Of a DNA stretch of 64,000 nucleotides, positions 1 through 64,000 are shown piece after piece; position 1 is the stretch's first letter; the number at the start of each line of letters is the position of its first letter. The notes under the pieces were generated by a model. The model was given only the letters and a program-made list of their open reading frames with translations. It did not search any database and was not told the origin of the DNA. The position numbers and the translations under genes were made by a program. This DNA comes from Streptococcus himalayensis (GTDB lineage Bacteria; Bacillota; Bacilli; Lactobacillales; Streptococcaceae), in the NCBI RefSeq assembly GCF_001708305.1, contig NZ_CP016953.1:1755501-1819500 (forward strand), written 5' to 3'.

Positions 1-943
1 AAAGCAAGCAATGACACATATCGCACACAGACTCTCCATTTCAACATCTACAGTTATTCGAAAACTCAATGAGTTTAAGTTTGAAACGGATTGGGCTAAG
101 CTTCCAGAAGTCATGTCCTGGGATGAGTATGCCTTCAAGAAAGGGAAAATGAGCTTTATCGCTCAAGATTTTGACACAAATAACATCATCGCTATCCTTG
201 ATGGAAGAACGCAAGCAACCATCCGAAATCACTTTCTGAGATACCCTAGACAGGTCAGAAACCGCGTTAAATTCATCACTATGGACATGTTTAGCCCTTA
301 CTATCAACTAGCCAAACAACTTTTTCCTCATGCTAAAATCGTGCTTGATCGTTTCCACGTTGTGCAACATCTCAGCCGTGCTATGAACCGTGTCCGCATA
401 CAAATCATGAATCAATTCGATAGAAAATCCCAGGAATACCGTGTCTTAAAACGCTACTGGAAACTGGTACAACAAGATAGCCGTAAACTCAGTGATAAAC
501 GATTTTATCGCCCTACATTTCGCATGCATTTGACCAATAAGGAAATCTTAGACAAGCTCCTATCCTACTCAGATGAGTTACGACAACATTATGAACTCTA
601 TCAACTTCTTTTATTCCATTTCCAAGAGAAGAACTCAGATCATTTCTTTGACCTAATTGAACAAGAAATAGCCACTGTTAACCCTATTTTCCAGACGGTA
701 TTTAAGACGTTTCTAAAGGATAAGGACAAGGTTTTAAACGCCTTGGAATTGCCTTATTCCAACGCTAAATTGGAAGCTACCAATAATCTTATCAAAGTCA
801 TTAAACGAAATGCCTTTGGTTTCAGGAACTTTGAAAACTTCAAAAAGCGGATTTTGATTGCCTTAAACATCAAAAAAGAGAAGACCAAGTTGGTCCTCTC
901 TAGATGTTAGCTGACATCTACCCACTACAGTTGACAAAGAGCC
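1..943 (+). mobile_element. ISL3-family insertion sequence, copy A, left part outside window
   Basis: This is the transposase-3' end of an ISL3-type element. The terminus at 938-943, read inward, starts GGCTCTTTGTCAACTGTAGT and matches the left end of the complete copy at 41843-43256. The two copies differ at only two positions that I found over about 940 bp (near 94 and 905). The element ends six bases before the stop codon of the adjacent ABC-transporter lipoprotein gene, in a run of seven T. Its other end and target duplication are outside the window. Confidence 0.9.
2..910 (+). CDS. ISL3-family transposase, 5'-truncated by window edge
   Basis: This is the C-terminal 302 residues of a transposase whose complete version (418 aa) lies at 41876-43132. 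It keeps the later part of the helix-turn-helix region (THIAHRLSISTSTVIRKL) and the ISL3 DDE catalytic region. Visible landmarks are DEYAFKKGK, the ITMDMFSPYY and DRFHVVQHL blocks, and SNAKLEATNNLIK near the end. It differs from the complete copy by one residue that I can see (DWAKLPEV here, DWDKLPEV there). The reading frame is open and is probably intact to the left. Confidence 0.9.
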   Translation, partial: KQAMTHIAHRLSISTSTVIRKLNEFKFETDWAKLPEVMSWDEYAFKKGKMSFIAQDFDTNNIIAILDGRTQATIRNHFLRYPRQVRNRVKFITMDMFSPYYQLAKQLFPHAKIVLDRFHVVQHLSRAMNRVRIQIMNQFDRKSQEYRVLKRYWKLVQQDSRKLSDKRFYRPTFRMHLTNKEILDKLLSYSDELRQHYELYQLLLFHFQEKNSDHFFDLIEQEIATVNPIFQTVFKTFLKDKDKVLNALELPYSNAKLEATNNLIKVIKRNAFGFRNFENFKKRILIALNIKKEKTKLVLSRC

Positions 944-948
944 TTTTT

Positions 949-1788
949 TTATTTCTTCACATCAGCTGTGGCGACATCATCTCCAAACCATTTTTTAGAA
1001 ATTTCTTGGAAAGTGCCTTCTTTATACAAGTCTTTAAAAGCCTTGTTGATATTTTCTACTAAAGTTTTATCCGACTGACGAGCTCCAACTGCAAAGTTTT
1101 CTCCATCATACGCAACTGGAATAATCGTATAATCTGCTAAAATCCCTTGTTCTTTCAAGTAGTAATTGGCATAAACACGATCAATCAAGAGCCCATCGAT
1201 GCGACTATTTTGCAAGTCAATCAAGGCTTCATTGAAACTTTCATACTGTGTAGCCGCTTGATCCTTCACCAAGTTTTTCAAGACATCTGGCTTTTCTTCG
1301 AAAACTTGGTAACCCGATGACCCTGCCTGAGCTCCGAGAATTTTATCTTTCATATCAGCGACTTCAGAAATCTTAGAAGATTTCTTTGTGACCAAGACTT
1401 GCTCATTTTCCATATAAGGATTTGTGAACAAGACTTTTTCTTCTCGTTCTTTTGTCTTAGAATAGCCATTCCAAATCAGGTCAATCGTCCCATTTTTGAG
1501 TTCTGTTTCTTTCAAATCCCAGTTAATCGGCTGCCAATTGACTTCGATACCATATTTTTTGAAAACCGCTGTTGCTAAATCAATATCAAAACCGACATTC
1601 TTCCCAGATTTATCTTCAAATCCCATTGGGACAAAGGTGTTGTCAAAGCCAATCGTGATTTTTTTATTGGACTCGTAGGTCGTCCATTGATCCTTGTTCA
1701 CATCTCCATTAGAAGATTGGCTACAAGCTCCCAAAAATAGAACTGCAAGTAGGGTTACAACGGATAGGAAAATAGATTTTAATTTCAT
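949..1788 (-). CDS. Amino-acid ABC transporter substrate-binding lipoprotein
   Basis: This is a family-3 (polar amino acid) solute-binding protein of about 279 aa. A signal peptide ends in a lipobox (LAVLFLGACSQ), so the mature protein is tethered to the membrane through the Cys. The body has the type-II periplasmic fold blocks (TIGFDNTFVPMGFEDKSG, GFDIDLATAVFKKYG, VLFTNPYMENEQVLV). I chose the start at the inner Met (MKLKSIF) because AAGGAG lies six bases before it; an upstream ATG would place that motif inside the gene. It is the last gene of a four-gene operon with permease, ATPase and a B3/4 protein. Its substrate, probably cystine or another polar amino acid, cannot be decided from the sequence. 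Confidence 0.9.
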   Translation of the reverse strand: MKLKSIFLSVVTLLAVLFLGACSQSSNGDVNKDQWTTYESNKKITIGFDNTFVPMGFEDKSGKNVGFDIDLATAVFKKYGIEVNWQPINWDLKETELKNGTIDLIWNGYSKTKEREEKVLFTNPYMENEQVLVTKKSSKISEVADMKDKILGAQAGSSGYQVFEEKPDVLKNLVKDQAATQYESFNEALIDLQNSRIDGLLIDRVYANYYLKEQGILADYTIIPVAYDGENFAVGARQSDKTLVENINKAFKDLYKEGTFQEISKKWFGDDVATADVKK

Positions 1789-1810
1789 CTGTTTCTCCTT
1801 CATGGCTTGG

Positions 1811-2521
1811 CTAGTTTAGCTCTAGCTGAGGATTTTCAGCTGTCAGATAGAAGATTTCTGTCTCCACTCCGAAATACTCTTCTACCTTAGCTTGCAAATC
1901 TTTCAAACCTGCTTGCATTCGCTCTGCTTGATGGGCATTGATACTTTCGCTGACCAAAATCGCATCTTTGGTAGCTTCTGTTAACATCGTCCGCTCTGCC
2001 TCACGCCAGTTCAAGCAACGACAAATAGCGCCCGCATCATCCATATAGCAGATTTCTTCAGGAAGAGCAGGGGAATCACTGTCTGCTCCTAATGGATAAA
2101 AGGCTTCACCACCTTCTGCTTTACCCAACTGCAAATCTCCCTCAATCTTAGCTAAATCTTCTCCTCCAAACGGCACACCATAGGAAAGAGAAATACTATT
2201 GTAAATATCTACCAAGGGATTGATTGGCGAAAATGTCCGACCTTGGCTCACACGTTTTAGCAAGGCTTCAATAGAAGAACGTGCTCCTTTTTTCGTTTTA
2301 AATTTAGTAAAGGCTTCACGCCATTCCTTGATGACCTCATTTTGTGTGAATGGATCTTCTTGGATAAAATTCTCCGCCTTCTTAGCCGCTTCTTGCAACA
2401 AGGCTGCAAAATAGGCATCTTTTTCTTCAACGATTTGGTTATCCAAACCTTTTGCAATCACAAGACCAATTTGACCTTCTGGGAATAAGTCCCAAAATTC
2501 TTCACGAACAACAACTTTCAT
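1811..2521 (-). CDS. B3/4-domain (PheRS beta-like) protein
   Basis: This 236-aa protein has the B3/B4 tRNA-synthetase-editing-like domain found alone in many Firmicutes and similar to part of the phenylalanyl-tRNA synthetase beta chain. Family-type blocks are AFTKFKTKKGARSSIEALL, NPLVDIYNSISLSYGVPFGG and CRCLNWREAERTMLTE. Its start overlaps the stop of the upstream ATPase gene (ATGA), so the two are translationally coupled. It sits inside an amino-acid ABC transporter operon, which suggests a role in handling or proof-reading the imported amino acid. That role is inference; the family fold is the firmer part. Confidence 0.8.
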   Translation of the reverse strand: MKVVVREEFWDLFPEGQIGLVIAKGLDNQIVEEKDAYFAALLQEAAKKAENFIQEDPFTQNEVIKEWREAFTKFKTKKGARSSIEALLKRVSQGRTFSPINPLVDIYNSISLSYGVPFGGEDLAKIEGDLQLGKAEGGEAFYPLGADSDSPALPEEICYMDDAGAICRCLNWREAERTMLTEATKDAILVSESINAHQAERMQAGLKDLQAKVEEYFGVETEIFYLTAENPQLELN

Positions 2522-3159
2522 TTTCCTACCTCCTTAGGGTTTACATATAAAATTTCATCTGCAATATCTTCTGCGAATTGCAAATCATGGGTAACAACAA
2601 TTTGGGTAACTCCCAGTTCTCGATTTTGGACAATCAATTTCTCGACTTCCAACCGCAGTTCGGGGTCTAGAGCTGATGTGGGCTCATCATAGCCGATAAT
2701 CTCTGGATCAATCATCATAGCTCGTGCCAGGGCTACCCGCTGCTTTTGACCACCTGAGAGTGAGTAAGGATAGGCCGTTTTATGGGCTCCCAATCCCAAA
2801 CGCTCAAGCAAGGTGATTGCTTTTTTTTCAGCCTCTTCCCTTGCTACATTCATGGTATGAATAGGCGATAAAATCAGATTTTCCAAAACATTTAAATGGG
2901 GAAAAAGCTGAAAATCCTGAAATACAAAGCCCAGTAGATTTCTTTTTTCTAACTCATCCAGAGGCAGGCTTTCTCCATTATAAATGATTTCACCGCTATC
3001 AATCGTTTCCAGCCCAGCTAGCATCCGCAGAAGCGTTGTCTTTCCTCCTCCAGATGGTCCCACAATGGCTAAAATCTTTTTTTCAGGTATGACGAGATTG
3101 AAATCCTTCATAACCATCTTGTCCCCAAAACGTTTGCTAATTTTTCGTAACTCTAACAT
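2518..3159 (-). CDS. Amino-acid ABC transporter ATP-binding protein
   Basis: This 213-aa cytoplasmic ATPase powers the adjacent amino-acid importer. All motifs are present: Walker A GPSGGGKTT near residue 35, Q-loop FVFQDFQLFPHL, signature LSGGQKQRVALARAM, Walker B with catalytic Glu (IIGYDEPTSALDP) and switch His (VVTHDLQFAEDIAD). It is slightly shorter than the usual GlnQ type (about 240 aa) but complete in motifs. It lies 8 bp downstream of the permease gene and overlaps the next gene. Confidence 0.93.
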   Translation of the reverse strand: MLELRKISKRFGDKMVMKDFNLVIPEKKILAIVGPSGGGKTTLLRMLAGLETIDSGEIIYNGESLPLDELEKRNLLGFVFQDFQLFPHLNVLENLILSPIHTMNVAREEAEKKAITLLERLGLGAHKTAYPYSLSGGQKQRVALARAMMIDPEIIGYDEPTSALDPELRLEVEKLIVQNRELGVTQIVVTHDLQFAEDIADEILYVNPKEVGK

Positions 3160-3167
3160 GGCATCAC

Positions 3168-3809
3168 CTACTTATAATATGCATATTTCTTTTCCACTTG
3201 CTTGGAGACGATTGTCACCAATCCAATCAAAAGAAGGTAGATAGCACCCGCGATAAACATCGGTGCTAAACTTGCATCACGATTGGCAGCCGTTCGACTG
3301 GCTAAAATCAAATCAGATACTCCCAAAGCATAAACCAAGGATGTATCCTTGACTAAGGTCATGATTTCATTAAACACGCTTGGCAAAACAATTTTCGTCA
3401 CTTGTGGCAAGACAATGAATCGAATGGTTTGCAGAGGTGTGAATTTCAGCACCTTAGCAGCTTCATACTGCCCTTTAGGAATCGAAGAAATGCCACCGCG
3501 GAAAATCTCAGCATAGTAAGCGGCGTAATTCATCGTAAAAGCAATAATCGCTGCCGGTAAACGATCAAACCGAATCCCAATGCTTGGCAAGACATAGTAA
3601 ATGAAAATCAACTGCAATAGCAGAGGAGTTCCGCGCATAATCCAAATATAAATCGTAATCAGCCACTGGAGAGGTTTGAAATGGACTTGCATCAAGAAAG
3701 CAATCAAAATTCCAAGTGGAATCGATAATACAAGCACCATGGCAAAAACCTGCAAGGTAATCCCTGCCCCCTCTAATAGACTGGGTAAGACCTCGAAAAT
3801 ATAGGTCAT
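3168..3809 (-). CDS. Amino-acid ABC transporter permease
   Basis: This is a HisM/GlnP-type inner-membrane permease of 213 aa with about five hydrophobic helices. The conserved cytoplasmic EAA loop is visible (GQYEAAKVLKFTPLQTIRFI followed by LPQ), which docks to the ATPase. It is the first gene of the operon, transcribed from the promoter at 3837-3864. The RBS GGGAGG precedes the ATG. Confidence 0.92.
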   Translation of the reverse strand: MTYIFEVLPSLLEGAGITLQVFAMVLVLSIPLGILIAFLMQVHFKPLQWLITIYIWIMRGTPLLLQLIFIYYVLPSIGIRFDRLPAAIIAFTMNYAAYYAEIFRGGISSIPKGQYEAAKVLKFTPLQTIRFIVLPQVTKIVLPSVFNEIMTLVKDTSLVYALGVSDLILASRTAANRDASLAPMFIAGAIYLLLIGLVTIVSKQVEKKYAYYK

Positions 3810-3836
3810 GTAACACCTCCCATCAATGATTTTTCT

Positions 3837-3864
3837 ATTATACCAAAATTCCCAATTTTTTCAA
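3837..3864 (-). promoter_or_regulatory. Promoter of the amino-acid transporter operon
   Basis: Reading the minus strand, TTGAAA (3859-3864) and TATAAT (3837-3842) are 16 bp apart, with a TGG extended -10 just before the TATAAT. It drives the permease-ATPase-B3/4-lipoprotein operon. Confidence 0.75.
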
Positions 3865-4243
3865 TAGAAAACCTTCCTTTTCTGTATAAATATCCTAAAA
3901 GACTAATCCCCCCTTTCATCCTATTCATCAACGAACAGAAATCCCAGTATTAGGATAGCGAGATCGTCCAGCTCCTCCTACAACAATTGGTCAAAATAGA
4001 GGCAGACAGTTGTTGAGTGATGCCCTGTTCACTTTTCAGCTTACTTAATAAATAGTTTAATCCATCATTCAGAGCTGGAGAAAAGCCAAAAAATTTTTAT
4101 CAGTGTCTAAGTCTACCAATCACAAAACAAGGCTTATTTTTGAAAGGAGCGATTTTTTTCCACTTCTATTTTTGACGGCTGCCTGGGAAGATTTCTATCA
4201 GTTTAAATCAATAAATATAAGATATTCGAACAGAAGATAGAAT
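3865..4243. other. Gene-free stretch
   Basis: No convincing gene, RNA or repeat is visible here. The minus strand around 3950-4085 can be read for about 40 codons without a stop but matches nothing I recognise; it may be a decayed coding remnant. Confidence 0.4.
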
Positions 4244-4271
4244 AAAAAGACAAGCATCACTTATCTTGTCT
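4244..4271 (-). terminator. Terminator of the signal-peptidase-like gene
   Basis: AGACAAG and CTTGTCT form a 7-bp stem that overlaps the last codons of the gene, followed on the minus strand by TTTTTATT. Confidence 0.75.
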
Positions 4272-4818
4272 TAATAAATCCAAATTCTTGCAAAGGGAGA
4301 AGACGGAAACTAATCACCCCTTTTATCTGTTGTTTTTCAATCAAACCAAACTCACGGCTATCTTTCATATTGGTCCGATCATCATTTAAAACTAAGTACA
4401 GACCTGCTGGCACTGTTTCTGAATCGGAATGCGTTAAGGTCTGAATGGTAAAATCATGGGTGAAATATTCGCCTGTACTTGGCTTGGCTAGATACCTATC
4501 CTTATCTTTGGTCAGGTATTCTTCTTCTTTAATCTTATGGTTTAAATAGAGGACATCATCCATATATACCACCGAATCGTCCTCTATCGCAACGATACGG
4601 CCGACATAGTCCTTTCCATCAACCTCATAAAGAACCAAATCTTGGCGTCGGATTTTTTCGACCTTATTGGCTAATACGATATTTCCCTTGCTAATATCGC
4701 GGTTCTCATCTTTGGTCTCTACCTGATAAGGCTCAAATACAAAGGCTCTCAGTGCAACCAAGCCAAGGATGACTAGAACAATCACAATGATATTTCGGAT
4801 TAAATCTCTCTTAACCAT
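4261..4818 (-). CDS. sipA: Signal peptidase I-like protein without catalytic dyad (SipA-like)
   Basis: This 185-aa protein has one N-terminal membrane anchor (about residues 8-28) and the S26 signal-peptidase fold, recognisable from LVLYEVDGKDYVGRIVAIED and the later VLNDDRTNMKDSREFG block. The SMxPTL box that carries the catalytic Ser is replaced by VETKDENRDISKGN. The position of the general-base Lys in the family's YxKRV motif reads YVGRIV. This is the pattern of Streptococcus pyogenes SipA (Asp and Gly in place of Ser and Lys), a pilus-assembly factor that cannot cleave peptides. It has its own promoter and lies 118 bp after a huge LPXTG protein gene. No pilin or class C sortase gene is nearby, so its client is unknown. 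Confidence 0.75.
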   Translation of the reverse strand: MVKRDLIRNIIVIVLVILGLVALRAFVFEPYQVETKDENRDISKGNIVLANKVEKIRRQDLVLYEVDGKDYVGRIVAIEDDSVVYMDDVLYLNHKIKEEEYLTKDKDRYLAKPSTGEYFTHDFTIQTLTHSDSETVPAGLYLVLNDDRTNMKDSREFGLIEKQQIKGVISFRLLPLQEFGFIKTR

Positions 4819-4889
4819 ACTCTCCCCTCCACTCTACTACTAGTATAGCATATTTTCAGAAAATTTAACAGTTCGACCAATCTGAAAGT

Positions 4890-4924
4890 AAAAAATATAG
4901 ATAGCTTTCGCTACCTATATTTTT
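4890..4924 (-). terminator. Terminator of the giant adhesin gene
   Basis: A 15-bp stem with one mismatch (AAAAATATAG...CTATATTTTT, loop GAAA) directly follows the adhesin stop codon. It has T-runs on both strands. Confidence 0.9.
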
Positions 4925-4936
4925 ACCTATAAAAGA

Positions 4937-7900
4937 TTAGTCTTCTTTTTTACGGCGTTTTGCTGCTCCGAACAAGCCAAGACTTGCTGTAAGAGCTCCT
5001 AGAAGAGGCATCAAGGATGATGTTTCACCTGTCTTCGGCAACTCATTGCTTTGTGATTTCGCAACACGAGAACCACTATTTGAGGTAGAAGCTGTTGCTT
5101 CTGAACCCATAACTGTGCCTTTAGAAGCTGGTTTTGGCATTGGTTTTCCATTTGGATTTAGGTAGACACCATTTGGTCCAGCAATTGCTGTTCCTGTTGC
5201 CATATTGCCAAATTCATCAGTTCCTGTTGCTGTTACAGTTCCTCCATCTAATACATCTTCCTTAGGAATAAGCAGTGTTCCAGTTTCTGGATCTACCATT
5301 ACTCCGCCAGGAAGTGTAGTTGCTGGAATCCATTTACCTGTACTTGAATCTTTCACAATCGTAACAGTATATTCCATGCCGTCTTCACCTGGGAATTTAA
5401 CATCTACCTTCGTATTGTCTGCTCCTGGGATGATTGTCACAGATCCGTCTACATTAGGAGTCACTTTTGGCTCATCTGCAAAGTTGTCTTTCACGACAAT
5501 CTTAACTGAAACTGTTTCACTTGAACCATCTGGGTAAGTCACAACTACTGTTGCGTTCTTTTCACCTTCGGTTGAAGTATCAACTGGGTCCTTGAAGGAA
5601 ACTGTAGTACCTGCTGGCAGGTCTTTCAAGTTTTCGATTGAATCTTCTGCTTTTGGTGTTTCATTCAAGCCGACTGTTTGTTCCTTCGCTTTTGGATCAT
5701 TCTTATCGGCGTCTGTACGTTTGTCTTTCACGACAATCTTAACTGAAACTGTTTCGCTTGATCCATCTGGGTAAGTCACAACTACTGTTGCGTTCTTTTC
5801 ACCTTCGGTTGAAGTATCAACTGGGTCCTTGAAGGAAACTGTAGTACCTGCTGGCAGGTCTTTCAAGTTTTCGATTGAATCTTCTGCTTTTGGTGTTTCA
5901 TTCAAGCCAACTGTTTGATCCTTCGCTTTTGGATCATTCTTATCGGCATCTGTAAGTTTGTCTTTCACGACAATCTTAACTGAAACTGTTTCGCTTGATC
6001 CATCTGGATATGTCACAACTACTGTTGCGTTCTTTTCACCTTCGGTTGAAGTATCAACTGGGTCCTTGAAGGAAACTGTAGTACCTGCTGGCAGGTCTTT
6101 CAAGTTTTCGATTGAATCTTCTGCTTTTGGTGTTTCATTCAAGCCAACTGTTTGATCCTTCGCTTTTGGATCATTCTTATCGGCATCTGTAAGTTTGTCT
6201 TTCACGACAATCTTAACTGGAACTTCTTCACTTGAACCATCTGGGTAAGTCACAACTACTGTTGCGTTCTTTTCACCTTCTGTTGAAGTATCAACTGGGT
6301 CCTTGAAGGAAACTGTAGTGCCCGCTGGCAGGTCTTTCAAGTTTTCAATTGAATCTTCTGCTTTTGGTGTTTCATTCAAGCCGACTGTTTGTTCCTTCGC
6401 TTTTGGATCATTCTTATCAGCATCTGTACGTTTGTCTTTCACGACAATCTTAACTGGAACTTCTTCACTTGATCCATCTGGGTAAGTCACAACTACTGTT
6501 GCGTTCTTTTCACCTTCGGTTGAAGTATCAACTGGGTCCTTGAAGGAAACTGTAGTGCCCGCTGGCAGGTCTTTCAAGTTTTCAATTGAATCTTCTGCTT
6601 TTGGTGTTTCATTCAAGCCGACTGTTTGTTCCTTCGCTTTTGGATCATTCTTATCAGCATCTGTACGTTTGTCTTTCACGACAATCTTAACTGGAACTTC
6701 TTCACTTGAACCATCTGGGTAAGTCACAACTACTGTTGCGTTCTTTTCACCTTCGGTTGAAGTATCAACTGGGTCCTTGAAGGAAACTGTAGTACCTGCT
6801 GGCAGGTCTTTCAAGTTTTCAATTGAATCTTCTGCTTTTGGTGTTTCATTCAAGCCAACTGTTTGTTCCTTCGCTTTTGGATCATTCTTATCGGCGTCTG
6901 TACGTTTGTCTTTCACGACAATCTTAACTGGAACTGTTTCGCTTGATCCATCTGGGTAAGTCACAACTACTGTTGCGTTCTTTTCACCTTCGGTTGAAGT
7001 ATCAACTGGGTCCTTGAAGGAAACTGTAGTACCTGCTGGCAGGTCTTTCAAGTTTTCAATTGAATCTTCTGCTTTTGGTGTTTCATTCAAGCCAACTGTT
7101 TGTTCCTTCGCTTTTGGATCATTCTTATCGGCGTCTGTAGTGACTGTTGGCTTGCTGTTTGGATCTTTCGGATCTGTACCAGCTTTTTTCTCATCTTCGT
7201 CACTAAATCCATCGTTGTCATCATCTGGATCTGTCACATCTGGCATTCCGTCGCCATCGGTGTCGCGTTGAACCTTGATGTCAAACGTTTCAGTTGTCTT
7301 GTTACCAGCTTCATCAGTCGCTGTAACCGTTACTGTGAATGGTTTCTCTTCATCTGTACCCCAATCAGCTACAGTTGGAGTACCTGAAATCACACCTGTT
7401 GTTGGATCGAAGGTAACACCTGTTGGAAGACCGTCAACAGTTACTGTTGGTGCTTTACCTGAATCATCTGTTGCTTTAACAGTGATTGGAGTGATTGCTT
7501 TACCTTCCACAACTGTTTGGTCACCGATTGCTTCAATAGTTGGTTTAGTAGTGTCTTTATCTGGTTCTGCTACTGTTACCTTAACTGGTACGATTTCTTT
7601 CGAACCATCACCATAAGTCACTTCAACTGGAATCGTGTATTCTGTTCCTGGAGCTGCATCTGAAGGAACAGTTACGCTAACCTTACCATCTCCGTCAACT
7701 GTCGCTGTTGTTCCTGCTGGAAGTGGAGTTGTTCCTGCTGGTTGCTCTGTTGAGATTGTGTAGGTTGGTTTTTTAGCATCTGCTGGTAATTCTGGTGAGA
7801 AGCTTGGTGCTTCTGTCGTCACTGCTTCACCTGGCTTACCGCTAGCGTCTGAGTAAGATGGGGTGTACTTGTCAGCGTCTGTAGTGACTGTTGGCTTGCT

Positions 7901-10900
7901 GGTTGGATCTTTCGGATCTGTCTTAGCTGTTTTCTCATCTTCGTCACTAAATCCGTCGTTGTCATCATCTGGATCTGTCACATCTGGCATTCCGTCTTTA
8001 TCAGTGTCGCGTTGAACCTTGATGTCAAACGTTTCAGTTGTCTTGTTACCAGCTTCATCAGTCGCTGTAACCGTTACTGTGAATGGTTTCTCTTCATCTG
8101 TGCCCCAATCAGCTACAGTTGGAGTACCTGAAATCACACCTGTTGTTGGATCGAAGGTAACACCTGTTGGAAGACCGTCAACAGTTACTGTTGGTGCTTT
8201 ACCTGAATCGTCTGTTGCTTTAACAGTGATTGGAGTGATTGCGTTAAATTCCACAACTGTTTGGTCACCGATTGCTTCAATCGTTGGTTTAGTAGTGTCT
8301 TTGTCTGGTTCTGCTACTGTTACCTTAACTGGGACAACTTCTTTAGAGCCATCACCATAGGTTACTTCAACTGGAATCGTGTACTCTGTTCCTGGAGTTG
8401 CATCTGAAGGGACAGTTACGCTAACCTTACCATCTCCGTCAACTGTCGCTGTTGTTCCTGCTGGAAGCGGAGTTGTTCCTGCTGGTTGCTCTGTTGAGAT
8501 TGTGTAGGTTGGTTTTTTAGCATCTGCTGGTAATTCTGGACTGAAGGTTGGCGCTTTTGTCGTCACTGCTTCACCTGGCTTACCGCTAGCGTCTGAGTAA
8601 GATGGGGTGTACTTGTCAGCGTCTGTAGTGACTGTTGGCTTGCTGGTTGGATCTTTCGGATCTGTCTTAGCTGTTTTCTCATCTTCGTCACTAAATCCGT
8701 CGTTGTCATCATCTGGATCTGTCACATCTGGCATTCCGTCTTTATCAGTGTCGCGTTGAACCTTGATGTCAAACGTTTCAGTTGTCTTGTTACCAGCTTC
8801 ATCAGTCGCTGTAACCGTTACTGTGAATGGTTTCTCTTCATCTGTGCCCCAATCAGCTACAGTTGGAGTACCTGAAATCACACCTGTTGTTGGATCGAAG
8901 GTAACACCTGTTGGAAGACCGTCAACAGTTACTGTCGGTGCTTTACCTGAATCATCTGTTGCTTTAACAGTGATTGGAGTGATTGCGTTAAATTCCACAA
9001 CTGTTTGGTCACCGATTGCTTCAATCGTTGGTTTAGTAGTGTCTTTATCTGGTTCTGCTACTGTTACCTTAACTGGGACAACTTCTTTAGAGCCATCGCC
9101 ATAGGTTACTTCAACTGGAATCGTGTACTCTGTTCCTGGAGTTGCATCTGAAGGAACAGTTACGCTAACTTTACCATCTCCGTCAACTGTCGCTGTTGTT
9201 CCTGCTGGAAGCGGAGTTGTTCCTGCTGGTTGATCAGTTGAGATTGTGTAGGTTGGTTTTTTAGCATCTGCTGGTAATTCTGGACTGAAGGTTGGCGCTT
9301 TTGTCGTCACTGCTTCACCTGGCTTACCGCTAGCGTCTGAGTAAGATGGGGTGTACTTGTCTTTATCTGAATCAGCAACTGTCACTTTGACTGCTGCATC
9401 GTCTTTGCTTCCATCTTCGTAGACAACTTTTACTGGAACAGTATATGCTGTACCAGGAGCAGTGCCCTCTGGGATTGGAAGAGTTACAACGCCTGTGTTT
9501 GGATCGATTTGAGCATCTGCTGGAGCATTATCGCCCAATTCATATTTCACACCGGTTGGTGTAGCTTCAGTGCCTCCATTTTCAGTAAAGGTTGGGGCTT
9601 TAGAAGTAGCAGTTGCACCAGCTTTTGCGCTTGTGTCTTCATAAGCTGGGGTGTATTTGTCATTGTCAGAAGCAACAACTGAAATTTTAGCTTTTACTTC
9701 TTCGCTCGAACCGTCCTCATAAGTAACCTTAACTGGAACAGTGAACACAGTACCAGGACCAGCACTGTCTCCGATTGGCATAGTGACTACACCTGTCGTT
9801 GGATCTACGCTCGCTCCTACTGGTGGCTCTTCGCCCAATTCATACTTCGTAACTGTCGGAGTTGCTGGCGCACCTTCTTTATCTGTAAAGGTTGGCGCTT
9901 TAGTAGTAGCGGCTTTGCCAGCTTTTGCTTCTGTATCCGCATAAGCCGGGGTATACTTGTCTTTGTCCGACTCTGTTACTGTGAATTTAACTGTTGCAGT
10001 GTCTTCTGTTTGATCGTTATAGGTCACAGTAACTGGAACAGTGATTTCCGTACCTGCAGCAAGACCCTCTGGAGTAGTCACAGTTACGGCACCAGTTGAC
10101 GCGTCAATCGTTGCTGTCACGCCTGCTGGAAGTCCGCTCGTGTCTCCAAGTTTGTAGGTTACCGTTGCAGCTGGAGTTGCTGGTGCACCTTCTGTATTTG
10201 TAAAGGTAGGGACTGCTGATGTAGCTGATTGTCCAGCTTTCACCTCTGTATCCTCATAAGCCGGGGTATACTTGTCTTTGTCCGGTTTATTGATAAAGAA
10301 TTTAGCAGTTGTTGTTGCTGTTGTTCCATCTGCATATGTAACTTCAACATCAACGGTTGTATCTTCTGTCGGATTGTTCCAGGTGATGACACCGGTCTTA
10401 GAATCAATCGCAAATCCTGCTGGAGCAGTATCAGAACCATCTGCTGATACGAAATCGAATGTTGCTCCTTTTGGTGCTGGATTTTTCTCAACGTCTGGTG
10501 TGTGCTCAATATCAAATGTCGGAGCTGCAGAAGCTTTCTTCACTCCCAAATCGGAGTAGGTATCTTCATACTTAGGAAGTTCACGATAAACCGCTGTAAA
10601 TGAATCTTTTTGAATAGGATAGTTTGGAAGAGCTCCGTCTTTTCCTAGTGCGTATAATTCTGCAAAGTAAATCGTTGTCTTTTTAAGGTCGCTAGGAACC
10701 ATGAATGAACTTTCTGGAAGAGTTCCGTCTGGATTTACTTGCAATGGATCTGATTCTTGAACAACTTTTCCATTCTCATCTTTCCAGATAATCTTATAGG
10801 TTTCTCCGTGGTTTGGTGCCAATCCAGCTGTTTTTGTGCTTGCAGTCTCTCCTGGATGAGCCACATTTTTGAACGAATCGTAGTTGTAGATGTCAAATGT

Positions 10901-13267
10901 CAAATTGTCATTAACAGCTGCAAAGTAAACATTGGTCACACTGTCATTATTAATTACATCTCCATCTTGGATAACAGTATCCCAACGTGTTCCGATACCT
11001 TGAAGGTCAAATTTACCACCAGTACCACCTTTTGGCACATCGCCATAGAATGGTGTGTAGAAGGAAATGCCTTCTTTTTCTTCTGTCGTTACAAATACCC
11101 AGTCAGTATTGATGTGTTTAGACGCCTTGCTTAAATCTAATTTAGAGTCGCCACCGTCTGAAGTCCATGAACCGTATGAAGGATTTGGTGCCAAGACACC
11201 ATTCCACTCTGTACCTTTTTTGGTTTCACCAGTAATAGTATTCGTTACGTTGGCTTCATTCCTCAAGACTGTATCTCTTGCATTGATTAATCCATCAAAT
11301 CCCGGATTATTCCATTTCCAACCAAATGTTCCATTGAATTGAAGGGCAAAATCACCGTCGCCAGTTGTGGTAGTGGAAACTGTTTCAGCTACCCATTTTG
11401 CACGGTCAGCTTTTACTTGTTGAAGGATATAGGCACGTAGTTTATCTTCATTGGCCTGTGTCCATTTTGCACCACGGATATTAGAAGACTTATCTTTGTT
11501 AACAGATGGTTGCCATTCTGAACCAGCATCGATAAAGTTTTTCAATACTTCTGCATCATTCAATTGGGCAACAGCGTAGTCACTTAGATAAGAAGCATAC
11601 ACTTTAACTCCTGGTATACCAAGGTCAAATTTATTCTCACGACTCGCTAGGTCAACTGTAATCTGGTTCCCTGCTGGAGAGTTGTTGTTCCAGTAGATAG
11701 AACCTTTGACATACCCACCTTCGGTGATAACCGCTTCTGTTGGTTTTGCATCTTGACGCCATACATCATCGGTCTTATAAGCATACAAAATCTTAGCATC
11801 TGTCAAATTGTCATTTGGAAGACTTTGATTTGCTCCCGCAGTAATATCTTTTACAATGCCTTCAGGAGCAATTTGCTCATCCCCAAATGAGTAAAGAAGG
11901 GTGTATTTATTATTGTCTGGATTGATAGACCAGATACGCCATTTTTCTCCCTCTGGTAGAGCTGCATCGGCATCAAAGTGGTATAGTTTCCCATCAGCAC
12001 CGATGAAATCTGCCATTCCAATACCGAAACTACCATCTTCATTAGAAGTAGAGGTATAAATCGGAGAAGCATAGCCATTTTTTTCAAACCATTGGGCGTA
12101 GACTTTCACACCTGGAAGTGCACGAGTATAATTATCGCCGTGATCATTGATTCCTCCACCAAATTTAAGGCGGACACTTCCGCTTACACTACTATCTTCA
12201 TTTGGCGCAACGGTATTTTCAATGGCATCTGCTTCAGAAGTTCCACGATTTTTAGCAACCAGCGTATTGTGTGCTCTTGCTTTTGCAAGAATATCATTGG
12301 CTTGATTATCACGATTGATGACGCCTTTGGTGAGCTTGGTCAATTCTGCTGTGTAATAACGTTTTTCAATATCCGTCAGATTTTCCAAAGCCTTGATTTC
12401 TTTAACTGCATCTGTGTAAAGCTGTGAGCTTACTTTCCGAATGCCTGTTCCAGTTGGAATTGGCTCTCCTTGTGTTGGGAAAGCTGCTGCACGTTTACGA
12501 TTGCGCTCTGCTGCTTCACGGACAATCGCAGCAATCTCTTCAGGAGTCACTGCTGATTGAATACGTTTTACATAAGCTACTTTGTGTTGATCTGTAAGTG
12601 CTGCAAAATCATTAACTGATGTTGCTGCGCTAAGTTTTGTATCATCAAGTGAAACAGTTTTTTCCTCAGCTGGTGCTGCTTTAGTCGTTGATTCTTCTTT
12701 TGCAGTTTCAAGAACAACTGGCGCAGTCACTTCTTCAAATGCTGCAGCTGATTCTGCTACTTTTTCTTTAGAAGATTTGGCTTCTACTGCCTTTTCGTTA
12801 TTTTTTGTTTCAGAAGCAATCTTTGTATTTGCGTCTGCTTGGGTCGCAAAAGCAACAATTTCTTGAATAGCGCTCTCAGAAGTTGCATTTGAAATATCTG
12901 CTAAAAATTGAGCTTTTTGAGAAGCTGTTAAATTCGCTAAATTCTCTACAACAGCTTTTGCCGCTGCCTTTTCTGCAGAAAGATCAATAGCAGCTGTTTC
13001 AACCGCTTTTTCTTCCACAACAGCAGATGAAGACGTTGCAGCTTCTACCGCAGGAGTTGCTAAGTTCTCTCTTTCTTCACTAACCAAAGCAACTTCAGAA
13101 GTTGGAACAGTTGATTCTTCAACATTATCTGCTGCTGCAGTATTTGCCAACCCTAAGGTCATAACGGTACCAAGAAGAACACTTGCTGCGCCAAAATGAT
13201 ATTTTCTGACGGAGAAGCGTTGGTTCAAGCTGTACCAATCAAATTTGTTTTTCTTGTTATTTTTCAC
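4937..13267 (-). CDS. Giant LPXTG cell-wall-anchored repeat adhesin (2776 aa)
   Basis: This is a sortase-anchored surface protein. A YSIRK-like signal (YSLNQRFSVRKYHFGAAS) starts at about residue 12, and the sorting signal LPKTGE begins at residue 2743, followed by a hydrophobic segment and RRKKED. Domain order: Ala-rich helical region with GA-like three-helix stretches (about 50-330); a unique, probably adhesive, beta-rich region (about 350-990); Rib-like domains beginning DKYTPAY (about 996-1300); three 248-residue units of Rib-like, Ig-like and calcium-loop (TSP3-type, DPDDDNDGFSDEDE) domains (about 1302-2045); then seven 79-residue Rib repeats (about 2045-2597). The start is GTG, with AGGGGTG eight bases upstream. 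It is the likely ligand-binding stalk protein for SrtA; the ligand is unknown. Confidence 0.93.
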   Translation of the reverse strand: MKNNKKNKFDWYSLNQRFSVRKYHFGAASVLLGTVMTLGLANTAAADNVEESTVPTSEVALVSEERENLATPAVEAATSSSAVVEEKAVETAAIDLSAEKAAAKAVVENLANLTASQKAQFLADISNATSESAIQEIVAFATQADANTKIASETKNNEKAVEAKSSKEKVAESAAAFEEVTAPVVLETAKEESTTKAAPAEEKTVSLDDTKLSAATSVNDFAALTDQHKVAYVKRIQSAVTPEEIAAIVREAAERNRKRAAAFPTQGEPIPTGTGIRKVSSQLYTDAVKEIKALENLTDIEKRYYTAELTKLTKGVINRDNQANDILAKARAHNTLVAKNRGTSEADAIENTVAPNEDSSVSGSVRLKFGGGINDHGDNYTRALPGVKVYAQWFEKNGYASPIYTSTSNEDGSFGIGMADFIGADGKLYHFDADAALPEGEKWRIWSINPDNNKYTLLYSFGDEQIAPEGIVKDITAGANQSLPNDNLTDAKILYAYKTDDVWRQDAKPTEAVITEGGYVKGSIYWNNNSPAGNQITVDLASRENKFDLGIPGVKVYASYLSDYAVAQLNDAEVLKNFIDAGSEWQPSVNKDKSSNIRGAKWTQANEDKLRAYILQQVKADRAKWVAETVSTTTTGDGDFALQFNGTFGWKWNNPGFDGLINARDTVLRNEANVTNTITGETKKGTEWNGVLAPNPSYGSWTSDGGDSKLDLSKASKHINTDWVFVTTEEKEGISFYTPFYGDVPKGGTGGKFDLQGIGTRWDTVIQDGDVINNDSVTNVYFAAVNDNLTFDIYNYDSFKNVAHPGETASTKTAGLAPNHGETYKIIWKDENGKVVQESDPLQVNPDGTLPESSFMVPSDLKKTTIYFAELYALGKDGALPNYPIQKDSFTAVYRELPKYEDTYSDLGVKKASAAPTFDIEHTPDVEKNPAPKGATFDFVSADGSDTAPAGFAIDSKTGVITWNNPTEDTTVDVEVTYADGTTATTTAKFFINKPDKDKYTPAYEDTEVKAGQSATSAVPTFTNTEGAPATPAATVTYKLGDTSGLPAGVTATIDASTGAVTVTTPEGLAAGTEITVPVTVTYNDQTEDTATVKFTVTESDKDKYTPAYADTEAKAGKAATTKAPTFTDKEGAPATPTVTKYELGEEPPVGASVDPTTGVVTMPIGDSAGPGTVFTVPVKVTYEDGSSEEVKAKISVVASDNDKYTPAYEDTSAKAGATATSKAPTFTENGGTEATPTGVKYELGDNAPADAQIDPNTGVVTLPIPEGTAPGTAYTVPVKVVYEDGSKDDAAVKVTVADSDKDKYTPSYSDASGKPGEAVTTKAPTFSPELPADAKKPTYTISTDQPAGTTPLPAGTTATVDGDGKVSVTVPSDATPGTEYTIPVEVTYGDGSKEVVPVKVTVAEPDKDTTKPTIEAIGDQTVVEFNAITPITVKATDDSGKAPTVTVDGLPTGVTFDPTTGVISGTPTVADWGTDEEKPFTVTVTATDEAGNKTTETFDIKVQRDTDKDGMPDVTDPDDDNDGFSDEDEKTAKTDPKDPTSKPTVTTDADKYTPSYSDASGKPGEAVTTKAPTFSPELPADAKKPTYTISTEQPAGTTPLPAGTTATVDGDGKVSVTVPSDATPGTEYTIPVEVTYGDGSKEVVPVKVTVAEPDKDTTKPTIEAIGDQTVVEFNAITPITVKATDDSGKAPTVTVDGLPTGVTFDPTTGVISGTPTVADWGTDEEKPFTVTVTATDEAGNKTTETFDIKVQRDTDKDGMPDVTDPDDDNDGFSDEDEKTAKTDPKDPTSKPTVTTDADKYTPSYSDASGKPGEAVTTEAPSFSPELPADAKKPTYTISTEQPAGTTPLPAGTTATVDGDGKVSVTVPSDAAPGTEYTIPVEVTYGDGSKEIVPVKVTVAEPDKDTTKPTIEAIGDQTVVEGKAITPITVKATDDSGKAPTVTVDGLPTGVTFDPTTGVISGTPTVADWGTDEEKPFTVTVTATDEAGNKTTETFDIKVQRDTDGDGMPDVTDPDDDNDGFSDEDEKKAGTDPKDPNSKPTVTTDADKNDPKAKEQTVGLNETPKAEDSIENLKDLPAGTTVSFKDPVDTSTEGEKNATVVVTYPDGSSETVPVKIVVKDKRTDADKNDPKAKEQTVGLNETPKAEDSIENLKDLPAGTTVSFKDPVDTSTEGEKNATVVVTYPDGSSEEVPVKIVVKDKRTDADKNDPKAKEQTVGLNETPKAEDSIENLKDLPAGTTVSFKDPVDTSTEGEKNATVVVTYPDGSSEEVPVKIVVKDKRTDADKNDPKAKEQTVGLNETPKAEDSIENLKDLPAGTTVSFKDPVDTSTEGEKNATVVVTYPDGSSEEVPVKIVVKDKLTDADKNDPKAKDQTVGLNETPKAEDSIENLKDLPAGTTVSFKDPVDTSTEGEKNATVVVTYPDGSSETVSVKIVVKDKLTDADKNDPKAKDQTVGLNETPKAEDSIENLKDLPAGTTVSFKDPVDTSTEGEKNATVVVTYPDGSSETVSVKIVVKDKRTDADKNDPKAKEQTVGLNETPKAEDSIENLKDLPAGTTVSFKDPVDTSTEGEKNATVVVTYPDGSSETVSVKIVVKDNFADEPKVTPNVDGSVTIIPGADNTKVDVKFPGEDGMEYTVTIVKDSSTGKWIPATTLPGGVMVDPETGTLLIPKEDVLDGGTVTATGTDEFGNMATGTAIAGPNGVYLNPNGKPMPKPASKGTVMGSEATASTSNSGSRVAKSQSNELPKTGETSSLMPLLGALTASLGLFGAAKRRKKED
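5477..7135 (-). repeat. Seven tandem 237-bp repeats inside the adhesin gene
   Basis: Seven copies of a 237-bp (79-codon) unit lie in perfect register, with equivalent points at 5592, 5829, 6066, 6303, 6540, 6777 and 7014. Units encode Rib/alpha-like domains starting DADKNDPKAK and ending VKIVVKD. They are nearly identical, differing at a few codons (KEQ/KDQ, SSETVPV/SSEEVPV/SSETVSV), the mark of recent homogenisation. Confidence 0.95.
7134..9365 (-). repeat. Three tandem 744-bp repeats inside the adhesin gene
   Basis: Three 744-bp (248-codon) units have equivalent points at 7275, 8019 and 8763. Each encodes a Rib-like domain (DKYTPSYSDASGKPGEAVTT), an Ig-like domain with the TGVISGTPTVADW block, and an acidic calcium-loop segment. 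The unit nearest the C-terminus differs most (GKAITPI instead of FNAITPI, DGDGMPD instead of DKDGMPD). Confidence 0.93.
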
Positions 13268-13356
13268 AAGTAAACACCCCTTTGTATTTTTTTAAACAGC
13301 ATAGATGGACTGTGTATCGCTTTCCAATCTCACAACCAGATTATGCCACATAATAT

Positions 13357-13384
13357 ATTATACTCCCCCCCCCTAAAAAATCAA
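13357..13384 (-). promoter_or_regulatory. Adhesin promoter with nine-G tract in the spacer
   Basis: On the minus strand TTGATT (13379-13384) and TATAAT (13357-13362) are separated by 16 bp, nine of which are an unbroken G run (C run at 13365-13373 on the plus strand). The transcript would carry an untranslated leader of roughly 80 nt to the GTG. Length change of the G run would alter the spacer and so promoter strength. Confidence 0.8.
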
Positions 13385-13545
13385 GCAGAAGTGCTTATTT
13401 TTTCTACAATTTTATAAAATCTTTCTATTTTTTTGGTAATATTTATCAGGAAAATAGCTATATTCTGCTATTTTGATACGTTCCCTAGCGGATATAACAT
13501 CTATATCGATACATCAATCTAACACCCTCCTCTAGTCTGCTCAGT

Positions 13546-13652
13546 TTATACTCGTCAAAAATCAAAATCTGATGTCGTTAACTCACCTTGCTGAACTTCA
13601 GTTCTAGCTACGATTTCGTTGCCTAGTCAGATTTTGATTTTTATAGAGTATT
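13546..13652 (+). repeat. Dispersed intergenic repeat, copy 1
   Basis: This 107-bp element begins ATACTCGTCAAAAATCAAAA and ends GATTTTTATAGAGTATT; its ends are imperfect inverted repeats. Related copies lie at 17228-17446 (inverted) and 60853-61143. No coding potential is visible. Confidence 0.75.
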
Positions 13653-13697
13653 ACCATTCATTCATCTAGTTTCCGAACAGTTTTAATAGATAAAAAT

Positions 13698-13735
13698 AAA
13701 ACGAGAGAGGGATTGCTCCTTCTTTCTCGTTTCTT
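13698..13735. terminator. Bidirectional terminator-like hairpin after thrB
   Basis: AAACGAGAGAGG pairs with CTTTCTCGTTT, with T-rich tails on both strands (TTTTTT on plus, TTTTATTTTTA on minus). It is about 170 bp beyond the thrB stop. The stretch between holds a second, plus-strand-only hairpin (AGCAA...TTGCT plus seven T, about 13864-13903) with no plus-strand gene in front of it. Confidence 0.55.
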
Positions 13736-13908
13736 TTTTGTATTTTCCATTTCAGCTCTACTCTTTACAAAAGCAAGCCCTTTACTAGTGAGAATTTCTT
13801 AGACACTCTATGGAAAACCCACGAAGTTGGTTCATTTTCTACAGTCCACGACTGAACAATAACTACAGCAATTCTCCTCCAAGAAAGGTAATGAGTTGCT
13901 TTTTTTCG

Positions 13909-14772
13909 TTATTCAACACGAACGCCTGCTGTGTCTACAGTCAATTCAAACACTTCACCATTTAAATTCAAGGATAGTAATTCTTCCTTAATAATTGGCA
14001 TTTTGTCTGCTGGTGCTAAAATCATCACGGTTGGCCCTGCTCCTGATAAGTAGGTGGCATAAGCTCCATGTTTCTGACCAATCTGCTTGATAGAAGAAAA
14101 TTCAGGTACCAAGGATTGGCGGAAACGTTCATGAAATAAATCTGACTGAATGGATTGCCCCGCAGTCTCCAAATCGCCTTGTAACAAAGCTGCAATCGCT
14201 ACATTCGCGATACTGCTTGCGGCAACAGCCTCTTTGTAGGATAAATTTTCCGGCAAAACGCCACGACTATCCTTGGTTTTCAATTCATAAGCTGGAACAA
14301 AGGCTAGGAATTTACAAGCTGGAAATGACGCACGAACAGCTGAAACTTGGCCATTTTGAAAGCTCGCGATGACTAAATCCCCTAAAATCGCTGGTGCTAC
14401 ATTATCAGGATGCCCTTCCAGCTCTGTTGCCAACTGCAATTTCTCTTGGTCTGTCAACTGCAGATGTGCCAGTTGGTTGGCTAGCTCAATCCCTGCAACA
14501 ATAACAGAACTCGATGAGCCTAACCCACGTGCTAAGGGAATATCGCTCTCCATCTTCACACGATGAGGTGTCAAGTTTGGTGCGACCTCTTGAGCAATCT
14601 TTACCAAAAGATTCTCTTCGTTTCGAGGGATCTTATCTCCCAAATCATGATCGACCTGCCAAGCAGGAGTTTCCTCTAAAATTTCGATGGACAGATACTT
14701 ACTCACCGCAACACCGACCGAGTCAAAACCAGGGCCAATGTTTGCACTCGTTGCTGGTACTGTAATTTTCAT
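13909..14772 (-). CDS. thrB: Homoserine kinase
   Basis: This cytoplasmic GHMP-family kinase (288 aa) converts homoserine to O-phosphohomoserine in threonine synthesis. The N-terminal [20 protein letters not shown] and the ATP-binding [20 protein letters not shown] are typical. I start it at MKITV, one base after the hom stop codon, with GGGAG just upstream; the longer frame inside hom has no support. It is co-transcribed with hom. Confidence 0.96.
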
Positions 14773-14773
14773 C

Positions 14774-16060
14774 TTACTCTCCCAAAACCTTAAAGGTATT
14801 GACAAGTTGGAATTCCTCAGCAGCTTCCAGCTCTGCCACAACCTTTTCCAACTGGGTCTTGCTGACTGCATGCGTAATCACCACAACCCTAGCTAGCTCA
14901 CCATTCGTTCCGTCTTGCAAAATCTGTTTAAAGGAAATATTTTCTGCATTGAAAATCTCTGCCAAACGAAGGACTTGCCCCGTCTTATCGGGTGCTAAGA
15001 TAGAGAAATAGTAATGATGTTTCACATCTTCTGGTTTTGAAAGAACCACTGGGCGGCTGAATTCATTAAAGGCTTTGCCAATCGTGCCTTCTGTCATGCG
15101 GCGAGCGATACGGATAATATCTGCTACAACGCTTGTAGCAGTTGGTTTTTGCCCAGCTCCTGGTCCGTAATACATGGACTCGCCGATACCGATTGACTCC
15201 ACAAAGACAGCATTCATCACGCCATTCACAGATGCTAGCGGATGAGCTTTGGGCAAGAAAGTTGGCGTTACTTCTGCTGCAAGTCCAGAAGCTGTTTCTT
15301 CAATCGAACCGACTAATTTCACAACATAGCCTAATTCTTGAGCCATTGCGACATCTTCTGGGGTAATGCTACGAATTCCTTTATGGGCAACATCTTCAAA
15401 ATTCACAGCCATTCCAAAGGCAAATTGGCTGAGAAGCACCATTTTATAGGCTGCATCGATCCCATCCACATCATTTGTCGGGTCACTCTCTGCAAAGCCC
15501 AAGCGTTGTGCTTCTGCCAGCGCGTCTTCATAAGACCAGCCTTCCTCAACCATCTTCGTCATCATAAAGTTTGAAGTCCCATTGACTACCCCAAGGAGGC
15601 GTGTGACCTTATCTGAAGCAAGGGAATTCACCAAGGTCCGTAAAATGGGAATTCCTCCCGCAACTGCTGCTTCATAATAAAGGGCAACCTGATGTTTTTT
15701 AGCGATAGCCGTTAATTCTTGACCATGAACTGCCAATAAATCTTTATTAGCCGTAACAACGTGTTTTTTAGCCTCCAAAGCACGCGTGATAAAGGTTTTA
15801 GCCGGTTCAATGCGTCCCATCAATTCAACCACAATCGAAATGCTCTCATCTGATAAAATATCATCGACATTCGTCACAAAATGATAGTCATGACCTGCCG
15901 CAAGCAAACTCTCTTTTTCGGCATCATCACGCACCAAAACCTTGGCAATCTCTATTTCCTCTTGAGCTGCTTGGTAGATTTTTTCTGCGTTTTCTTTTAG
16001 AAGAAAAGGAACGCCACTGGCAACTGTCCCAAATCCTAGCAAAGCAATTTTTACTGACAT
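14774..16060 (-). CDS. hom: Homoserine dehydrogenase
   Basis: This 428-aa enzyme reduces aspartate semialdehyde to homoserine, the branch point to threonine and methionine. It has the Rossmann start [12 protein letters not shown], the catalytic domain ([28 protein letters not shown]) and a C-terminal ACT domain ([20 protein letters not shown]) for feedback control. A TGGTATAAT extended -10 lies just upstream (about 16094-16103). It forms an operon with thrB. Confidence 0.97.
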
Positions 16061-16177
16061 GATTCACTCCAAATCTTAGTTTATTTTTATATATTATACC
16101 AGAAAATAACATCCTCTGCTACCGTCTTCGCTTAGAGATTCAGAATTTTCTGCACTTGACACTTACAAAGAAAACGC

Positions 16178-16206
16178 TTGCAAAAAAGAATTGGCAGCTG
16201 TATAAT
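16178..16206 (+). promoter_or_regulatory. Promoter of the polysaccharide deacetylase gene
   Basis: TTGCAA (16178-16183) and TATAAT (16201-16206) are 17 bp apart. The promoter position rules out an upstream TTG or ATG start and supports the ATG at 16229. An AACGCTTGCAA stretch over the -35 resembles part of a cre site. Confidence 0.75.
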
Positions 16207-16228
16207 AACGATAAGAAAGGAGACTTCC

Positions 16229-17182
16229 ATGACTCATCATTATGACAATCGTACCATTCGTACCCGTATTGAAAAACGTCGGAGACGTCGGAAATTGCTG
16301 CTGCTAATAGCTCTCTCACTCCTAGGAATTGTACTTGCTCTGATTTGGTGGATGTTTACACAACAGCCGAGTGCTGTTTCCCAACATAAACCAGCAGTCA
16401 GTCACCAGTTGAGTCAAAGTTCTTCTGAAATTAAACAAAAGGTATCAAAAGAGCCAGCAAATCCTGACGAGTCTATCACATGGGTTCGGCAAACTGAGCC
16501 GGTTAAACTTCCCATTCTCATGTATCATGCCATACATGTTATGGATCCAACAGAAGCTGCTAATGCCAATCTTATCGTCTCTCCAGATGTCTTTAAAAGT
16601 CATTTAGAAGCCTTGAAACAAGCAGGTTATTACAGTTTGAGCCCAGCAGAAGCTTACAAAGTTCTAACAGAAAATGTTCTTCCCAAAGGCAAAAAAGTCA
16701 TTTGGCTCACCTTCGACGACAGTTTGAGAGATTTTTACACCCATGCTTTTCCTCTATTGCAGGAATACCACATGAAAGCAACCAACAATGTCATCACTGG
16801 CTTTGTTGAAAATGAACGTGAAGATATGCTAACTCTGCCTCAAATGATCGAAATGAAGGAAAAAGGCCTATCTTTTGAAGACCATACCGTAAATCACCCA
16901 GACTTAGCCCTATCTAGCCCAGACATTCAAGAAAAAGAATTGGAAAATTCCAAGACCTACTTGGATCAACAACTCCAACAAACGACCTCAACCGTTGCCT
17001 ATCCTTCCGGACGCTACACAGAAACGACCATCACGATTGCCGAAAAACTCGGTTATAAACTAGGCTTAACGACCAACCCTGGCTTAGCTTCGCTTGACAA
17101 CGGACTTCTTTCGCTTAATCGTATCCGAATCATGCCAACCACTACAGCTGAAGAGCTACTAAGAGAGATTGCCGTGCCATAA
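16229..17182 (+). CDS. Membrane-anchored polysaccharide deacetylase
   Basis: This 317-aa protein has an N-terminal basic segment, one transmembrane helix (about residues 22-44), a Ser/Gln-rich linker and a NodB-type deacetylase domain. Motifs: LPILMYHAIH, the metal-binding TFDDS (Asp-Asp) with its histidine counterpart in EDHTVNHPDL, and VAYPSGRY. It resembles secreted streptococcal peptidoglycan or exopolysaccharide deacetylases but is shorter than PgdA and lacks its N-terminal domains; the substrate is therefore open. Start chosen by AAGGAG at 16217-16222 and by the promoter. It is monocistronic and faces srtA. Confidence 0.85.
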   Translation: MTHHYDNRTIRTRIEKRRRRRKLLLLIALSLLGIVLALIWWMFTQQPSAVSQHKPAVSHQLSQSSSEIKQKVSKEPANPDESITWVRQTEPVKLPILMYHAIHVMDPTEAANANLIVSPDVFKSHLEALKQAGYYSLSPAEAYKVLTENVLPKGKKVIWLTFDDSLRDFYTHAFPLLQEYHMKATNNVITGFVENEREDMLTLPQMIEMKEKGLSFEDHTVNHPDLALSSPDIQEKELENSKTYLDQQLQQTTSTVAYPSGRYTETTITIAEKLGYKLGLTTNPGLASLDNGLLSLNRIRIMPTTTAEELLREIAVP

Positions 17183-17227
17183 TTTCATAGAGAACGTTCG
17201 CAAGCTTCACCGCCCTCGCTTCTTTCT

Positions 17228-17446
17228 AATACTCTATAACAATCAACATCTGACTAGGTTTCATAATCGATAATTGTAGAGGGTGATCGATAAAACTAGC
17301 CTAGCTTGTGTCCTAAAAACCGCAGGGGTAACGGAGGTTAGCTGAAGATTATTCCATAATCCCCATTTCCAACCTTTAACAGTTCTCTGGACTGTTGAAG
17401 CAAGGTGAGTTAATGACGTCAGATTTTGATGTTTGATGAGTATAAA
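17228..17446 (-). repeat. Dispersed intergenic repeat, copy 2 (inverted)
   Basis: Its ends, read on the minus strand, are TTTATACTCATCAAACATC and GTTATAGAGTATT, matching copy 1. The interior is longer (219 bp) and contains CGGTTTTTAGGACACAAGCT, shared with copy 3 at 60853-61143 and missing from copy 1. Confidence 0.75.
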
Positions 17447-17719
17447 CGCTCCTTCATCAACGCTCCTACTACCTTGAACTGCACTCCAAAGTTAGACAGA
17501 AAATCTGGCACTTGGGGTGTTTTTCAATTTCTAATAATCAACGAAAATCAAAATTAGTGCTTTTGCGACTTTCTTAGATATTGCCTACCTCTTTTTTATC
17601 ACTGTCCTTTTTGACTTACTTGGCCTACTTCATTTCATAGCAAAATATAAATATTTATATATGGACTACTGTTTTTGAAATATAAAGAGTTTAGGCATCG
17701 CTCCTACTAGTTGTACACA
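17447..17719. other. Gene-free stretch with possible IS end relic
   Basis: No gene is visible. The segment 17476-17525 (GAACTGCACTCCAAAGTTAG, then TCTGGCACTTGGGGTGTTTT) recalls the terminal repeats of IS3-type elements. Without a database match this is only a guess. Confidence 0.3.
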
Positions 17720-17756
17720 CAAAAAGAAGCCAGACAAATGTTCTGACTTCTTTTTG
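17720..17756. terminator. Bidirectional terminator between deacetylase and srtA
   Basis: AAAAAGAAGCCAGA pairs with TCTGACTTCTTTTT (one G-T pair), four bases beyond the srtA stop. T runs on both strands allow it to serve the two convergent genes. Confidence 0.9.
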
Positions 17757-17759
17757 TAA

Positions 17760-18500
17760 TTAGAGTTGTAACTGATTGTATGATTTATTAAAGGATTCTA
17801 GGATATCTTTTGGTGCATCCTTGTAAGACATTTCTTGGTCAAATGTTCCTTTCACGATAATTCGTTGAGTTGCATTGGCATCCTCACACGTCACAAGGGT
17901 AATCTCGGTCATTCCTTCGTGGTCATCGACAACCTCTACATGTTCCGGAGTTACCACCTCTACAGCTGTGATTGTATAAGTATAAATCTTATCCTTGTCT
18001 GTTAGATAGATTTTCATACCTGCCTTCGCATTATCCAGAGGCGAAAAGAGCATCTCACTTGCTCCCGCTATCCCAAAAATATGATGACTAGCCAAAGCAT
18101 AGTTGCCCTTGCCCATCTCTTGGTTTTCTTTCATGGTGCCCGCACCATAAGAGATGGCTACATTATCCAAGCCTTTAAAAATCGGTAGATTGATATTGAC
18201 TTCGGGGATTGAAATCCCACCAATAACAGGCAACTGCTGGGCATCCCACTGAGCCTTTAAAACAGATTCCGTCGAGATAGACTGGACCTGAGAGAAGTCA
18301 AAGGTCTGCTCACTCTTTTTATTTTCCTCGATTTGTTCTTTTGACACCTTGCTCACTTGATATTGGTTGGTGTTCCACGCGATAATCATATTGCGAATGG
18401 ATGCATTAAAAATCAAGGCCAGAGAGATGATAAATAAAAGGGTAATTCCAATATTTATCAGCAGATTCTTTTTACTTTTTTTTCTTTTTTTCGTTGCCAT
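17760..18500 (-). CDS. srtA: Sortase A (class A)
   Basis: This housekeeping transpeptidase of 246 aa cleaves LPXTG between Thr and Gly and links surface proteins to peptidoglycan precursor. It has an N-terminal membrane anchor (about 14-33) and the sortase barrel. Catalytic residues: His in YALASHHIFG, Cys in ITLVTCEDANATQR, and Arg in the same segment (QRIIVKG). It lies 6 bp after gyrA, the usual streptococcal arrangement, and should anchor the giant adhesin at 4937-13267. Confidence 0.97.
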   Translation of the reverse strand: MATKKRKKSKKNLLINIGITLLFIISLALIFNASIRNMIIAWNTNQYQVSKVSKEQIEENKKSEQTFDFSQVQSISTESVLKAQWDAQQLPVIGGISIPEVNINLPIFKGLDNVAISYGAGTMKENQEMGKGNYALASHHIFGIAGASEMLFSPLDNAKAGMKIYLTDKDKIYTYTITAVEVVTPEHVEVVDDHEGMTEITLVTCEDANATQRIIVKGTFDQEMSYKDAPKDILESFNKSYNQLQL

Positions 18501-18506
18501 CTAGTT

Positions 18507-20960
18507 TTATTCCTCAGTTTCTTCTATTACTTCTTTTTCTTCGGCTTTTACGCTGGTGAAGGTCACAATTTTTGCATCCTCATCCAAGCGCATAACCTTA
18601 ACTCCTAAGGTCGCACGTCCTGTTTGTGAAATATTGGCAACACTGGTTCGAATCATGACACCTGTATTGGTAATGACCATCAAATCCTCACTACCATCTA
18701 CCGTCATCAAACCTGCCAATGCTCCATTTTTTGCAGTGATATTAGCTGTTTTCATACCTTTACCACCACGACCTTTGGTCGCATATTCACTAGCTAGCGT
18801 GCGTTTCCCGTATCCTTTTTCAGTAATAATCAAAACTTCGTCCGAATCCTTAATTGCACTAGATCCGACCACTTGGTCCCCTTCACGCAAATCAACTCCG
18901 CGGACACCTGCAGCGGTTCGTCCCATATTTCGAACCTTGTCCTCCTTGAAACGAACGGCATACCCCAATTTCGTCCCAATAATCACATCTGTCTCACCGT
19001 CTGTTAAAAAGACATTGATTAGCTCATCCTCGTCCCGTAGATTTAAGGCCTTTAAACCATTTTGGCGGATATTGCCAAACTCTTTAACACTGGTTCTTTT
19101 TACCACCCCGTGACGCGTGGTAAAGAAGAGATAGGATTCATCACTTCTATCCTTTTCGATGTTGATAATGGTCTGAATGGTTTCTCCCTCATCTAATTTC
19201 AAGAGATTAACAATCGGCAATCCTTTTGCAGTGCGGCCGTATTCCGGAATTTCATAACCTTTCAAACGATAAACACGACCAGTATTGGTAAAGAAGAGCA
19301 GGTAATCATGCGTACTGGTAGATACCAATTCCCGCACAAAATCATCATCTTTAACACCTGTTCCCTGAACACCACGACCACCACGTTTTTGGGCTGTAAA
19401 TTCCCCTTGGTCCAACCGCTTGATATAGCCCTTATTAGACAGTGTGATCAGAACATTAGTCTCTTCAATCAAATCCTCATCTTCTAAAGATAAGACTTCC
19501 CCAACCATCAACTCTGTTCTACGTTCATCTGCAAATTTGCGTTTAACTTCGTCCAATTCTTCTTTGATAATCGCTAGTACCCGCTCTGGCTTAGCCAAAA
19601 TATCCGTCAAATCAGCAATCAAAGCAAGCAAATCATCATACTCTGCCTGGATCTTATCTCTCTCCAAACCTGTCAATCGACGCAGACGCATATCGAGAAT
19701 TGCTTGGCTCTGGCGTTCAGACAAGCTAAATCGGCTCATCAACTCCGCCTGAGCTTCTGCATCTGTTTGACTATTACGAATGACACGAATGACTTCATCA
19801 ATGTGGTCAAGTGCAATTAACAATCCTTCCAAGATATGGGCACGTGCCTCTGCCTTTTCTTTGTCAAAAATCGTTCTGCGTGTCACCACTTCCTTCTGGT
19901 GCTCGATATAAGCATCTAAAATCTGGCGAAGAGAAAGAATCTTCGGCACACCATTTTGGATAGCCAACATATTAAAGCTGAAGTTGGTTTGCATTTGCGT
20001 TTGCTTAAAGAGATTGTTCAAAATGACACTGGCTGAAGCATCCCGTTTCACCTCAATGACAAAGCGAACCCCCTCACGGTTTGACTCGTCTCGAACGGCT
20101 GTAATCCCGTCAATCCGCTTTTCTTGAACCAAACGTACAATATGTTCCTGCACCTTGCTCTTATTGACCATATAAGGGAATTCTGTCACCACGATACGTT
20201 CACGGCCAGTCTTGGTCTCTTCGATTTCTGTCTTAGAACGAAGCACAATCGACCCTTTTCCTGTCTCATAGGCACGATGAATTCCTGATTTCCCCATGAC
20301 AAGGGCACCAGTTGGAAAATCAGGACCTGGCATGACTTCCATAATCTCCCGCGTTGTAACCTCAGGATTATCCATGACCAACTTCACTGCGTCAATGGTT
20401 TCACCCAAATTATGCGGAGGAATATTTGTCGCCATCCCGACCGCAATCCCTGTCGCACCATTGACCAAAAGATTGGGGAAGCGAGCTGGTAAAATCTCAG
20501 GCTCACGCTCGTTTGCATCGTAGTTGTCTGTGAAATCGACCGTATTTTTATTGATATCGCGGAGCATTTCCAGCGCAATTTTACTCATCCGAGCTTCCGT
20601 ATAACGCTGAGCAGCTGCCCCATCTCCATCCATCGAACCAAAGTTCCCATGCCCATCAACAAGCATGTAACGGTAACTCCACCATTGGGCCATCCGCACC
20701 ATTGCCTCATAAATAGAGGAATCTCCATGCGGATGGTACTTACCCATGACATCCCCCGTAATCCGAGCTGATTTCTTATGAGGCTTATCAGGAGTTACCC
20801 CGAGCTCGTTCATCCCATATAGAATCCGACGATGAACAGGCTTCAAACCATCCCTAACATCGGGTAAAGCACGAGCAACGATAACACTCATGGCATAATC
20901 GATAAAGCTCGTCTTCATCTCACTGGTGAGATTCACATTTACTAAATTTTTATCTTGCAT
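18507..20960 (-). CDS. gyrA: DNA gyrase subunit A
   Basis: This 817-aa type-IIA topoisomerase subunit introduces negative supercoils together with GyrB. The catalytic Tyr is in [13 protein letters not shown]. The quinolone-determining region reads [17 protein letters not shown], the sensitive form (Ser and Glu at the usual resistance positions). The C-terminal beta-pinwheel has the expected repeats and a GyrA box ([10 protein letters not shown]). It is divergent from ldh. Confidence 0.98.
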
Positions 20961-21072
20961 TCATCTGTCTCTTTCAACAATTTTCCTTTCTATTATATCA
21001 CAAAAGAAAAGATTTTTCAGTAGTCACGCTATCTTTTAAAAACGTTTACATCTAGGAAAATAAAGAATACTC

Positions 21073-21101
21073 GTGACAAAGCCCTTTAAAAGTGATAGAA
21101 T
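21073..21101 (+). promoter_or_regulatory. ldh promoter
   Basis: GTGACA (21073-21078) and TAGAAT (21096-21101) are 17 bp apart, about 55 bp before the ATG. AAAACGTTT at 21038-21046 is a partial cre-like match, too weak to call. Confidence 0.65.
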
Positions 21102-21155
21102 GATTGGGTACGGGAATTTCTATTCCCTAAAAAAATAAAGGAGATGTTTAGCTAA

Positions 21156-22145
<990 letters not shown>

Positions 22146-22155
22146 TCCACAAACA

Positions 22156-22188
22156 AGAAGTTGGGAGTTCAAACCCAACTTCTTTTTT
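22156..22188 (+). terminator. ldh terminator
   Basis: AGAAGTTGGG pairs with CCCAACTTCT, followed by TTTTTA. Confidence 0.95.
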
Positions 22189-22249
22189 ATCCATTCTATT
22201 TTATATCCAGATTGATGAAACGATCGTAGGTATGAGATCTTCTCGTTAC

Positions 22250-22310
22250 TTGCGAAATTTTCACAATTTTTTTGATTATAGTTGCAATTTTCACAAACTT
22301 TCTATACAAT
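22250..22310 (+). promoter_or_regulatory. rex promoter with Rex-like operator
   Basis: TTGCAA (22282-22287) and TACAAT (22305-22310) are 17 bp apart. Upstream, TTGCGAAATTTTCACAA (22250-22266) resembles the Rex operator TTGTGAA-N4-TTCACAA but is one base short in the centre. A second TTTTCACAA half-site lies in the promoter spacer. Autoregulation by NADH-sensing Rex is plausible. Confidence 0.6.
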
Positions 22311-22337
22311 AGTATTAGAATCATTTGGAGGGATAAT

Positions 22338-22982
22338 ATGAAATTAGAAAAGAATACAACAATTCCTCGTGCAACAGCCAAACGTCTATCTCTGTACTAT
22401 CGTATTTTTAAACGATTCAATGCAGAAAAAATAGAAAAAGCCAATTCCAAACAAATTGCCGATGCTATTGGAATTGATTCTGCAACTGTACGCCGTGATT
22501 TTTCTTATTTTGGAGAATTAGGGCGTCGTGGGTTTGGATATGATGTCAAAAAATTGATGAATTTCTTTGCCGATTTGCTCAATGACAATTCCATCACCAA
22601 TGTGATGCTGGTTGGGATTGGCAATATGGGACATGCACTTTTATACTATCGTTTTCACGAACGCAATAAAATGAAGATTGTCATTGCTTTTGACACCGAT
22701 GACCATCCAGAAGTCGGAACAACAACTCCAGATGGAATTCCGATTTATGGCATTTCCCAAATCAAAGAAAAATTAAGCCAAACAGATGTCAAAACGGCTA
22801 TTCTAACAGTTCCTAGCGTCAAAGCGCAGGAAGTCGCAACGATTTTGACCGATTCAGGTGTCAAGGGAATTCTGAGTTTCTCTCCTGTTCACCTACAAGT
22901 TCCAAAGGATGTTGTCGTTCAATATGTCGATTTAACGAGTGAACTCCAAACTCTCCTCTACTTTATGAAAAAAGAGGATTAG
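22338..22982 (+). CDS. rex: Redox-sensing transcriptional repressor Rex
   Basis: This 214-aa repressor has an N-terminal winged helix ([39 protein letters not shown]) and a Rossmann NAD(H)-binding domain ([15 protein letters not shown]). It releases DNA when NADH rises and controls fermentation and redox genes. Start chosen at the ATG preceded by GGAGGG and just downstream of the promoter. It lies 18 bp before the amidotransferase gene, probably co-transcribed. Confidence 0.97.
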
Positions 22983-23000
22983 AAACGAGAATCAATCTGT

Positions 23001-23693
23001 ATGAAAAAACCAATTATCGGAATTTCTGGAAATGAACGCCTCAATCCTGATGAGGAATTTGCATTGATGAGCTATGCTGCTAAAGGATTTGTCGAAGGAG
23101 TCCGAAAAGTCGGAGGTATTCCGATTATCCTTCCTATTGGCGATCAAGAAACGGCCCAAGAATATGTGAGTATGATTGATAAACTCATCCTTACTGGTGG
23201 GCAAAATGTCCGACCAGAATTCTATGGCGAAGCCCAAACGATTGAAAGCGATGACTATCTTCTTTCTCGCGATATCTTTGAATTAGCCTTAATCGAAGAA
23301 GCAAGACGGCAAAATAAGCCCATTTTTACCGTTTGCCGTGGAACCCAACTCTTTAATGTGGCTATGGGTGGAACCCTTCATCAGGATATTGAAGATCATT
23401 GGCAGGATAGTTCTGCAGAGTACACTAGCCAACGCCTAGCGACAGCTCCTGACAATATTCTTAGAGAGATTTACGGAGAAATCTCACACATCAACTCCTT
23501 CCACCACCAAAGTATTAAGGATCTTGCTTCTAATCTGAAAATCATTGCTTACGATCCTAAGGACGGGATTATCGAAGCTGTTACAACAACAGATGGAACC
23601 CCTTTTTTAGGCGTTCAGTGGCACCCAGAGTTTCTCTTTGATAACCGTCCAAAAGAATTAGCCCTATTTGATTATATCGTTAATCAATTTTAG
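23001..23693 (+). CDS. Class-I glutamine-amidotransferase-like hydrolase (peptidase C26)
   Basis: This 230-aa protein belongs to the gamma-glutamyl hydrolase/PuuD-like family. The nucleophile Cys is in [16 protein letters not shown], and the His-Glu pair in [12 protein letters not shown]. The family hydrolyses gamma-glutamyl amides; the true substrate is not known in streptococci. It follows rex on the same strand and ends with a 4-bp tail-to-tail overlap with radC. Confidence 0.85.
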
Positions 23694-24370
23694 AGCAAGT
23701 CGGTTTCTTCACGATAGCTATAATACCGTTTGTCTGCAACAATGAGGTGATCGAGCAAAACGATTCCCATCATGTCGCAGGCTTTTTTTACTTGTTCGGT
23801 CACCAGATTATCATTTTGACTTGGTTGCACAGCTCCAGAAGGATGATTATGAACCAAAATGACCGAGGTCGCCATGTGCTTGATTGCATAATGTAGAATT
23901 TCTCTTGGTTCCGCTAAACTTCTGGTCGCACTCCCTATGAAAATAGTCTGTTGATGAATGATGTGATTTTGAGGATTCAGATACAGGGCTACAAGATGCT
24001 CTTGTTTTTTATAGCCCAATTCCTGTTGCATCTTTAAAGCTAGAGCTCTGCTACTCACCACTTGCTCTTTTTCGATCATCTCTGCCTTGCAAATTCGACG
24101 CCCCATCTCCATCATAGCCTGCAATTCAATTGCTTTAATTTGTCCAATTCCAGGAATATTTTTTAGTTCCTGCAAAGTCATTGTCCGTAAATCTGCTAGA
24201 CTAGATAAGCGAGCTAATAACTGCTGAGAAATTTGAAAGACCGTTTCCTTCTTGCTCCCTGTCCTTAGCAAAATAGCCAATAGTTCCTGATTACTCAATG
24301 CTTCTGGCCCTTGTTCCAGCAATCGTTCTCTTGGTAAGAGCGAATCCTCTTTTAGTGAAATACTATACAT
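23690..24370 (-). CDS. radC: RadC family JAB-domain protein (UPF0758)
   Basis: This 226-aa protein has an N-terminal helix-hairpin-helix-like region ([16 protein letters not shown]) and a C-terminal MPN/JAB metalloprotease-like domain with [18 protein letters not shown]. It is named for DNA repair, but a direct repair role is doubtful; it may act at recombining or single-stranded DNA. Length is normal. Its stop overlaps that of the convergent amidotransferase gene. Confidence 0.93.
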
Positions 24371-24420
24371 AAAAAAACCTCCTCACTACTTTATTCGTAG
24401 AAGAGAGAAAAAGAGTATAG

Positions 24421-24452
24421 AAAAACCGCTACTACTATTAGTAACGGTTTTT
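24421..24452. terminator. Terminator after rplL
   Basis: AAAAACCGCTACT pairs with AGTAACGGTTTTT (one mismatch), with T runs in both directions. It ends the rplJ-rplL operon. Confidence 0.92.
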
Positions 24453-24473
24453 TAGCTATTGCTCAATACTCTA

Positions 24474-24842
24474 TTATTTAAGAGTTACGCTAGCTCCAGC
24501 TTCTTCCAATTTAGCTTTGATTTCTTCAGCTTCTGCAGTTGCAACACCTTCTTTAACCAATGCAGGTGCTCCATCAACAAGTTCTTTTGCTTCTTTAAGA
24601 CCAAGACCTGTAATTTCACGTACAACTTTGATAACGCCGACTTTTTTGTCACCAGCTGATGTCAATTCAACATCAAATGAATCTTTAGCAGCTCCAGCGT
24701 CAGCAGCTCCAGCTGCAGCAACTGCTACAGGAGCAGCCGCAGTTACACCAAATTCTTCTTCGATAGCTTTTACAAGATCGTTAAGCTCAAGGATTGAAGC
24801 TTCTTTAATTTCAGCAATAATGTTTTCAATGTTCAATGCCAT
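24474..24842 (-). CDS. rplL: Ribosomal protein L7/L12
   Basis: This 122-aa stalk protein recruits translation factors. The N-terminal dimerisation region is [20 protein letters not shown], followed by an Ala-rich hinge and the globular domain ([20 protein letters not shown]). The start is the Met of MALNI, preceded by GGAGG; five extra upstream codons are not supported. It follows rplJ by 62 bp. Confidence 0.98.
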
Positions 24843-24904
24843 TGTTATTTCCTCCAAATATGTTTTTTTATATAAATTGTCGTAGCTAGGCTACGCTGCG
24901 CAGA

Positions 24905-25405
24905 TTAAGCTGCGTCTTCTTTGCTTTCTGCAACTGCTTTGACTGCAAGTGCAACGTTGCGCACTGGTGCTTGAAGTACAGACAAGAGCATAGAGAGCAT
25001 ACCTTCTCTGTTTGGCAATGCTGCAAGGGCTTGGATTTCTTCTTTAGAAGAAACTTTACCTTCAATGGCACCACCTTTGATTTCAAGTGCTTCAGCTGTC
25101 TTAGAAAAGTCGTTCAAGATTTTCGCTGGCGCAATAACATCTTCATTAGAAAATGCTACAGCAGATGGTCCAACAAAAGTAGATGCAAGTTCTTCAAGTC
25201 CAGCTTTTTCAGCTGCACGACGCAAGATTGAGTTTTTAATAACTTTGTACTCAACTTCACTTCCACGAAGTTCGCGACGAAGAACGGTATCTTGCTCAAC
25301 TGTCAAACCACGAGCGTCAACAACGACGATAGATGCAGCAGCTTTCATTTTTTCAGCTACTACGTCAACTAGTTCCGCTTTTTTAGCAATAATTGCTTCA
25401 CTCAT
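24905..25405 (-). CDS. rplJ: Ribosomal protein L10
   Basis: This 166-aa base of the L7/L12 stalk is typical throughout ([35 protein letters not shown]). AGGTG precedes the ATG. Expression should be fed back by L10-L12 binding to the leader at 25415-25579. Confidence 0.98.
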
Positions 25406-25414
25406 TTAGTGTTT

Positions 25415-25579
25415 CACCTCCGTAATTATTTTGCTTGGGAATTTTTCAAAAGAAAAACGCGCCCAAACCTAGACACGAAAGTACAATACGCTTCTTTTTG
25501 ATACGTTTTGTCCTCGGTAGGATGTTTATGAGTCGAGCTCCCCTACTGTCTTAGGCAGTTTTTTCAAACCATAGATAAT
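25415..25579 (-). promoter_or_regulatory. L10 (rplJ) mRNA leader, autoregulatory
   Basis: The roughly 150-nt leader folds in part through CTGCCTAAGACAGTAGGGGA pairing with CATCCTACCGAGG, the kink-turn-containing L10-binding structure known from Firmicutes leaders. Confidence 0.75.
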
Positions 25580-25608
25580 ATTAGCATACTTTGGAACAAA
25601 ATGCAAGA
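25580..25608 (-). promoter_or_regulatory. rplJ-rplL promoter
   Basis: On the minus strand TTGCAT (25603-25608) and TAATAT (25580-25585) are 17 bp apart, just before the L10 leader. Confidence 0.75.
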
Positions 25609-25627
25609 GTTTTTCCTTTTTTATTTT

Positions 25628-25663
25628 AAAAAAATAGAAAAAAGTAGGACATTTCCTACTTTT
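25628..25663 (-). terminator. rpsU terminator
   Basis: AAAGTAGGA pairs with TCCTACTTT, followed on the minus strand by TTTCTATTTTTTT. Confidence 0.9.
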
Positions 25664-25683
25664 CACTCTCTAATACACGCTTA

Positions 25684-25860
25684 TTAGAATTTTTTACGTT
25701 TACGAGCTGCTTCTGATTTACGTTTACGTTTTACAGAAGGTTTTTCATAGAATTCACGTTTACGTGTTTCTTGAAGAGTACCAGCTTTAGTAACAGCGCG
25801 TTTAAAACGACGAAGAGCATCATCAAGAGACTCATTTTTACGTACTACTGTTTTTGACAT
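25684..25860 (-). CDS. rpsU: Ribosomal protein S21
   Basis: This 58-aa small-subunit protein begins [20 protein letters not shown] and has a highly basic tail. The start is the Met of MSKTV with AGGGAG upstream; the six-codon upstream extension is rejected. It is monocistronic. Confidence 0.97.
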
Positions 25861-25894
25861 TTTTTTCACTCCCTTCAAGTCCAGAATCTACTTT

Positions 25895-25923
25895 ATTTTA
25901 TCATATCCATCAATAATTGTCAA
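25895..25923 (-). promoter_or_regulatory. rpsU promoter
   Basis: On the minus strand TTGACA (25918-25923) and TAAAAT (25895-25900) are 17 bp apart. Confidence 0.8.
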
Positions 25924-26047
25924 TTCTTATAGTCAGAATTTTATTATTTCTTTGAATCTACATTCGTAATTACAACATATTAGAATTATAACAGAGAATG
26001 TATATACCCCCCACACACACTTAACCATTCAAAAATAGAGTTAATAA

Positions 26048-26123
26048 TCATTAAATTTCAAAAAGAGTCCCTTTGTCTATAATTATTTATTTTTTACTAT
26101 AAAATAAATAATTATAGACAAAG
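26048..26123. repeat. 23-bp perfect inverted repeat, part of a dispersed intergenic element
   Basis: The arm at 26071-26093 (starts CTTTGTCTATAATTATTTAT) is perfectly complementary to 26101-26123, with a 7-base loop TTACTAT. About 55 bp from 26048 are alike to 54267-54325, where the right arm is degenerate. No protein is encoded. It lies beyond the eut operon terminator. Confidence 0.75.
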
Positions 26124-26219
26124 CAAATAGAAGATTTTTCAACGAATGACATGGTTGTTAGTCGATAAAAGATCATTTACATTCGAGCTATTTTAAGTTT
26201 CATTAGATAGAATGTAACC

Positions 26220-26268
26220 GCTCCATAATCTCTACAGGGGATTTACCCACTACAGAAAGTATAGAGCC
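26220..26268. repeat. Solo 49-bp palindromic end of the ISL3 element
   Basis: It matches the right terminal 50 bp of the IS at 43207-43256 with about four mismatches. The segment is itself an imperfect palindrome (GCTCCATAAT...AGTATAGAGC around ACCCACTACAG). No transposase or other end is nearby, so it is a relic or a miniature derivative. Confidence 0.75.
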
Positions 26269-26285
26269 TAATTTTCTACATCCAT

Positions 26286-26320
26286 GCAAAAATCAAGAGG
26301 ATGGCATTCCCATCCTCTTT
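26286..26320 (-). terminator. Terminator of the eut operon
   Basis: AAGAGGATGG pairs perfectly with CCATCCTCTT (loop GAATG on the minus strand), followed by GATTTTTG, 42 bp after the eutQ stop. Confidence 0.92.
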
Positions 26321-26361
26321 GGTAGTTATTTTAGTATCAAACTGTATTTTCTAAAACCATC

Positions 26362-26814
26362 CTATTGATTTTGCCAATCAGCAGGATATGTTACATAGAT
26401 AAAGCGAGCTTTTCCTTTTACAGAGAATTTAATATCACTGCCTTTTGGAATGAAGAGAATTTCTCCAGGACCAGCAGATAGGACTTCATCTCCTACCACG
26501 ATATCCAATTGTCCCTCAATCACATAATCCACTTCATCGTAATCAAGGTGCCATGGGAAAGTCGTATCTTCCATAGTCATCAGTCCTAGACCAAGACGTG
26601 GACTTTCTTTTAAATCAAGCAAGTCGCGAGTATAGACCTTATCTGTTGGGTTTCCAGTATCTAGGCGATCCTCAGGACGCACATCTAAGCTTGGAAGGGC
26701 GATCGAAGCAACACCTGATTTTCCGACTTGTTTAGCTCCTTTTTTAGCGAGCAATTCTTCTAATAAAATTTTACGAACCAATGATTCTAGTTCAGTACGA
26801 TTTACATCTGCCAT
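26362..26814 (-). CDS. eutQ: Ethanolamine utilisation cupin EutQ
   Basis: This 150-aa protein has a C-terminal cupin fold (FPWHLDYDEVDYVIEGQLDI, LSAGPGEILFIPKGSDI). EutQ has been linked to acetate kinase activity and microcompartment assembly. The first 20 residues (NRTELESLVRKILLEELLAK) form an amphipathic helix like known encapsulation peptides. It is shorter than enteric EutQ (about 230 aa), lacking the N-terminal module that here appears in EutT and in the protein at 28241-28876. It is the last gene of the operon. Confidence 0.92.
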   Translation of the reverse strand: MADVNRTELESLVRKILLEELLAKKGAKQVGKSGVASIALPSLDVRPEDRLDTGNPTDKVYTRDLLDLKESPRLGLGLMTMEDTTFPWHLDYDEVDYVIEGQLDIVVGDEVLSAGPGEILFIPKGSDIKFSVKGKARFIYVTYPADWQNQ

Positions 26815-26837
26815 AATTTATGATTCCTCCCTAGTTG

Positions 26838-27932
26838 TTAGGCTTCTTTTTTAGTCAATACAAAGGCAAGCAAGACAGCTGTAATACCACCAACTAATTT
26901 ACCAACCATCATCGGTACAATCATTTCTGAATTTTGACCAGCTGTAAATCCAAGGTGGTCACCGATAACAAATGATGCAGATACTGCAAAGGCAACGTTG
27001 ATGATTTTTCCGCGTTTGTCCATGTCTTTTAACATTTGGAACATTGCGATGTTATTAGCAAGTGATGCAACAAGACCTGCAGCCCCTACTTCATTCATTC
27101 CTAATGATTTTCCGATAGCTGACAATGGTTTGTTGGCTACTTTTGTAAAGACAGCCACAAGTCCAAAGGCTCCTGCTAACGTTACAGCGATAGAACCGAC
27201 AACCTCAAAGGCTTCTTTTAACGTATCTGCTCCTGATGGATACAAATTAATCAGCCATTCATTTCCAGTCAACAATTGTGCAGCCCCAAAAGCAAGACCA
27301 AGCGTTGCAATGACAACAATGATTTGTCCAAAGACTTCGAATCCTTTAATCATACCATCTGGTGCAAGAACCAAGCCTAGGAAAATCAAGGCAGACACGA
27401 TGATGATAGGAATCAAGTTCACAAGCAGTGTTCCAAAATCTAAACCTGGAACCAAAATTCCACCAATCAAGCAACCAACAGGAACGGTTACAAGACCGTA
27501 CAAGATTCCTCGTGCAAGCAAAGGTCTATCTTCTTTTTCAATAATTCCTAAGGCAACTGGAATTGTAAACACAATGGTTGGTCCCATCATAGAACCCAAT
27601 ACATAAGCCGCAAAGTTCCCAACAGCTGGATTTTCAGCTAATTTAAGTGCAAGCGGTGCTCCACCCATATCATTTGCAATGAAAGTCGTTGCAAAAATAG
27701 ATGGATCTGCTCCCACCAAACCATATAAAGGAACAATCACTGGTTTTAACACATCTGCCAGAAGCGGTGCCACAACCATAATCCCTGCCATAGAGAGCGC
27801 CAAGGCTCCCATTGCCATAATACCTTCTTCAAACTTTTCACTTAGTCCTAATTTTCCACCGATACACTTATCAACTGCACCGACAATCATAAATAGGACC
27901 ATGATGTAAATGATAATTTCATTTATACTCAT
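26838..27932 (-). CDS. eutH: Ethanolamine permease EutH
   Basis: This polytopic membrane protein (364 aa, about ten or eleven helices) starts MSINEIIIYIMVLFMIVGAVD and contains the family segments FATTFIANDMGGAPLALKLA and NNIAMFQMLKDMDKRGKI. EutH imports ethanolamine; it matters mostly when protonated substrate is scarce in uncharged form, as at low pH. It lies between eutN and eutQ, 23 bp from each. Confidence 0.95.
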   Translation of the reverse strand: MSINEIIIYIMVLFMIVGAVDKCIGGKLGLSEKFEEGIMAMGALALSMAGIMVVAPLLADVLKPVIVPLYGLVGADPSIFATTFIANDMGGAPLALKLAENPAVGNFAAYVLGSMMGPTIVFTIPVALGIIEKEDRPLLARGILYGLVTVPVGCLIGGILVPGLDFGTLLVNLIPIIIVSALIFLGLVLAPDGMIKGFEVFGQIIVVIATLGLAFGAAQLLTGNEWLINLYPSGADTLKEAFEVVGSIAVTLAGAFGLVAVFTKVANKPLSAIGKSLGMNEVGAAGLVASLANNIAMFQMLKDMDKRGKIINVAFAVSASFVIGDHLGFTAGQNSEMIVPMMVGKLVGGITAVLLAFVLTKKEA

Positions 27933-27955
27933 AATCTACATATCTCCTGATATTT

Positions 27956-28228
27956 TTACTCGTCAGGATATTCTACCTTATCAATAATCGCCACAACGAC
28001 CATATCTACTGGAACATCCTCTTTTGTGAGACTTACACGTGCAGAACTGCCAGTTGTTACCATGACTAGATCTCCTTCTCCAGCCCCGATACAATCTGCT
28101 ACAATAACTAGAGCAGGATCTGTTTGATGTTCATTTAGCTGTCTTTCGACTACTAAAAATTTCAAACCATTCAATTTTTCATCTTTCCTAGTAGCCCATA
28201 GACTTCCTTTTACTTTTCCAACAAACAT
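27956..28228 (-). CDS. eutN: Microcompartment vertex protein EutN
   Basis: This 90-aa EutN/CcmL-family protein forms pentamers that cap the corners of the shell. It begins MFVGKVKGSLWATRKDEKL and contains ADCIGAGEGDLVMVTTGSSA, both standard. It is the only pentamer gene in the window. Confidence 0.95.
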   Translation of the reverse strand: MFVGKVKGSLWATRKDEKLNGLKFLVVERQLNEHQTDPALVIVADCIGAGEGDLVMVTTGSSARVSLTKEDVPVDMVVVAIIDKVEYPDE

Positions 28229-28240
28229 ATCCTAACTCCT

Positions 28241-28876
28241 TTATTTTACAATTCTAATTTTATGCCGTTTTAAATAATCTTTTGCTAGTGCAGTGACAAT
28301 CATTCCTTTTTCGATGACAAAGGAATCACCCTCGCTCAAGTCCATTGCTTGAAGTTTTGCTTCCGTGATAAGATTTGTCTTACCTTTTGGACTTGCGGCT
28401 TTTCTCTCCAACTTTTGAGGAGCAGCTTCTTCTTTTTCAGCTAATTGAGTTCCTAAAATACTAAGCAATTGATTTTCTCGATAAAATTGAACACCGTATT
28501 TCTCTAATTTTACTTTTTGCTCTACTAATTCACGATACAAACGTGACCGTGCAGAGTGCTTATACTGCTCAACGTTAAAGGTTTCAAGAGACACATACAC
28601 TGGCTTGCCATCCAATAAACTGGTCAAGAGATTTGATTCCACTTCATTGGCAGGACAGAGTGATGCAATTCTCAAAAACGCATCCAAGGTTAAACAATCG
28701 ACAACTACAGCATCGGCACATTCACAATTGTTGACTACACGGTAGCCATTTTCAACCAATAGAGCATCTGTCCGATCTTTTCCAATCAAATAAACAGATG
28801 TTTCATTAGGCCCATCTTGGAGGTTTTCTAACAAACGGTCTGTAATTAGTTGGACAAGTTTGTCTAAATTTTCCAT
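28241..28876 (-). CDS. Conserved eut-operon protein of unknown function
   Basis: This 211-aa protein is of the type found only in Gram-positive eut operons and has no proven activity. The N-terminal helix (MENLDKLVQLITDRLLENLQ) looks like an encapsulation peptide. The centre has a mixed alpha/beta flavoprotein-like pattern. The last 45 residues (TEAKLQAMDLSEGDSFVIEK, ending ALAKDYLKRHKIRIVK) match the N-terminal module of EutT encoded at 29552-30199. I infer a compartment-lumen scaffold or accessory protein. Confidence 0.7.
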   Translation of the reverse strand: MENLDKLVQLITDRLLENLQDGPNETSVYLIGKDRTDALLVENGYRVVNNCECADAVVVDCLTLDAFLRIASLCPANEVESNLLTSLLDGKPVYVSLETFNVEQYKHSARSRLYRELVEQKVKLEKYGVQFYRENQLLSILGTQLAEKEEAAPQKLERKAASPKGKTNLITEAKLQAMDLSEGDSFVIEKGMIVTALAKDYLKRHKIRIVK

Positions 28877-28897
28877 TCCTTATAGCCTCTCTAGGTC

Positions 28898-29533
28898 CTA
28901 TTTTTTCTTGATAATGTGACCGCGCATTCCTTTTTTAAAGCCACAAGCATTGGCTTCATCATAATCAATGTGCATATAGGTTGCAAATTTAGGGCTAACA
29001 CGAATCACGACATCATCAAAAATCAACGGACGTTCCCCTTCAACCTTGACTTGCACAATTTCATGGTTTTCAACACCTGCACGAGCTGCATCTTCTGGTG
29101 TCATATGCACATGCCGTTTAGCTACAATCAAGCCCTTGTCAAGGGACACGACCTTATTGCCATTGGCTAAGACTACCCCAGGTGTTCCTTCAATATCGCC
29201 ACTTTCACGAATTGGCGCTTTAGTCCCTAACTGCAGACAGTCTGTCAATGAAACCTCAACTTGAGATTCCTTACGCACAGGTCCTAAAATAACAACATTA
29301 TGGAAGGAACCTTTCGGACCAATCAAGGTCAAACGTTCTTGGCAGGCATATTGTCCCGGTTGAGACAAATCCTTCACTTTCGTTAGTTGGTAGCCTGGAC
29401 CAAATAAAGCATCCAAATCTTTTTGGCTCAAATGGACATGACGTCCACTAGCTTCCACTTCAAAACTTCCTTTTGCATCTAATTCATCGTGAATTTTTGC
29501 TACAATCTTATCAACTAATTGATCTAATGACAT
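28898..29533 (-). CDS. pduL: Phosphotransacylase PduL (EutD role)
   Basis: This 211-aa zinc enzyme converts acetyl-CoA and phosphate to acetyl phosphate and recycles CoA inside the compartment. The two metal-binding boxes are SGRHVHLSQKDL and KRHVHMTPEDA. The first 20 residues (SLDQLVDKIVAKIHDELDAK) form a likely encapsulation helix. It takes the place that the unrelated EutD enzyme has in enteric bacteria. Confidence 0.95.
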   Translation of the reverse strand: MSLDQLVDKIVAKIHDELDAKGSFEVEASGRHVHLSQKDLDALFGPGYQLTKVKDLSQPGQYACQERLTLIGPKGSFHNVVILGPVRKESQVEVSLTDCLQLGTKAPIRESGDIEGTPGVVLANGNKVVSLDKGLIVAKRHVHMTPEDAARAGVENHEIVQVKVEGERPLIFDDVVIRVSPKFATYMHIDYDEANACGFKKGMRGHIIKKK

Positions 29534-29551
29534 TTCAGACCTCCTTTCTCG

Positions 29552-30199
29552 TTATTCACTAGCTATCAACCACAGTAAAACTTCAATGGATTTTAGTAAT
29601 TGAGACACCTTGCCAGCAAATATATCTCTATCAGCATCTGCTACAAGCTCAATTTCTTTTCGTAGTAGACAGGTTTCAAGATAGGTCTCATAACCTACCA
29701 AACGCCAAAGCGGTTCTTGATAATTCATCATCACCGTTTGTTGATCCAATTGTTTGCTAATTCGAATCGCTTGGAGTTCTACATGTGACAGTAATGTAGT
29801 GTGATAGTCTGAAATATCATCTAAGATATGATGTCCCACGATTTTTTCAAGAATGGACAATAAAATGCCTACTTGATCACACTTCTCATCTTGGAAAGCC
29901 AAATGTAATTCTCTTTGGCTCTTTAAAAAATAGCTATATAATCTGGTTAATCTAAACAGTAGCGGATACACAACAGAGTCTTCAATATTGGTAATAGGCT
30001 CTTTCTTTACTTCATATTGTGATACAGATGCTCTCCCTTTTTGCTGATTAGAATTAACCACCTTGATATGATGGTCATTTAGAAATCCTCTGGCAGCTGG
30101 GGTCAATTTTTCATGCCTTGCTAATTCAAAGACACCACTTTCCAAAATGCCAGACTCTCTAAACAACTTTCTAATCTTTGCTTCTGTAAGAACTGACAT
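29552..30199 (-). CDS. eutT: ATP:cob(I)alamin adenosyltransferase EutT, metal-motif-free type
   Basis: This 215-aa enzyme makes adenosylcobalamin for EutBC. The N-terminal module (LTEAKIRKLFRESGILESGV then LTPAARGFLNDHHIKVV) is followed by the helical transferase domain (YPLLFRLTRLYSYFLKSQRE, HHILDDISDYHTTLLSHVEL). The HX11CCX2C motif of Salmonella EutT is absent; the only Cys residues are isolated. This fits the Firmicutes class described as active without that metal site. A second, PduO-type transferase is encoded at 54517-55116. Confidence 0.85.
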   Translation of the reverse strand: MSVLTEAKIRKLFRESGILESGVFELARHEKLTPAARGFLNDHHIKVVNSNQQKGRASVSQYEVKKEPITNIEDSVVYPLLFRLTRLYSYFLKSQRELHLAFQDEKCDQVGILLSILEKIVGHHILDDISDYHTTLLSHVELQAIRISKQLDQQTVMMNYQEPLWRLVGYETYLETCLLRKEIELVADADRDIFAGKVSQLLKSIEVLLWLIASE

Positions 30200-30292
30200 G
30201 TATTCACATCCTTCTACCGATTTTGTTACGATAAGCTACCTAGTCACAAACGGATTTGATAGCTTATCTGTAACATCAATCAAACTGAAATT

Positions 30293-30568
30293 TTATTTTG
30301 GTAAAATCACTTCAACTTCTGCATGTGGACGTGGGATTACATGAACAGATACCAAATCACCTACGTTTTCGGCTGCTGCTGCTCCTGCATCTGTTGCTGC
30401 TTTTACTGCACCAACATCTCCACGTACCATAACTGTTACAAGTCCTGCACCTACTTGTTCTTTCCCAATCAAGGTAACGTTAGCTGCTTTTACCATTGCA
30501 TCAGCTGCTTCGATTGCGCCTACAAGTCCTTTTGTTTCTACCATTCCTAGTGCGTTTGCATTTGCCAT
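30293..30568 (-). CDS. eutM: Microcompartment shell protein EutM, second copy
   Basis: This 91-aa single-BMC-domain protein forms hexagonal facets ([40 protein letters not shown]). Over residues 1-90 it is identical to the copy at 30630-30920 except Lys for Arg at position 14, and it ends ILPK instead of ILPAGSSNE. The two DNA copies are nearly identical even at third positions. Confidence 0.95.
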
Positions 30569-30629
30569 TTTTGTTTTCCTCCGATAGTACGATTATTTCT
30601 TATTCTTATTTATTTTTATGGTTAATAGA

Positions 30630-30920
30630 TTATTCGTTGCTGCTTCCAGCAGGTAAAATCACTTCAACTTCTGCGTGTGGACGTGGGATTACATGAACAG
30701 ATACCAAATCACCTACGTTTTCGGCTGCTGCTGCCCCTGCATCTGTTGCTGCTTTAACCGCACCAACATCTCCACGTACCATAACTGTTACAAGTCCTGC
30801 ACCTACTTGTTCTTTACCAATCAAAGTAACGTTAGCTGCTTTTACCATTGCATCAGCTGCTTCGATTGCGCCTACAAGTCCTCTTGTTTCTACCATTCCT
30901 AGTGCATTTGCATTTGCCAT
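30630..30920 (-). CDS. eutM: Microcompartment shell protein EutM, first copy
   Basis: This 96-aa BMC-domain hexamer protein is the major facet component. It lies 27 bp after eutE in the transcript and 61 bp before its duplicate. The RBS region (GGAGGAAAACAAAA before the ATG) is shared by both copies, so the duplication included it. The tail AGSSNE distinguishes this copy. Confidence 0.95.
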
Positions 30921-30947
30921 TTTTGTTTTCCTCCGATACTATTATTG

Positions 30948-32426
30948 TTATTTATCTAGTTTTGAAAGTACACGTTGTACGAGAAGTTCAACCAATTTCT
31001 CTTCATCAACTGAAGCTGGAAGTTCTTCTTTGACTGAAACAGCCATATTCTCTGCTTGACGCAAGTCACACAATTCTGTCGTACCATAAGCAACACGACG
31101 AATATTAAAGAGATTTCGTGGGCTTACATTATCAGAAGTTGCACTTCCGCCGACAGCTCCACAGCCAAGCGTAAAGGCAGGGAACAACCCAGTCGTAGCT
31201 CCAACACCACCTAAGGCTGCTGGTGTATTGACAAGCAAGCGAGAAACTGGTTTTTTCAGAGCAAATTCACGAATGATGCTTTCATCCTTAGTATGGATAG
31301 CCATGGTATGACCAACCCCTTCATGATGAAGGATTTTCATACTGAGTTTACATGCTTCTTCCCAATCTTTCACAGTATAGAAGCCTAAAACTGGTGCCAA
31401 TTTTTCCATTGAATATGGATGTTGTTTGCCAACACCTGTTTCTTCAGCAATGAGGACACGAGCATCTTCTGGTACTGAAATTCCGGCTAATTTACCGATG
31501 ACTTGAGGAGTTTTCCCTACCATCTTCGGATTCATAGCACCGCTAGGTAAGATGATGAAAGCTCCCAATTTTTTCGCATCTTCAGCTGGTACAAAGTAAG
31601 CCCCTTGTTTCTTAAATTCTGCTACAACTGTTGCTTTCATATCTTCTTCAACAATGATGGATTGTTCTGATGCACAAATGACACCATTATCAAAGGTTTT
31701 AGAATCCAAGATTTGGCGAACCGCTTTTGGCACATCCGCTGTACGTTCGATAAAGGCTGGGCCATTACCAGGTCCTACCCCAATCGCAGGAGTTCCTGAT
31801 GAATAAGCCGCTTTTACCATGGCTGTTCCACCAGTTGCTAAGATTAAGTTTGTATCTTTGTGTTTCATCAACTCATTTGTCGCTTGGATAGATACACGAT
31901 GAATCACTCCAACAGCTCCATCTGGGCAACCTGCACTTTTAGCTGCACGATTGATGACTTCTACCGTTGCTTCAATACTCTTCAAAGCATTTGGGTGTGG
32001 AGAAAATACGATACTATTTCCAGCTTTCAAGGCAATCAAGGCTTTGTAGATAACTGTTGAGGTTGGATTTGTTGATGGAATCAATCCTGCAATCACCCCA
32101 ACTGGAACTGCAACTTCAGTCACCTTATTTTCTTTGTCATCAGACAAGATACCGACAGTTCGCATATCCTTGATTTCTTCAAGAATTCCCTTGGAAGCAA
32201 GAGCATTTTTCAACACCTTGTCTTCCCAACGACCAAAGCCAGTTTCCTCTGCTGCCATTTTAGCCAAGCGTTCACGCTCGTCATAGCAAGCTTTCGCAAC
32301 GACTTTTACAATTGTATCAATCTGTTCTTGACTCATTTGAGCCAATTCTTCTTGTGCACGTTTTGCTTCACGAATTAAGTTACGCACTTCTTGAATCGAA
32401 ACTAAATCCTTATCTTCTAAAAACAT
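30948..32426 (-). CDS. eutE: CoA-acylating acetaldehyde dehydrogenase EutE
   Basis: This 492-aa enzyme oxidises acetaldehyde to acetyl-CoA in the compartment lumen. The catalytic Cys lies in [13 protein letters not shown], and the NAD/CoA region holds [20 protein letters not shown] and [20 protein letters not shown]. Helical tails are present at the N-terminus ([17 protein letters not shown]) and at the C-terminus ([19 protein letters not shown]); either could target it to the shell. Confidence 0.96.
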
Positions 32427-32432
32427 TCACGA

Positions 32433-33041
32433 TTACTCCTTTCTGGTAATTTTCATCAAAGCTTCAATCAACAGGCGTTTATTCGCAAACTTAATCTCTT
32501 TCTTTGACAAATCAATTTCTTTTTCACGGTAGGCAATACTCCGTAGTTTAACAACTTTTAATTTCCCCAATTCTTCTCTAGAAAACTTAGGAACTTCGCT
32601 ACTTGTTTCGACGATTGCCACTTCCTTTTTAGGTTCCGGTGCGGAAACAACTTCCACACTTTCTACTTCAATCGATTCGGTATTTTCTTGAGAAACAAGC
32701 TCGTCGAGTAGTTCTGGGGTTTCAGCGAGTGATGCCGTTTCCTCAACAACCTCTTTCTTTTCAGTTCGTTTTGTTCTAAAAAGAATATGGGTCTGGTCAT
32801 CCAACCGAGGAATAACATGGCTCGCTAAATAATATGGCTTATCGTGGACTGCATCTACTGCCGCATCTACTGCTGCCTTAACAGCACTCACATCACCTAC
32901 TAATTGAACAGTATTTAACCCTGCCTTAACAGTTTCAATATTAAGCAATGACACATTGGCTGCTTTTACTGCTGCATCTGCGGCAACCACAGCACCTAGA
33001 TAACCTTTTACTTCAATTAAACCGAGTGCTCTTTTTGTCAT
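32433..33041 (-). CDS. EutK-like shell protein: BMC domain plus C-terminal tail
   Basis: This 202-aa protein has one BMC domain (residues 1 to about 85: TKRALGLIEVKGYLGAVVAA, LVGDVSAVKAAVDAAVDAV), an acidic low-complexity linker rich in Glu and Val, and a basic C-terminal segment of about 45 residues (LGKLKVVKLRSIAYRE then SKKEIKFANKRLLIEALMK). The tail resembles SAP/Rho-N-type helix-extended-loop-helix modules rather than the winged helix of enteric EutK. A nucleic-acid-binding or cargo-binding role inside the shell is inference. Confidence 0.8.
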   Translation of the reverse strand: MTKRALGLIEVKGYLGAVVAADAAVKAANVSLLNIETVKAGLNTVQLVGDVSAVKAAVDAAVDAVHDKPYYLASHVIPRLDDQTHILFRTKRTEKKEVVEETASLAETPELLDELVSQENTESIEVESVEVVSAPEPKKEVAIVETSSEVPKFSREELGKLKVVKLRSIAYREKEIDLSKKEIKFANKRLLIEALMKITRKE

Positions 33042-33059
33042 CTAATCAACCCCTAATGT

Positions 33060-33713
33060 TTAATAGCTTTTTGGATCGTTAGCCACTGCTACTACTGTTT
33101 TTGCAAAAGCATCACATGCTGCACGGCAAGCTGATTGAGATCCGACTAACAAGCCACCGGCAAAGTTTGTTTCACTTGGTGGGCCATAGAAGGCACCTAC
33201 TTGGACATCTGCCGCTTTCAAAGCTGCATCTAAGCCGACCATTGCTTCTGCTGGAGGAGCAATCAAATAAGCAATCGCTGTACCCTCTGTTGCATTTGCA
33301 CCTTCTGAAAGGTAAGATCCCGCACGAGATACACAATGAGCAAAGTATGGTACGCTGTTATCATCGTTAGCACTGTAGAAGCTAGCACCATTTTCAATTT
33401 CATAAACAGCTACATCAAGACCGCTACGAACTTCTTCTGGGTTTGGACCAGCGATAATACCAATCACTTCACCAGCAAGTTTTGTAGAAGCATTCCCTGC
33501 ACCAGCATACATACTGCGTGCATACACAACTTCCACATCCGCTGCTTTTGTAGCCTCATCCAAGGCTACATAAGTTACATCATCGCAGTCAGAAGTCACA
33601 ATTCCAAGACTTCTGTGATGAGGTTTCAACTCAAGGGACGCTGCAAGTCCAGCATCTACATTTGAAATAACTAAAGCACTTAATACGCTTGCGCCTAAAC
33701 GTTCATTTTTCAA
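33060..33713 (-). CDS. eutL: Microcompartment shell protein EutL
   Basis: This 217-aa protein has two fused, circularly permuted BMC domains that trimerise with a gated central pore. Conserved blocks: LKPHHRSLGIVTSDCDDVTY, ARSMYAGAGNASTKLAGEVI, FYGPPSETNFAGGLLVGSQS. It is likely the port for large cofactors. It lies between eutC and the EutK-like gene. Confidence 0.96.
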   Translation of the reverse strand: MKNERLGASVLSALVISNVDAGLAASLELKPHHRSLGIVTSDCDDVTYVALDEATKAADVEVVYARSMYAGAGNASTKLAGEVIGIIAGPNPEEVRSGLDVAVYEIENGASFYSANDDNSVPYFAHCVSRAGSYLSEGANATEGTAIAYLIAPPAEAMVGLDAALKAADVQVGAFYGPPSETNFAGGLLVGSQSACRAACDAFAKTVVAVANDPKSY

Positions 33714-33732
33714 AACAATGTCCTCCTAAAAA

Positions 33733-34650
33733 TTATTTCAAGTCAACCCCTGATTTTTTGTTTTCAAGGATTTTCTTAATGATTTCAGCTACATAAGCTC
33801 CAGCTTCAACAGCTGGTGTTCCACCTTTTTGAATATTTGATAAAACCGTACGTTTCGCTTCTGGCATACCAACCGTTGGTTTGTAAGCCAAGTAAGCACT
33901 CATAGATTCTGCCGTTACAAGACCTGGACGTTCACCGACTAACATACAGACAACTTCTGCACCTGTCAAATCAGCAATTTGGTCCATTGCAGCAACCCGA
34001 GCATGTTTGATAAAGAGTACTTCACTATAGTCTAATCCAAACATCTTCAAACCTTGTTTAAGGGCTGGCAAGAAGTCTTTTACATTGGCTTCAATCGCAG
34101 AAGAACTTAGTCCATCTCCGACAATGATTTGTACTTTTGGATTATGAGCACAATTTTCTTTGATAAATTGTTGTTGCTCTTCTGAGAAGACACGACCAAG
34201 GTCTGGACGCGTTAAATACTCATCTTTTGAAGAAGCCATTGTTTGCACAGGGATAAAGCCCATTTCTTTTACGAAATCCTCTGATACATAGGAGAATACC
34301 GCATCCTGCGCAGCCGCATGGTCTGCTCTAAATCGCAAGATTGATTGCGTTTTATAGCGATTTCCAGCTCTCCACAAACCAAGACGAGCTGGGGTAAATT
34401 TTTTAATCTTACGATAAGCTTCTTCGTTAATGGCATTCGGTACTAAAAATTGTTCCTGAATATTTACTTCTGTGATATCTGGAATCATCCCATCTTCAAT
34501 CACAGTTGCTTCACAGTCAGGCAGACCTTTTGCTTCTACTTCAACCGGTTTTTCAACTTCTACCGGTGCAGCTGGAGCTTCAGCCACTTCTTTTGTATCC
34601 ATTTCGCTCAAAAGGGAGCGAATCATCTCTTTTAATTGCAATTCATCCAC
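33733..34650 (-). CDS. eutC: Ethanolamine ammonia-lyase small subunit
   Basis: This 305-aa subunit of the adenosylcobalamin enzyme cleaves ethanolamine to acetaldehyde and ammonia. The catalytic domain is typical ([57 protein letters not shown]). The N-terminal helix ([19 protein letters not shown]) and the acidic Pro/Val linker match the encapsulation region known for EutC. Confidence 0.97.
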
Positions 34651-34666
34651 AATGATTTCCTCCTAA

Positions 34667-36037
34667 CTAATTTGATTTCATGAAGATTGAACCATCTCCA
34701 CCAATTGCAGTTAGATGTCCATTTTCCATCAAGCCCATCTTTTCCATCCACTCTTCAAATTCTTTGATTGGACGTTTGCCTAGTAGATCACGCATAGTTG
34801 CTGTTTCATGGTATCCTGTTGTTTGATAGTTCAACATGATATCATCGCCGTGAGGGATTGCCATGATGTAGTTAACACCAGCAGCTCCAAGCAATACTAA
34901 CAAGTTTTCTGCGTCATTTTGGTCCGCCTTCATGTGGTTCGTGTAGCAGATGTCACATCCCATTGAGATACCTGTCAATTTACCCATGAAATGGTCTTCA
35001 AGACCTGCACGGATAACTTGTTTTGAATCGTACAAGTATTCAGGACCGATAAATCCTACTACGGTATTCACTAGGAATGGATCAAAGCGTTTTGCAAAAC
35101 CGTAACAGCGAGCTTCCATTGTCACTTGGTCAGCACCATGGTGAGCGTCAGAGGACAACTCAGAACCTTGACCCGTTTCAAAATACATGACGTTTGGTCC
35201 AGCAGCAGAACCAACTTTAAGCGCTGTATCACGAGCTTCTTGGATTGTTGCTGCTGTAAATCCGAAAGCTTCATTTCCTTTTTCAGAACCAGCGATAGAT
35301 TGGAAAACAAGTCCAGTTGGAGCACCTTGGTTCATCGCTTCAATCTGAGTAGTAACGTGTGCTAGCACACAGTGTTGCGTTGGAATCTTGAACTCTTCGA
35401 TAAAGTCATTAAATTTATGAAGGACACGTTTTGTGCTCTCTACTGAATCATCAACAGGATTCAATCCTAGAAGAGCATCTCCACATCCATAGGCAAAACC
35501 TTCCATTGTAGACGCCATAATTCCGTCTGGATCGTCTGTCGTATGGTTTGGTTGCAAACGAGATGAGAATGTCCCTGGAACACCAATCGTTGTATTGGCT
35601 TTCTTCGTAATGATAATTTTTTGTGCTCCGACAATCAAGTCTAGGTTGGTCATAAGTTTTGCAACTGCGGCAACCATTTCTGATGTCAAACCACGAGAAA
35701 TCCATTGAATATCAACGTTCGTTGTATTGTTATCCAAAATCCATTCACGCAAATCTTGAACAGTCCAGTTTTTAATCTTCTCATAAGTACGTAAGTTCAC
35801 ATCATCAATAATGATCCGTGTTACTTCGTCTTCCTCATAAGGAACCACTGGGTTGTTGAATAAATCAGACAGTTTCAACTGTGCCAAAACAACTTTAGCA
35901 GCGACACGTTCTTCAGCAGAACCAGCAGCTACACCAGCCAATTGGTCACCTGATTTATACTCATTTGCCTTAGCCAGCACTTCTTTGACTGACTTGAATT
36001 CGTAAACTCTACCAAATAATTTTGTTTTCAAAATCAT
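34667..36037 (-). CDS. eutB: Ethanolamine ammonia-lyase large subunit
   Basis: This 456-aa TIM-barrel catalytic subunit binds ethanolamine and adenosylcobalamin with EutC. Landmarks: TIGVPGTFSSRLQPNHTTDD, GSELSSDAHHGADQVTMEAR, GISMGCDICYTNHMKADQND. Length matches the family (about 453 aa). It lies 16 bp before eutC. Confidence 0.98.
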   Translation of the reverse strand: MILKTKLFGRVYEFKSVKEVLAKANEYKSGDQLAGVAAGSAEERVAAKVVLAQLKLSDLFNNPVVPYEEDEVTRIIIDDVNLRTYEKIKNWTVQDLREWILDNNTTNVDIQWISRGLTSEMVAAVAKLMTNLDLIVGAQKIIITKKANTTIGVPGTFSSRLQPNHTTDDPDGIMASTMEGFAYGCGDALLGLNPVDDSVESTKRVLHKFNDFIEEFKIPTQHCVLAHVTTQIEAMNQGAPTGLVFQSIAGSEKGNEAFGFTAATIQEARDTALKVGSAAGPNVMYFETGQGSELSSDAHHGADQVTMEARCYGFAKRFDPFLVNTVVGFIGPEYLYDSKQVIRAGLEDHFMGKLTGISMGCDICYTNHMKADQNDAENLLVLLGAAGVNYIMAIPHGDDIMLNYQTTGYHETATMRDLLGKRPIKEFEEWMEKMGLMENGHLTAIGGDGSIFMKSN

Positions 36038-36062
36038 TTAATATTTCCTCCTTTTTTATACC

Positions 36063-37493
36063 TTAGTTAAAGACCAATGTTTTCACAACAATTGGCAAGA
36101 CCGATCCTTCGATTACGGGATTTCCAATGTCGATATAATCTCCATTTTGCACATCAACTGAGTCGATGCAGACAAATGGATAATCCTTTGGTAACTGTGC
36201 ATATAGACATTGACCCAGAACCTTTGCCATGTCTTCGCGAACTACAACCAGTAATGGAATATTCTTTGCAATACTTTCTTGCATACCACCTATAATCGCC
36301 TCTGCATATTCAACCACTCGAACAAAGCTAGGGCTATTTTCTCCATTGATAGCAAGAGCAATTTGTTGCACTTCATTTTCCAATGTAAACCAGCCAACCT
36401 TGTCCTTGATAATCTCTCTTAGAGTGTCTTTGTCTTCTTTTTCGTCTGTAGAAGCCAATTTCAACACAGGAACATTCTTGATAGGCAAAACATTTGCAAT
36501 ATAGGTAATGGTACTTCCGCTAATATCCGTTGTATGGCTACCAGCGCCGACAACGGTTGCACGGATCGTTTCTGCCGACTTGATCACTCTCTTTTCTTCA
36601 AAAATCTTTGATTGACGAAGAGCGCGTCCAAGCAAAATACCAATATCTCCATATTGAAATTCATTGACTGGAGTTGTTTCTAAAATCGCATCAGCTACCC
36701 CTCCCGAGAAGGATACGCATTTGATTTCATAATTCAATTTCAAACCATGATTGGTTTGAAGCATTTCATAATAAGGACTGTGATTATCGATACCGACAGA
36801 CTGCTCCAGAACTTCAACCAAAATCTGAATTAGTGCATCTAAGTGCTCTCGATAAACCACTTCTCCTTCGTGTAGCTTCCATTGCTTTTCAGCAATAATC
36901 TCTTTCAGCTTAGGAGCGATATAAGTGATCCGATGTGTTTCTGGATTTAGCTTGATTAAGCGTCCTCCAATGTCAAAACATCCTGTATCAATCAAATCTC
37001 CCTCACGGAAAACGGCTAAGTTTGACGTTCCACCTCCAATATCAATATTGGCAACAGAAGTGTGGTGTTCCTGAGAATATTGGTGACTGCAAGCTCCTTT
37101 TCCTGCTATAATGCTCTCTAGGTCAGGACCCGCAGTTGCGACAACAAAGTCACCTGCATATCCACTTAAAGCCTGTAAAACATGACTAGCATTCTCTTTC
37201 CGAGCTGTTTCTCCCGTGATAATCACGGCCCCCATTTGAATATCTTTTTTCTCAATCCCAGCCTTCGCGTACTCTGTCAACACAAAGTCCTTAATCTTAT
37301 CCACCTCAATCAAGAGTTGGTCAGAAATCGGTGTAAAGATAATATCGCTCTTATAAAGAACTTTCTTATCTGTAATACACACACGCGGAACGGTGAAAAG
37401 AGAGGAGATATTCTCAATGGTTAACTCAGATAAAACGAGCTGTGTAGTTGCAGTTCCAAGGTCAAGCCCCACACTTAAAATCTTATCCGACAT
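36063..37493 (-). CDS. eutA: Ethanolamine ammonia-lyase reactivating factor EutA
   Basis: This 476-aa actin-fold ATPase exchanges damaged B12 in EutBC for fresh adenosylcobalamin. The phosphate-binding start [17 protein letters not shown] and the block [20 protein letters not shown] are visible. I choose the Met of MSDKIL at 37493, preceded by GGAGG; a longer frame would run through the leader terminator at 37507-37565. It is the first gene of the catalytic operon and is controlled by EutV antitermination. Confidence 0.95.
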
Positions 37494-37506
37494 GCTACGA
37501 ACCTCC

Positions 37507-37565
37507 AAAAAAAGACGCTCAAAGAAATACAAATAAACCTAGTTTACTCATACTCTTCAAGCGTC
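37507..37565 (-). terminator. Regulated terminator in the eutA leader
   Basis: On the minus strand GACGCT (37560-37565) pairs with AGCGTC (37514-37519), followed by seven T (37507-37513). The 5' arm also forms part of ANTAR hairpin 2 (37559-37572), so the two structures exclude each other. Confidence 0.8.
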
Positions 37566-37597
37566 ATTGCTTTTAAGACCGACATCATTGTTAGTCT
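37559..37597 (-). promoter_or_regulatory. EutV (ANTAR) double hairpin before eutA
   Basis: Hairpin 1 (37576-37597) is AGACTAAC-AATGAT-GTCGGTCT: an 8-bp stem with one A-C mismatch and a hexaloop with A at 1 and G at 4. Hairpin 2 (37559-37572) is AAGC-AATGAC-GCTT with the same loop rule. Only three bases separate them. Hairpin 1 overlaps the eutW stop. Phosphorylated EutV should bind here and prevent termination. Confidence 0.85.
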
Positions 37598-39042
37598 ATT
37601 CTATTATATTTAAATGTAATGATTGTCCTTGTACCGCGCTGGCTCGACCGCACAGATAACTTACCAGACAATTTACTTTTTACAAATCGTTCAACAATCA
37701 TCAAACCGAGATGATCCTCGAAAGAACGATTGACATCGTAACCGCTTCCATTGTCGATTACTCGTACTTCTATTATATCATTATCTAATGTGATTTGCAA
37801 ATGAATTTCCGGATTTTTTTGCTTTATTGTTTCAAAAGCATGGTCATAACTGTTTTGTAGCAATTCATTCACAACCAAGGCTAGAGCCGTTGCTCGACTA
37901 CTATCTAAATAAATCCTTGAATCTAAATCACAGCTAAGTTTAATATCCAACCGTTCACTGAAACAACGCTGGACATTGCTCACAACACCTTCCAATAATT
38001 TTTCAACAGAAATCTCGTCATTTTTTTGCAAGGATAACAGTTCATGTGTCATAGAAATGGATAGAATTCGATTGACACTATCAGCTAAGTTTTTCTTAAC
38101 ATCCTTATCCTGACTTTTCTGCGCTTGCAAACGTAAAAGAGAAACAACGGTTTGCAGATTATTTTTCACACGGTGATTCATCTCACGAATCGATGTTCGC
38201 TCAAGCGACAAGTGTGCTTCCAATCGTTTCAACTCGCTAATATCTTTGCAAATCATCACCAACGATTGAGTTTCACGGACTACATATTGGTTAATCGAAA
38301 AGCAGTTTGTCCCGTACTGCACTTCTGCCGATACAGAGTAAGTATCTGTAAGGTCATTACTTGCTGCGCAAATATCTGCAAAGATATTTTTCTCAAGCAC
38401 CAAATTATCATAGTGCATGCCTTCCAAGGAATCCATATAGCCAAGCTTTGTCCGATAAATAGTCGCCGCTTGTGGATTAAAATAAATTAACTGACCCACT
38501 TGATTAAATACCAATACCGCGTCATTCATATATTTTAATAAGGCAAATTCCTCAGAGTCTATAGTTGCACAGACATCATCCACTTCACGATGACTAAACT
38601 CTGTCGTTTTCAAAGAAAAATGACGAGGAAAATCTGGCGAAATATCTTTTTCCAAAATCAAGGTGGCAATCACTCGACCTTCTCGCATAATCGGAAGAAC
38701 GGTCTGTTGAATGGGAATCCCTTCTTGAGAAAGAGCAGATAGACCGATGGAAGGAGCACCCGTGTGAAGCGTTCGAATCACTCCTGGTTCATTTTGCAGA
38801 TAAGCAATGCTCCCAACAACAGTTTTCTCATACAAGCTCCCTTTGGTTTGCGGCTTTTTATGAAAAATAACCGTCGCATGCTCTGAATAAACATTTCGAA
38901 CATCAATAAAGACATCCTCACTGGCATAATCTGACGTTTTCATCAGCAAATCTGCCTGCTCAATCAGGGTTTCGATATCTTCTTGACTAAGATTAGTCTG
39001 CTCCTCGCATAATTTTTTGATTTTTTCTCTATATTTCATCAT
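37591..39042 (-). CDS. eutW: Ethanolamine-sensing histidine kinase EutW
   Basis: This 483-aa soluble kinase has no membrane segments. Order: N-terminal sensor domain typical of this HisKA_2 group (about 1-150), PAS-like domain (about 175-275), HisKA_2 phosphoacceptor box MNHRVKNNLQTVVSLLRLQA (about residue 290), and an HATPase with N box VVNELLQNSYDHAF and VIDNGSGYD. It phosphorylates EutV in response to ethanolamine. Its ATG overlaps the end of eutV by 14 bp, so the pair is coupled. Confidence 0.95.
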   Translation of the reverse strand: MMKYREKIKKLCEEQTNLSQEDIETLIEQADLLMKTSDYASEDVFIDVRNVYSEHATVIFHKKPQTKGSLYEKTVVGSIAYLQNEPGVIRTLHTGAPSIGLSALSQEGIPIQQTVLPIMREGRVIATLILEKDISPDFPRHFSLKTTEFSHREVDDVCATIDSEEFALLKYMNDAVLVFNQVGQLIYFNPQAATIYRTKLGYMDSLEGMHYDNLVLEKNIFADICAASNDLTDTYSVSAEVQYGTNCFSINQYVVRETQSLVMICKDISELKRLEAHLSLERTSIREMNHRVKNNLQTVVSLLRLQAQKSQDKDVKKNLADSVNRILSISMTHELLSLQKNDEISVEKLLEGVVSNVQRCFSERLDIKLSCDLDSRIYLDSSRATALALVVNELLQNSYDHAFETIKQKNPEIHLQITLDNDIIEVRVIDNGSGYDVNRSFEDHLGLMIVERFVKSKLSGKLSVRSSQRGTRTIITFKYNRID

Positions 39043-39604
39043 GCAGAACTAATAATCGGGCAATTTCAACCATCGGAACCCGTTTTTGCATACTAATGGT
39101 CCGAATGCGTTTAAAGGCTTCTGGCTCTGACAACTGATCTCGAACCATCAACAACCCTTTAGCTTTTTCAATGACAATCCGATCATCTATTTTTTTAGAC
39201 AATTTAATCATCTCATTCGACAATTGTTGCAATTGGCGTCCCTTTTCAATGCAAACTTCTACCATTGGAATCAAGGATTTAGCATCCAAGGGTTTGACAA
39301 GATAGGCGCTAGCACCGTAGTGTTTTGCTTTTTGAACATAACTCTCATCATCGTAAGCTGATAAGAGGATGACTCCGTAAGCCAAAGCATCATCCAGTAT
39401 CTTTTTCGTAGCTGTTAGACCATCCAACAAGGGCATTTTAATATCCATAATAACTAGGTCCGAACGGTATTTTTGACAAAGTTCAATAGCTTCAAATCCA
39501 TCAGTTGCTTCCGCAACAACTTCATAATCAGCCTCTTCTAAAATACGTCTTATATCTAGTGTCACGATTGGATCATCGTCAGCAATGAGTATTCTACCTT
39601 TCAT
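39029..39604 (-). CDS. eutV: ANTAR-type antitermination response regulator EutV
   Basis: This 191-aa protein has a receiver domain (IADDDPIVTLDIRRILEEAD, phosphoacceptor Asp in LVIMDIKMPLLDG, Lys in SAYLVKPLDAKS) and a C-terminal ANTAR RNA-binding domain (IEKAKGLLMVRDQLSEPEAF). When phosphorylated it dimerises and binds AxxGxx double hairpins in nascent mRNA. Three candidate target leaders and one decoy RNA are visible in this window (see entries at 37559, 41284, 60081 and 41468). Confidence 0.96.
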   Translation of the reverse strand: MKGRILIADDDPIVTLDIRRILEEADYEVVAEATDGFEAIELCQKYRSDLVIMDIKMPLLDGLTATKKILDDALAYGVILLSAYDDESYVQKAKHYGASAYLVKPLDAKSLIPMVEVCIEKGRQLQQLSNEMIKLSKKIDDRIVIEKAKGLLMVRDQLSEPEAFKRIRTISMQKRVPMVEIARLLVLHDEI

Positions 39605-39628
39605 ACTTCCCCTTACCAGTTATTTATT

Positions 39629-39973
39629 TTAAGTCCGTGTCACAACTGTGCTTGAAAAGCCTAATATTTCCTCTAATCCTTGTAGAACGGCAACTAAGGC
39701 AGCTTCAACAGATGAAACATCTCCAGTCATGACGACAGAACCACTAAAACGATCCACAAAACCAACTTGGACATCTGCTGCCTTGGTTGCAATATCAACG
39801 GCAATAATTGCCGCTTCACTAGGAGTAATCGTTAAAATGCCGATTGCTCCCTTATTTTCAACAATTAAACCAAGTTTTTCAAAAATCACATCATCTGGAT
39901 TTGCGATGAGATGTGCGAGGGTGACTTGTTTCCCCGGCACATACTCTTGTATCATTCTTTGTTTTTCTTCCAC
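39629..39973 (-). CDS. eutS: Microcompartment shell protein EutS
   Basis: This 114-aa BMC-domain protein of the bent-hexamer type contains [19 protein letters not shown] and [21 protein letters not shown] choose the GTG at 39973 (giving [15 protein letters not shown]): it has GAAGAAGG eight bases upstream and reproduces the start of enteric EutS. The longer ATG (40006) would begin only about five bases after the predicted transcription start. It precedes eutV by 24 bp and shares its promoter. Confidence 0.9.
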
Positions 39974-40017
39974 TTTATCTACCTTCTTCACATACATAGA
40001 AGACATAGACTCTATGT

Positions 40018-40046
40018 ATTATATACTAAATTTATTAAAATAACAA
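40018..40046 (-). promoter_or_regulatory. Internal promoter of eutS-eutV-eutW
   Basis: On the minus strand TTGTTA (40041-40046) and TATAAT (40018-40023) are exactly 17 bp apart, in the eutG-eutS gap. No ANTAR hairpin or terminator follows, so the regulators should be made independently of their own antitermination. A hairpin (ATACATAG...CTATGTAT) lies at the 5' end. Confidence 0.75.
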
Positions 40047-40053
40047 CCTTAGC

Positions 40054-41190
40054 CTAAAAGGCATTTTCCAAAATTTTCAACACTTCTAAAGAAGTTGGAA
40101 TTCGTGGGTTGGTAGCGGTGCATTTATCCTTCAGAGCAGCTTCAGCGATTTCTTCCTTGTATTGGGCAAGATCATCAGATGCAATGCCGTATTCCCGAAG
40201 AGAAGTCGGTAATTCCAATTGCTTCTGCAATTTCTTAACAGCTTCCACCAATTGGCGAACTCCCAAGGCAGGATTTGAAGCACTGTATCCCAATAATTTA
40301 GCAATATCTTGGTAACGAGCAGCGGTTTCTTTGTGAATTGGCTGCTTGCCTCGGTTGATAACATTTGCATTATACTGGATGATGTGTGGCATAAGAATGC
40401 TATTGAGACGACCATGCGGAATGTGGAATTTAGCTCCAGCTGCGTGGGCAATTCCGTGGTTCAAGCCAAGCGAAGCTGTGTTAAAGGCCATTCCTGCAAG
40501 GGTTGAAGCTACGTGCATTTTTTCGCGTGCTTCCACGTCTTGACCATTTTTATAAGCTTTTGGTAAATACTCAAAGACCAATTTAATCGCTTTTTCAGCC
40601 AAGGCATCTGAAAAATCAGTAGCATTTGTGGAGACATACGCTTCAAAAGCGTGAGTCAACACATCCATTCCTGTATCTGCCGTGATATTCGCTGGCAATG
40701 ACATGACCAAATCCGCATCTAACACCGCCACATCTGGCAGGATTTCTCTAGACACCAAAGGATATTTGGTTCCTTTTTCCGCATCTGTGATGATGGAGAA
40801 ATCTGTCACCTCAGAACCAGTACCACTGGTTGTTGGGATCGCAATTAAAATTGCTTGAGAGAAAATACCTTGCTTTTTAGCGAAGTAATACATGGCCTTC
40901 GCTGCGTCAATAGCAGACCCACCACCGATTGACAAGACAATGCTAATCGGACGACCGCCTGCCGACTGAATGCCCGCAACAACGGTTTCAATCGGCGGAT
41001 CAGGAACAATGTCAGTAAAGACAACCACATCATTGCTAGCATCTAGATTTGCTAAGATGGTATCCAGCTGACCAGACGTTTTCAAAAATGGATCTGCCAC
41101 AACCAAGACATGTTCGTTCTTGTATGTGCTCAATTGTTTCAAAGCACCCTTGCCTATGCACAATTCAGTTTTATAAAAAATTTTATACAT
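40054..41190 (-). CDS. eutG: Iron-containing alcohol dehydrogenase EutG
   Basis: This 378-aa group-III alcohol dehydrogenase reduces acetaldehyde to ethanol and regenerates NAD inside the compartment. It has the NAD site SIGGGSAIDAAKAMYYF, PTTSGTGSEVTDF, and the iron ligands in NHGIAHAAGAKFHIPHGRLN. AAAGGAG precedes the ATG. It is the first gene of the locus, behind an antiterminated leader. Confidence 0.95.
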   Translation of the reverse strand: MYKIFYKTELCIGKGALKQLSTYKNEHVLVVADPFLKTSGQLDTILANLDASNDVVVFTDIVPDPPIETVVAGIQSAGGRPISIVLSIGGGSAIDAAKAMYYFAKKQGIFSQAILIAIPTTSGTGSEVTDFSIITDAEKGTKYPLVSREILPDVAVLDADLVMSLPANITADTGMDVLTHAFEAYVSTNATDFSDALAEKAIKLVFEYLPKAYKNGQDVEAREKMHVASTLAGMAFNTASLGLNHGIAHAAGAKFHIPHGRLNSILMPHIIQYNANVINRGKQPIHKETAARYQDIAKLLGYSASNPALGVRQLVEAVKKLQKQLELPTSLREYGIASDDLAQYKEEIAEAALKDKCTATNPRIPTSLEVLKILENAF

Positions 41191-41234
41191 TTATTCTCCT
41201 TTCTACTGCTATAAATGTTGTAGGAAACGAAAAG

Positions 41235-41278
41235 CGACTACATGAAAAACCACTACTCCTCTACACACGTCATAGTCG
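41235..41278 (-). terminator. Leader terminator before eutG
   Basis: On the minus strand CGACTA (41273-41278) pairs with TAGTCG (41235-41240), followed by CTTTTCGTTT. The stem is weaker than in the eutA leader, so the exact pairing is uncertain. Confidence 0.5.
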
Positions 41279-41283
41279 TTTCA

Positions 41284-41325
41284 TATAGCCACATTGCTTC
41301 ATAATGAACAGTACCTCTTTGTACC
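41284..41325 (-). promoter_or_regulatory. EutV (ANTAR) double hairpin before eutG
   Basis: Hairpin 1 (41310-41325) is GGTAC-AAAGAG-GTACT, a 5-bp stem. Hairpin 2 (core 41287-41298) is AGC-AATGTG-GCT with a weak extended stem. Both hexaloops have A at position 1 and G at position 4. The first hairpin begins almost at the transcription start. Confidence 0.75.
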
Positions 41326-41333
41326 TTATCCGA

Positions 41334-41362
41334 ATTATATCACAAAAGCGCTTTCAAATCAA
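41334..41362 (-). promoter_or_regulatory. eutG promoter with cre-like site in the spacer
   Basis: On the minus strand TTGATT (41357-41362) and TATAAT (41334-41339) are 17 bp apart. The spacer is TGAAAGCGCTTTTGTGA, which matches the CcpA cre core TGAAARCGYTTT with changes only at the outer edge. CcpA binding here would block RNA polymerase. Confidence 0.8.
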
Positions 41363-41432
41363 TGAAAATGGTCATTTTTATTTCAAATTTTACTTTCTCT
41401 GCCTATTTTCCAGTAAAATCGATTCATATTAC

Positions 41433-41461
41433 TTGTAAAAGTCTCAAAAAGGTGTTAGAAT
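41433..41461 (+). promoter_or_regulatory. Promoter of the riboswitch RNA
   Basis: TTGTAA (41433-41438) and TAGAAT (41456-41461) are 17 bp apart on the plus strand, back to back with the eutG promoter. Start expected near 41468. Confidence 0.75.
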
Positions 41462-41484
41462 AAAGGTGCTAGGAAATTAATTTT

Positions 41485-41640
41485 AGTACTTTTAGGAATA
41501 TGGAAGTTTGGTGAAAATCCAACGCGGTCCCGCCACTGTGATAAGTCTAGGCTTTAAGTCAGGTCTTTATTCTTAAATTTTAGTAGATTTCACGCCTCGA
41601 TGTAAGGTGATGATGTCATTGTGGAATCAGCATTGATTGC
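41485..41640 (+). promoter_or_regulatory. Adenosylcobalamin riboswitch
   Basis: Signature segments of the cobalamin class are present in order: GGTGAAAATCC (41510-41520), GCGGTCCCGCCACTGT (41524-41539), the B12 box AGTCAGG (41557-41563), and the closing TTTCACGCCTCGATG...GGTGA hairpin (about 41609-41633). Confidence 0.92.
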
Positions 41641-41809
41641 AGCATTTCCATTATTGGCTCTACGTTAGTACGCTAATTTTCTAAAGATAGGCTGTGCTTA
41701 TCTTTCTGCAATGAGGCAGAGCCGATAATTCAGGAAAGCTGCTGCTAACCAATGATGCTTAGCAATATTCTACACTGTCGTAAGGACGCTTTCTTTTATT
41801 GAATCCCCG

Positions 41810-41842
41810 GGGGCTGAGCCAAAGTGTTCAGCCTCTTTATGT
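41810..41842 (+). terminator. Terminator of the riboswitch RNA, tail cut by the IS
   Basis: GGGGCTGA (41810-41817) pairs with TCAGCCTC (41828-41835; one G-U pair), followed by TTTATGT and then directly by the insertion sequence. Before insertion the tail would have read TTTATGTTTCCTT. Confidence 0.75.
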
Positions 41843-41875
41843 GGCTCTTTGTCAACTGTAGTGGGTAGATGTCAG

Positions 41876-43132
41876 CTAACACCTAGAGAGGACCAACTTG
41901 GTCTTCTCTTTTTTGATGTTTAAGGCAATCAAAATCCGCTTTTTGAAGTTTTCAAAGTTCCTGAAACCAAAGGCATTTCGTTTAATGACTTTGATAAGAT
42001 TATTGGTAGCTTCCAATTTAGCGTTGGAATAAGGCAATTCCAAGGCGTTTAAAACCTTGTCCTTATCCTTTAGAAACGTCTTAAATACCGTCTGGAAAAT
42101 AGGGTTAACAGTGGCTATTTCTTGTTCAATTAGGTCAAAGAAATGATCTGAGTTCTTCTCTTGGAAATGGAATAAAAGAAGTTGATAGAGTTCATAATGT
42201 TGTCGTAACTCATCTGAGTAGGATAGGAGCTTGTCTAAGATTTCCTTATTGGTCAAATGCATGCGAAATGTAGGGCGATAAAATCGTTTATCACTGAGTT
42301 TACGGCTATCTTGTTGTACCAGTTTCCAGTAGCGTTTTAAGACACGGTATTCCTGGGATTTTCTATCGAATTGATTCATGATTTGTATGCGGACACGGTT
42401 CATAGCACGGCTGAGATGTTGCACAACGTGGAAACGATCAAGCACGATTTTAGCATGAGGAAAAAGTTGTTTGGCTAGTTGATAGTAAGGGCTAAACATG
42501 TCCATAGTGATGAATTTAACGCGGTTTCTGACCTGTCTAGGGTATCTCAGAAAGTGATTTCGGATGGTTGCTTGCGTTCTTCCATCAAGGATAGCGATGA
42601 TGTTATTTGTGTCAAAATCTTGAGCGATAAAGCTCATTTTCCCTTTCTTGAAGGCATACTCATCCCAGGACATGACTTCTGGAAGCTTATCCCAATCCGT
42701 TTCAAATTTAAACTCATTGAGTTTTCGAATAACTGTAGATGTAGAAATGGAGAGTCTGTGTGCGATATGTGTCATTGCTTGCTTTTCGATGAGTAATTGT
42801 GCGATTTTCTGGTTGACAGCGACAGATATTTGATGGTTCTTCTTAACAATAGGAGTTTCAGCGACCGCCATTTTCCCACATTCCTTGCACTTGAAACGAC
42901 GCTTTCGAAGGCGGATAAGTAGTGGGTAGCCAGCAGTTTCTAAGTAGGGGATTTTAGAGGCTTTCTGGAAGTCATACTTAGCCATTTGTCCCTTGCAGGA
43001 AGGGCATTTAGGGGCTGTGTAATCCAAGTGACCGTGGAGTTCTAAGTGAGTTCCCATGTCGCATTCATTAGTGATCGTGATATTTTTGTCTTTCATTTTG
43101 AGAAAATTTGTGATAAGATTTAGTTGTTCCAT
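41876..43132 (-). CDS. ISL3-family transposase
   Basis: This complete transposase of 418 aa has an N-terminal zinc-ribbon-like region with paired cysteines (APKCPSCKGQM, FKCKECGKMA), a helix-turn-helix (AQLLIEKQAMTHIAHRLSIS), and the ISL3 DDE domain with Asp in SWDEYAFKKGK and ITMDMFSPYY and Glu in SNAKLEATNNLIK. The frame is intact, so the element is probably active. Confidence 0.96.
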   Translation of the reverse strand: MEQLNLITNFLKMKDKNITITNECDMGTHLELHGHLDYTAPKCPSCKGQMAKYDFQKASKIPYLETAGYPLLIRLRKRRFKCKECGKMAVAETPIVKKNHQISVAVNQKIAQLLIEKQAMTHIAHRLSISTSTVIRKLNEFKFETDWDKLPEVMSWDEYAFKKGKMSFIAQDFDTNNIIAILDGRTQATIRNHFLRYPRQVRNRVKFITMDMFSPYYQLAKQLFPHAKIVLDRFHVVQHLSRAMNRVRIQIMNQFDRKSQEYRVLKRYWKLVQQDSRKLSDKRFYRPTFRMHLTNKEILDKLLSYSDELRQHYELYQLLLFHFQEKNSDHFFDLIEQEIATVNPIFQTVFKTFLKDKDKVLNALELPYSNAKLEATNNLIKVIKRNAFGFRNFENFKKRILIALNIKKEKTKLVLSRC

Positions 43133-43206
43133 ATGAGTCTTTCTAAATGATGGTTTTATCGCTTTTCATTATAGGTCATATGGGACTTTTTTTCTACACT
43201 GAAAAA

Positions 43207-43256
43207 GGCTCCATAATCTCTACAGTGGATTTACCCACTACAGATATTATAGAGCC
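43207..43256. repeat. Palindromic right end of the IS
   Basis: The last 50 bp read as an imperfect hairpin (GGCTCCATAATCTCTACAGT against the outer end). A solo copy lies at 26220-26268. Confidence 0.8.
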
Positions 43257-43275
43257 CTTTATGTTTCCTTCCAGC

Positions 43276-43312
43276 AAAAAAGCATAGAAATTTATCTGTT
43301 TCTATGCTTTTC
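43276..43312. terminator. Terminator after the histidine kinase gene
   Basis: AAAAGCATAGAAA pairs with TTTCTATGCTTTT, with A/T runs on both sides, nine bases past the kinase stop. Plus-strand readthrough from the IS side would also meet it. Confidence 0.92.
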
Positions 43313-43321
43313 TTCTATCCT

Positions 43322-44677
43322 TTAAAAGAAAATGCTAAAACGCATCCACTTCTCATCAATTGCTTCAAAACGATAGGTCAATTGGTGCTGTTCTAAAATC
43401 TGCTGCACAATAAAGAGACCTAGTCCTGTTCCGCCGTCCTTACGGCTACGACTGTAATCTGGTCGATAAAAAGGTTGGAAAATCTGCTTGATTTGCTCCT
43501 TACTTAAGATTTTTTCTGCCTCATTTTCAATGACCAGCTGGTTTTCATCTACGGATAACAAAATCTCCCCACCAGCCTTCGTATAATGAAAGGCATTGTC
43601 TAAAAGATTCTTGATAGCCTTGAGTAAATACGTTTGATTGCCTTCTACCTCTAGCGGTGACAGCTTTGCGATAAAGTGATACCCTTCTACAGTAGCCAAG
43701 GTCTGGTAAAATCCAACCTGCTCTTCCAAGACATCCGATAAGGAAAAGACACTGGTTTCTTCTTCTACATCCTGCATCTCTAATTTGGAAATCGCTAGAA
43801 TGGATTGGACAAGCTGGGACTGCTCTTCCAGTATTTCGCGGCATTTTTTGAGGTACTTGTCTCGATCCTTAAAATCCCCAATCCCATAAATCATGCCGTC
43901 TACAATGCCAAGCATCCCCGCAATCGGTGTCTTAAGTTCATGCGAGGTCATCCGTAAAAATTCGGCCTTGCTTCGCTCACTTTCTGCAACTTTCTCGTTT
44001 TCCAATCGCAAGGCCTCCATATTGCGCAAGAGACTTTCATAGAGTGTATTGACATCCTGCGCCAAATCCGCAATTTCATCGTTTCCATTGACTTGACAGA
44101 AAACATCTGGGGATAGGCTCACCATTTTTCGGGTTGTCGCAGAAATCTCCTTGAGCCGTCTGGTCGAAATTCGGCTATAAACAAAGGAAAGGCTGATACC
44201 TAAACACAAAGAAAAGAACAACAAATAGGGAGACAACTCAAACAGCACCTGACTGGCATCCGAAACGGGTTGTAGAGAATATTCGCCTTCTAAAGTATAA
44301 TTTTGACCGTCCCCATCTGTGATGACTTCTTTTAATTGAGCCCGCTCATTATCTGCGGCAATAAAAGGACTGACTTGGACGGCTATCCCTTCATCTGAGG
44401 TCTCTACCCTTGGATAGTAGAGTTTTCCTGTCGCATCCGTCAAGGCATACCACATACGCAAATTCTTTTTATCGTAATAGGTCAGAAGAGCCGTCATCTC
44501 ATCTTTAGACTTTCCTTGAATACTTTGGGAAACTTGTGTAAATTCCCGTGTTACTTCTGCAGTCTTAACCGACTGATAATATATCGGCATGACAAAGTAC
44601 AAGGTCGTCAGTAAAGCCGTCACGACAATAAAGACCACGCCACTTGTTAAGAGAAAGTGTTTTTTAGCGATTTTCAC
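43322..44677 (-). CDS. Membrane sensor histidine kinase
   Basis: This 451-aa kinase has TM1 (about 9-30), an extracellular sensor of about 115 residues, TM2 (about 148-166), a HAMP-like linker, HisKA (RMTSHELKTPIAGMLGIVDG, phosphoacceptor His) and HATPase (KNLLDNAFHYTKAGG, GGTGLGLFIVQQIL). The GTG start overlaps the response-regulator stop by one base (TAGTG). The signal is unknown; the neighbouring FtsX-type ABC transporter suggests cell-envelope or peptide stress. Confidence 0.92.
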   Translation of the reverse strand: MKIAKKHFLLTSGVVFIVVTALLTTLYFVMPIYYQSVKTAEVTREFTQVSQSIQGKSKDEMTALLTYYDKKNLRMWYALTDATGKLYYPRVETSDEGIAVQVSPFIAADNERAQLKEVITDGDGQNYTLEGEYSLQPVSDASQVLFELSPYLLFFSLCLGISLSFVYSRISTRRLKEISATTRKMVSLSPDVFCQVNGNDEIADLAQDVNTLYESLLRNMEALRLENEKVAESERSKAEFLRMTSHELKTPIAGMLGIVDGMIYGIGDFKDRDKYLKKCREILEEQSQLVQSILAISKLEMQDVEEETSVFSLSDVLEEQVGFYQTLATVEGYHFIAKLSPLEVEGNQTYLLKAIKNLLDNAFHYTKAGGEILLSVDENQLVIENEAEKILSKEQIKQIFQPFYRPDYSRSRKDGGTGLGLFIVQQILEQHQLTYRFEAIDEKWMRFSIFF

Positions 44678-45330
44678 TAGTCATCTCTCCCCAACTGATA
44701 ACCCATACCAGTAATCGTCACCAAAGGAATTCCCGGTATCTTCTTCCGAATATTCTTGATGTGGTTATCCAGAACCCGCGTGTCCAATTCGCTATAACCC
44801 CAGATAACATCCATCAGCTGCTCTCTGGTCACAAGGTGGTACTTGCGTTTGGCAAGAGTTTCGATCAACTCATACTCTGTCTTGGTCGGAGATATTTTCT
44901 CCCCTTTCCAATAAACAGTGCAGTCTTCTAAGGATACGCGTAAGTCATCGATGATAATTTCAGAATAGGTGATGGAGCTGCGTAAAATATTTTCAATCCG
45001 TTTCATCAAAATCAGAGGTGAAAACGGTTTAGTCACATAATCACTGATTAAGTGGTTGAAGCTGACAAGCTGGGTATATTCATCATCAAGAGCTGTTAGC
45101 ATCATCACTGGTACCTGAGAAGTTTTCCGGATTTCTTTTAAAACATCCAGGCCACTGACAGTTGGCAGCATAATATCTAAGAGAATCAAGTCAAAGCAGT
45201 CTTGTTCAAAATAATTTAGGGCTTCTTTGCCATCTACTGCTGCCTTCACTTGGTAGCCATGTTCTTTTAAAAATTCACAAATAACTTGGTTGATAGTTGC
45301 ATCGTCTTCAACGACTAAAATTTTGTACAT
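44677..45330 (-). CDS. OmpR-family response regulator
   Basis: This 217-aa protein has a receiver domain (VVEDDATINQVICEFLKEHG, Asp in LILLDIMLPTVSG, Lys in VTKPFSPLILM) and a winged-helix DNA-binding domain (TKTEYELIETLAKRKYHLVT, VLDNHIKNIRKKI). It is coupled to the kinase downstream. It has its own promoter and may regulate the ABC genes upstream. Confidence 0.94.
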   Translation of the reverse strand: MYKILVVEDDATINQVICEFLKEHGYQVKAAVDGKEALNYFEQDCFDLILLDIMLPTVSGLDVLKEIRKTSQVPVMMLTALDDEYTQLVSFNHLISDYVTKPFSPLILMKRIENILRSSITYSEIIIDDLRVSLEDCTVYWKGEKISPTKTEYELIETLAKRKYHLVTREQLMDVIWGYSELDTRVLDNHIKNIRKKIPGIPLVTITGMGYQLGRDD

Positions 45331-45382
45331 TCTTGCTCTCCTTTTCCTACTCTACTCGCTTTTTTGAAAAAGTTCCCTCTTA

Positions 45383-45410
45383 ATTATACACTAGTTTCAA
45401 GAAACTTTCT
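45383..45410 (-). promoter_or_regulatory. Promoter of the two-component genes with palindrome
   Basis: A minus-strand TATAAT lies at 45383-45388, without a good -35. A perfect 14-bp palindrome AGTTTCAAGAAACT (45393-45406) sits in the spacer/-35 region and could be an operator. Confidence 0.5.
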
Positions 45411-45472
45411 GCTTATGACCCAAAAAACAGACAAAGTACAGATAAGTTTTATTACTAGACTTGCACAAGAAT

Positions 45473-45517
45473 ACTGGCTGAATCGGTTATTTCCATTCAG
45501 CCAGTTCTTCTTTTTTT
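45473..45517 (+). terminator. Hairpin between the ABC and two-component genes
   Basis: ACTGGCTGAAT pairs perfectly with ATTCAGCCAGT. The strong T run is on the plus strand (TCTTCTTTTTTT); on the minus strand, where the genes lie, the tail is weak, so it may only partly terminate the ABC transcript. Confidence 0.55.
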
Positions 45518-45523
45518 CTTTTA

Positions 45524-46147
45524 TCAACGAAATTGACCATTGCGCAAGGTCAACTGCACATCTGCCATACTGGCCAAGACCTTGCTATGGGTCACCATAA
45601 TGACACATTTCTTCTCCTCATGGGCAATGGTTTTTAGATGCTCTACAATATCGATTGCAATGTCTTCATCCAAATTACCAGTCGGTTCATCTAGTAGCAT
45701 GATGTTAGCACCAGAAACGAGGGAACGGGCAATAGCTACCCGTTGCTGCTGCCCACCTGATAATTGAAGGATATTGCGATGAATCTGCTCTTGGGACAAG
45801 CCCAAATCGAGCAAGACCTGAGGATCAGCTTTTTTATTCACTAAGCGAATATTTTCCAAAGGAGTAAGATAGTCTAGCAAGTTGTAATTTTGAAAAACCA
45901 AGGATACATGGTTTCTGCGATAGGCTTGATAACCAATTTCTCGGACATCTTGACCATCTAGCAAGACCTGACCTGAAGTTGGCTTATCTAGACCTGCTAA
46001 CAGCGATAATAAGGTGGTCTTTCCAGTTCCTGAATGGCCGACAATGGAATAAAAAGTCCCTTCTTCAAATTGGTAATTCAAGTTTTGAAAGACGGATTGC
46101 TGACTAATATTTGCATAGGTATAGGATAAATCTTTAATCGCTAACAT
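45524..46147 (-). CDS. ABC transporter ATP-binding protein (LolD/MacB type)
   Basis: This 207-aa ATPase has Walker A VGHSGTGKTTLLSLLAGLD, signature LSGGQQQRVAIARSLVSGA, and Walker B with Glu in IMLLDEPTGNLDE. It partners with the two FtsX-type permeases encoded upstream. Such mechanotransmission systems act in peptide export or resistance. Confidence 0.93.
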   Translation of the reverse strand: MLAIKDLSYTYANISQQSVFQNLNYQFEEGTFYSIVGHSGTGKTTLLSLLAGLDKPTSGQVLLDGQDVREIGYQAYRRNHVSLVFQNYNLLDYLTPLENIRLVNKKADPQVLLDLGLSQEQIHRNILQLSGGQQQRVAIARSLVSGANIMLLDEPTGNLDEDIAIDIVEHLKTIAHEEKKCVIMVTHSKVLASMADVQLTLRNGQFR

Positions 46148-46157
46148 ACTCTTCTCC

Positions 46158-47525
46158 TTATGAAATCTTCGTTAAAATATCTTTTGGCTTATAAGACATC
46201 AGCGGTATGCTTGCGACGAGAATACCACCTACAATCAAGCACGCACATACGACCAACATCTGAGACAATTCTCTTGGTGTGAATTGTACTTGGAAATGCT
46301 TGACTGTTTGCATAATCAAGTCCGTCTGGCTATCTGCACCAAGACTATAGCCTCCTAGCTGTTTCAATATATCAGCGCGTACTGTTTTGGCAACAGAGTC
46401 TACTGTCTGGTTGGCAAACGATTGTCCCAGCATTTGTCCTAAGAGACTAGCAACCGCAAAAGCCGGAAGGGCTAAGAGAATATTTTCAAGGATATGCTGA
46501 GCCATAATATCCCATTTTGAACGACCAAGCGCTAGTAGCACACCCGATTCACGTAAACGACTTTGACTATTAAAAATCAAGAGCAAGATGAGTACGATAG
46601 CGCTTGTGATAATTGTCCCAATCAAGAGCCGTTTGACCGTCTTTTGCAAGAGAACAATACTCCGATTATAGGATTTTAGAGCAGGATTTTGCTCGGTTAA
46701 TTGATAATTTTGCCAGTTAACTGTATCAACTGTCTGCTTAATATTGGCTATGAAAGCCTTGGTGTCTGCCGATTTTTTCAAGGTATAGGTTGCTTCACTA
46801 TAGAGGGTTTTTCCTGTTTCAAAACCAAATAATTCACTGGCTATTGTCGTATCCGATAAGAGAGTATTAGAAACTAATTCATCACTATAGTTCGGTCTAT
46901 TGAAGGTTTTTCCTTTGAAAATCCCAATGATTTCTGCTTGAATTGGTGTCTTATCTGTCCCAATATAGCGAATGGGGTCGCGACCAAGTGTCAACTGATC
47001 TCCCACTTTTAAATGCTTATGCTTGGCAAAATCTTCGTGGACAATCACCTTGTGCTTGTCTCCTGCTGTGATATGCCGACCACTGACAAGACTGAGCATG
47101 CCGGTTGTAAACCGATTATCCTTCTCACTGGTCGAAATCCCTTCAACATTGACCACTGTTTCAAGATTTCCAGGACGATAATCCCCTTCGCTGGTTCCAA
47201 TAGGGACAGGCTTTGCATTTTCTAAACTAGCAAAGGATGAAACGGATGAAACAAAGCTCTCCACATCTGGATGATGACCAATTTCTTGCAGCGCTTTTTC
47301 GGATAATTCTCCTGAACCATACCCATCTCCAACAAAAATGTTGCTGGCAGATAATGTAACTGTCTGGGCAATATTATTTTTTTCAATAACCTTTCCCGAC
47401 ATCGACTTGGATAAGGCCATGACTGCCACTAAGGAGCTAGCAACTGTGGCAAATAGGAAAAAGGTAACCAGATTTCTGACTGTTTTTCGTCGTAAATAAT
47501 ACAACGCTCTCGTAATAAATGACAT
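46158..47525 (-). CDS. FtsX-domain ABC transporter permease, second subunit
   Basis: This 455-aa protein has one N-terminal helix (about 18-40), a large extracellular domain of about 250 residues, and three C-terminal helices with an FtsX domain (SRLRESGVLLALGRSKWDI, PLMSYKPKDIL). It lies between the first permease and the ATPase genes. The substrate is unknown. Confidence 0.88.
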   Translation of the reverse strand: MSFITRALYYLRRKTVRNLVTFFLFATVASSLVAVMALSKSMSGKVIEKNNIAQTVTLSASNIFVGDGYGSGELSEKALQEIGHHPDVESFVSSVSSFASLENAKPVPIGTSEGDYRPGNLETVVNVEGISTSEKDNRFTTGMLSLVSGRHITAGDKHKVIVHEDFAKHKHLKVGDQLTLGRDPIRYIGTDKTPIQAEIIGIFKGKTFNRPNYSDELVSNTLLSDTTIASELFGFETGKTLYSEATYTLKKSADTKAFIANIKQTVDTVNWQNYQLTEQNPALKSYNRSIVLLQKTVKRLLIGTIITSAIVLILLLIFNSQSRLRESGVLLALGRSKWDIMAQHILENILLALPAFAVASLLGQMLGQSFANQTVDSVAKTVRADILKQLGGYSLGADSQTDLIMQTVKHFQVQFTPRELSQMLVVCACLIVGGILVASIPLMSYKPKDILTKIS

Positions 47526-47552
47526 GATTTCTCCTTTATATCTTCATGTAGC

Positions 47553-48821
47553 TTATGACATCATTGTAAAGATTTTTTTCGGTGAATAGCGAAGCAGTGA
47601 CAAACAAGAAACAAGTACTGCTCCCACAGACAAGCCTAAGACACTACCAACAATCAAGAGTATATCAAGAGGCGCAAGACGGATAGGATGAGAAAGTAGT
47701 TCTTTTACATAGTGATGGTTTGCCAAGAAAACAGCTGGTAACCATTCGCCATTATCGGCATTCTCGTAACTTGTTTTCAGCATATCGCTTAGCAAGACTT
47801 CCCTTAATGAAGGAAGAAACAGGTTTGTCACTACTAGACCAATCACCAAGGTAATACTTGCCAGAATCAGTACTTCCAGCACATACTGGAGTAGGATTTC
47901 CATCCGACTTTTCCCCAGCGATTGCAAAACCCCAATCTCCAATTGCCGACCCTTCATCCATAAATGAAGGAAAAAGAGAAGAACGAGGTGACTAAGTACA
48001 ATGGTCCCCCATAAAATCCATTTGAGAAGACCTTGCTGGCTATGCAAGGTTTTTAGCTGAGTTTGAACGCTGGAATTTTGCGTTAATTGGTAGTCTTTTA
48101 GTGCTGAATTTGCCTGCAAATAAGCTCTGGCCTGGACCATATCTGCTTCATGCTCAGCGTGATAGATACTGGTATGGTAACTATACTGAGGATTTAATTG
48201 CTCAATGGTCTTTTTTGTGGTCAAAATAGTATGTTCAAGCGTATCGCTTTCCTTATTGGCAAAGGGAGAACGATTAGACTTAAAGATACCTGCAATCCGT
48301 ACGGCCAGCTTTTGACCTGTTGTTGATGTGATTGAAATCCTATCTCCTACGGCAAGATGATAACGATCAGCAAGATTACGACTAATAAGAACCTCGCTAT
48401 CACTGTTTTCAGCTAAAAAAGCCCCTGCTTCCAATATCATTTCCTTGTCGACCAACTGGCTTTTTTCAAAGAAGTCTTGATTGACCAAACTATACACCCT
48501 CGTTTGTTCAGATTCAGTCTCTCCAATTGTCACTTCTTCTGAAATAAAATGAAGGGCTGTCAGGTGATTTTCAGCAGCCATCTCTTCAAAATAGCTGCGA
48601 CTAGCAGGATTATCTTGCGACGATGGAACATCTCTCAATCGTGTCACAAGGGATTGGTGCAGTTGACTATCTGATAAACGTTTCCTATCCTGAGTTAACG
48701 ATGTATTGAGGCTAATCAGTAGGCTCAGGGCAATACTAATGAACAAAAGAAACGTGGTTAAGATAGCAGTTCTAACTGGATGACGCTTGAGATACAATCT
48801 CGCACGGGTAAAGGAATTCAT
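47553..48821 (-). CDS. FtsX-domain ABC transporter permease, first subunit
   Basis: This 422-aa protein has the same architecture as its neighbour: an N-terminal helix (about 20-40), an extracellular domain and three C-terminal helices (GRQLEIGVLQSLGKSRMEIL, LLRYSPKKIFTMMS). It starts at the Met of MNSFTRARLYLKRHP, preceded by AAAGGAGA; an upstream ATG lacks an RBS. It is the first gene of the ABC operon. Confidence 0.87.
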   Translation of the reverse strand: MNSFTRARLYLKRHPVRTAILTTFLLFISIALSLLISLNTSLTQDRKRLSDSQLHQSLVTRLRDVPSSQDNPASRSYFEEMAAENHLTALHFISEEVTIGETESEQTRVYSLVNQDFFEKSQLVDKEMILEAGAFLAENSDSEVLISRNLADRYHLAVGDRISITSTTGQKLAVRIAGIFKSNRSPFANKESDTLEHTILTTKKTIEQLNPQYSYHTSIYHAEHEADMVQARAYLQANSALKDYQLTQNSSVQTQLKTLHSQQGLLKWILWGTIVLSHLVLLFFLHLWMKGRQLEIGVLQSLGKSRMEILLQYVLEVLILASITLVIGLVVTNLFLPSLREVLLSDMLKTSYENADNGEWLPAVFLANHHYVKELLSHPIRLAPLDILLIVGSVLGLSVGAVLVSCLSLLRYSPKKIFTMMS

Positions 48822-49113
48822 CTCTTCTCCTTTCTGATACAATCAGTTCAACATGATGTTAATACTGACAATAACTGATGAAAATGCAAGTGGTAAAACA
48901 GGCCTGTCTATCTTTCCTAACATCAATCTGGCCTAGCTACACGTTCTCATTTTCTATCCTAAGCTCAGTATAACAAACGCCTATCTTCTTTCTCTATCGG
49001 TCACCTATTTTTTCTCTACGTTTTCTTTTCTTCTACCCCCTCCTCCCCTTCTTCTGACCCATTTCGACAAATTTTCAGAAATCCAGAAGTAGCACGTCTT
49101 TTATTTTCCTCAA
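48822..49113. other. Intergenic stretch upstream of the ABC operon
   Basis: No gene is visible. A minus-strand TATACT near 48967-48972 is a possible -10, without a good -35. Positions 49016-49070 are C/T-rich. Nothing else is evident. Confidence 0.35.
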
Positions 49114-49142
49114 CAAAAAAACAGACCTCAAAAGAAGTCTGT
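49114..49142 (-). terminator. Terminator of the TMEM175-like gene
   Basis: ACAGAC pairs with GTCTGT, with inner pairs CT/AG, followed on the minus strand by seven T. Confidence 0.85.
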
Positions 49143-49180
49143 CTAATATGCCGACCTAAACACGTTCGTTGTCTTTAACA

Positions 49181-49744
49181 TTATTTTCGATCACTCAAAA
49201 ATCCGTAGATGACATTGACAATCATAAGTAAGGGACCAAATGGGATGAAGGATGGAACCAAATACCCCACAAGTAAAATGACTAATAATTGAACAGCATA
49301 AAGCTTCGCCCAGCGATAGGGAATTCGTTTATCGTCCAAGGAAAGTTGTCTGGAAGTTGATTTCAACAAGACAGTGGCCATGATGACCCAGGCGACATCC
49401 CACAATCCTAAGATAAGGATATAAAATAAGAGGGCAGAAAAACTACCAGAGTATTGACCAACAGCTCTCGTTGCTAGGGGCACCAAGCTGGCCGTTAAGA
49501 GCCAGACACTATTTGCGACAAAAACACGAAAAGTCATCTGATCCAGCAATTGAAAGAGCTCGTGATAGTAGAGCCAAACGGTCATAATCTGCAAGAAACT
49601 GGCGATGTAGACGAAGACCATAGGGAGAATACCCACAAAGCCAGAGAGTGTTAACTCTTTTGGTAATTGCAATTCTAACGCCATAATGGTAACAATAATA
49701 GCTAAAATAGCGTCTGAGAAGGCTTCAATTCGTTTTTTATCCAC
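49181..49744 (-). CDS. TMEM175-family potassium channel-like membrane protein
   Basis: This 187-aa protein has about six hydrophobic segments. The first carries the family hallmark RIEAFSDAILAIIVTIMALE (FSD motif), which lines the pore in bacterial TMEM175 channels. It follows the LLM oxidoreductase gene by three bases, so they are co-transcribed. The physiological role in bacteria is not established. Confidence 0.85.
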   Translation of the reverse strand: MDKKRIEAFSDAILAIIVTIMALELQLPKELTLSGFVGILPMVFVYIASFLQIMTVWLYYHELFQLLDQMTFRVFVANSVWLLTASLVPLATRAVGQYSGSFSALLFYILILGLWDVAWVIMATVLLKSTSRQLSLDDKRIPYRWAKLYAVQLLVILLVGYLVPSFIPFGPLLMIVNVIYGFLSDRK

Positions 49745-49747
49745 TGA

Positions 49748-50800
49748 TTATCCCTCGCTATTCTCTTTCTGAATAGCCTGAGCTAGCAACTCATACGACC
49801 TCGCTTGGGCTGTTTGGTCATAAATGAAACTATTGGCCATAATTTCATCCATCTGCACACGACTGTGTAATTGGGCAATTTGACGAGCTACGGTATCTGG
49901 ACTTCCAACCAAGGTGACAGCCGACATTTGCTCCACAATCGCTTTTTCTCTTCGGATGAGGGAATCCTTTGTAAAAGCTACCGGCCCAAAGTGAGGAACT
50001 TTTTCCGCAGCGACATAATGCCGCCAAACGTCGTCCTCACTTGCCTTAGGAGGCTGTAATCCTTTCTGGGCATTGGTCACGATACTCAAGAAGGTCTGAG
50101 TCTGGCTGGTCGCTAAGACCTTTGCCTCCTCATCTGTTTCAGCAAGAATGGCATTTAAAGCTAGGATAACGTACGGTTTATCCAAGTAGGCAGAAGGCGT
50201 AAATTCCTGCCTGTAAATCCGAATCGCCTCTTCCATAGCTGCTGGTGCAAAATGTGCCGCAAAAACATAGGGGCGTCCCAATTTAGCAGCCAAATGAGCA
50301 GAATCCGTACTTGAACCCAAGATATAAAATGGTACATCCAGCCCTGCAGCCGGGTAGGCATGGACAGATGAGCTATCTTTAAAATAGGACTCCAATTCTG
50401 CCAAATCCGTTTCAAAATCTGGATTGAGATTATCCGAACGCCGTAACGCTCGTGCTGTTTGCATATCTGTCCCCGGTGCTCGACCCAAACCCAAATCAAT
50501 CCGCTTTGGATACAGGGTTTCAAGCGTTCCATATTGCTCCGCAACCAGATAAGGGCTGTGATTAGGAAGCATGACACCACCTGAACCTACTCTGATAGTG
50601 TTCGTCTGCGACAGCGTATGCTGGATCAACAGTTGCGTTGCACTACTCGCGATGGTTTTGCTATTGTGGTGTTCGGCAATCCAATACCGCTTATAGCCAA
50701 AACCTTCTAATTGTTGAGCCAGCTCAACCATATCCTCTATCGCTTCGTGAAAATTCTGGCCCGACCGCAACGGCACCAAATTTAAGGCTGATAATTCCAT
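49748..50800 (-). CDS. LLM-class flavin-dependent oxidoreductase
   Basis: This 350-aa luciferase-like (TIM-barrel) protein resembles the YhbW/MsnO8-type group. Landmarks: LSALNLVPLRSGQNFHEAIE, GYKRYWIAEHHNSKTIASSA, GLGRAPGTDMQTARALRR. The substrate is unknown. It lies 137 bp after the DsbA-like gene. Confidence 0.87.
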   Translation of the reverse strand: MELSALNLVPLRSGQNFHEAIEDMVELAQQLEGFGYKRYWIAEHHNSKTIASSATQLLIQHTLSQTNTIRVGSGGVMLPNHSPYLVAEQYGTLETLYPKRIDLGLGRAPGTDMQTARALRRSDNLNPDFETDLAELESYFKDSSSVHAYPAAGLDVPFYILGSSTDSAHLAAKLGRPYVFAAHFAPAAMEEAIRIYRQEFTPSAYLDKPYVILALNAILAETDEEAKVLATSQTQTFLSIVTNAQKGLQPPKASEDDVWRHYVAAEKVPHFGPVAFTKDSLIRREKAIVEQMSAVTLVGSPDTVARQIAQLHSRVQMDEIMANSFIYDQTAQARSYELLAQAIQKENSEG

Positions 50801-50937
50801 CCTTTAGTCCTTTCTTTCTTCGAAATCATCTGCATTTTCCTGCTGTAACCCTGTATCTATCATACAGCCATCAACTCCACAGACGAGCGAAGCCCCATTT
50901 TCACTCTCAGAACCCAAAAAGTCCATTTTCAATTCTT

Positions 50938-51594
50938 TCATTTTTTATTGTTCCCTTCTTCTGCTTGAACTTGTTTAAGGGCTGCAAGCATGTACTCATA
51001 CGATTGTGCACCTGAAATACCATATTTATGATTCAGCACAAAGAAGGGCGCTCCTTGCACTCTAGCTTCTTGAGCTTCTAGGATATCTTGATTGACAGCA
51101 GTGCTAAAGTCCGTTCCTTCAAGTAAAGCTGTCACTTCTTCTTGCGGTAAGCCCACTCCCTTAGCCGCTTCCAGTAAAACCGCTGTATCAGCAATCGAGG
51201 CATGCTCTTCAAAATAGAGTTGATAGAGTTTCGTGATGAGGCGGTGATGCGTATTTTTATCCAACCGACTTTCTGCCCATTTGATGAGGCGGTGGGCTGA
51301 AAAGGTATTTGTTGGGATGGCTCCTGCAACATCTAGCTTGAGGCCTTCTTCAGCTCCCATTTCTGCCATGTGCTGAAACTGCATCCTTGCCTGCTCCTCA
51401 GTCATACCATGACTAGCCGCAAACTGCGTCAACATGGTTTCATCTGTTGCCAAAGGGGCATGAGGATTGAGTTGGTAAGCCTTCATTTTCAAATCATGAG
51501 GATCCAAGCCAACCGCTTCCATCGCACGTTTCATACGGCTTGCACCAATATAGCAAAAGGGACAAGCAATATCTGACCAATAACTAATTTCCAT
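50938..51594 (-). CDS. DsbA-family (FrnE-like) oxidoreductase
   Basis: This 218-aa cytoplasmic thioredoxin-fold protein has an inserted helical domain. The active site is CPFC (SDIACPFCYIGASRMKR), and the cis-Pro loop is in QGAPFFVLNHKYGISGAQ. No signal peptide is present. FrnE proteins act as disulfide isomerases in oxidative stress. It is in a redox gene neighbourhood. Confidence 0.9.
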   Translation of the reverse strand: MEISYWSDIACPFCYIGASRMKRAMEAVGLDPHDLKMKAYQLNPHAPLATDETMLTQFAASHGMTEEQARMQFQHMAEMGAEEGLKLDVAGAIPTNTFSAHRLIKWAESRLDKNTHHRLITKLYQLYFEEHASIADTAVLLEAAKGVGLPQEEVTALLEGTDFSTAVNQDILEAQEARVQGAPFFVLNHKYGISGAQSYEYMLAALKQVQAEEGNNKK

Positions 51595-51704
51595 AAGGTT
51601 TCCTTTCTATTTATCACGATGCCTTTGTAAGCAAATTTTCTCAAACAAAGCCGACATAAGTTCAATTTTTGATAGATTGAGTTCTACCTCACTCCAACCA
51701 TCTC

Positions 51705-52028
51705 CTATATCCCTAAACGAGATGGTTTGTCGTTTGTAGCAGGGCTTGTCGTGCCATATCCATATTCCTCCTTTGTCACTAAGCGGCCTTGCTCAAAGAT
51801 TAATAGGCTCGTCATAGAGGGATTGAGGGCATACAGAGATAGCAACCTTGGCACTTGAAACAAATCCGCCTGATACAGTGGCAATCCCTTCTCCTTGGCT
51901 AAAGCAAGAAGCACTCCTTGCTCTACTGATGCAATACTGCACTGATTGGGAGACACAAGGAGGGCTAGGTGCCCCATTTCCTGTAAGAGTTCGTCCAGTT
52001 CTAGGCTAGACGTGATTGTCTTTATCAT
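51705..52028 (-). CDS. Thioredoxin-fold protein without CxxC
   Basis: This 107-aa protein has a thioredoxin-like strand/helix pattern (HLALLVSPNQCSIASVEQGV, then LYQADLFQVPRLLSLYALNP, then SLLIFEQGRLV). At the active-site place only one Cys (NQCSIA) remains. Its start overlaps the trxB stop by four bases, implying coupled translation. It may be a partner or modulator of thioredoxin reductase, or a single-Cys peroxiredoxin-like protein; function unknown. Confidence 0.6.
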   Translation of the reverse strand: MIKTITSSLELDELLQEMGHLALLVSPNQCSIASVEQGVLLALAKEKGLPLYQADLFQVPRLLSLYALNPSMTSLLIFEQGRLVTKEEYGYGTTSPATNDKPSRLGI

Positions 52029-52945
52029 TTATTTTCAATAAATTCTAAGGTATCCAAGGCTGCGACTGCACCACTGGCTGCTGCAGTAACAGCTTGCTGG
52101 TACTTAGAATCTTGAACATCACCAGCCGCAAAAATCCCTGGCACAGAAGTCTTAGAAGTCCCTGGCTGCGTCTGAATATAGCCTTTGGCATCCAATTCTA
52201 GTTTTCCTCCCAGAAATTCCGTATTTGGATGATGACCAATTGCTACAAAAAGCCCATCTGCCTTGAGGTGTCTAACCTCACCAGTCGCATTATCCCGAAT
52301 ATCCAGCCCCGTCATTCCCATCATGTCTGAATGAACCTTAACTGGAGTTGCATTCAAGACCCAGTTAATCTCCTGATGACTTTTAGCTCGCTGTACCATG
52401 ATATCAGACGCACGTAACTCATCTCTACGGTGGACAACTGTAACTTTAGAAGCAAAGCGAGTCAAATAGATAGCTTCTTCCATGGCAACGTCTCCACCAC
52501 CAACGACAATAATTTCACGTTCCTTGTAAAAGAAGGCATCACACGTTGCACAGGCACTAACACCTTTACCGATTGCTTCTGCTTCCCCTTCAATTCCTAG
52601 GTAATTCGCACTTGAGCCAGTCGCAATAATAACAGCCTTGGTTTCCAGCATTTCGCCAGAATCAAGGTGCACTGTAAAAGGAGAGCTTTCTCCTTCGATT
52701 TTTTCAACGAAACCAAAGGTCATCTCTGTTCCAAAAGAGGCTGCTTGCTGACGCATATTTTTGACCAGTTCATTCCCGTCAATTCCCTTTTCAAATCCTG
52801 GATAATTCTCAACCAGCGTAGTCGTTGTGAGCTGACCACCTTCTGAATAGCCTGTAATCAATCGATTTTTAAAACCTGCTCGACTAAGATAGATCCCCGC
52901 CGTATAGCCCGCAGGTCCTGAACCAATAATAATTGCATCGTACAT
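52025..52945 (-). CDS. trxB: Thioredoxin reductase
   Basis: This 306-aa flavoprotein transfers electrons from NADPH to thioredoxin. It has the FAD site IIGSGPAGYTAGIYLSRAG, redox-active CATC (SACATCDAFFYKE), the NADPH site VVGGGDVAMEEAIYL and the closing GIFAAGDVQDSKYQQAV. It lies nine bases after trxA. Confidence 0.97.
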   Translation of the reverse strand: MYDAIIIGSGPAGYTAGIYLSRAGFKNRLITGYSEGGQLTTTTLVENYPGFEKGIDGNELVKNMRQQAASFGTEMTFGFVEKIEGESSPFTVHLDSGEMLETKAVIIATGSSANYLGIEGEAEAIGKGVSACATCDAFFYKEREIIVVGGGDVAMEEAIYLTRFASKVTVVHRRDELRASDIMVQRAKSHQEINWVLNATPVKVHSDMMGMTGLDIRDNATGEVRHLKADGLFVAIGHHPNTEFLGGKLELDAKGYIQTQPGTSKTSVPGIFAAGDVQDSKYQQAVTAAASGAVAALDTLEFIENK

Positions 52946-52954
52946 TTGTTTCTC

Positions 52955-53266
52955 CTATAATTGACTTGAAATCTTCTCTGCCAATACCTTCTTTGGTTGG
53001 ACACCAAGCGTGGCATCAACCGGCTTCCCATCTTTGAAAAGCACAAGGGTGGGAATGGAACGCACATTGAAGAGTTGGGCTAATTCTGGGGATTGATCCA
53101 CATCCACCTTGGTCACACTCGCTCTTCCTTCAAATTCCTGAGCCAACTCTTCAACGATAGGCTCCATCATTTGGCAAGGAGGGCACCAGGTCGCACCAAA
53201 GTCTACCAAGGTAACACCTGATTCAATTTCTTTTGCAAAGGTTTCGGTTGTTAGTTGTTTTGTCAT
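52955..53266 (-). CDS. trxA: Thioredoxin
   Basis: This 103-aa thioredoxin has active site WCPPC (FGATWCPPCQMMEPIVEELA) in place of the canonical WCGPC and the cis-Pro in RSIPTLVLFKDGK. The Gly to Pro change raises redox potential in known variants; here it is seen, not tested. It is the first gene of the trxA-trxB operon, behind two palindromic sites. Confidence 0.95.
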   Translation of the reverse strand: MTKQLTTETFAKEIESGVTLVDFGATWCPPCQMMEPIVEELAQEFEGRASVTKVDVDQSPELAQLFNVRSIPTLVLFKDGKPVDATLGVQPKKVLAEKISSQL

Positions 53267-53348
53267 CGTCTTTTCTCCATTCTTTTTATTTAGTGACTGT
53301 TCTTTTCATTCACATCCATCAACATCGTTTGTTCATTTCTTAAACCCT

Positions 53349-53425
53349 ATTCAACATTTTTGTTGAATAATCCTTTCAAAATAATAGATGACCGAATTGT
53401 TATCAATTCAATCATTTTGTTGAAT
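53349..53425 (-). promoter_or_regulatory. Two 20-bp palindromic operators before trxA
   Basis: ATTCAATCATTTTGTTGAAT (53406-53425) and ATTCAACATTTTTGTTGAAT (53349-53368) share ATTCAA-8-TTGAAT and length. The first covers the likely transcription start. They are probable sites for a dimeric repressor; the ArsR-rhodanese protein encoded next door is the obvious candidate. Confidence 0.65.
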
Positions 53426-53431
53426 AGTTAT

Positions 53432-53459
53432 ATTTTAACAGATGAAAAATAGAAATCAA
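53432..53459 (-). promoter_or_regulatory. trxA-trxB promoter
   Basis: On the minus strand TTGATT (53454-53459) and TAAAAT (53432-53437) are 16 bp apart. Confidence 0.6.
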
Positions 53460-53484
53460 GTATTTTGCTCAAAATATGAATAGA

Positions 53485-53518
53485 CAAAAAAATCAGTTTG
53501 AAAAATCCATCAAACTGA
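53485..53518 (-). terminator. Terminator of the ArsR-rhodanese gene
   Basis: TCAGTTTGA pairs perfectly with TCAAACTGA, followed on the minus strand by TTTTTTTG, twelve bases past the stop. Confidence 0.93.
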
Positions 53519-53530
53519 CCATGTACTGTT

Positions 53531-54190
53531 TTAACATTCTTCACGTTTGCCCCACTTCCAATCGGCGAAACTGCGATTAAGGCTAAAAGTAGGATAGCCT
53601 AAGGATTGCAAATCTTGTGCAGCCACATTTGCATAGCCACACTGGCGACCGCGACAATACACAATAATCGTTCGATCTTTTGGCAGCTGCGTTTTTTTCT
53701 GATGAAAGTCAGCCATCGGAAGACTGACCGCACGAGGAAGATGACCTGCCTCAAATTCTTCCACAGGTCGCAGGTCCAATAAGAGAACATCTGGCTGCTC
53801 AGACAGCTCGACAGCTTCTTGCAGACTAATCTGGTTCACACCTGCCTCCCTGTCGTACTCCGCTTCAATGGTCCGCACTTCGGCTAGCTGCTCCTCACCA
53901 ATGTCAAATAAGAACAGAATGAGTTGCGCTACCTTTGCCGAAGCAAGACTGTAACGAATAAAATTCCCTTGGCGGCTGGTAACCACTAGATTGCTCTCTT
54001 TTAGGACTTGAAGATGACGGGAAGTATTAGCCACCGACAGGCCTGTCGCAAGGGAAATCCCCTCCACTGGCTTGGGGCCTTGGGTCAGGAGATTTAAAAT
54101 CTCAAGCCGTTTTTCACTCCCTAATCCCTTAGTCAATCGAGATAATTCCTTGTATAAGCTATTTTTGTAGTCTGTCATTTTCGTATCCAT
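53531..54190 (-). CDS. ArsR-type winged-helix regulator fused to a rhodanese domain
   Basis: This 219-aa protein has an ArsR-like N-terminal domain (SEKRLEILNLLTQGPKPVEG, LSVANTSRHLQVLKESNLV) and a C-terminal rhodanese domain (LEQ PDVLLLDLRPVEEFEAGH in part, active-site loop IVYCRGRQCGYANVAAQDL). The rhodanese Cys (YCRGRQC) could form a persulfide, so a sulfur or redox sensor is likely. I start at the ATG with GAGGAG eight bases upstream; an upstream GTG overlaps that RBS. It is upstream of trxA on the same strand, with its own terminator. Confidence 0.88.
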   Translation of the reverse strand: MDTKMTDYKNSLYKELSRLTKGLGSEKRLEILNLLTQGPKPVEGISLATGLSVANTSRHLQVLKESNLVVTSRQGNFIRYSLASAKVAQLILFLFDIGEEQLAEVRTIEAEYDREAGVNQISLQEAVELSEQPDVLLLDLRPVEEFEAGHLPRAVSLPMADFHQKKTQLPKDRTIIVYCRGRQCGYANVAAQDLQSLGYPTFSLNRSFADWKWGKREEC

Positions 54191-54201
54191 CTGTATCACT
54201 C

Positions 54202-54246
54202 CTCAACTATTCAATGAAATAGTATACTATTTACTACTCTTTGTCA
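54202..54246 (-). promoter_or_regulatory. Promoter of the ArsR-rhodanese gene
   Basis: On the minus strand TTGACA (about 54239-54244) is followed by TACTAT at 17 bp or TATACT at 15 bp. The -10 is embedded in a 16-bp palindrome AAATAGTATACTATTT, and a TTGAAT half-site follows. Autoregulation is plausible. Confidence 0.6.
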
Positions 54247-54266
54247 ATTGTTTACTATCTGCTGCT

Positions 54267-54325
54267 CATTGAATTTCAAAAAAAGCCATTTTATCTACGA
54301 CTATTTATTTTTTACTATAAGATAA
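54267..54325. repeat. Degenerate copy of the intergenic element at 26048-26123
   Basis: CTCATTGAATTTCAAAAAAA and later CTATTTATTTTTTACTATAA align with the left half of the element at 26048. The right inverted arm is lost. The rest of this intergenic region (54326-54470) shows nothing else. Confidence 0.55.
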
Positions 54326-54470
54326 GGCAAGCTAAGGGCCCTAAAAAATAATACTTTCACAGTAAGTAGAATGTCTAATACCAAAATAGAGGTTGCTTGC
54401 GTTCGTACTACTTAAGTTAACTTTAATGTTAGATGAGTATGAGACGACCAAGCTATCTAAACAGAGCTAT

Positions 54471-54505
54471 CAAAAAGCAGTAAAACTCTAAAATTCTACT
54501 GCTTT
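54471..54505 (-). terminator. Terminator of the B12/eutP operon
   Basis: AAAGCAGTA pairs with TACTGCTTT, followed on the minus strand by TTG after a TTTTT run, twelve bases past the pduO stop. Confidence 0.85.
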
Positions 54506-54516
54506 ATATTTACTTA

Positions 54517-55116
54517 TTAGTCGCGTTTGCTAGCCCAGCGTTCCACATCTGCTTTCGTGATATTATGAAAGACTTTAACTCCCCGTTCGTAAGCTACGTC
54601 AGGACGATTTTTTCTAAAATTCAACACACGCGCCAAAGCAAAGAAATAATCCGATAAGCGATTGACAAAAACCAAGACCTCATTATTGATTTCTGTTGTC
54701 CACATAGTTGCTACAATGTGGCGTTCTGCTCTTCGGGCAATTGTACGTGCCACATGAATCATGGAAGCAATCTCATCTCCACCTGGCAGAATAAAGGTTT
54801 CCAAAGCAGGCGGAATATCAGCATAGGTATCAATACGCTCTTCAATCCACTCTACCAATTTCTTATCGACCTTATAAGGATAAACGCCTTGTGGAGTGGA
54901 TAAATCAGAACCGCAGTCAAATAGGTAGTGTTGCAGCTGTAACAACTCCTCTTTCAAGGCATCTGAATCCGTCATACGGCTAATCGTCAAACCAATCCAA
55001 GAATTCAATTCGTCAATGGTGCCGTAGGCATTGACTCGTTCGGCATCTTTGGCCACACTTTGACCACCCACAAGCTTGGTTAAGCCCTTGTCTCCTGTTT
55101 TTGTATATAATTGCAT
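54517..55116 (-). CDS. pduO: PduO-type ATP:cob(I)alamin adenosyltransferase
   Basis: This 199-aa adenosyltransferase of the PduO N-terminal type makes adenosylcobalamin from cob(I)alamin and ATP. Motifs: LYTKTGDKGLTKLVGG, YGTIDELNSWIGL, DCGSDLSTP, VARTIARRAERHIV. It is unrelated in sequence to EutT encoded at 29552-30199. It is the last gene of the operon. Confidence 0.95.
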   Translation of the reverse strand: MQLYTKTGDKGLTKLVGGQSVAKDAERVNAYGTIDELNSWIGLTISRMTDSDALKEELLQLQHYLFDCGSDLSTPQGVYPYKVDKKLVEWIEERIDTYADIPPALETFILPGGDEIASMIHVARTIARRAERHIVATMWTTEINNEVLVFVNRLSDYFFALARVLNFRKNRPDVAYERGVKVFHNITKADVERWASKRD

Positions 55117-55128
55117 AAATCTTCCTCC

Positions 55129-56208
55129 TTATTCGGATGTGCCCCGAATATCAATATAATCTTCTTTTTTTAATTGTCCTTCTGCAAAGGTCGGCATGTG
55201 CTCAATTGTGTAACAGGCATTTTCCATCAGAAAGAAGGCAAGAGGACAGCCAGAGCCTTCTCCCAAGCGCATATCCATCAGTAGCATCGGCTCTAGTTCC
55301 AAGGTTTCACAAACCAATTGATAAGCTGGCTCAGTCGAGCTATGCGAGGCAAAGCAAACCTCCAATACAGATGGTGCTAAGCGTGCTGCAATAAGCAAAG
55401 CTGCAATCGAAATCAGCCCATCAATCACACACGGCAAGTGATACTCCGCACAAGCCAAGTACGTCCCAACCATGCCTAGCAAGTCCAATCCACCAACTTT
55501 CACAGCCGCGTCAAAAGCGTCCTCATAGGGAGCGTGCTGGTCAAGGCACTGTTGAATAATCCTCGTCTTATGGGCCTTCATCTCTTGGGTCAGACCGGCG
55601 CCATAACCAGTCACCTGATTGGCTGTTAACCCTAGAATAGCAGCAATAACGGCTGCCGAAGTTGTAGTATTGCCAATCCCCATCTCTCCTGTGCCAAAAA
55701 GAGTATAGCCCTGCTTGATTTTCTCAAGCGTTTTATGATAGCCAAGTAAAATTGCCTGCTCTCCTTCTTCTCTGGTTAAGGCAGGTTCATGAAGGATGTT
55801 GCGCGTTCCATATCTAATTTTTTCCCTAGCGTGCGGCATGACATCTTTCTTACAGCCAATATCGACAACCTGGACATCCGATCCAACATGGCGAGAAATT
55901 GCACAAAGTCCCGTTCGACCAGCCAGCATATTTTGCGCAACGATGTAAGTTGTATCTTGAGGATTGGAGGAAATCCCTTCCTCCACAATTCCATTATCGG
56001 CCACATAAACCATGACCACCTTCTTAGAAAGACGGATGTCCCCATCAAACATAGCATACAGTCTTGCATAGATTGTTTCCATCTTCCCTAAGGCACCTAA
56101 AGGCTTGGCCAATTGGTCACAAATCGCTTGTCCTTCTGCTATTTTTTCACAACTCAAAGGCTGGAGTCTTTCTACTATCTGTTTGAGCTCTTTCAAATCT
56201 TCCCTCAC
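55129..56208 (-). CDS. cobT: Nicotinate-nucleotide:dimethylbenzimidazole phosphoribosyltransferase
   Basis: This 359-aa CobT activates the lower-ligand base for cobamide assembly. The catalytic Glu lies in MRLGEGSGCPLAFFLMENA; other blocks are GEMGIGNTTTSAAVIAAILG and YVADNGIVEEGISSNP. Lower-ligand synthesis genes are absent, so the base must be scavenged. Its start overlaps the pduX stop by four bases. Confidence 0.95.
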   Translation of the reverse strand: MREDLKELKQIVERLQPLSCEKIAEGQAICDQLAKPLGALGKMETIYARLYAMFDGDIRLSKKVVMVYVADNGIVEEGISSNPQDTTYIVAQNMLAGRTGLCAISRHVGSDVQVVDIGCKKDVMPHAREKIRYGTRNILHEPALTREEGEQAILLGYHKTLEKIKQGYTLFGTGEMGIGNTTTSAAVIAAILGLTANQVTGYGAGLTQEMKAHKTRIIQQCLDQHAPYEDAFDAAVKVGGLDLLGMVGTYLACAEYHLPCVIDGLISIAALLIAARLAPSVLEVCFASHSSTEPAYQLVCETLELEPMLLMDMRLGEGSGCPLAFFLMENACYTIEHMPTFAEGQLKKEDYIDIRGTSE

Positions 56209-57059
56209 TCCTTTATTTGCCTTAGTCCCTCAAAGATAATGGGGGATAGCTTTCTCTCTTGGTAATAGGAGGCTAGTGGATGCCGTGCTAATTCTTCTTC
56301 TAAAGCAGCGATAGACTCTTTTCTATCAAATGGGAGTAAAATTCCCAGAACAGTCCCGCTGTGAGCCACATTAACCCCAATTGCACCCTGTTTTTCTGCT
56401 ATGGTGATGATGTCTTCTAAATAAGGCTTGGGGAGCCGTTGCTGGTTCAAGCGAGCACTCAACGTTGCAACTTGGCCCAATTTTACGATATTTTCCTCTT
56501 CGCAAGCTTCTATAAATCGACGAAAGATTTCTTCCGATTTCTCAGCGGGATAAGCCTTGGTCTCCGTCATCCGAGGCAGGGTCAAGGTATCAACAGTATC
56601 TGCTGGTTCCAAGATATAAACCCACAAATGAGGTTGCCAGTTGGTTTGGTACACTACCTCTCCCGTTAGAGGATTTAAAACCGTCCAATGAGCAAAGGCC
56701 ACCGAGTCGCTCGGCTCAATTGTGGTACAAAACTTTGTTAATTCCTCTGCCGACACAGCCCGTCCCTCTACCAAAGAGAGAAGTTTAATCCCCACGAGAA
56801 TATCTGCTGTACTACTCGAGCACCCCTTGCCAATCGGCAAATCCGTGTGAGCGTCAAATAAAAGATTTTTAGTACCAGAAAAACGCTGCATGGCATAGCT
56901 CATTTTTTGCCCTAACATTTCTGGACTTTTGCCAGTTTCTACCAAGCTCAGATAACTTTTTTGGTCAATTCCATAGGATAAGAGGCATTCTCTCCCACCA
57001 ACAACACACTGAAAAAGCTCGCCACAAGATCCTGGACAGGACACCTTGATCCTAGTCAT
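56205..57059 (-). CDS. pduX: L-threonine kinase PduX
   Basis: This GHMP-family kinase of about 284 aa phosphorylates threonine for the aminopropanol arm of B12. N-terminal SCPGSCGELFQCVVGG and the ATP loop LPIGKGCSSSTADILVGIKL are diagnostic. Two in-frame ATGs lie inside the end of cobD; I favour the second (MTRIKV), with GAGAG upstream. Coupled to cobD and cobT by overlaps. Confidence 0.92.
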   Translation of the reverse strand: MTRIKVSCPGSCGELFQCVVGGRECLLSYGIDQKSYLSLVETGKSPEMLGQKMSYAMQRFSGTKNLLFDAHTDLPIGKGCSSSTADILVGIKLLSLVEGRAVSAEELTKFCTTIEPSDSVAFAHWTVLNPLTGEVVYQTNWQPHLWVYILEPADTVDTLTLPRMTETKAYPAEKSEEIFRRFIEACEEENIVKLGQVATLSARLNQQRLPKPYLEDIITIAEKQGAIGVNVAHSGTVLGILLPFDRKESIAALEEELARHPLASYYQERKLSPIIFEGLRQIKE

Positions 57060-58143
57060 AGCCACTCTCATTTTCTAAGACAGCTTCAAGAGCTGTCAAG
57101 AATCGTTCATTTTCCTCCCGACTTCGGATGGCAATCCGATAATGCCCATTGGACAAATGATGATAATTGCTACAAGAACGAATGAAAATGCGATGATTGC
57201 GCAACTCTTCCCGCAAGTCCAATTCTCCTTGGTATTCGAAAAAGAGATAATTGACCGTTGGATAGGTCACTTTTAAGCAAGGAAAGCGTGACAGGCTCTC
57301 AAAGAGAAAGTCCTTTTCTTCTTTGAGCCAATGTCTGGTTTTTTCTTGATAAGCCTTGTCAGCTAAAATCACAGGAACTGCCGTATCTGCCAAGGTATTG
57401 ACCGTCCACGGGGCACGATTTTCCTGAATTGTAGCCAAACAAGGGTGATAACTAAGAGCATAGCCCAATCTCAAGCCTGGAATGGCATAAAATTTTGTCA
57501 AAGAGCGAACCACAAGGACATTCGGAAAATCTTTGAGATAAGGAATAAAACTATAACGCCCTTCCTCCTCCAAAAAATCCATAAAAGCCTCATCAAGGAT
57601 CAGGATAATCTCTCGCTCAGCAAGACATTTCGCTAGCTGTCTGAGCGATTGGCTATCTTTCAGACTACCTGTCGGATTATTAGGATTGCAAATCAAGACC
57701 ACATCACCAGCTTGCAAATCACTAGCAGCCTCTAGGAGTTCTTCAAGCTCCCAGCTGTAATCTGGAGCAGACAAGACACACTCTGTTCGAGTTGCTCCCA
57801 CCTGCACAAAAGCTTTTTCGTATTCCATAAAGGTGGGACTGAGGGTTAGGACTTGTTTGGGCTGAAAATAGCGAGCCAATTCGTAAAAGAGCTCCACCGC
57901 ACCATTAGACAAGGCAATCTGCTCCAAGTCACAATTATGGTGATGAGCCAAAGCAGAGCGAGCCTTGCGATAATCTATATCCGGATAATGAACCAACTGT
58001 TCCATCGCTCCTATTAGAGCCTCTTTCAAAGAATCAGAAAGGCCAAATGGATTGATATTGGCACTGAAATCAATGCAGTCTTCCAACTGATAGCCCATTT
58101 TTTCTGCTAGCGTAGCGGCATTGCCTCCATGTTCTACTCTCAT
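57052..58143 (-). CDS. cobD: L-threonine-O-3-phosphate decarboxylase CobD
   Basis: This 363-aa PLP enzyme of the aspartate aminotransferase fold turns threonine phosphate (from PduX) into aminopropanol phosphate. It has RVEHGGNAATLAEKMG, ICNPNNPTGSL, and the PLP Lys in VRSLTKFYAIPGLRLGYAL. I choose the Met at 58143 because AGGAGG lies five bases before it and overlaps the upstream GTG. Confidence 0.94.
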   Translation of the reverse strand: MRVEHGGNAATLAEKMGYQLEDCIDFSANINPFGLSDSLKEALIGAMEQLVHYPDIDYRKARSALAHHHNCDLEQIALSNGAVELFYELARYFQPKQVLTLSPTFMEYEKAFVQVGATRTECVLSAPDYSWELEELLEAASDLQAGDVVLICNPNNPTGSLKDSQSLRQLAKCLAEREIILILDEAFMDFLEEEGRYSFIPYLKDFPNVLVVRSLTKFYAIPGLRLGYALSYHPCLATIQENRAPWTVNTLADTAVPVILADKAYQEKTRHWLKEEKDFLFESLSRFPCLKVTYPTVNYLFFEYQGELDLREELRNHRIFIRSCSNYHHLSNGHYRIAIRSREENERFLTALEAVLENESGYD

Positions 58144-58204
58144 ATCCACCTCCTTTTATTCCTCTCTATTTTACCATTCTTTTAAAAATTTCACGACACC
58201 TAAC

Positions 58205-58639
58205 CTAGTCTTCTTGCAGATAAGCTTCCAGTTCTTCGATGCCTTTATTTTCCAACGCAGAAATTTCAAACACTTGAATAGCCCCTGCCTGTTTTAACTG
58301 TTTTCGTGCTCGTTCAATCTGTTCCTCATCTTCTGCCAAATCCATCTTTGTAATGACCCCAATCACTGGTTTTGTAAAGAGAGAAGAAAATCCTTGAGGG
58401 AATGTTTGCATAATTGCTTGAGCAGATACCAAAAGGCCAATCACATCAGCTTCTGTTGCCGTCACTGTAAGAGCATTGTAATACTTGCGGTGCTGTAAAA
58501 ATTCTCCTGGTGTGTCAATAATGGCATCATAAAATTGAATGGCTTGTGTCTTGTAATAACTCAATTCCAACCCTTTCAAACGCTGGGTGAGGGTTGTCTT
58601 CCCTACACCAACAGACCCAACAAACATGATTTTCTTCAT
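58205..58639 (-). CDS. eutP: EutP/PduV-family small GTPase
   Basis: This 144-aa P-loop protein has GSVGVGKTTLTQRL, DTPGEFLQHR and TKMDLAEDEEQ. EutP/PduV proteins associate with microcompartments; one member has acetate kinase activity. It sits in the B12 operon, not the main eut cluster, 11 bp after the phosphatase gene. Confidence 0.93.
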   Translation of the reverse strand: MKKIMFVGSVGVGKTTLTQRLKGLELSYYKTQAIQFYDAIIDTPGEFLQHRKYYNALTVTATEADVIGLLVSAQAIMQTFPQGFSSLFTKPVIGVITKMDLAEDEEQIERARKQLKQAGAIQVFEISALENKGIEELEAYLQED

Positions 58640-58650
58640 TTGAATCTCCC

Positions 58651-59961
58651 CTATTCTTTCATCAGTTGTGCATCTTTTTTGTCTAATTTAATCGTTTCCC
58701 TCTGTGGCAATAACATTCCTTTATTTTCGTCCCGACCTTGCAAGAAGTATTTTTCACTTTCTTTGCCATAGGTATCAACAGCTTCCTTAGCCAATAGACC
58801 TACGCCCTTACTTGGGTCTCTCAAAAGATTGAAGATGAGACCAACTTGGAGTTTAGGGAAGTCTTTGAGCATTGCATAATCGCCGTTGCTATCGCCACCA
58901 ATCATAATAGGCTCTGCTCCTTCGTAATTGACAGCAATTAAATCCTTAATGGTGCTGGTCTTTCCTTCTCCTTGAGTTTGGGCATAAGAAGTATCAAATT
59001 TTGATTGAATAATTCCTTGCTCGTCTTTGATTAGGCGCATCGCAAAGACATGGTCTTTTGGAATATTGTAGCCGTATTTGCTATTGGTTGCATAAGGAAC
59101 AATGACATCATAGTAGGAAGCCGAACAGATATACACATCAATTCCATTGTCCATCAAGGCTTTGTAGAGATTTTGCATTTCCTTCACAGAGCGAACGCCA
59201 CGTTTGAACGTCACACTCACTTGCCCAGCTTCTCCCTTGAGCGTGCTTGGACTTTCCCAAGTTTCATACACTAAATCATCCTTCAAGGCATAATCAATTG
59301 ATTTTTCAGATAAGGCTTCTACCTCTTCTGAGGTCATACCAGCATAGAGATAGGTCACCCACGGATAACTGATATCCGAACTAAAGGTACCACCGACAGC
59401 TTCATACAAGTAGCGTAATTTAGCACTAAAATCTTTGAATTCATCCATTTGCTTGACTTCATCCAAAGACTTCGTTCCATTCATACCACTGTATTCGTTA
59501 TAAAGAACGGTATAATCCGATAACAAGTCTGTCGCAATCTTATCAATATTCACCGCTTGACCGTCTTTATTGTTAAATTCTTCCTTAAAGTCATCTGCAG
59601 GCAAGGTCTCACGGACAGCTTCATTAAATTGTTCAGGAGTCATTTTAAAGGCAAGATTGGAAATCTGATATGTGAATGTTGCTTCCCCAATATCGTTGAT
59701 GACCGTCGTATTATCCCAGTCAAATACTGCATACGGCCGCTGATGTTCTTTGTAATCCGCACTCATCTTACCATTTTCTTCAATCATCTTGACCAAGCGA
59801 GCGTGCAAGGTATCTTCCCAGTTGCCTTTGGCTAAAACCTTGTCGTTCACCATCGTCTCCATTTTCGTATCAGACATCTTGGTTTCTGTCTCCTTTTGAG
59901 CTTGACAAGCTCCTAACAATAACACAGCTCCACAGAGCAATACAATCCCTTTTTTCCGCAT
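58651..59961 (-). CDS. Secreted HAD-family phosphatase lipoprotein
   Basis: This 436-aa protein has a lipoprotein signal (VLLLGACQA) and a haloacid-dehalogenase fold: motif I FDWDNTTVIND (about residue 73, DxDxT), motif II YICSASYYDVI, and motif IV MIGGDSNGDYAM. The layout (DxDNTT, large cap insert) resembles bacterial phosphorylcholine phosphatases. As the first gene of an operon with eutP and B12 genes, I infer that it dephosphorylates phosphoethanolamine or phosphocholine outside the cell. AAGGAGG lies before the ATG. Confidence 0.8.
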   Translation of the reverse strand: MRKKGIVLLCGAVLLLGACQAQKETETKMSDTKMETMVNDKVLAKGNWEDTLHARLVKMIEENGKMSADYKEHQRPYAVFDWDNTTVINDIGEATFTYQISNLAFKMTPEQFNEAVRETLPADDFKEEFNNKDGQAVNIDKIATDLLSDYTVLYNEYSGMNGTKSLDEVKQMDEFKDFSAKLRYLYEAVGGTFSSDISYPWVTYLYAGMTSEEVEALSEKSIDYALKDDLVYETWESPSTLKGEAGQVSVTFKRGVRSVKEMQNLYKALMDNGIDVYICSASYYDVIVPYATNSKYGYNIPKDHVFAMRLIKDEQGIIQSKFDTSYAQTQGEGKTSTIKDLIAVNYEGAEPIMIGGDSNGDYAMLKDFPKLQVGLIFNLLRDPSKGVGLLAKEAVDTYGKESEKYFLQGRDENKGMLLPQRETIKLDKKDAQLMKE

Positions 59962-60080
59962 GGAAAAAACCTCCTTGATAAATAATGGATACTCTTAAAA
60001 ATCAGAAAAAGACCACATCCGACTAAGGAAAAATAGCATGCATCCCTTTGATTTTGAACAAGTATCAGTAAATAAACTAC

Positions 60081-60159
60081 AAAAAATGGCACAGTCATCC
60101 CGTTTGATCGTGAAACTCTCGCTTCTTTGCGAACAAAACAGGCGCCTTTGCCATTTTTT
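60081..60159 (-). promoter_or_regulatory. EutV-type double hairpin and terminator in the B12 operon leader
   Basis: On the minus strand hairpin 1 (60141-60152) is GGC-AAAGGC-GCC and hairpin 2 (60118-60133) is TTCGC-AAAGAA-GCGAG; both loops follow AxxGxx and seven bases separate them. An alternative long stem pairs AAAAAATGGCA (60149-60159) with TGCCATTTTTT (60081-60091), a terminator. Its 5' arm uses the same bases as hairpin 1, so EutV binding should prevent it. Confidence 0.75.
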
Positions 60160-60174
60160 GCTATTAATACTATA

Positions 60175-60222
60175 AGTATACCCTAGATAGGCGATATAGT
60201 CAACTATGAAACGCTTTCAAAA
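60175..60222 (-). promoter_or_regulatory. Promoter of the phosphatase-eutP-B12 operon with cre-like site
   Basis: On the minus strand TTGACT (60198-60203) and TATACT (60175-60180) are exactly 17 bp apart. Just upstream is TGAAAGCGTTTCA (about 60208-60220), a cre-like palindrome one base shorter than the consensus. Confidence 0.75.
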
Positions 60223-60440
60223 AATCTATTCATTGCATGAAAATCCAGTATTTTCAGGCCTTTTCCCCCTATTTTAAGTGATGAAAAAAATTTTTAACTA
60301 GGAAGAACAAACCATCCCCTTCTCCCCTATGAAATAGACAAGGATGCTTAGAAAATCCATCATCGTAGATATTCTTACTTGATGGACAGCCCTTGACGGG
60401 ATACTAGCAGTAAAACCAACCATTTTTAGGGAAGCTAAAG
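60223..60440. other. Gene-free stretch
   Basis: No gene, RNA or repeat is evident between the B12 operon promoter and the acetyltransferase relic. Confidence 0.4.
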
Positions 60441-60878
60441 ATGAAAATATACAAAAACAATGACATCCATAACATCATCGATCAGGTATCTGACCTTTAC
60501 GATACCATCTACTGCGATGAAAGGCAGGAAACCCATTTCTTGAAAAAAGAATGGAGAGAAGCCTAGCTGCCCAGCTCCAGCCAATTATTGTAACAGAAGA
60601 ATGAGGAGATTGTGTCGTCGGATTTGTCTGTGGCTTTGACTGTAAGGAAAACAATTGGTAGACTAAGCAAATCGATAAGGTCCTGCCCAAACAGATTGCT
60701 GTCAACGACAGACTTTGACTACCGTTTGTTAAGTGTAAGAAGTGATAATGCTCCAGCCATTACCTTGTATGAAAAACTTGGTTATCAGGTGCTTCGTTTT
60801 GAGGGCGGACATACCTGCTATCACATTCTGTTTAAAGAGCACTCCTTGACCGAATACTCGTCAAGCATCAACATCTGA
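60441..60878 (+). pseudogene. GNAT acetyltransferase relic
   Basis: The frame opens MKIYKNNDIHNIIDQVSDLY and meets a stop after about 40 codons. Further fragments in other frames give VVGFVCGFDCKENNW and finally SVRSDNAPAITLYEKLGYQV, the acetyl-CoA-binding end of a GNAT domain. Several stops and frameshifts are needed to join them. The 3' end runs into an intergenic repeat (60853), which may have replaced the original stop. Confidence 0.75.
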
Positions 60879-61143
60879 CATCGGTAACTCACCTTACTGA
60901 ACTCTAGTTCTGCTTGCGGTTTTTAGGACACAAGCTAGGCTAGTTTTATCTATCACCGAGTTTGGGACAAAAAGATTTTCACGTTAGAAATTCTATAATT
61001 TCATATAGTATCTTTTACTAAAATAGATACAAAAAGCGAACAAATAGAGAGTTTTAAGATTTTAACTCTTCCTTTGTTCGTTTTTTACTTTTCTAATCAG
61101 ATTTTGTCCTAAACTCCTAGTCAGATTTTGATTTTTATAGAGT
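60853..61143 (+). repeat. Dispersed intergenic repeat, copy 3, with nested element
   Basis: It starts AATACTCGTCAAGCATC and ends CAGATTTTGATTTTTATAGAG as copy 1 does, and shares CGGTTTTTAGGACACAAGCT with copy 2. A 159-bp insert (60958-61116) separates the two halves. Confidence 0.75.
60958..61116. repeat. Nested 159-bp element with terminal inverted repeats
   Basis: The ends GAGTTTGGGACAAAA and TTTTGTCCTAAACTC are inverted repeats with one mismatch. Inside, GCGAACAAA...TTTGTTCG plus TTTTTT (61037-61086) forms a terminator-like hairpin. It is non-coding and MITE-like. Confidence 0.6.
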
Positions 61144-61165
61144 TCGTTTTTTGTGGGAGCAGGTT

Positions 61166-62911
61166 CTAAGATTGCTCCAGCATTCCTGCCTGTAATTGAT
61201 ACATCTTATGATAGGCTCCAGCTTTTGCCAGTAATTCCTCATGTCTACCACTTTCGATAATCTTGCCCTTATCCAGCACATAGATACAGTTGGCATCTTG
61301 AATCGTAGACAAGCGGTGGGCAATCGCAATCGTTGTCCGACCTTTCCGCATTTTCTCCAGCGAATGTTGGACAATCTGCTCTGTTTCCGAGTCAATGTTG
61401 GCTGTTGCTTCATCCAAAATCAAAATCTTTGGCTTACTGGCAACCGTCCGAGCAAAGGCTAGCAATTGCCGTTGACCAGTAGAAAAACTACTACCGCGCT
61501 CTGCAACAGGAGCTTGGTATTTACCAGGTAATTTTTGAATGAATTGATCCGCATCAACAAATTCTGCCGCAAATTGTACTTCTTCGTCGGAAAGCTCTTG
61601 GTGCATTTTGATATTAGACTCAATCGTTCCATGATAGAGGAAGGGATCTTGCAAGACAAGTCCAATCTTCTTGCGCAATTCAGCCTGTGAAAATTGGCGA
61701 ATGTCCTGACCATCAATCAAGACCTGACCAGACTCAAATTCATAAAAACGCATGAGGACATTGATAATGGAAGATTTTCCAGAACCCGTAGCACCAACAA
61801 AGGCAATCGTTTCCCCTTCCTTCACTTGAAAGGAAATACCATCCAAAATCTGTCGCTTACCATCATAAGAAAAGGATACATCACGAAATTCGATAATTCC
61901 TTGTTCGATTTTGGCAGCACTATTTTCTTGCTTCGGCTCAAAATTCCTTTCATCAATTAAGTCAAAGACACGCCCTGCCGAAATCATAGAGGTTTGCAAG
62001 GTCGAAAAATTCTGTGTCACCTCAATCAAAGGATCAAACAGGCGATTGACATACTGGATAAAGGCATACATGAGCCCAGCTGAAATGCCTGCCTCTAAGC
62101 CGTGAAAGCCAAAATAGGCCATCAAGAGCGCATAAGCTAGGAGTTTCAACAGCGACATAGCAGGTCGCAAAAACAAGCTATCCAAGGCCATCGAACGATT
62201 GGCATAAACAACATGCTCTTGGTTAATCGCCTCAAACTCAGCCTTCAAGCGTTCTTCCTGACCAAAGGCTTGAACAATCCGAATTCCTTCAATACTTTCC
62301 GCCAATTTACTATTGATGTCGCTTAAAAGACTTCTGGTCTTTGTAATAACGGCAACGGATTTTTTCCGATAGAGATTGACCAAAAGAAAAATGAGGGGAA
62401 GCAAGAGTGCCACTAAAGCAGTCAGACGAATATCCAGCATTAGCATGGTATAAAGGGTGACGCTAAAAATAAAAATAGCTGAAATAAAACTCGATAAAAT
62501 CCCAGAAAACATCTCCGAAATGGCTTCTGTATCATTGGTAATCCGTGAGACAATCGAGCCAGCAGGCGTGCGGTCAAAATAAGACATCCCCAAGCGCTCC
62601 ATATTCGAAAACGCATCCCTGCGAATATCACGGACAATACTATAAGAGACCTTGGCAAAAAAGAGATTGCCAAAATATTGAATCACTGTCTGCAAGACAT
62701 ACATCATGTAATAGCCTACCAAGAGTAATGCCGCAGTTTGATTAACATTGCTTAAATAATGGTCAATAAAATGAGAGGCAATCAGAGGAATACTATTTTT
62801 CACAACCGTTGTCAATAACAGTAGGCTCAGAGCCAAGGCTGTTAGCCACTTATAGGGCTTCAGATAGGAGAAGAGGCGTTTTAAAACCATCCATTGATTT
62901 GGTTTTTTCAT
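61166..62911 (-). CDS. ABC exporter half-transporter, subunit with canonical ATP site residues
   Basis: This 581-aa protein fuses six transmembrane helices (about 1-310) with an ATPase: Walker A VGATGSGKSSIINVL, signature SFSTGQRQLLAFARTV, Walker B and catalytic Glu ILILDEATANID, switch His IAIAHRLSTIQ. It pairs with the gene one base upstream to form a heterodimeric multidrug-type exporter (PatAB/LmrCD-like). The substrate is unknown. Confidence 0.92.
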   Translation of the reverse strand: MKKPNQWMVLKRLFSYLKPYKWLTALALSLLLLTTVVKNSIPLIASHFIDHYLSNVNQTAALLLVGYYMMYVLQTVIQYFGNLFFAKVSYSIVRDIRRDAFSNMERLGMSYFDRTPAGSIVSRITNDTEAISEMFSGILSSFISAIFIFSVTLYTMLMLDIRLTALVALLLPLIFLLVNLYRKKSVAVITKTRSLLSDINSKLAESIEGIRIVQAFGQEERLKAEFEAINQEHVVYANRSMALDSLFLRPAMSLLKLLAYALLMAYFGFHGLEAGISAGLMYAFIQYVNRLFDPLIEVTQNFSTLQTSMISAGRVFDLIDERNFEPKQENSAAKIEQGIIEFRDVSFSYDGKRQILDGISFQVKEGETIAFVGATGSGKSSIINVLMRFYEFESGQVLIDGQDIRQFSQAELRKKIGLVLQDPFLYHGTIESNIKMHQELSDEEVQFAAEFVDADQFIQKLPGKYQAPVAERGSSFSTGQRQLLAFARTVASKPKILILDEATANIDSETEQIVQHSLEKMRKGRTTIAIAHRLSTIQDANCIYVLDKGKIIESGRHEELLAKAGAYHKMYQLQAGMLEQS

Positions 62912-62912
62912 A

Positions 62913-64000
62913 TCAAATCTCCTCCATTTCTAACTGCTGAGAAGCATAGGTCTGGGCATACCAACCACCTTGATTTAGTAAATCCTCATGGCGACCACGC
63001 TCAATAATCTGTCCATTTTGCATTACCAAAATCAAGTCTGCATGGACAACGGCTGACAAACGATGAGCTGAGATAATCGTCGTTTTAGCCTGCCTGGTTT
63101 CTTTGAGATTTTCGATAATGGCATGCTCCGTTTTGGCATCAACAGCTGATAACGAATCGTCCAATATCAAAATATCTGGGTCTAAAATCATGGCCCGACT
63201 CATGGCAAGTCGCTGTTTTTGACCACCTGATAAAGACACCCCTTTTTCACCAATCAGGGTAGAAAAACCGTCGGGCATGGCGACAATATCCTCATACACT
63301 TGGGAGAGTTTGGTTGCCGCTTCAACTTCTGCTAGTGAAAGAGAAGGATTGCCAAAGCGAACATTTTCTAAAATCGTCGTCGCAAATAAGAATTGATCTT
63401 GCGGTACATAACCAATTAAACTTCGAAGGTCAGACAAACGATAATCACGCAAATCGTGACCATTTAAGGTAATCTTTCCCTGATTAACATCTTGCTCCCG
63501 TAATAACAATTTAATCAAGGTTGACTTCCCAGAACCCGTTTGCCCCACTAAGCCCAAGGTCTGTCCTTTTTCCAAAACAAAGTGAATATCCGATAAGGTT
63601 TGGTCAGCTTCGTAGCTGAATTGGTCCACATCATAGACCAGACGACCGTTTGCAATACGCTCAACAGGATGTTCTGGATTTTGAATGTCCGATTCTTGAT
63701 CTAAGAGTTTTTGAATTCGATCGTAGGAAACATGCCCCCGCTGAGCAATATTAAATAGAAAACCAATCGCCATCAAGGGCCAAACCAGCATATCTAGGTA
63801 GGTCACAAAGGTTACCAAATCGCCAATCGTTACCTGCCCTTGGGCAATCATGAAAGCTCCAACCGCAAGCGTTAAGACATAGGAACCTCCGATGAACAAG
63901 AGCACTAGAGGATCAAAAAGCACATCATAGCTCATGGTACGCATATTTTTTACGAAGGCCATCTCATTGATTTCTTGAAAAGCAGCGATTTCATCCTCTT
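62913..64000 (-). CDS. ABC exporter half-transporter, degenerate-site subunit (5' end outside window)
   Basis: This is the C-terminal 362 codons, open to the window edge; an internal Met at 63962 is not the start. It includes the last transmembrane helices and an ATPase: VGQTGSGKSTLIKLLL, LSGGQKQRLAMSRAM, Walker B ILILDDSLSAVD, in which Asp replaces the catalytic Glu, and SAHRLSAVV. Such a non-canonical site is usual for one half of heterodimeric exporters. Confidence 0.92.
   Translation of the reverse strand, partial: EDEIAAFQEINEMAFVKNMRTMSYDVLFDPLVLLFIGGSYVLTLAVGAFMIAQGQVTIGDLVTFVTYLDMLVWPLMAIGFLFNIAQRGHVSYDRIQKLLDQESDIQNPEHPVERIANGRLVYDVDQFSYEADQTLSDIHFVLEKGQTLGLVGQTGSGKSTLIKLLLREQDVNQGKITLNGHDLRDYRLSDLRSLIGYVPQDQFLFATTILENVRFGNPSLSLAEVEAATKLSQVYEDIVAMPDGFSTLIGEKGVSLSGGQKQRLAMSRAMILDPDILILDDSLSAVDAKTEHAIIENLKETRQAKTTIISAHRLSAVVHADLILVMQNGQIIERGRHEDLLNQGGWYAQTYASQQLEMEEI

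Follow-up and report, generated by a model that had tools for sequence, protein, structure and literature searches.

A run of nine guanines between the promoter boxes of a 2776-aa adhesin gene in Streptococcus himalayensis is, in our judgment, quite probably a contingency tract within a promoter of the sigma-70 type, where slippage would alter box spacing and thereby transcription. The promoter lies within a stretch of 64,000 nucleotides, hereafter the window, whose features are collected in Table 1. A sequence-only reading of this DNA had described TTGATT and TATAAT boxes separated by 16 nt that include nine unbroken Gs, and positions 13384-13357 of the minus strand read exactly so. This strand, unstated in that reading, is also the strand of the adhesin gene. 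Transcription is expected to start just past TATAAT (13362-13357), and of the 89 nt between the −10 box and GTG, the part adjoining the start is conserved in an alignment of related adhesin genes.

Table 1. Features of the window, numbered from its first base
Feature	Position	Strand	Basis or remark
Peptidase_S26 signal-peptidase gene	4261-4818	-	directly downstream of adhesin gene
Adhesin gene, 2776 aa, GTG start at 13267	4937..13267	-	ORF and Pfam: YSIRK signal, GA module, RibLong, Rib repeats, He_PIG, TSP3 repeats, LPXTG anchor
Seven Rib-part repeats, 237-nt spacing (79 aa), 83-97% identical to reference copy	about 5473-7194	-	repeat comparison
-10-to-GTG stretch, 89 nt: 5' leader with AAAGGGG ribosome-binding site	13268..13356	-	sequence read
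-10 box TATAAT	13357..13362	-	same in 5/5 aligned relatives and in one further relative with a contig that begins at the tract
Spacer TTTTAGGGGGGGGGAG, 16 nt	13363..13378	-	read directly from sequence
G9 homopolymer inside spacer	13365..13373	- (C9 on +)	run listing
-35 box TTGATT	13379..13384	-	read directly from sequence; promoter-site scan
Interspersed repeat, about 107 nt	13542-13651		between GHMP-kinase gene and adhesin promoter
Terminator-like hairpin	13699..13732	scored on + only	scan; between GHMP-kinase gene and adhesin promoter
GHMP-kinase gene, upstream of adhesin promoter	13909-14871	-	ORF and Pfam
Ethanolamine-utilisation microcompartment cluster	about 26000-41200		EutA, EutB, two BMC shell proteins, aldehyde dehydrogenase

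The possibility that a G run has simply fallen between chance boxes was weighed against shuffled sequence. Taken without the run, the two hexamers do not exceed background, as 13180-13920 holds three promoter-like sites where 2.9 are expected; of these three, TTGATT/TATAAT scores best (10 of 12 positions matched) and alone lies on the strand of the adhesin gene. A G9 run on either strand appeared in 8 of 100 dinucleotide shuffles of the window, so that the run by itself is weak evidence. No other run of G or of C in the window reaches seven (a list of runs of six or more also holds C6 at 3908 and 26007). However, the full combination TTGA...G7+...TATAAT occurred in none of 100 shuffled windows, relatives conserve the −10 box together with some of the leader, and both genus-wide controls given below were empty. 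We regard coincidence as extremely improbable.

The YSIRK signal, LPXTG anchor and Rib repeats found by Pfam uphold the view that the gene encodes a large surface adhesin. The hairpin that separates the GHMP-kinase gene from the adhesin promoter would shield that promoter. A DNA query that covered the interspersed repeat in the same interval retrieved 53 matches in this genome, and all except the window itself (52) correspond to the repeat, in whole or in part. The signal-peptidase gene on the other side of the adhesin possibly encodes a dedicated partner of it. Farther along the window lies the ethanolamine-utilisation cluster.

A DNA search of the genus gave matches in 22 of 284 genomes, mostly short signal-peptide or leader matches. 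Among the loci inspected (L030-L037, L048 and L051), L030-L034 and L051 are relatives of the 2776-aa adhesin. Read by eye, the spacers measure 17 nt (G9) and 20 nt (G11) in the two paralogs of genome G083, 17 nt in G009 (G4TG4), and 15 nt in both G028 (AAAGGGGG) and G027 (AAAAAAAGGGG), while in G221 the contig breaks at GGGTATAAT, beside sequence that we take to resemble an adaptor; the last four relatives are without a long pure G run in the available sequence. The automatic alignment places the −10 boxes in one column, with the −35 boxes not co-aligned; by eye, TTGACA or TTGAAA stands 17-20 nt from TATAAT in three of the promoters and TTGGAA or TTGCAG at 15 nt in two. The passage from a pure to an interrupted or short tract would fit a locked promoter in some lineages. 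It can also be read as static tuning, in which the G-tract is a functional, essentially fixed spacer whose stiff G-rich DNA sets promoter strength and which changes on evolutionary time only, as the G-rich spacers of 15-17 nt that are short or broken up in some relatives (G4TG4, AAAGGGGG) would not readily slip, and yet the −10 position is kept. We return to this explanation with the length data.

Long G runs were said to be rare in streptococcal DNA, and the 2,275,471-bp (2.28-Mb) genome of S. himalayensis indeed holds only ten runs of eight or more Gs, alongside 15 YSIRK matches. Five of the ten precede a YSIRK gene and are on the coding strand of that gene: those at genome positions 24878, 1334081, 1357634 and 1768866 (the G9 tract of the 2776-aa adhesin) within 300 nt of the YSIRK motif, and that at 1398845 at 633 nt. 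Another, at 328599, is upstream of a YSIRK gene on the opposite strand. The remaining runs stand before a protein with a SIRT-type leader and no Pfam match (569919), before a GtfA-like glycosyltransferase that is followed by a YSIRK/MucBP gene (1850361), before a bacterial sugar transferase adjoining a capsule-type glycosyltransferase gene (427515), and, as an A16-G18 compound run abutting TATAAT, before an MFS transporter gene (2173215; L055, G000:C1:2173205-2173222). Boxes in this genome and around the relatives' tracts were ranked by a simple match count, and on that ranking they were judged convincing on both sides in only four of the ten, namely 24878 (TTGACA-16-TATCAT), 569919 (TTGACA-19-TAAAAT), 1357634 (TTGATA-16-TATAGT) and the adhesin's own G9. 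The same ranking gave no −35 box at a workable distance for the A16-G18 promoter, which is a candidate for a switched-off state.

Of 284 congeneric genomes, 36 contain an exact-box version of the G-tract promoter, in 51 rows that represent 46 distinct loci; the other 248 were unmatched by this strict pattern, which undercounts promoters with imperfect boxes. Neither the reversed pattern nor the C-run version matched any of the 284 genomes, and the run is therefore tied to promoter-like boxes with G on the coding strand. At 29 of the 46 loci the G run directly abuts TATAAT. Based on a classification made partly by eye, 33 of the 46 downstream genes encode surface or secreted proteins (26 with Pfam support), comprising 11 YSIRK proteins, all above the Pfam cut-off, a further 12 that carry an LPXTG anchor, a pilin/SpaA domain or a KxYKxGKxW domain (L233 just at the cut-off), three CAP-domain proteins with a leader, and seven assigned by eye as signal-peptide proteins or by a shared N-terminus (among them L227, a relative of L086, without a Pfam match). 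Four belong to capsule or sugar functions (two LytR-CpsA-Psr, CpsB and an epimerase), and nine, including an ABC permease and an HPr kinase, are other or unclear, with no clear surface role. The Pfam scan covered 44 of the 46 loci, with L072 and L083 left out, and many of the proteins were clipped at the end of the fetched DNA. Two of the loci have identical counterparts in the separate contig scan described below: L140 of that scan equals L081 over 2462 bases (Streptococcus sp. Marseille-Q0941) and L153 equals L085 over 3030 bases (Streptococcus suis strain DE406T).

Nine loci (L063, L069, L071, L072, L077, L078, L081, L083 and L224) share by eye a cassette of roughly TTGACAAAnnnATTTC-Gn-TATAAT, which precedes different genes, several without a Pfam match, in several species. 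The cassette may be a spreading promoter module.

A phylum-wide trait was considered and rejected: in an even sample of the phylum, 13 of 398 genomes (our own included) matched the pattern and 8 of 398 the reversed pattern, compared with 36 of 284 and none in the genus. The genus, at 36 of 284, also exceeds the rest of the phylum sample, at 12 of 397 (p = 2e-6; the 397 include a further genome of the genus, which has no match). Separately, a contig scan run without a control gave at least 124 matches to G-tract spacer promoters in at least 119 stretches, including uncultured Clostridia, Bacilli and Saccharibacteria, and among the matches listed many in unrelated lineages seem by eye to precede signal-peptide proteins.

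The association with YSIRK genes was also examined independently of the promoter pattern, in 16 chosen genomes (nine with strict-pattern hits and seven without; 151 of 170 YSIRK positions used). Of 73 G8+ runs, 19 precede a YSIRK motif on the same strand by no more than 300 nt, compared with an expectation of 0.05, or of 0.4 on the assumption that runs fall only in intergenic DNA and that this makes up 12%; one such run is on the opposite strand and none falls within 800 nt downstream. When the 13 runs caught by the strict pattern are excluded, 13 of 60 are still upstream of a YSIRK motif (expected 0.04-0.3). All 19 come from the nine genomes chosen for their hits, among 62 G8+ runs, and in the seven genomes without a strict-pattern hit none of 11 runs is upstream of a listed YSIRK motif. 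The bias is therefore strong in genomes with many tracts, whereas the genus as a whole shows the trait only in patches.

Tract lengths were compared between pairs of promoters across species, with one genome per species and lengths taken from assemblies, not reads. L063 and L069 have identical flanks (300/300, 150 nt on each side) around G10 and G8. The flanks of L065 and L231 are 97% and 96% identical around G8 and G11, those of L084 and L230 100% and 96% around G14 and G15, and L086 and L233 match at 143/150 positions upstream and 150/150 downstream, with G14 in one and G4AG7 in the other. Two more diverged pairs also differ, L068/L234 (76% upstream, 89% downstream; G9 vs G10) and L066/L051 (74%, 87%; G9 vs G11), and two pairs have equal tracts, L069/L071 (94-95%; both G8) and L057/L058 (74%, 90%; both G9).

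Homopolymer lengths are error-prone in assemblies, and long G runs are hard to sequence. It could accordingly be argued that the true run length is not nine and that the differences between genomes are miscalls, all the more because the G221 contig broke exactly at GGGTATAAT. However, miscalls cannot yield the presence and position of the tracts or their strand and gene bias, and a three-G difference (G8/G11) or an internal A (G4AG7) exceeds a one-base miscall, which leaves an artefact very improbable in our view. Static tuning draws some support from the fact that every tract difference observed is between genomes of different species. Against it, L063 and L069 differ by two Gs despite identical flanks, as if the tract changed far more rapidly than point mutations arise, and the spacers of the 46 loci extend from 15 to 27 nt, some of these lengths being expected to be poorly active: 15 (4 loci), 16 (4), 17 (8), 18 (7), 19 (9), 20 (8), 21 (2), 22 (2), 24 (1) and 27 (1). 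A fixed spacer is thus unlikely, although less so than the other two alternatives.

Ordinary TTGACA-TATAAT pairs from our genome and one relative have a 17-nt spacer in 37 of 58 rows and a 16-nt spacer in 7 (among the 58, one site is listed twice and one is a G-tract promoter). Only 3 of 28 TTGACA members of the G-tract set have a 17-nt spacer, compared with 36 of 57 ordinary rows (p = 5e-6). The suggestion that one additional G would give the adhesin promoter an optimal 17-nt spacer fits the ordinary promoters. As 16 nt is close to the ordinary spacing, the present state is probably not an off state; it would be intermediate to active, and loss of one G would probably give 15 nt.

We therefore return to the contingency tract. 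The idea that the promoter is phase variable gains support from the recurrence of its layout in the genus, mostly before surface genes and with both controls empty, and from nearly identical promoters, at other loci and across species, that differ in tract length. Strand slippage during replication would add Gs to the G9 tract or remove them, each change would shift the distance and helical phase between the −35 and −10 boxes and so the rate of adhesin transcription, and a single clone would become a mix of cells in which the adhesin is abundant, intermediate or scarce. The tract, being upstream of the putative start site, would be untranscribed, and control would therefore act at initiation; transcript slippage and translational frameshifting were rejected on this ground. 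The adhesin tract would be one of a set, as the genome has further G-tracts at or close to the promoters of YSIRK surface-protein genes, and in other species of Streptococcus the same layout precedes genes for adhesins, pili and capsule. The tract and its place between the boxes are observed, as are the recurrence, the strand asymmetry, the bias towards surface genes and the differences in tract length across species at other loci; we infer that slippage is the cause, that it affects expression and is reversible, and that the adhesin's own tract behaves in this way.

Promoter-spacer tracts of this kind are already known in Gram-negative bacteria (fetA and porA; Bordetella fim, PMC1891110). In agreement with what the sequence-only reading had stated of other bacteria, the core promoters of fetA and porA, which are surface-protein genes of Neisseria, carry a homopolymeric tract, and changes in it alter −10/−35 spacing and expression (PMC5320596, PMC13293289). 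A 6C tract at fetA is not phase variable, while tracts of 8C or longer are (PMC13293289); the nine Gs of the streptococcal adhesin would fall within the latter range. As in porA/fetA-type promoters, a homopolymer of about eight or more lies between −35 and −10 (G9 in a 16-nt spacer), and the product is predicted from its domains to be surface-exposed. Unlike the outer-membrane proteins of Gram-negative Neisseria, the adhesin is a wall-anchored protein of a Gram-positive organism, with many loci in the genus and G on the coding strand at 46 of 46. The fimbrial promoters of Bordetella (fim2, fim3 and fimX) contain, together with a "fim box", a C-stretch whose length influences transcription (PMC1891110). 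The adhesin G9 is likewise a long C/G tract in the promoter of a surface gene. The Bordetella fim C-stretch acts through an activator.

Among streptococci, one-nucleotide indels in a T-tract (mostly 9-11) of HT(Spy1336-7) in group A Streptococcus change the R28 transcript level (PMC7098570). The adhesin resembles R28 as an LPXTG protein with 79-aa tandem repeats (Pfam Rib, RibLong and LPXTG; seven repeats). However, the R28 T-tract is located between divergent adhesin and regulator genes, whereas here the G-tract is inside the spacer and the upstream GHMP-kinase gene is on the same strand. The mga gene of group A Streptococcus varies by poly-C within the regulator gene (PMC10330708, PMC11868660) and Pil1 of S. 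gallolyticus by an attenuation-like mechanism (PMC3894217); both are cases of streptococcal surface phase variation, like our proposal, yet neither involves a promoter spacer. The streptococcal examples in the accessible text of a 2025 review of phase variation are mga and phase-variable methylation systems (PMC11868660). A streptococcal poly-G promoter spacer was not found in the open-access literature, covered in part and with few subscription papers, which is weak evidence of absence.

On balance we lean towards the broader view that Streptococcus species possess an unrecognised multi-locus system in which poly-G promoter-spacer switches set, each on its own, the level of adhesins, pili, KxYKxGKxW-signal surface proteins and capsule. 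Surface variation would then be combinatorial, as it is in Neisseria, and the adhesin would be one among as many as ten G-tract loci of its genome. The idea is open to immediate test on existing read archives. If it is true, the expression of major surface proteins in each isolate would be set partly by a count of Gs that ordinary genome comparison tends to overlook, which would bear on the comparison of strains, on vaccine antigens that seem to be there yet are silent, and on how individual cells differ in adhesion and biofilm.
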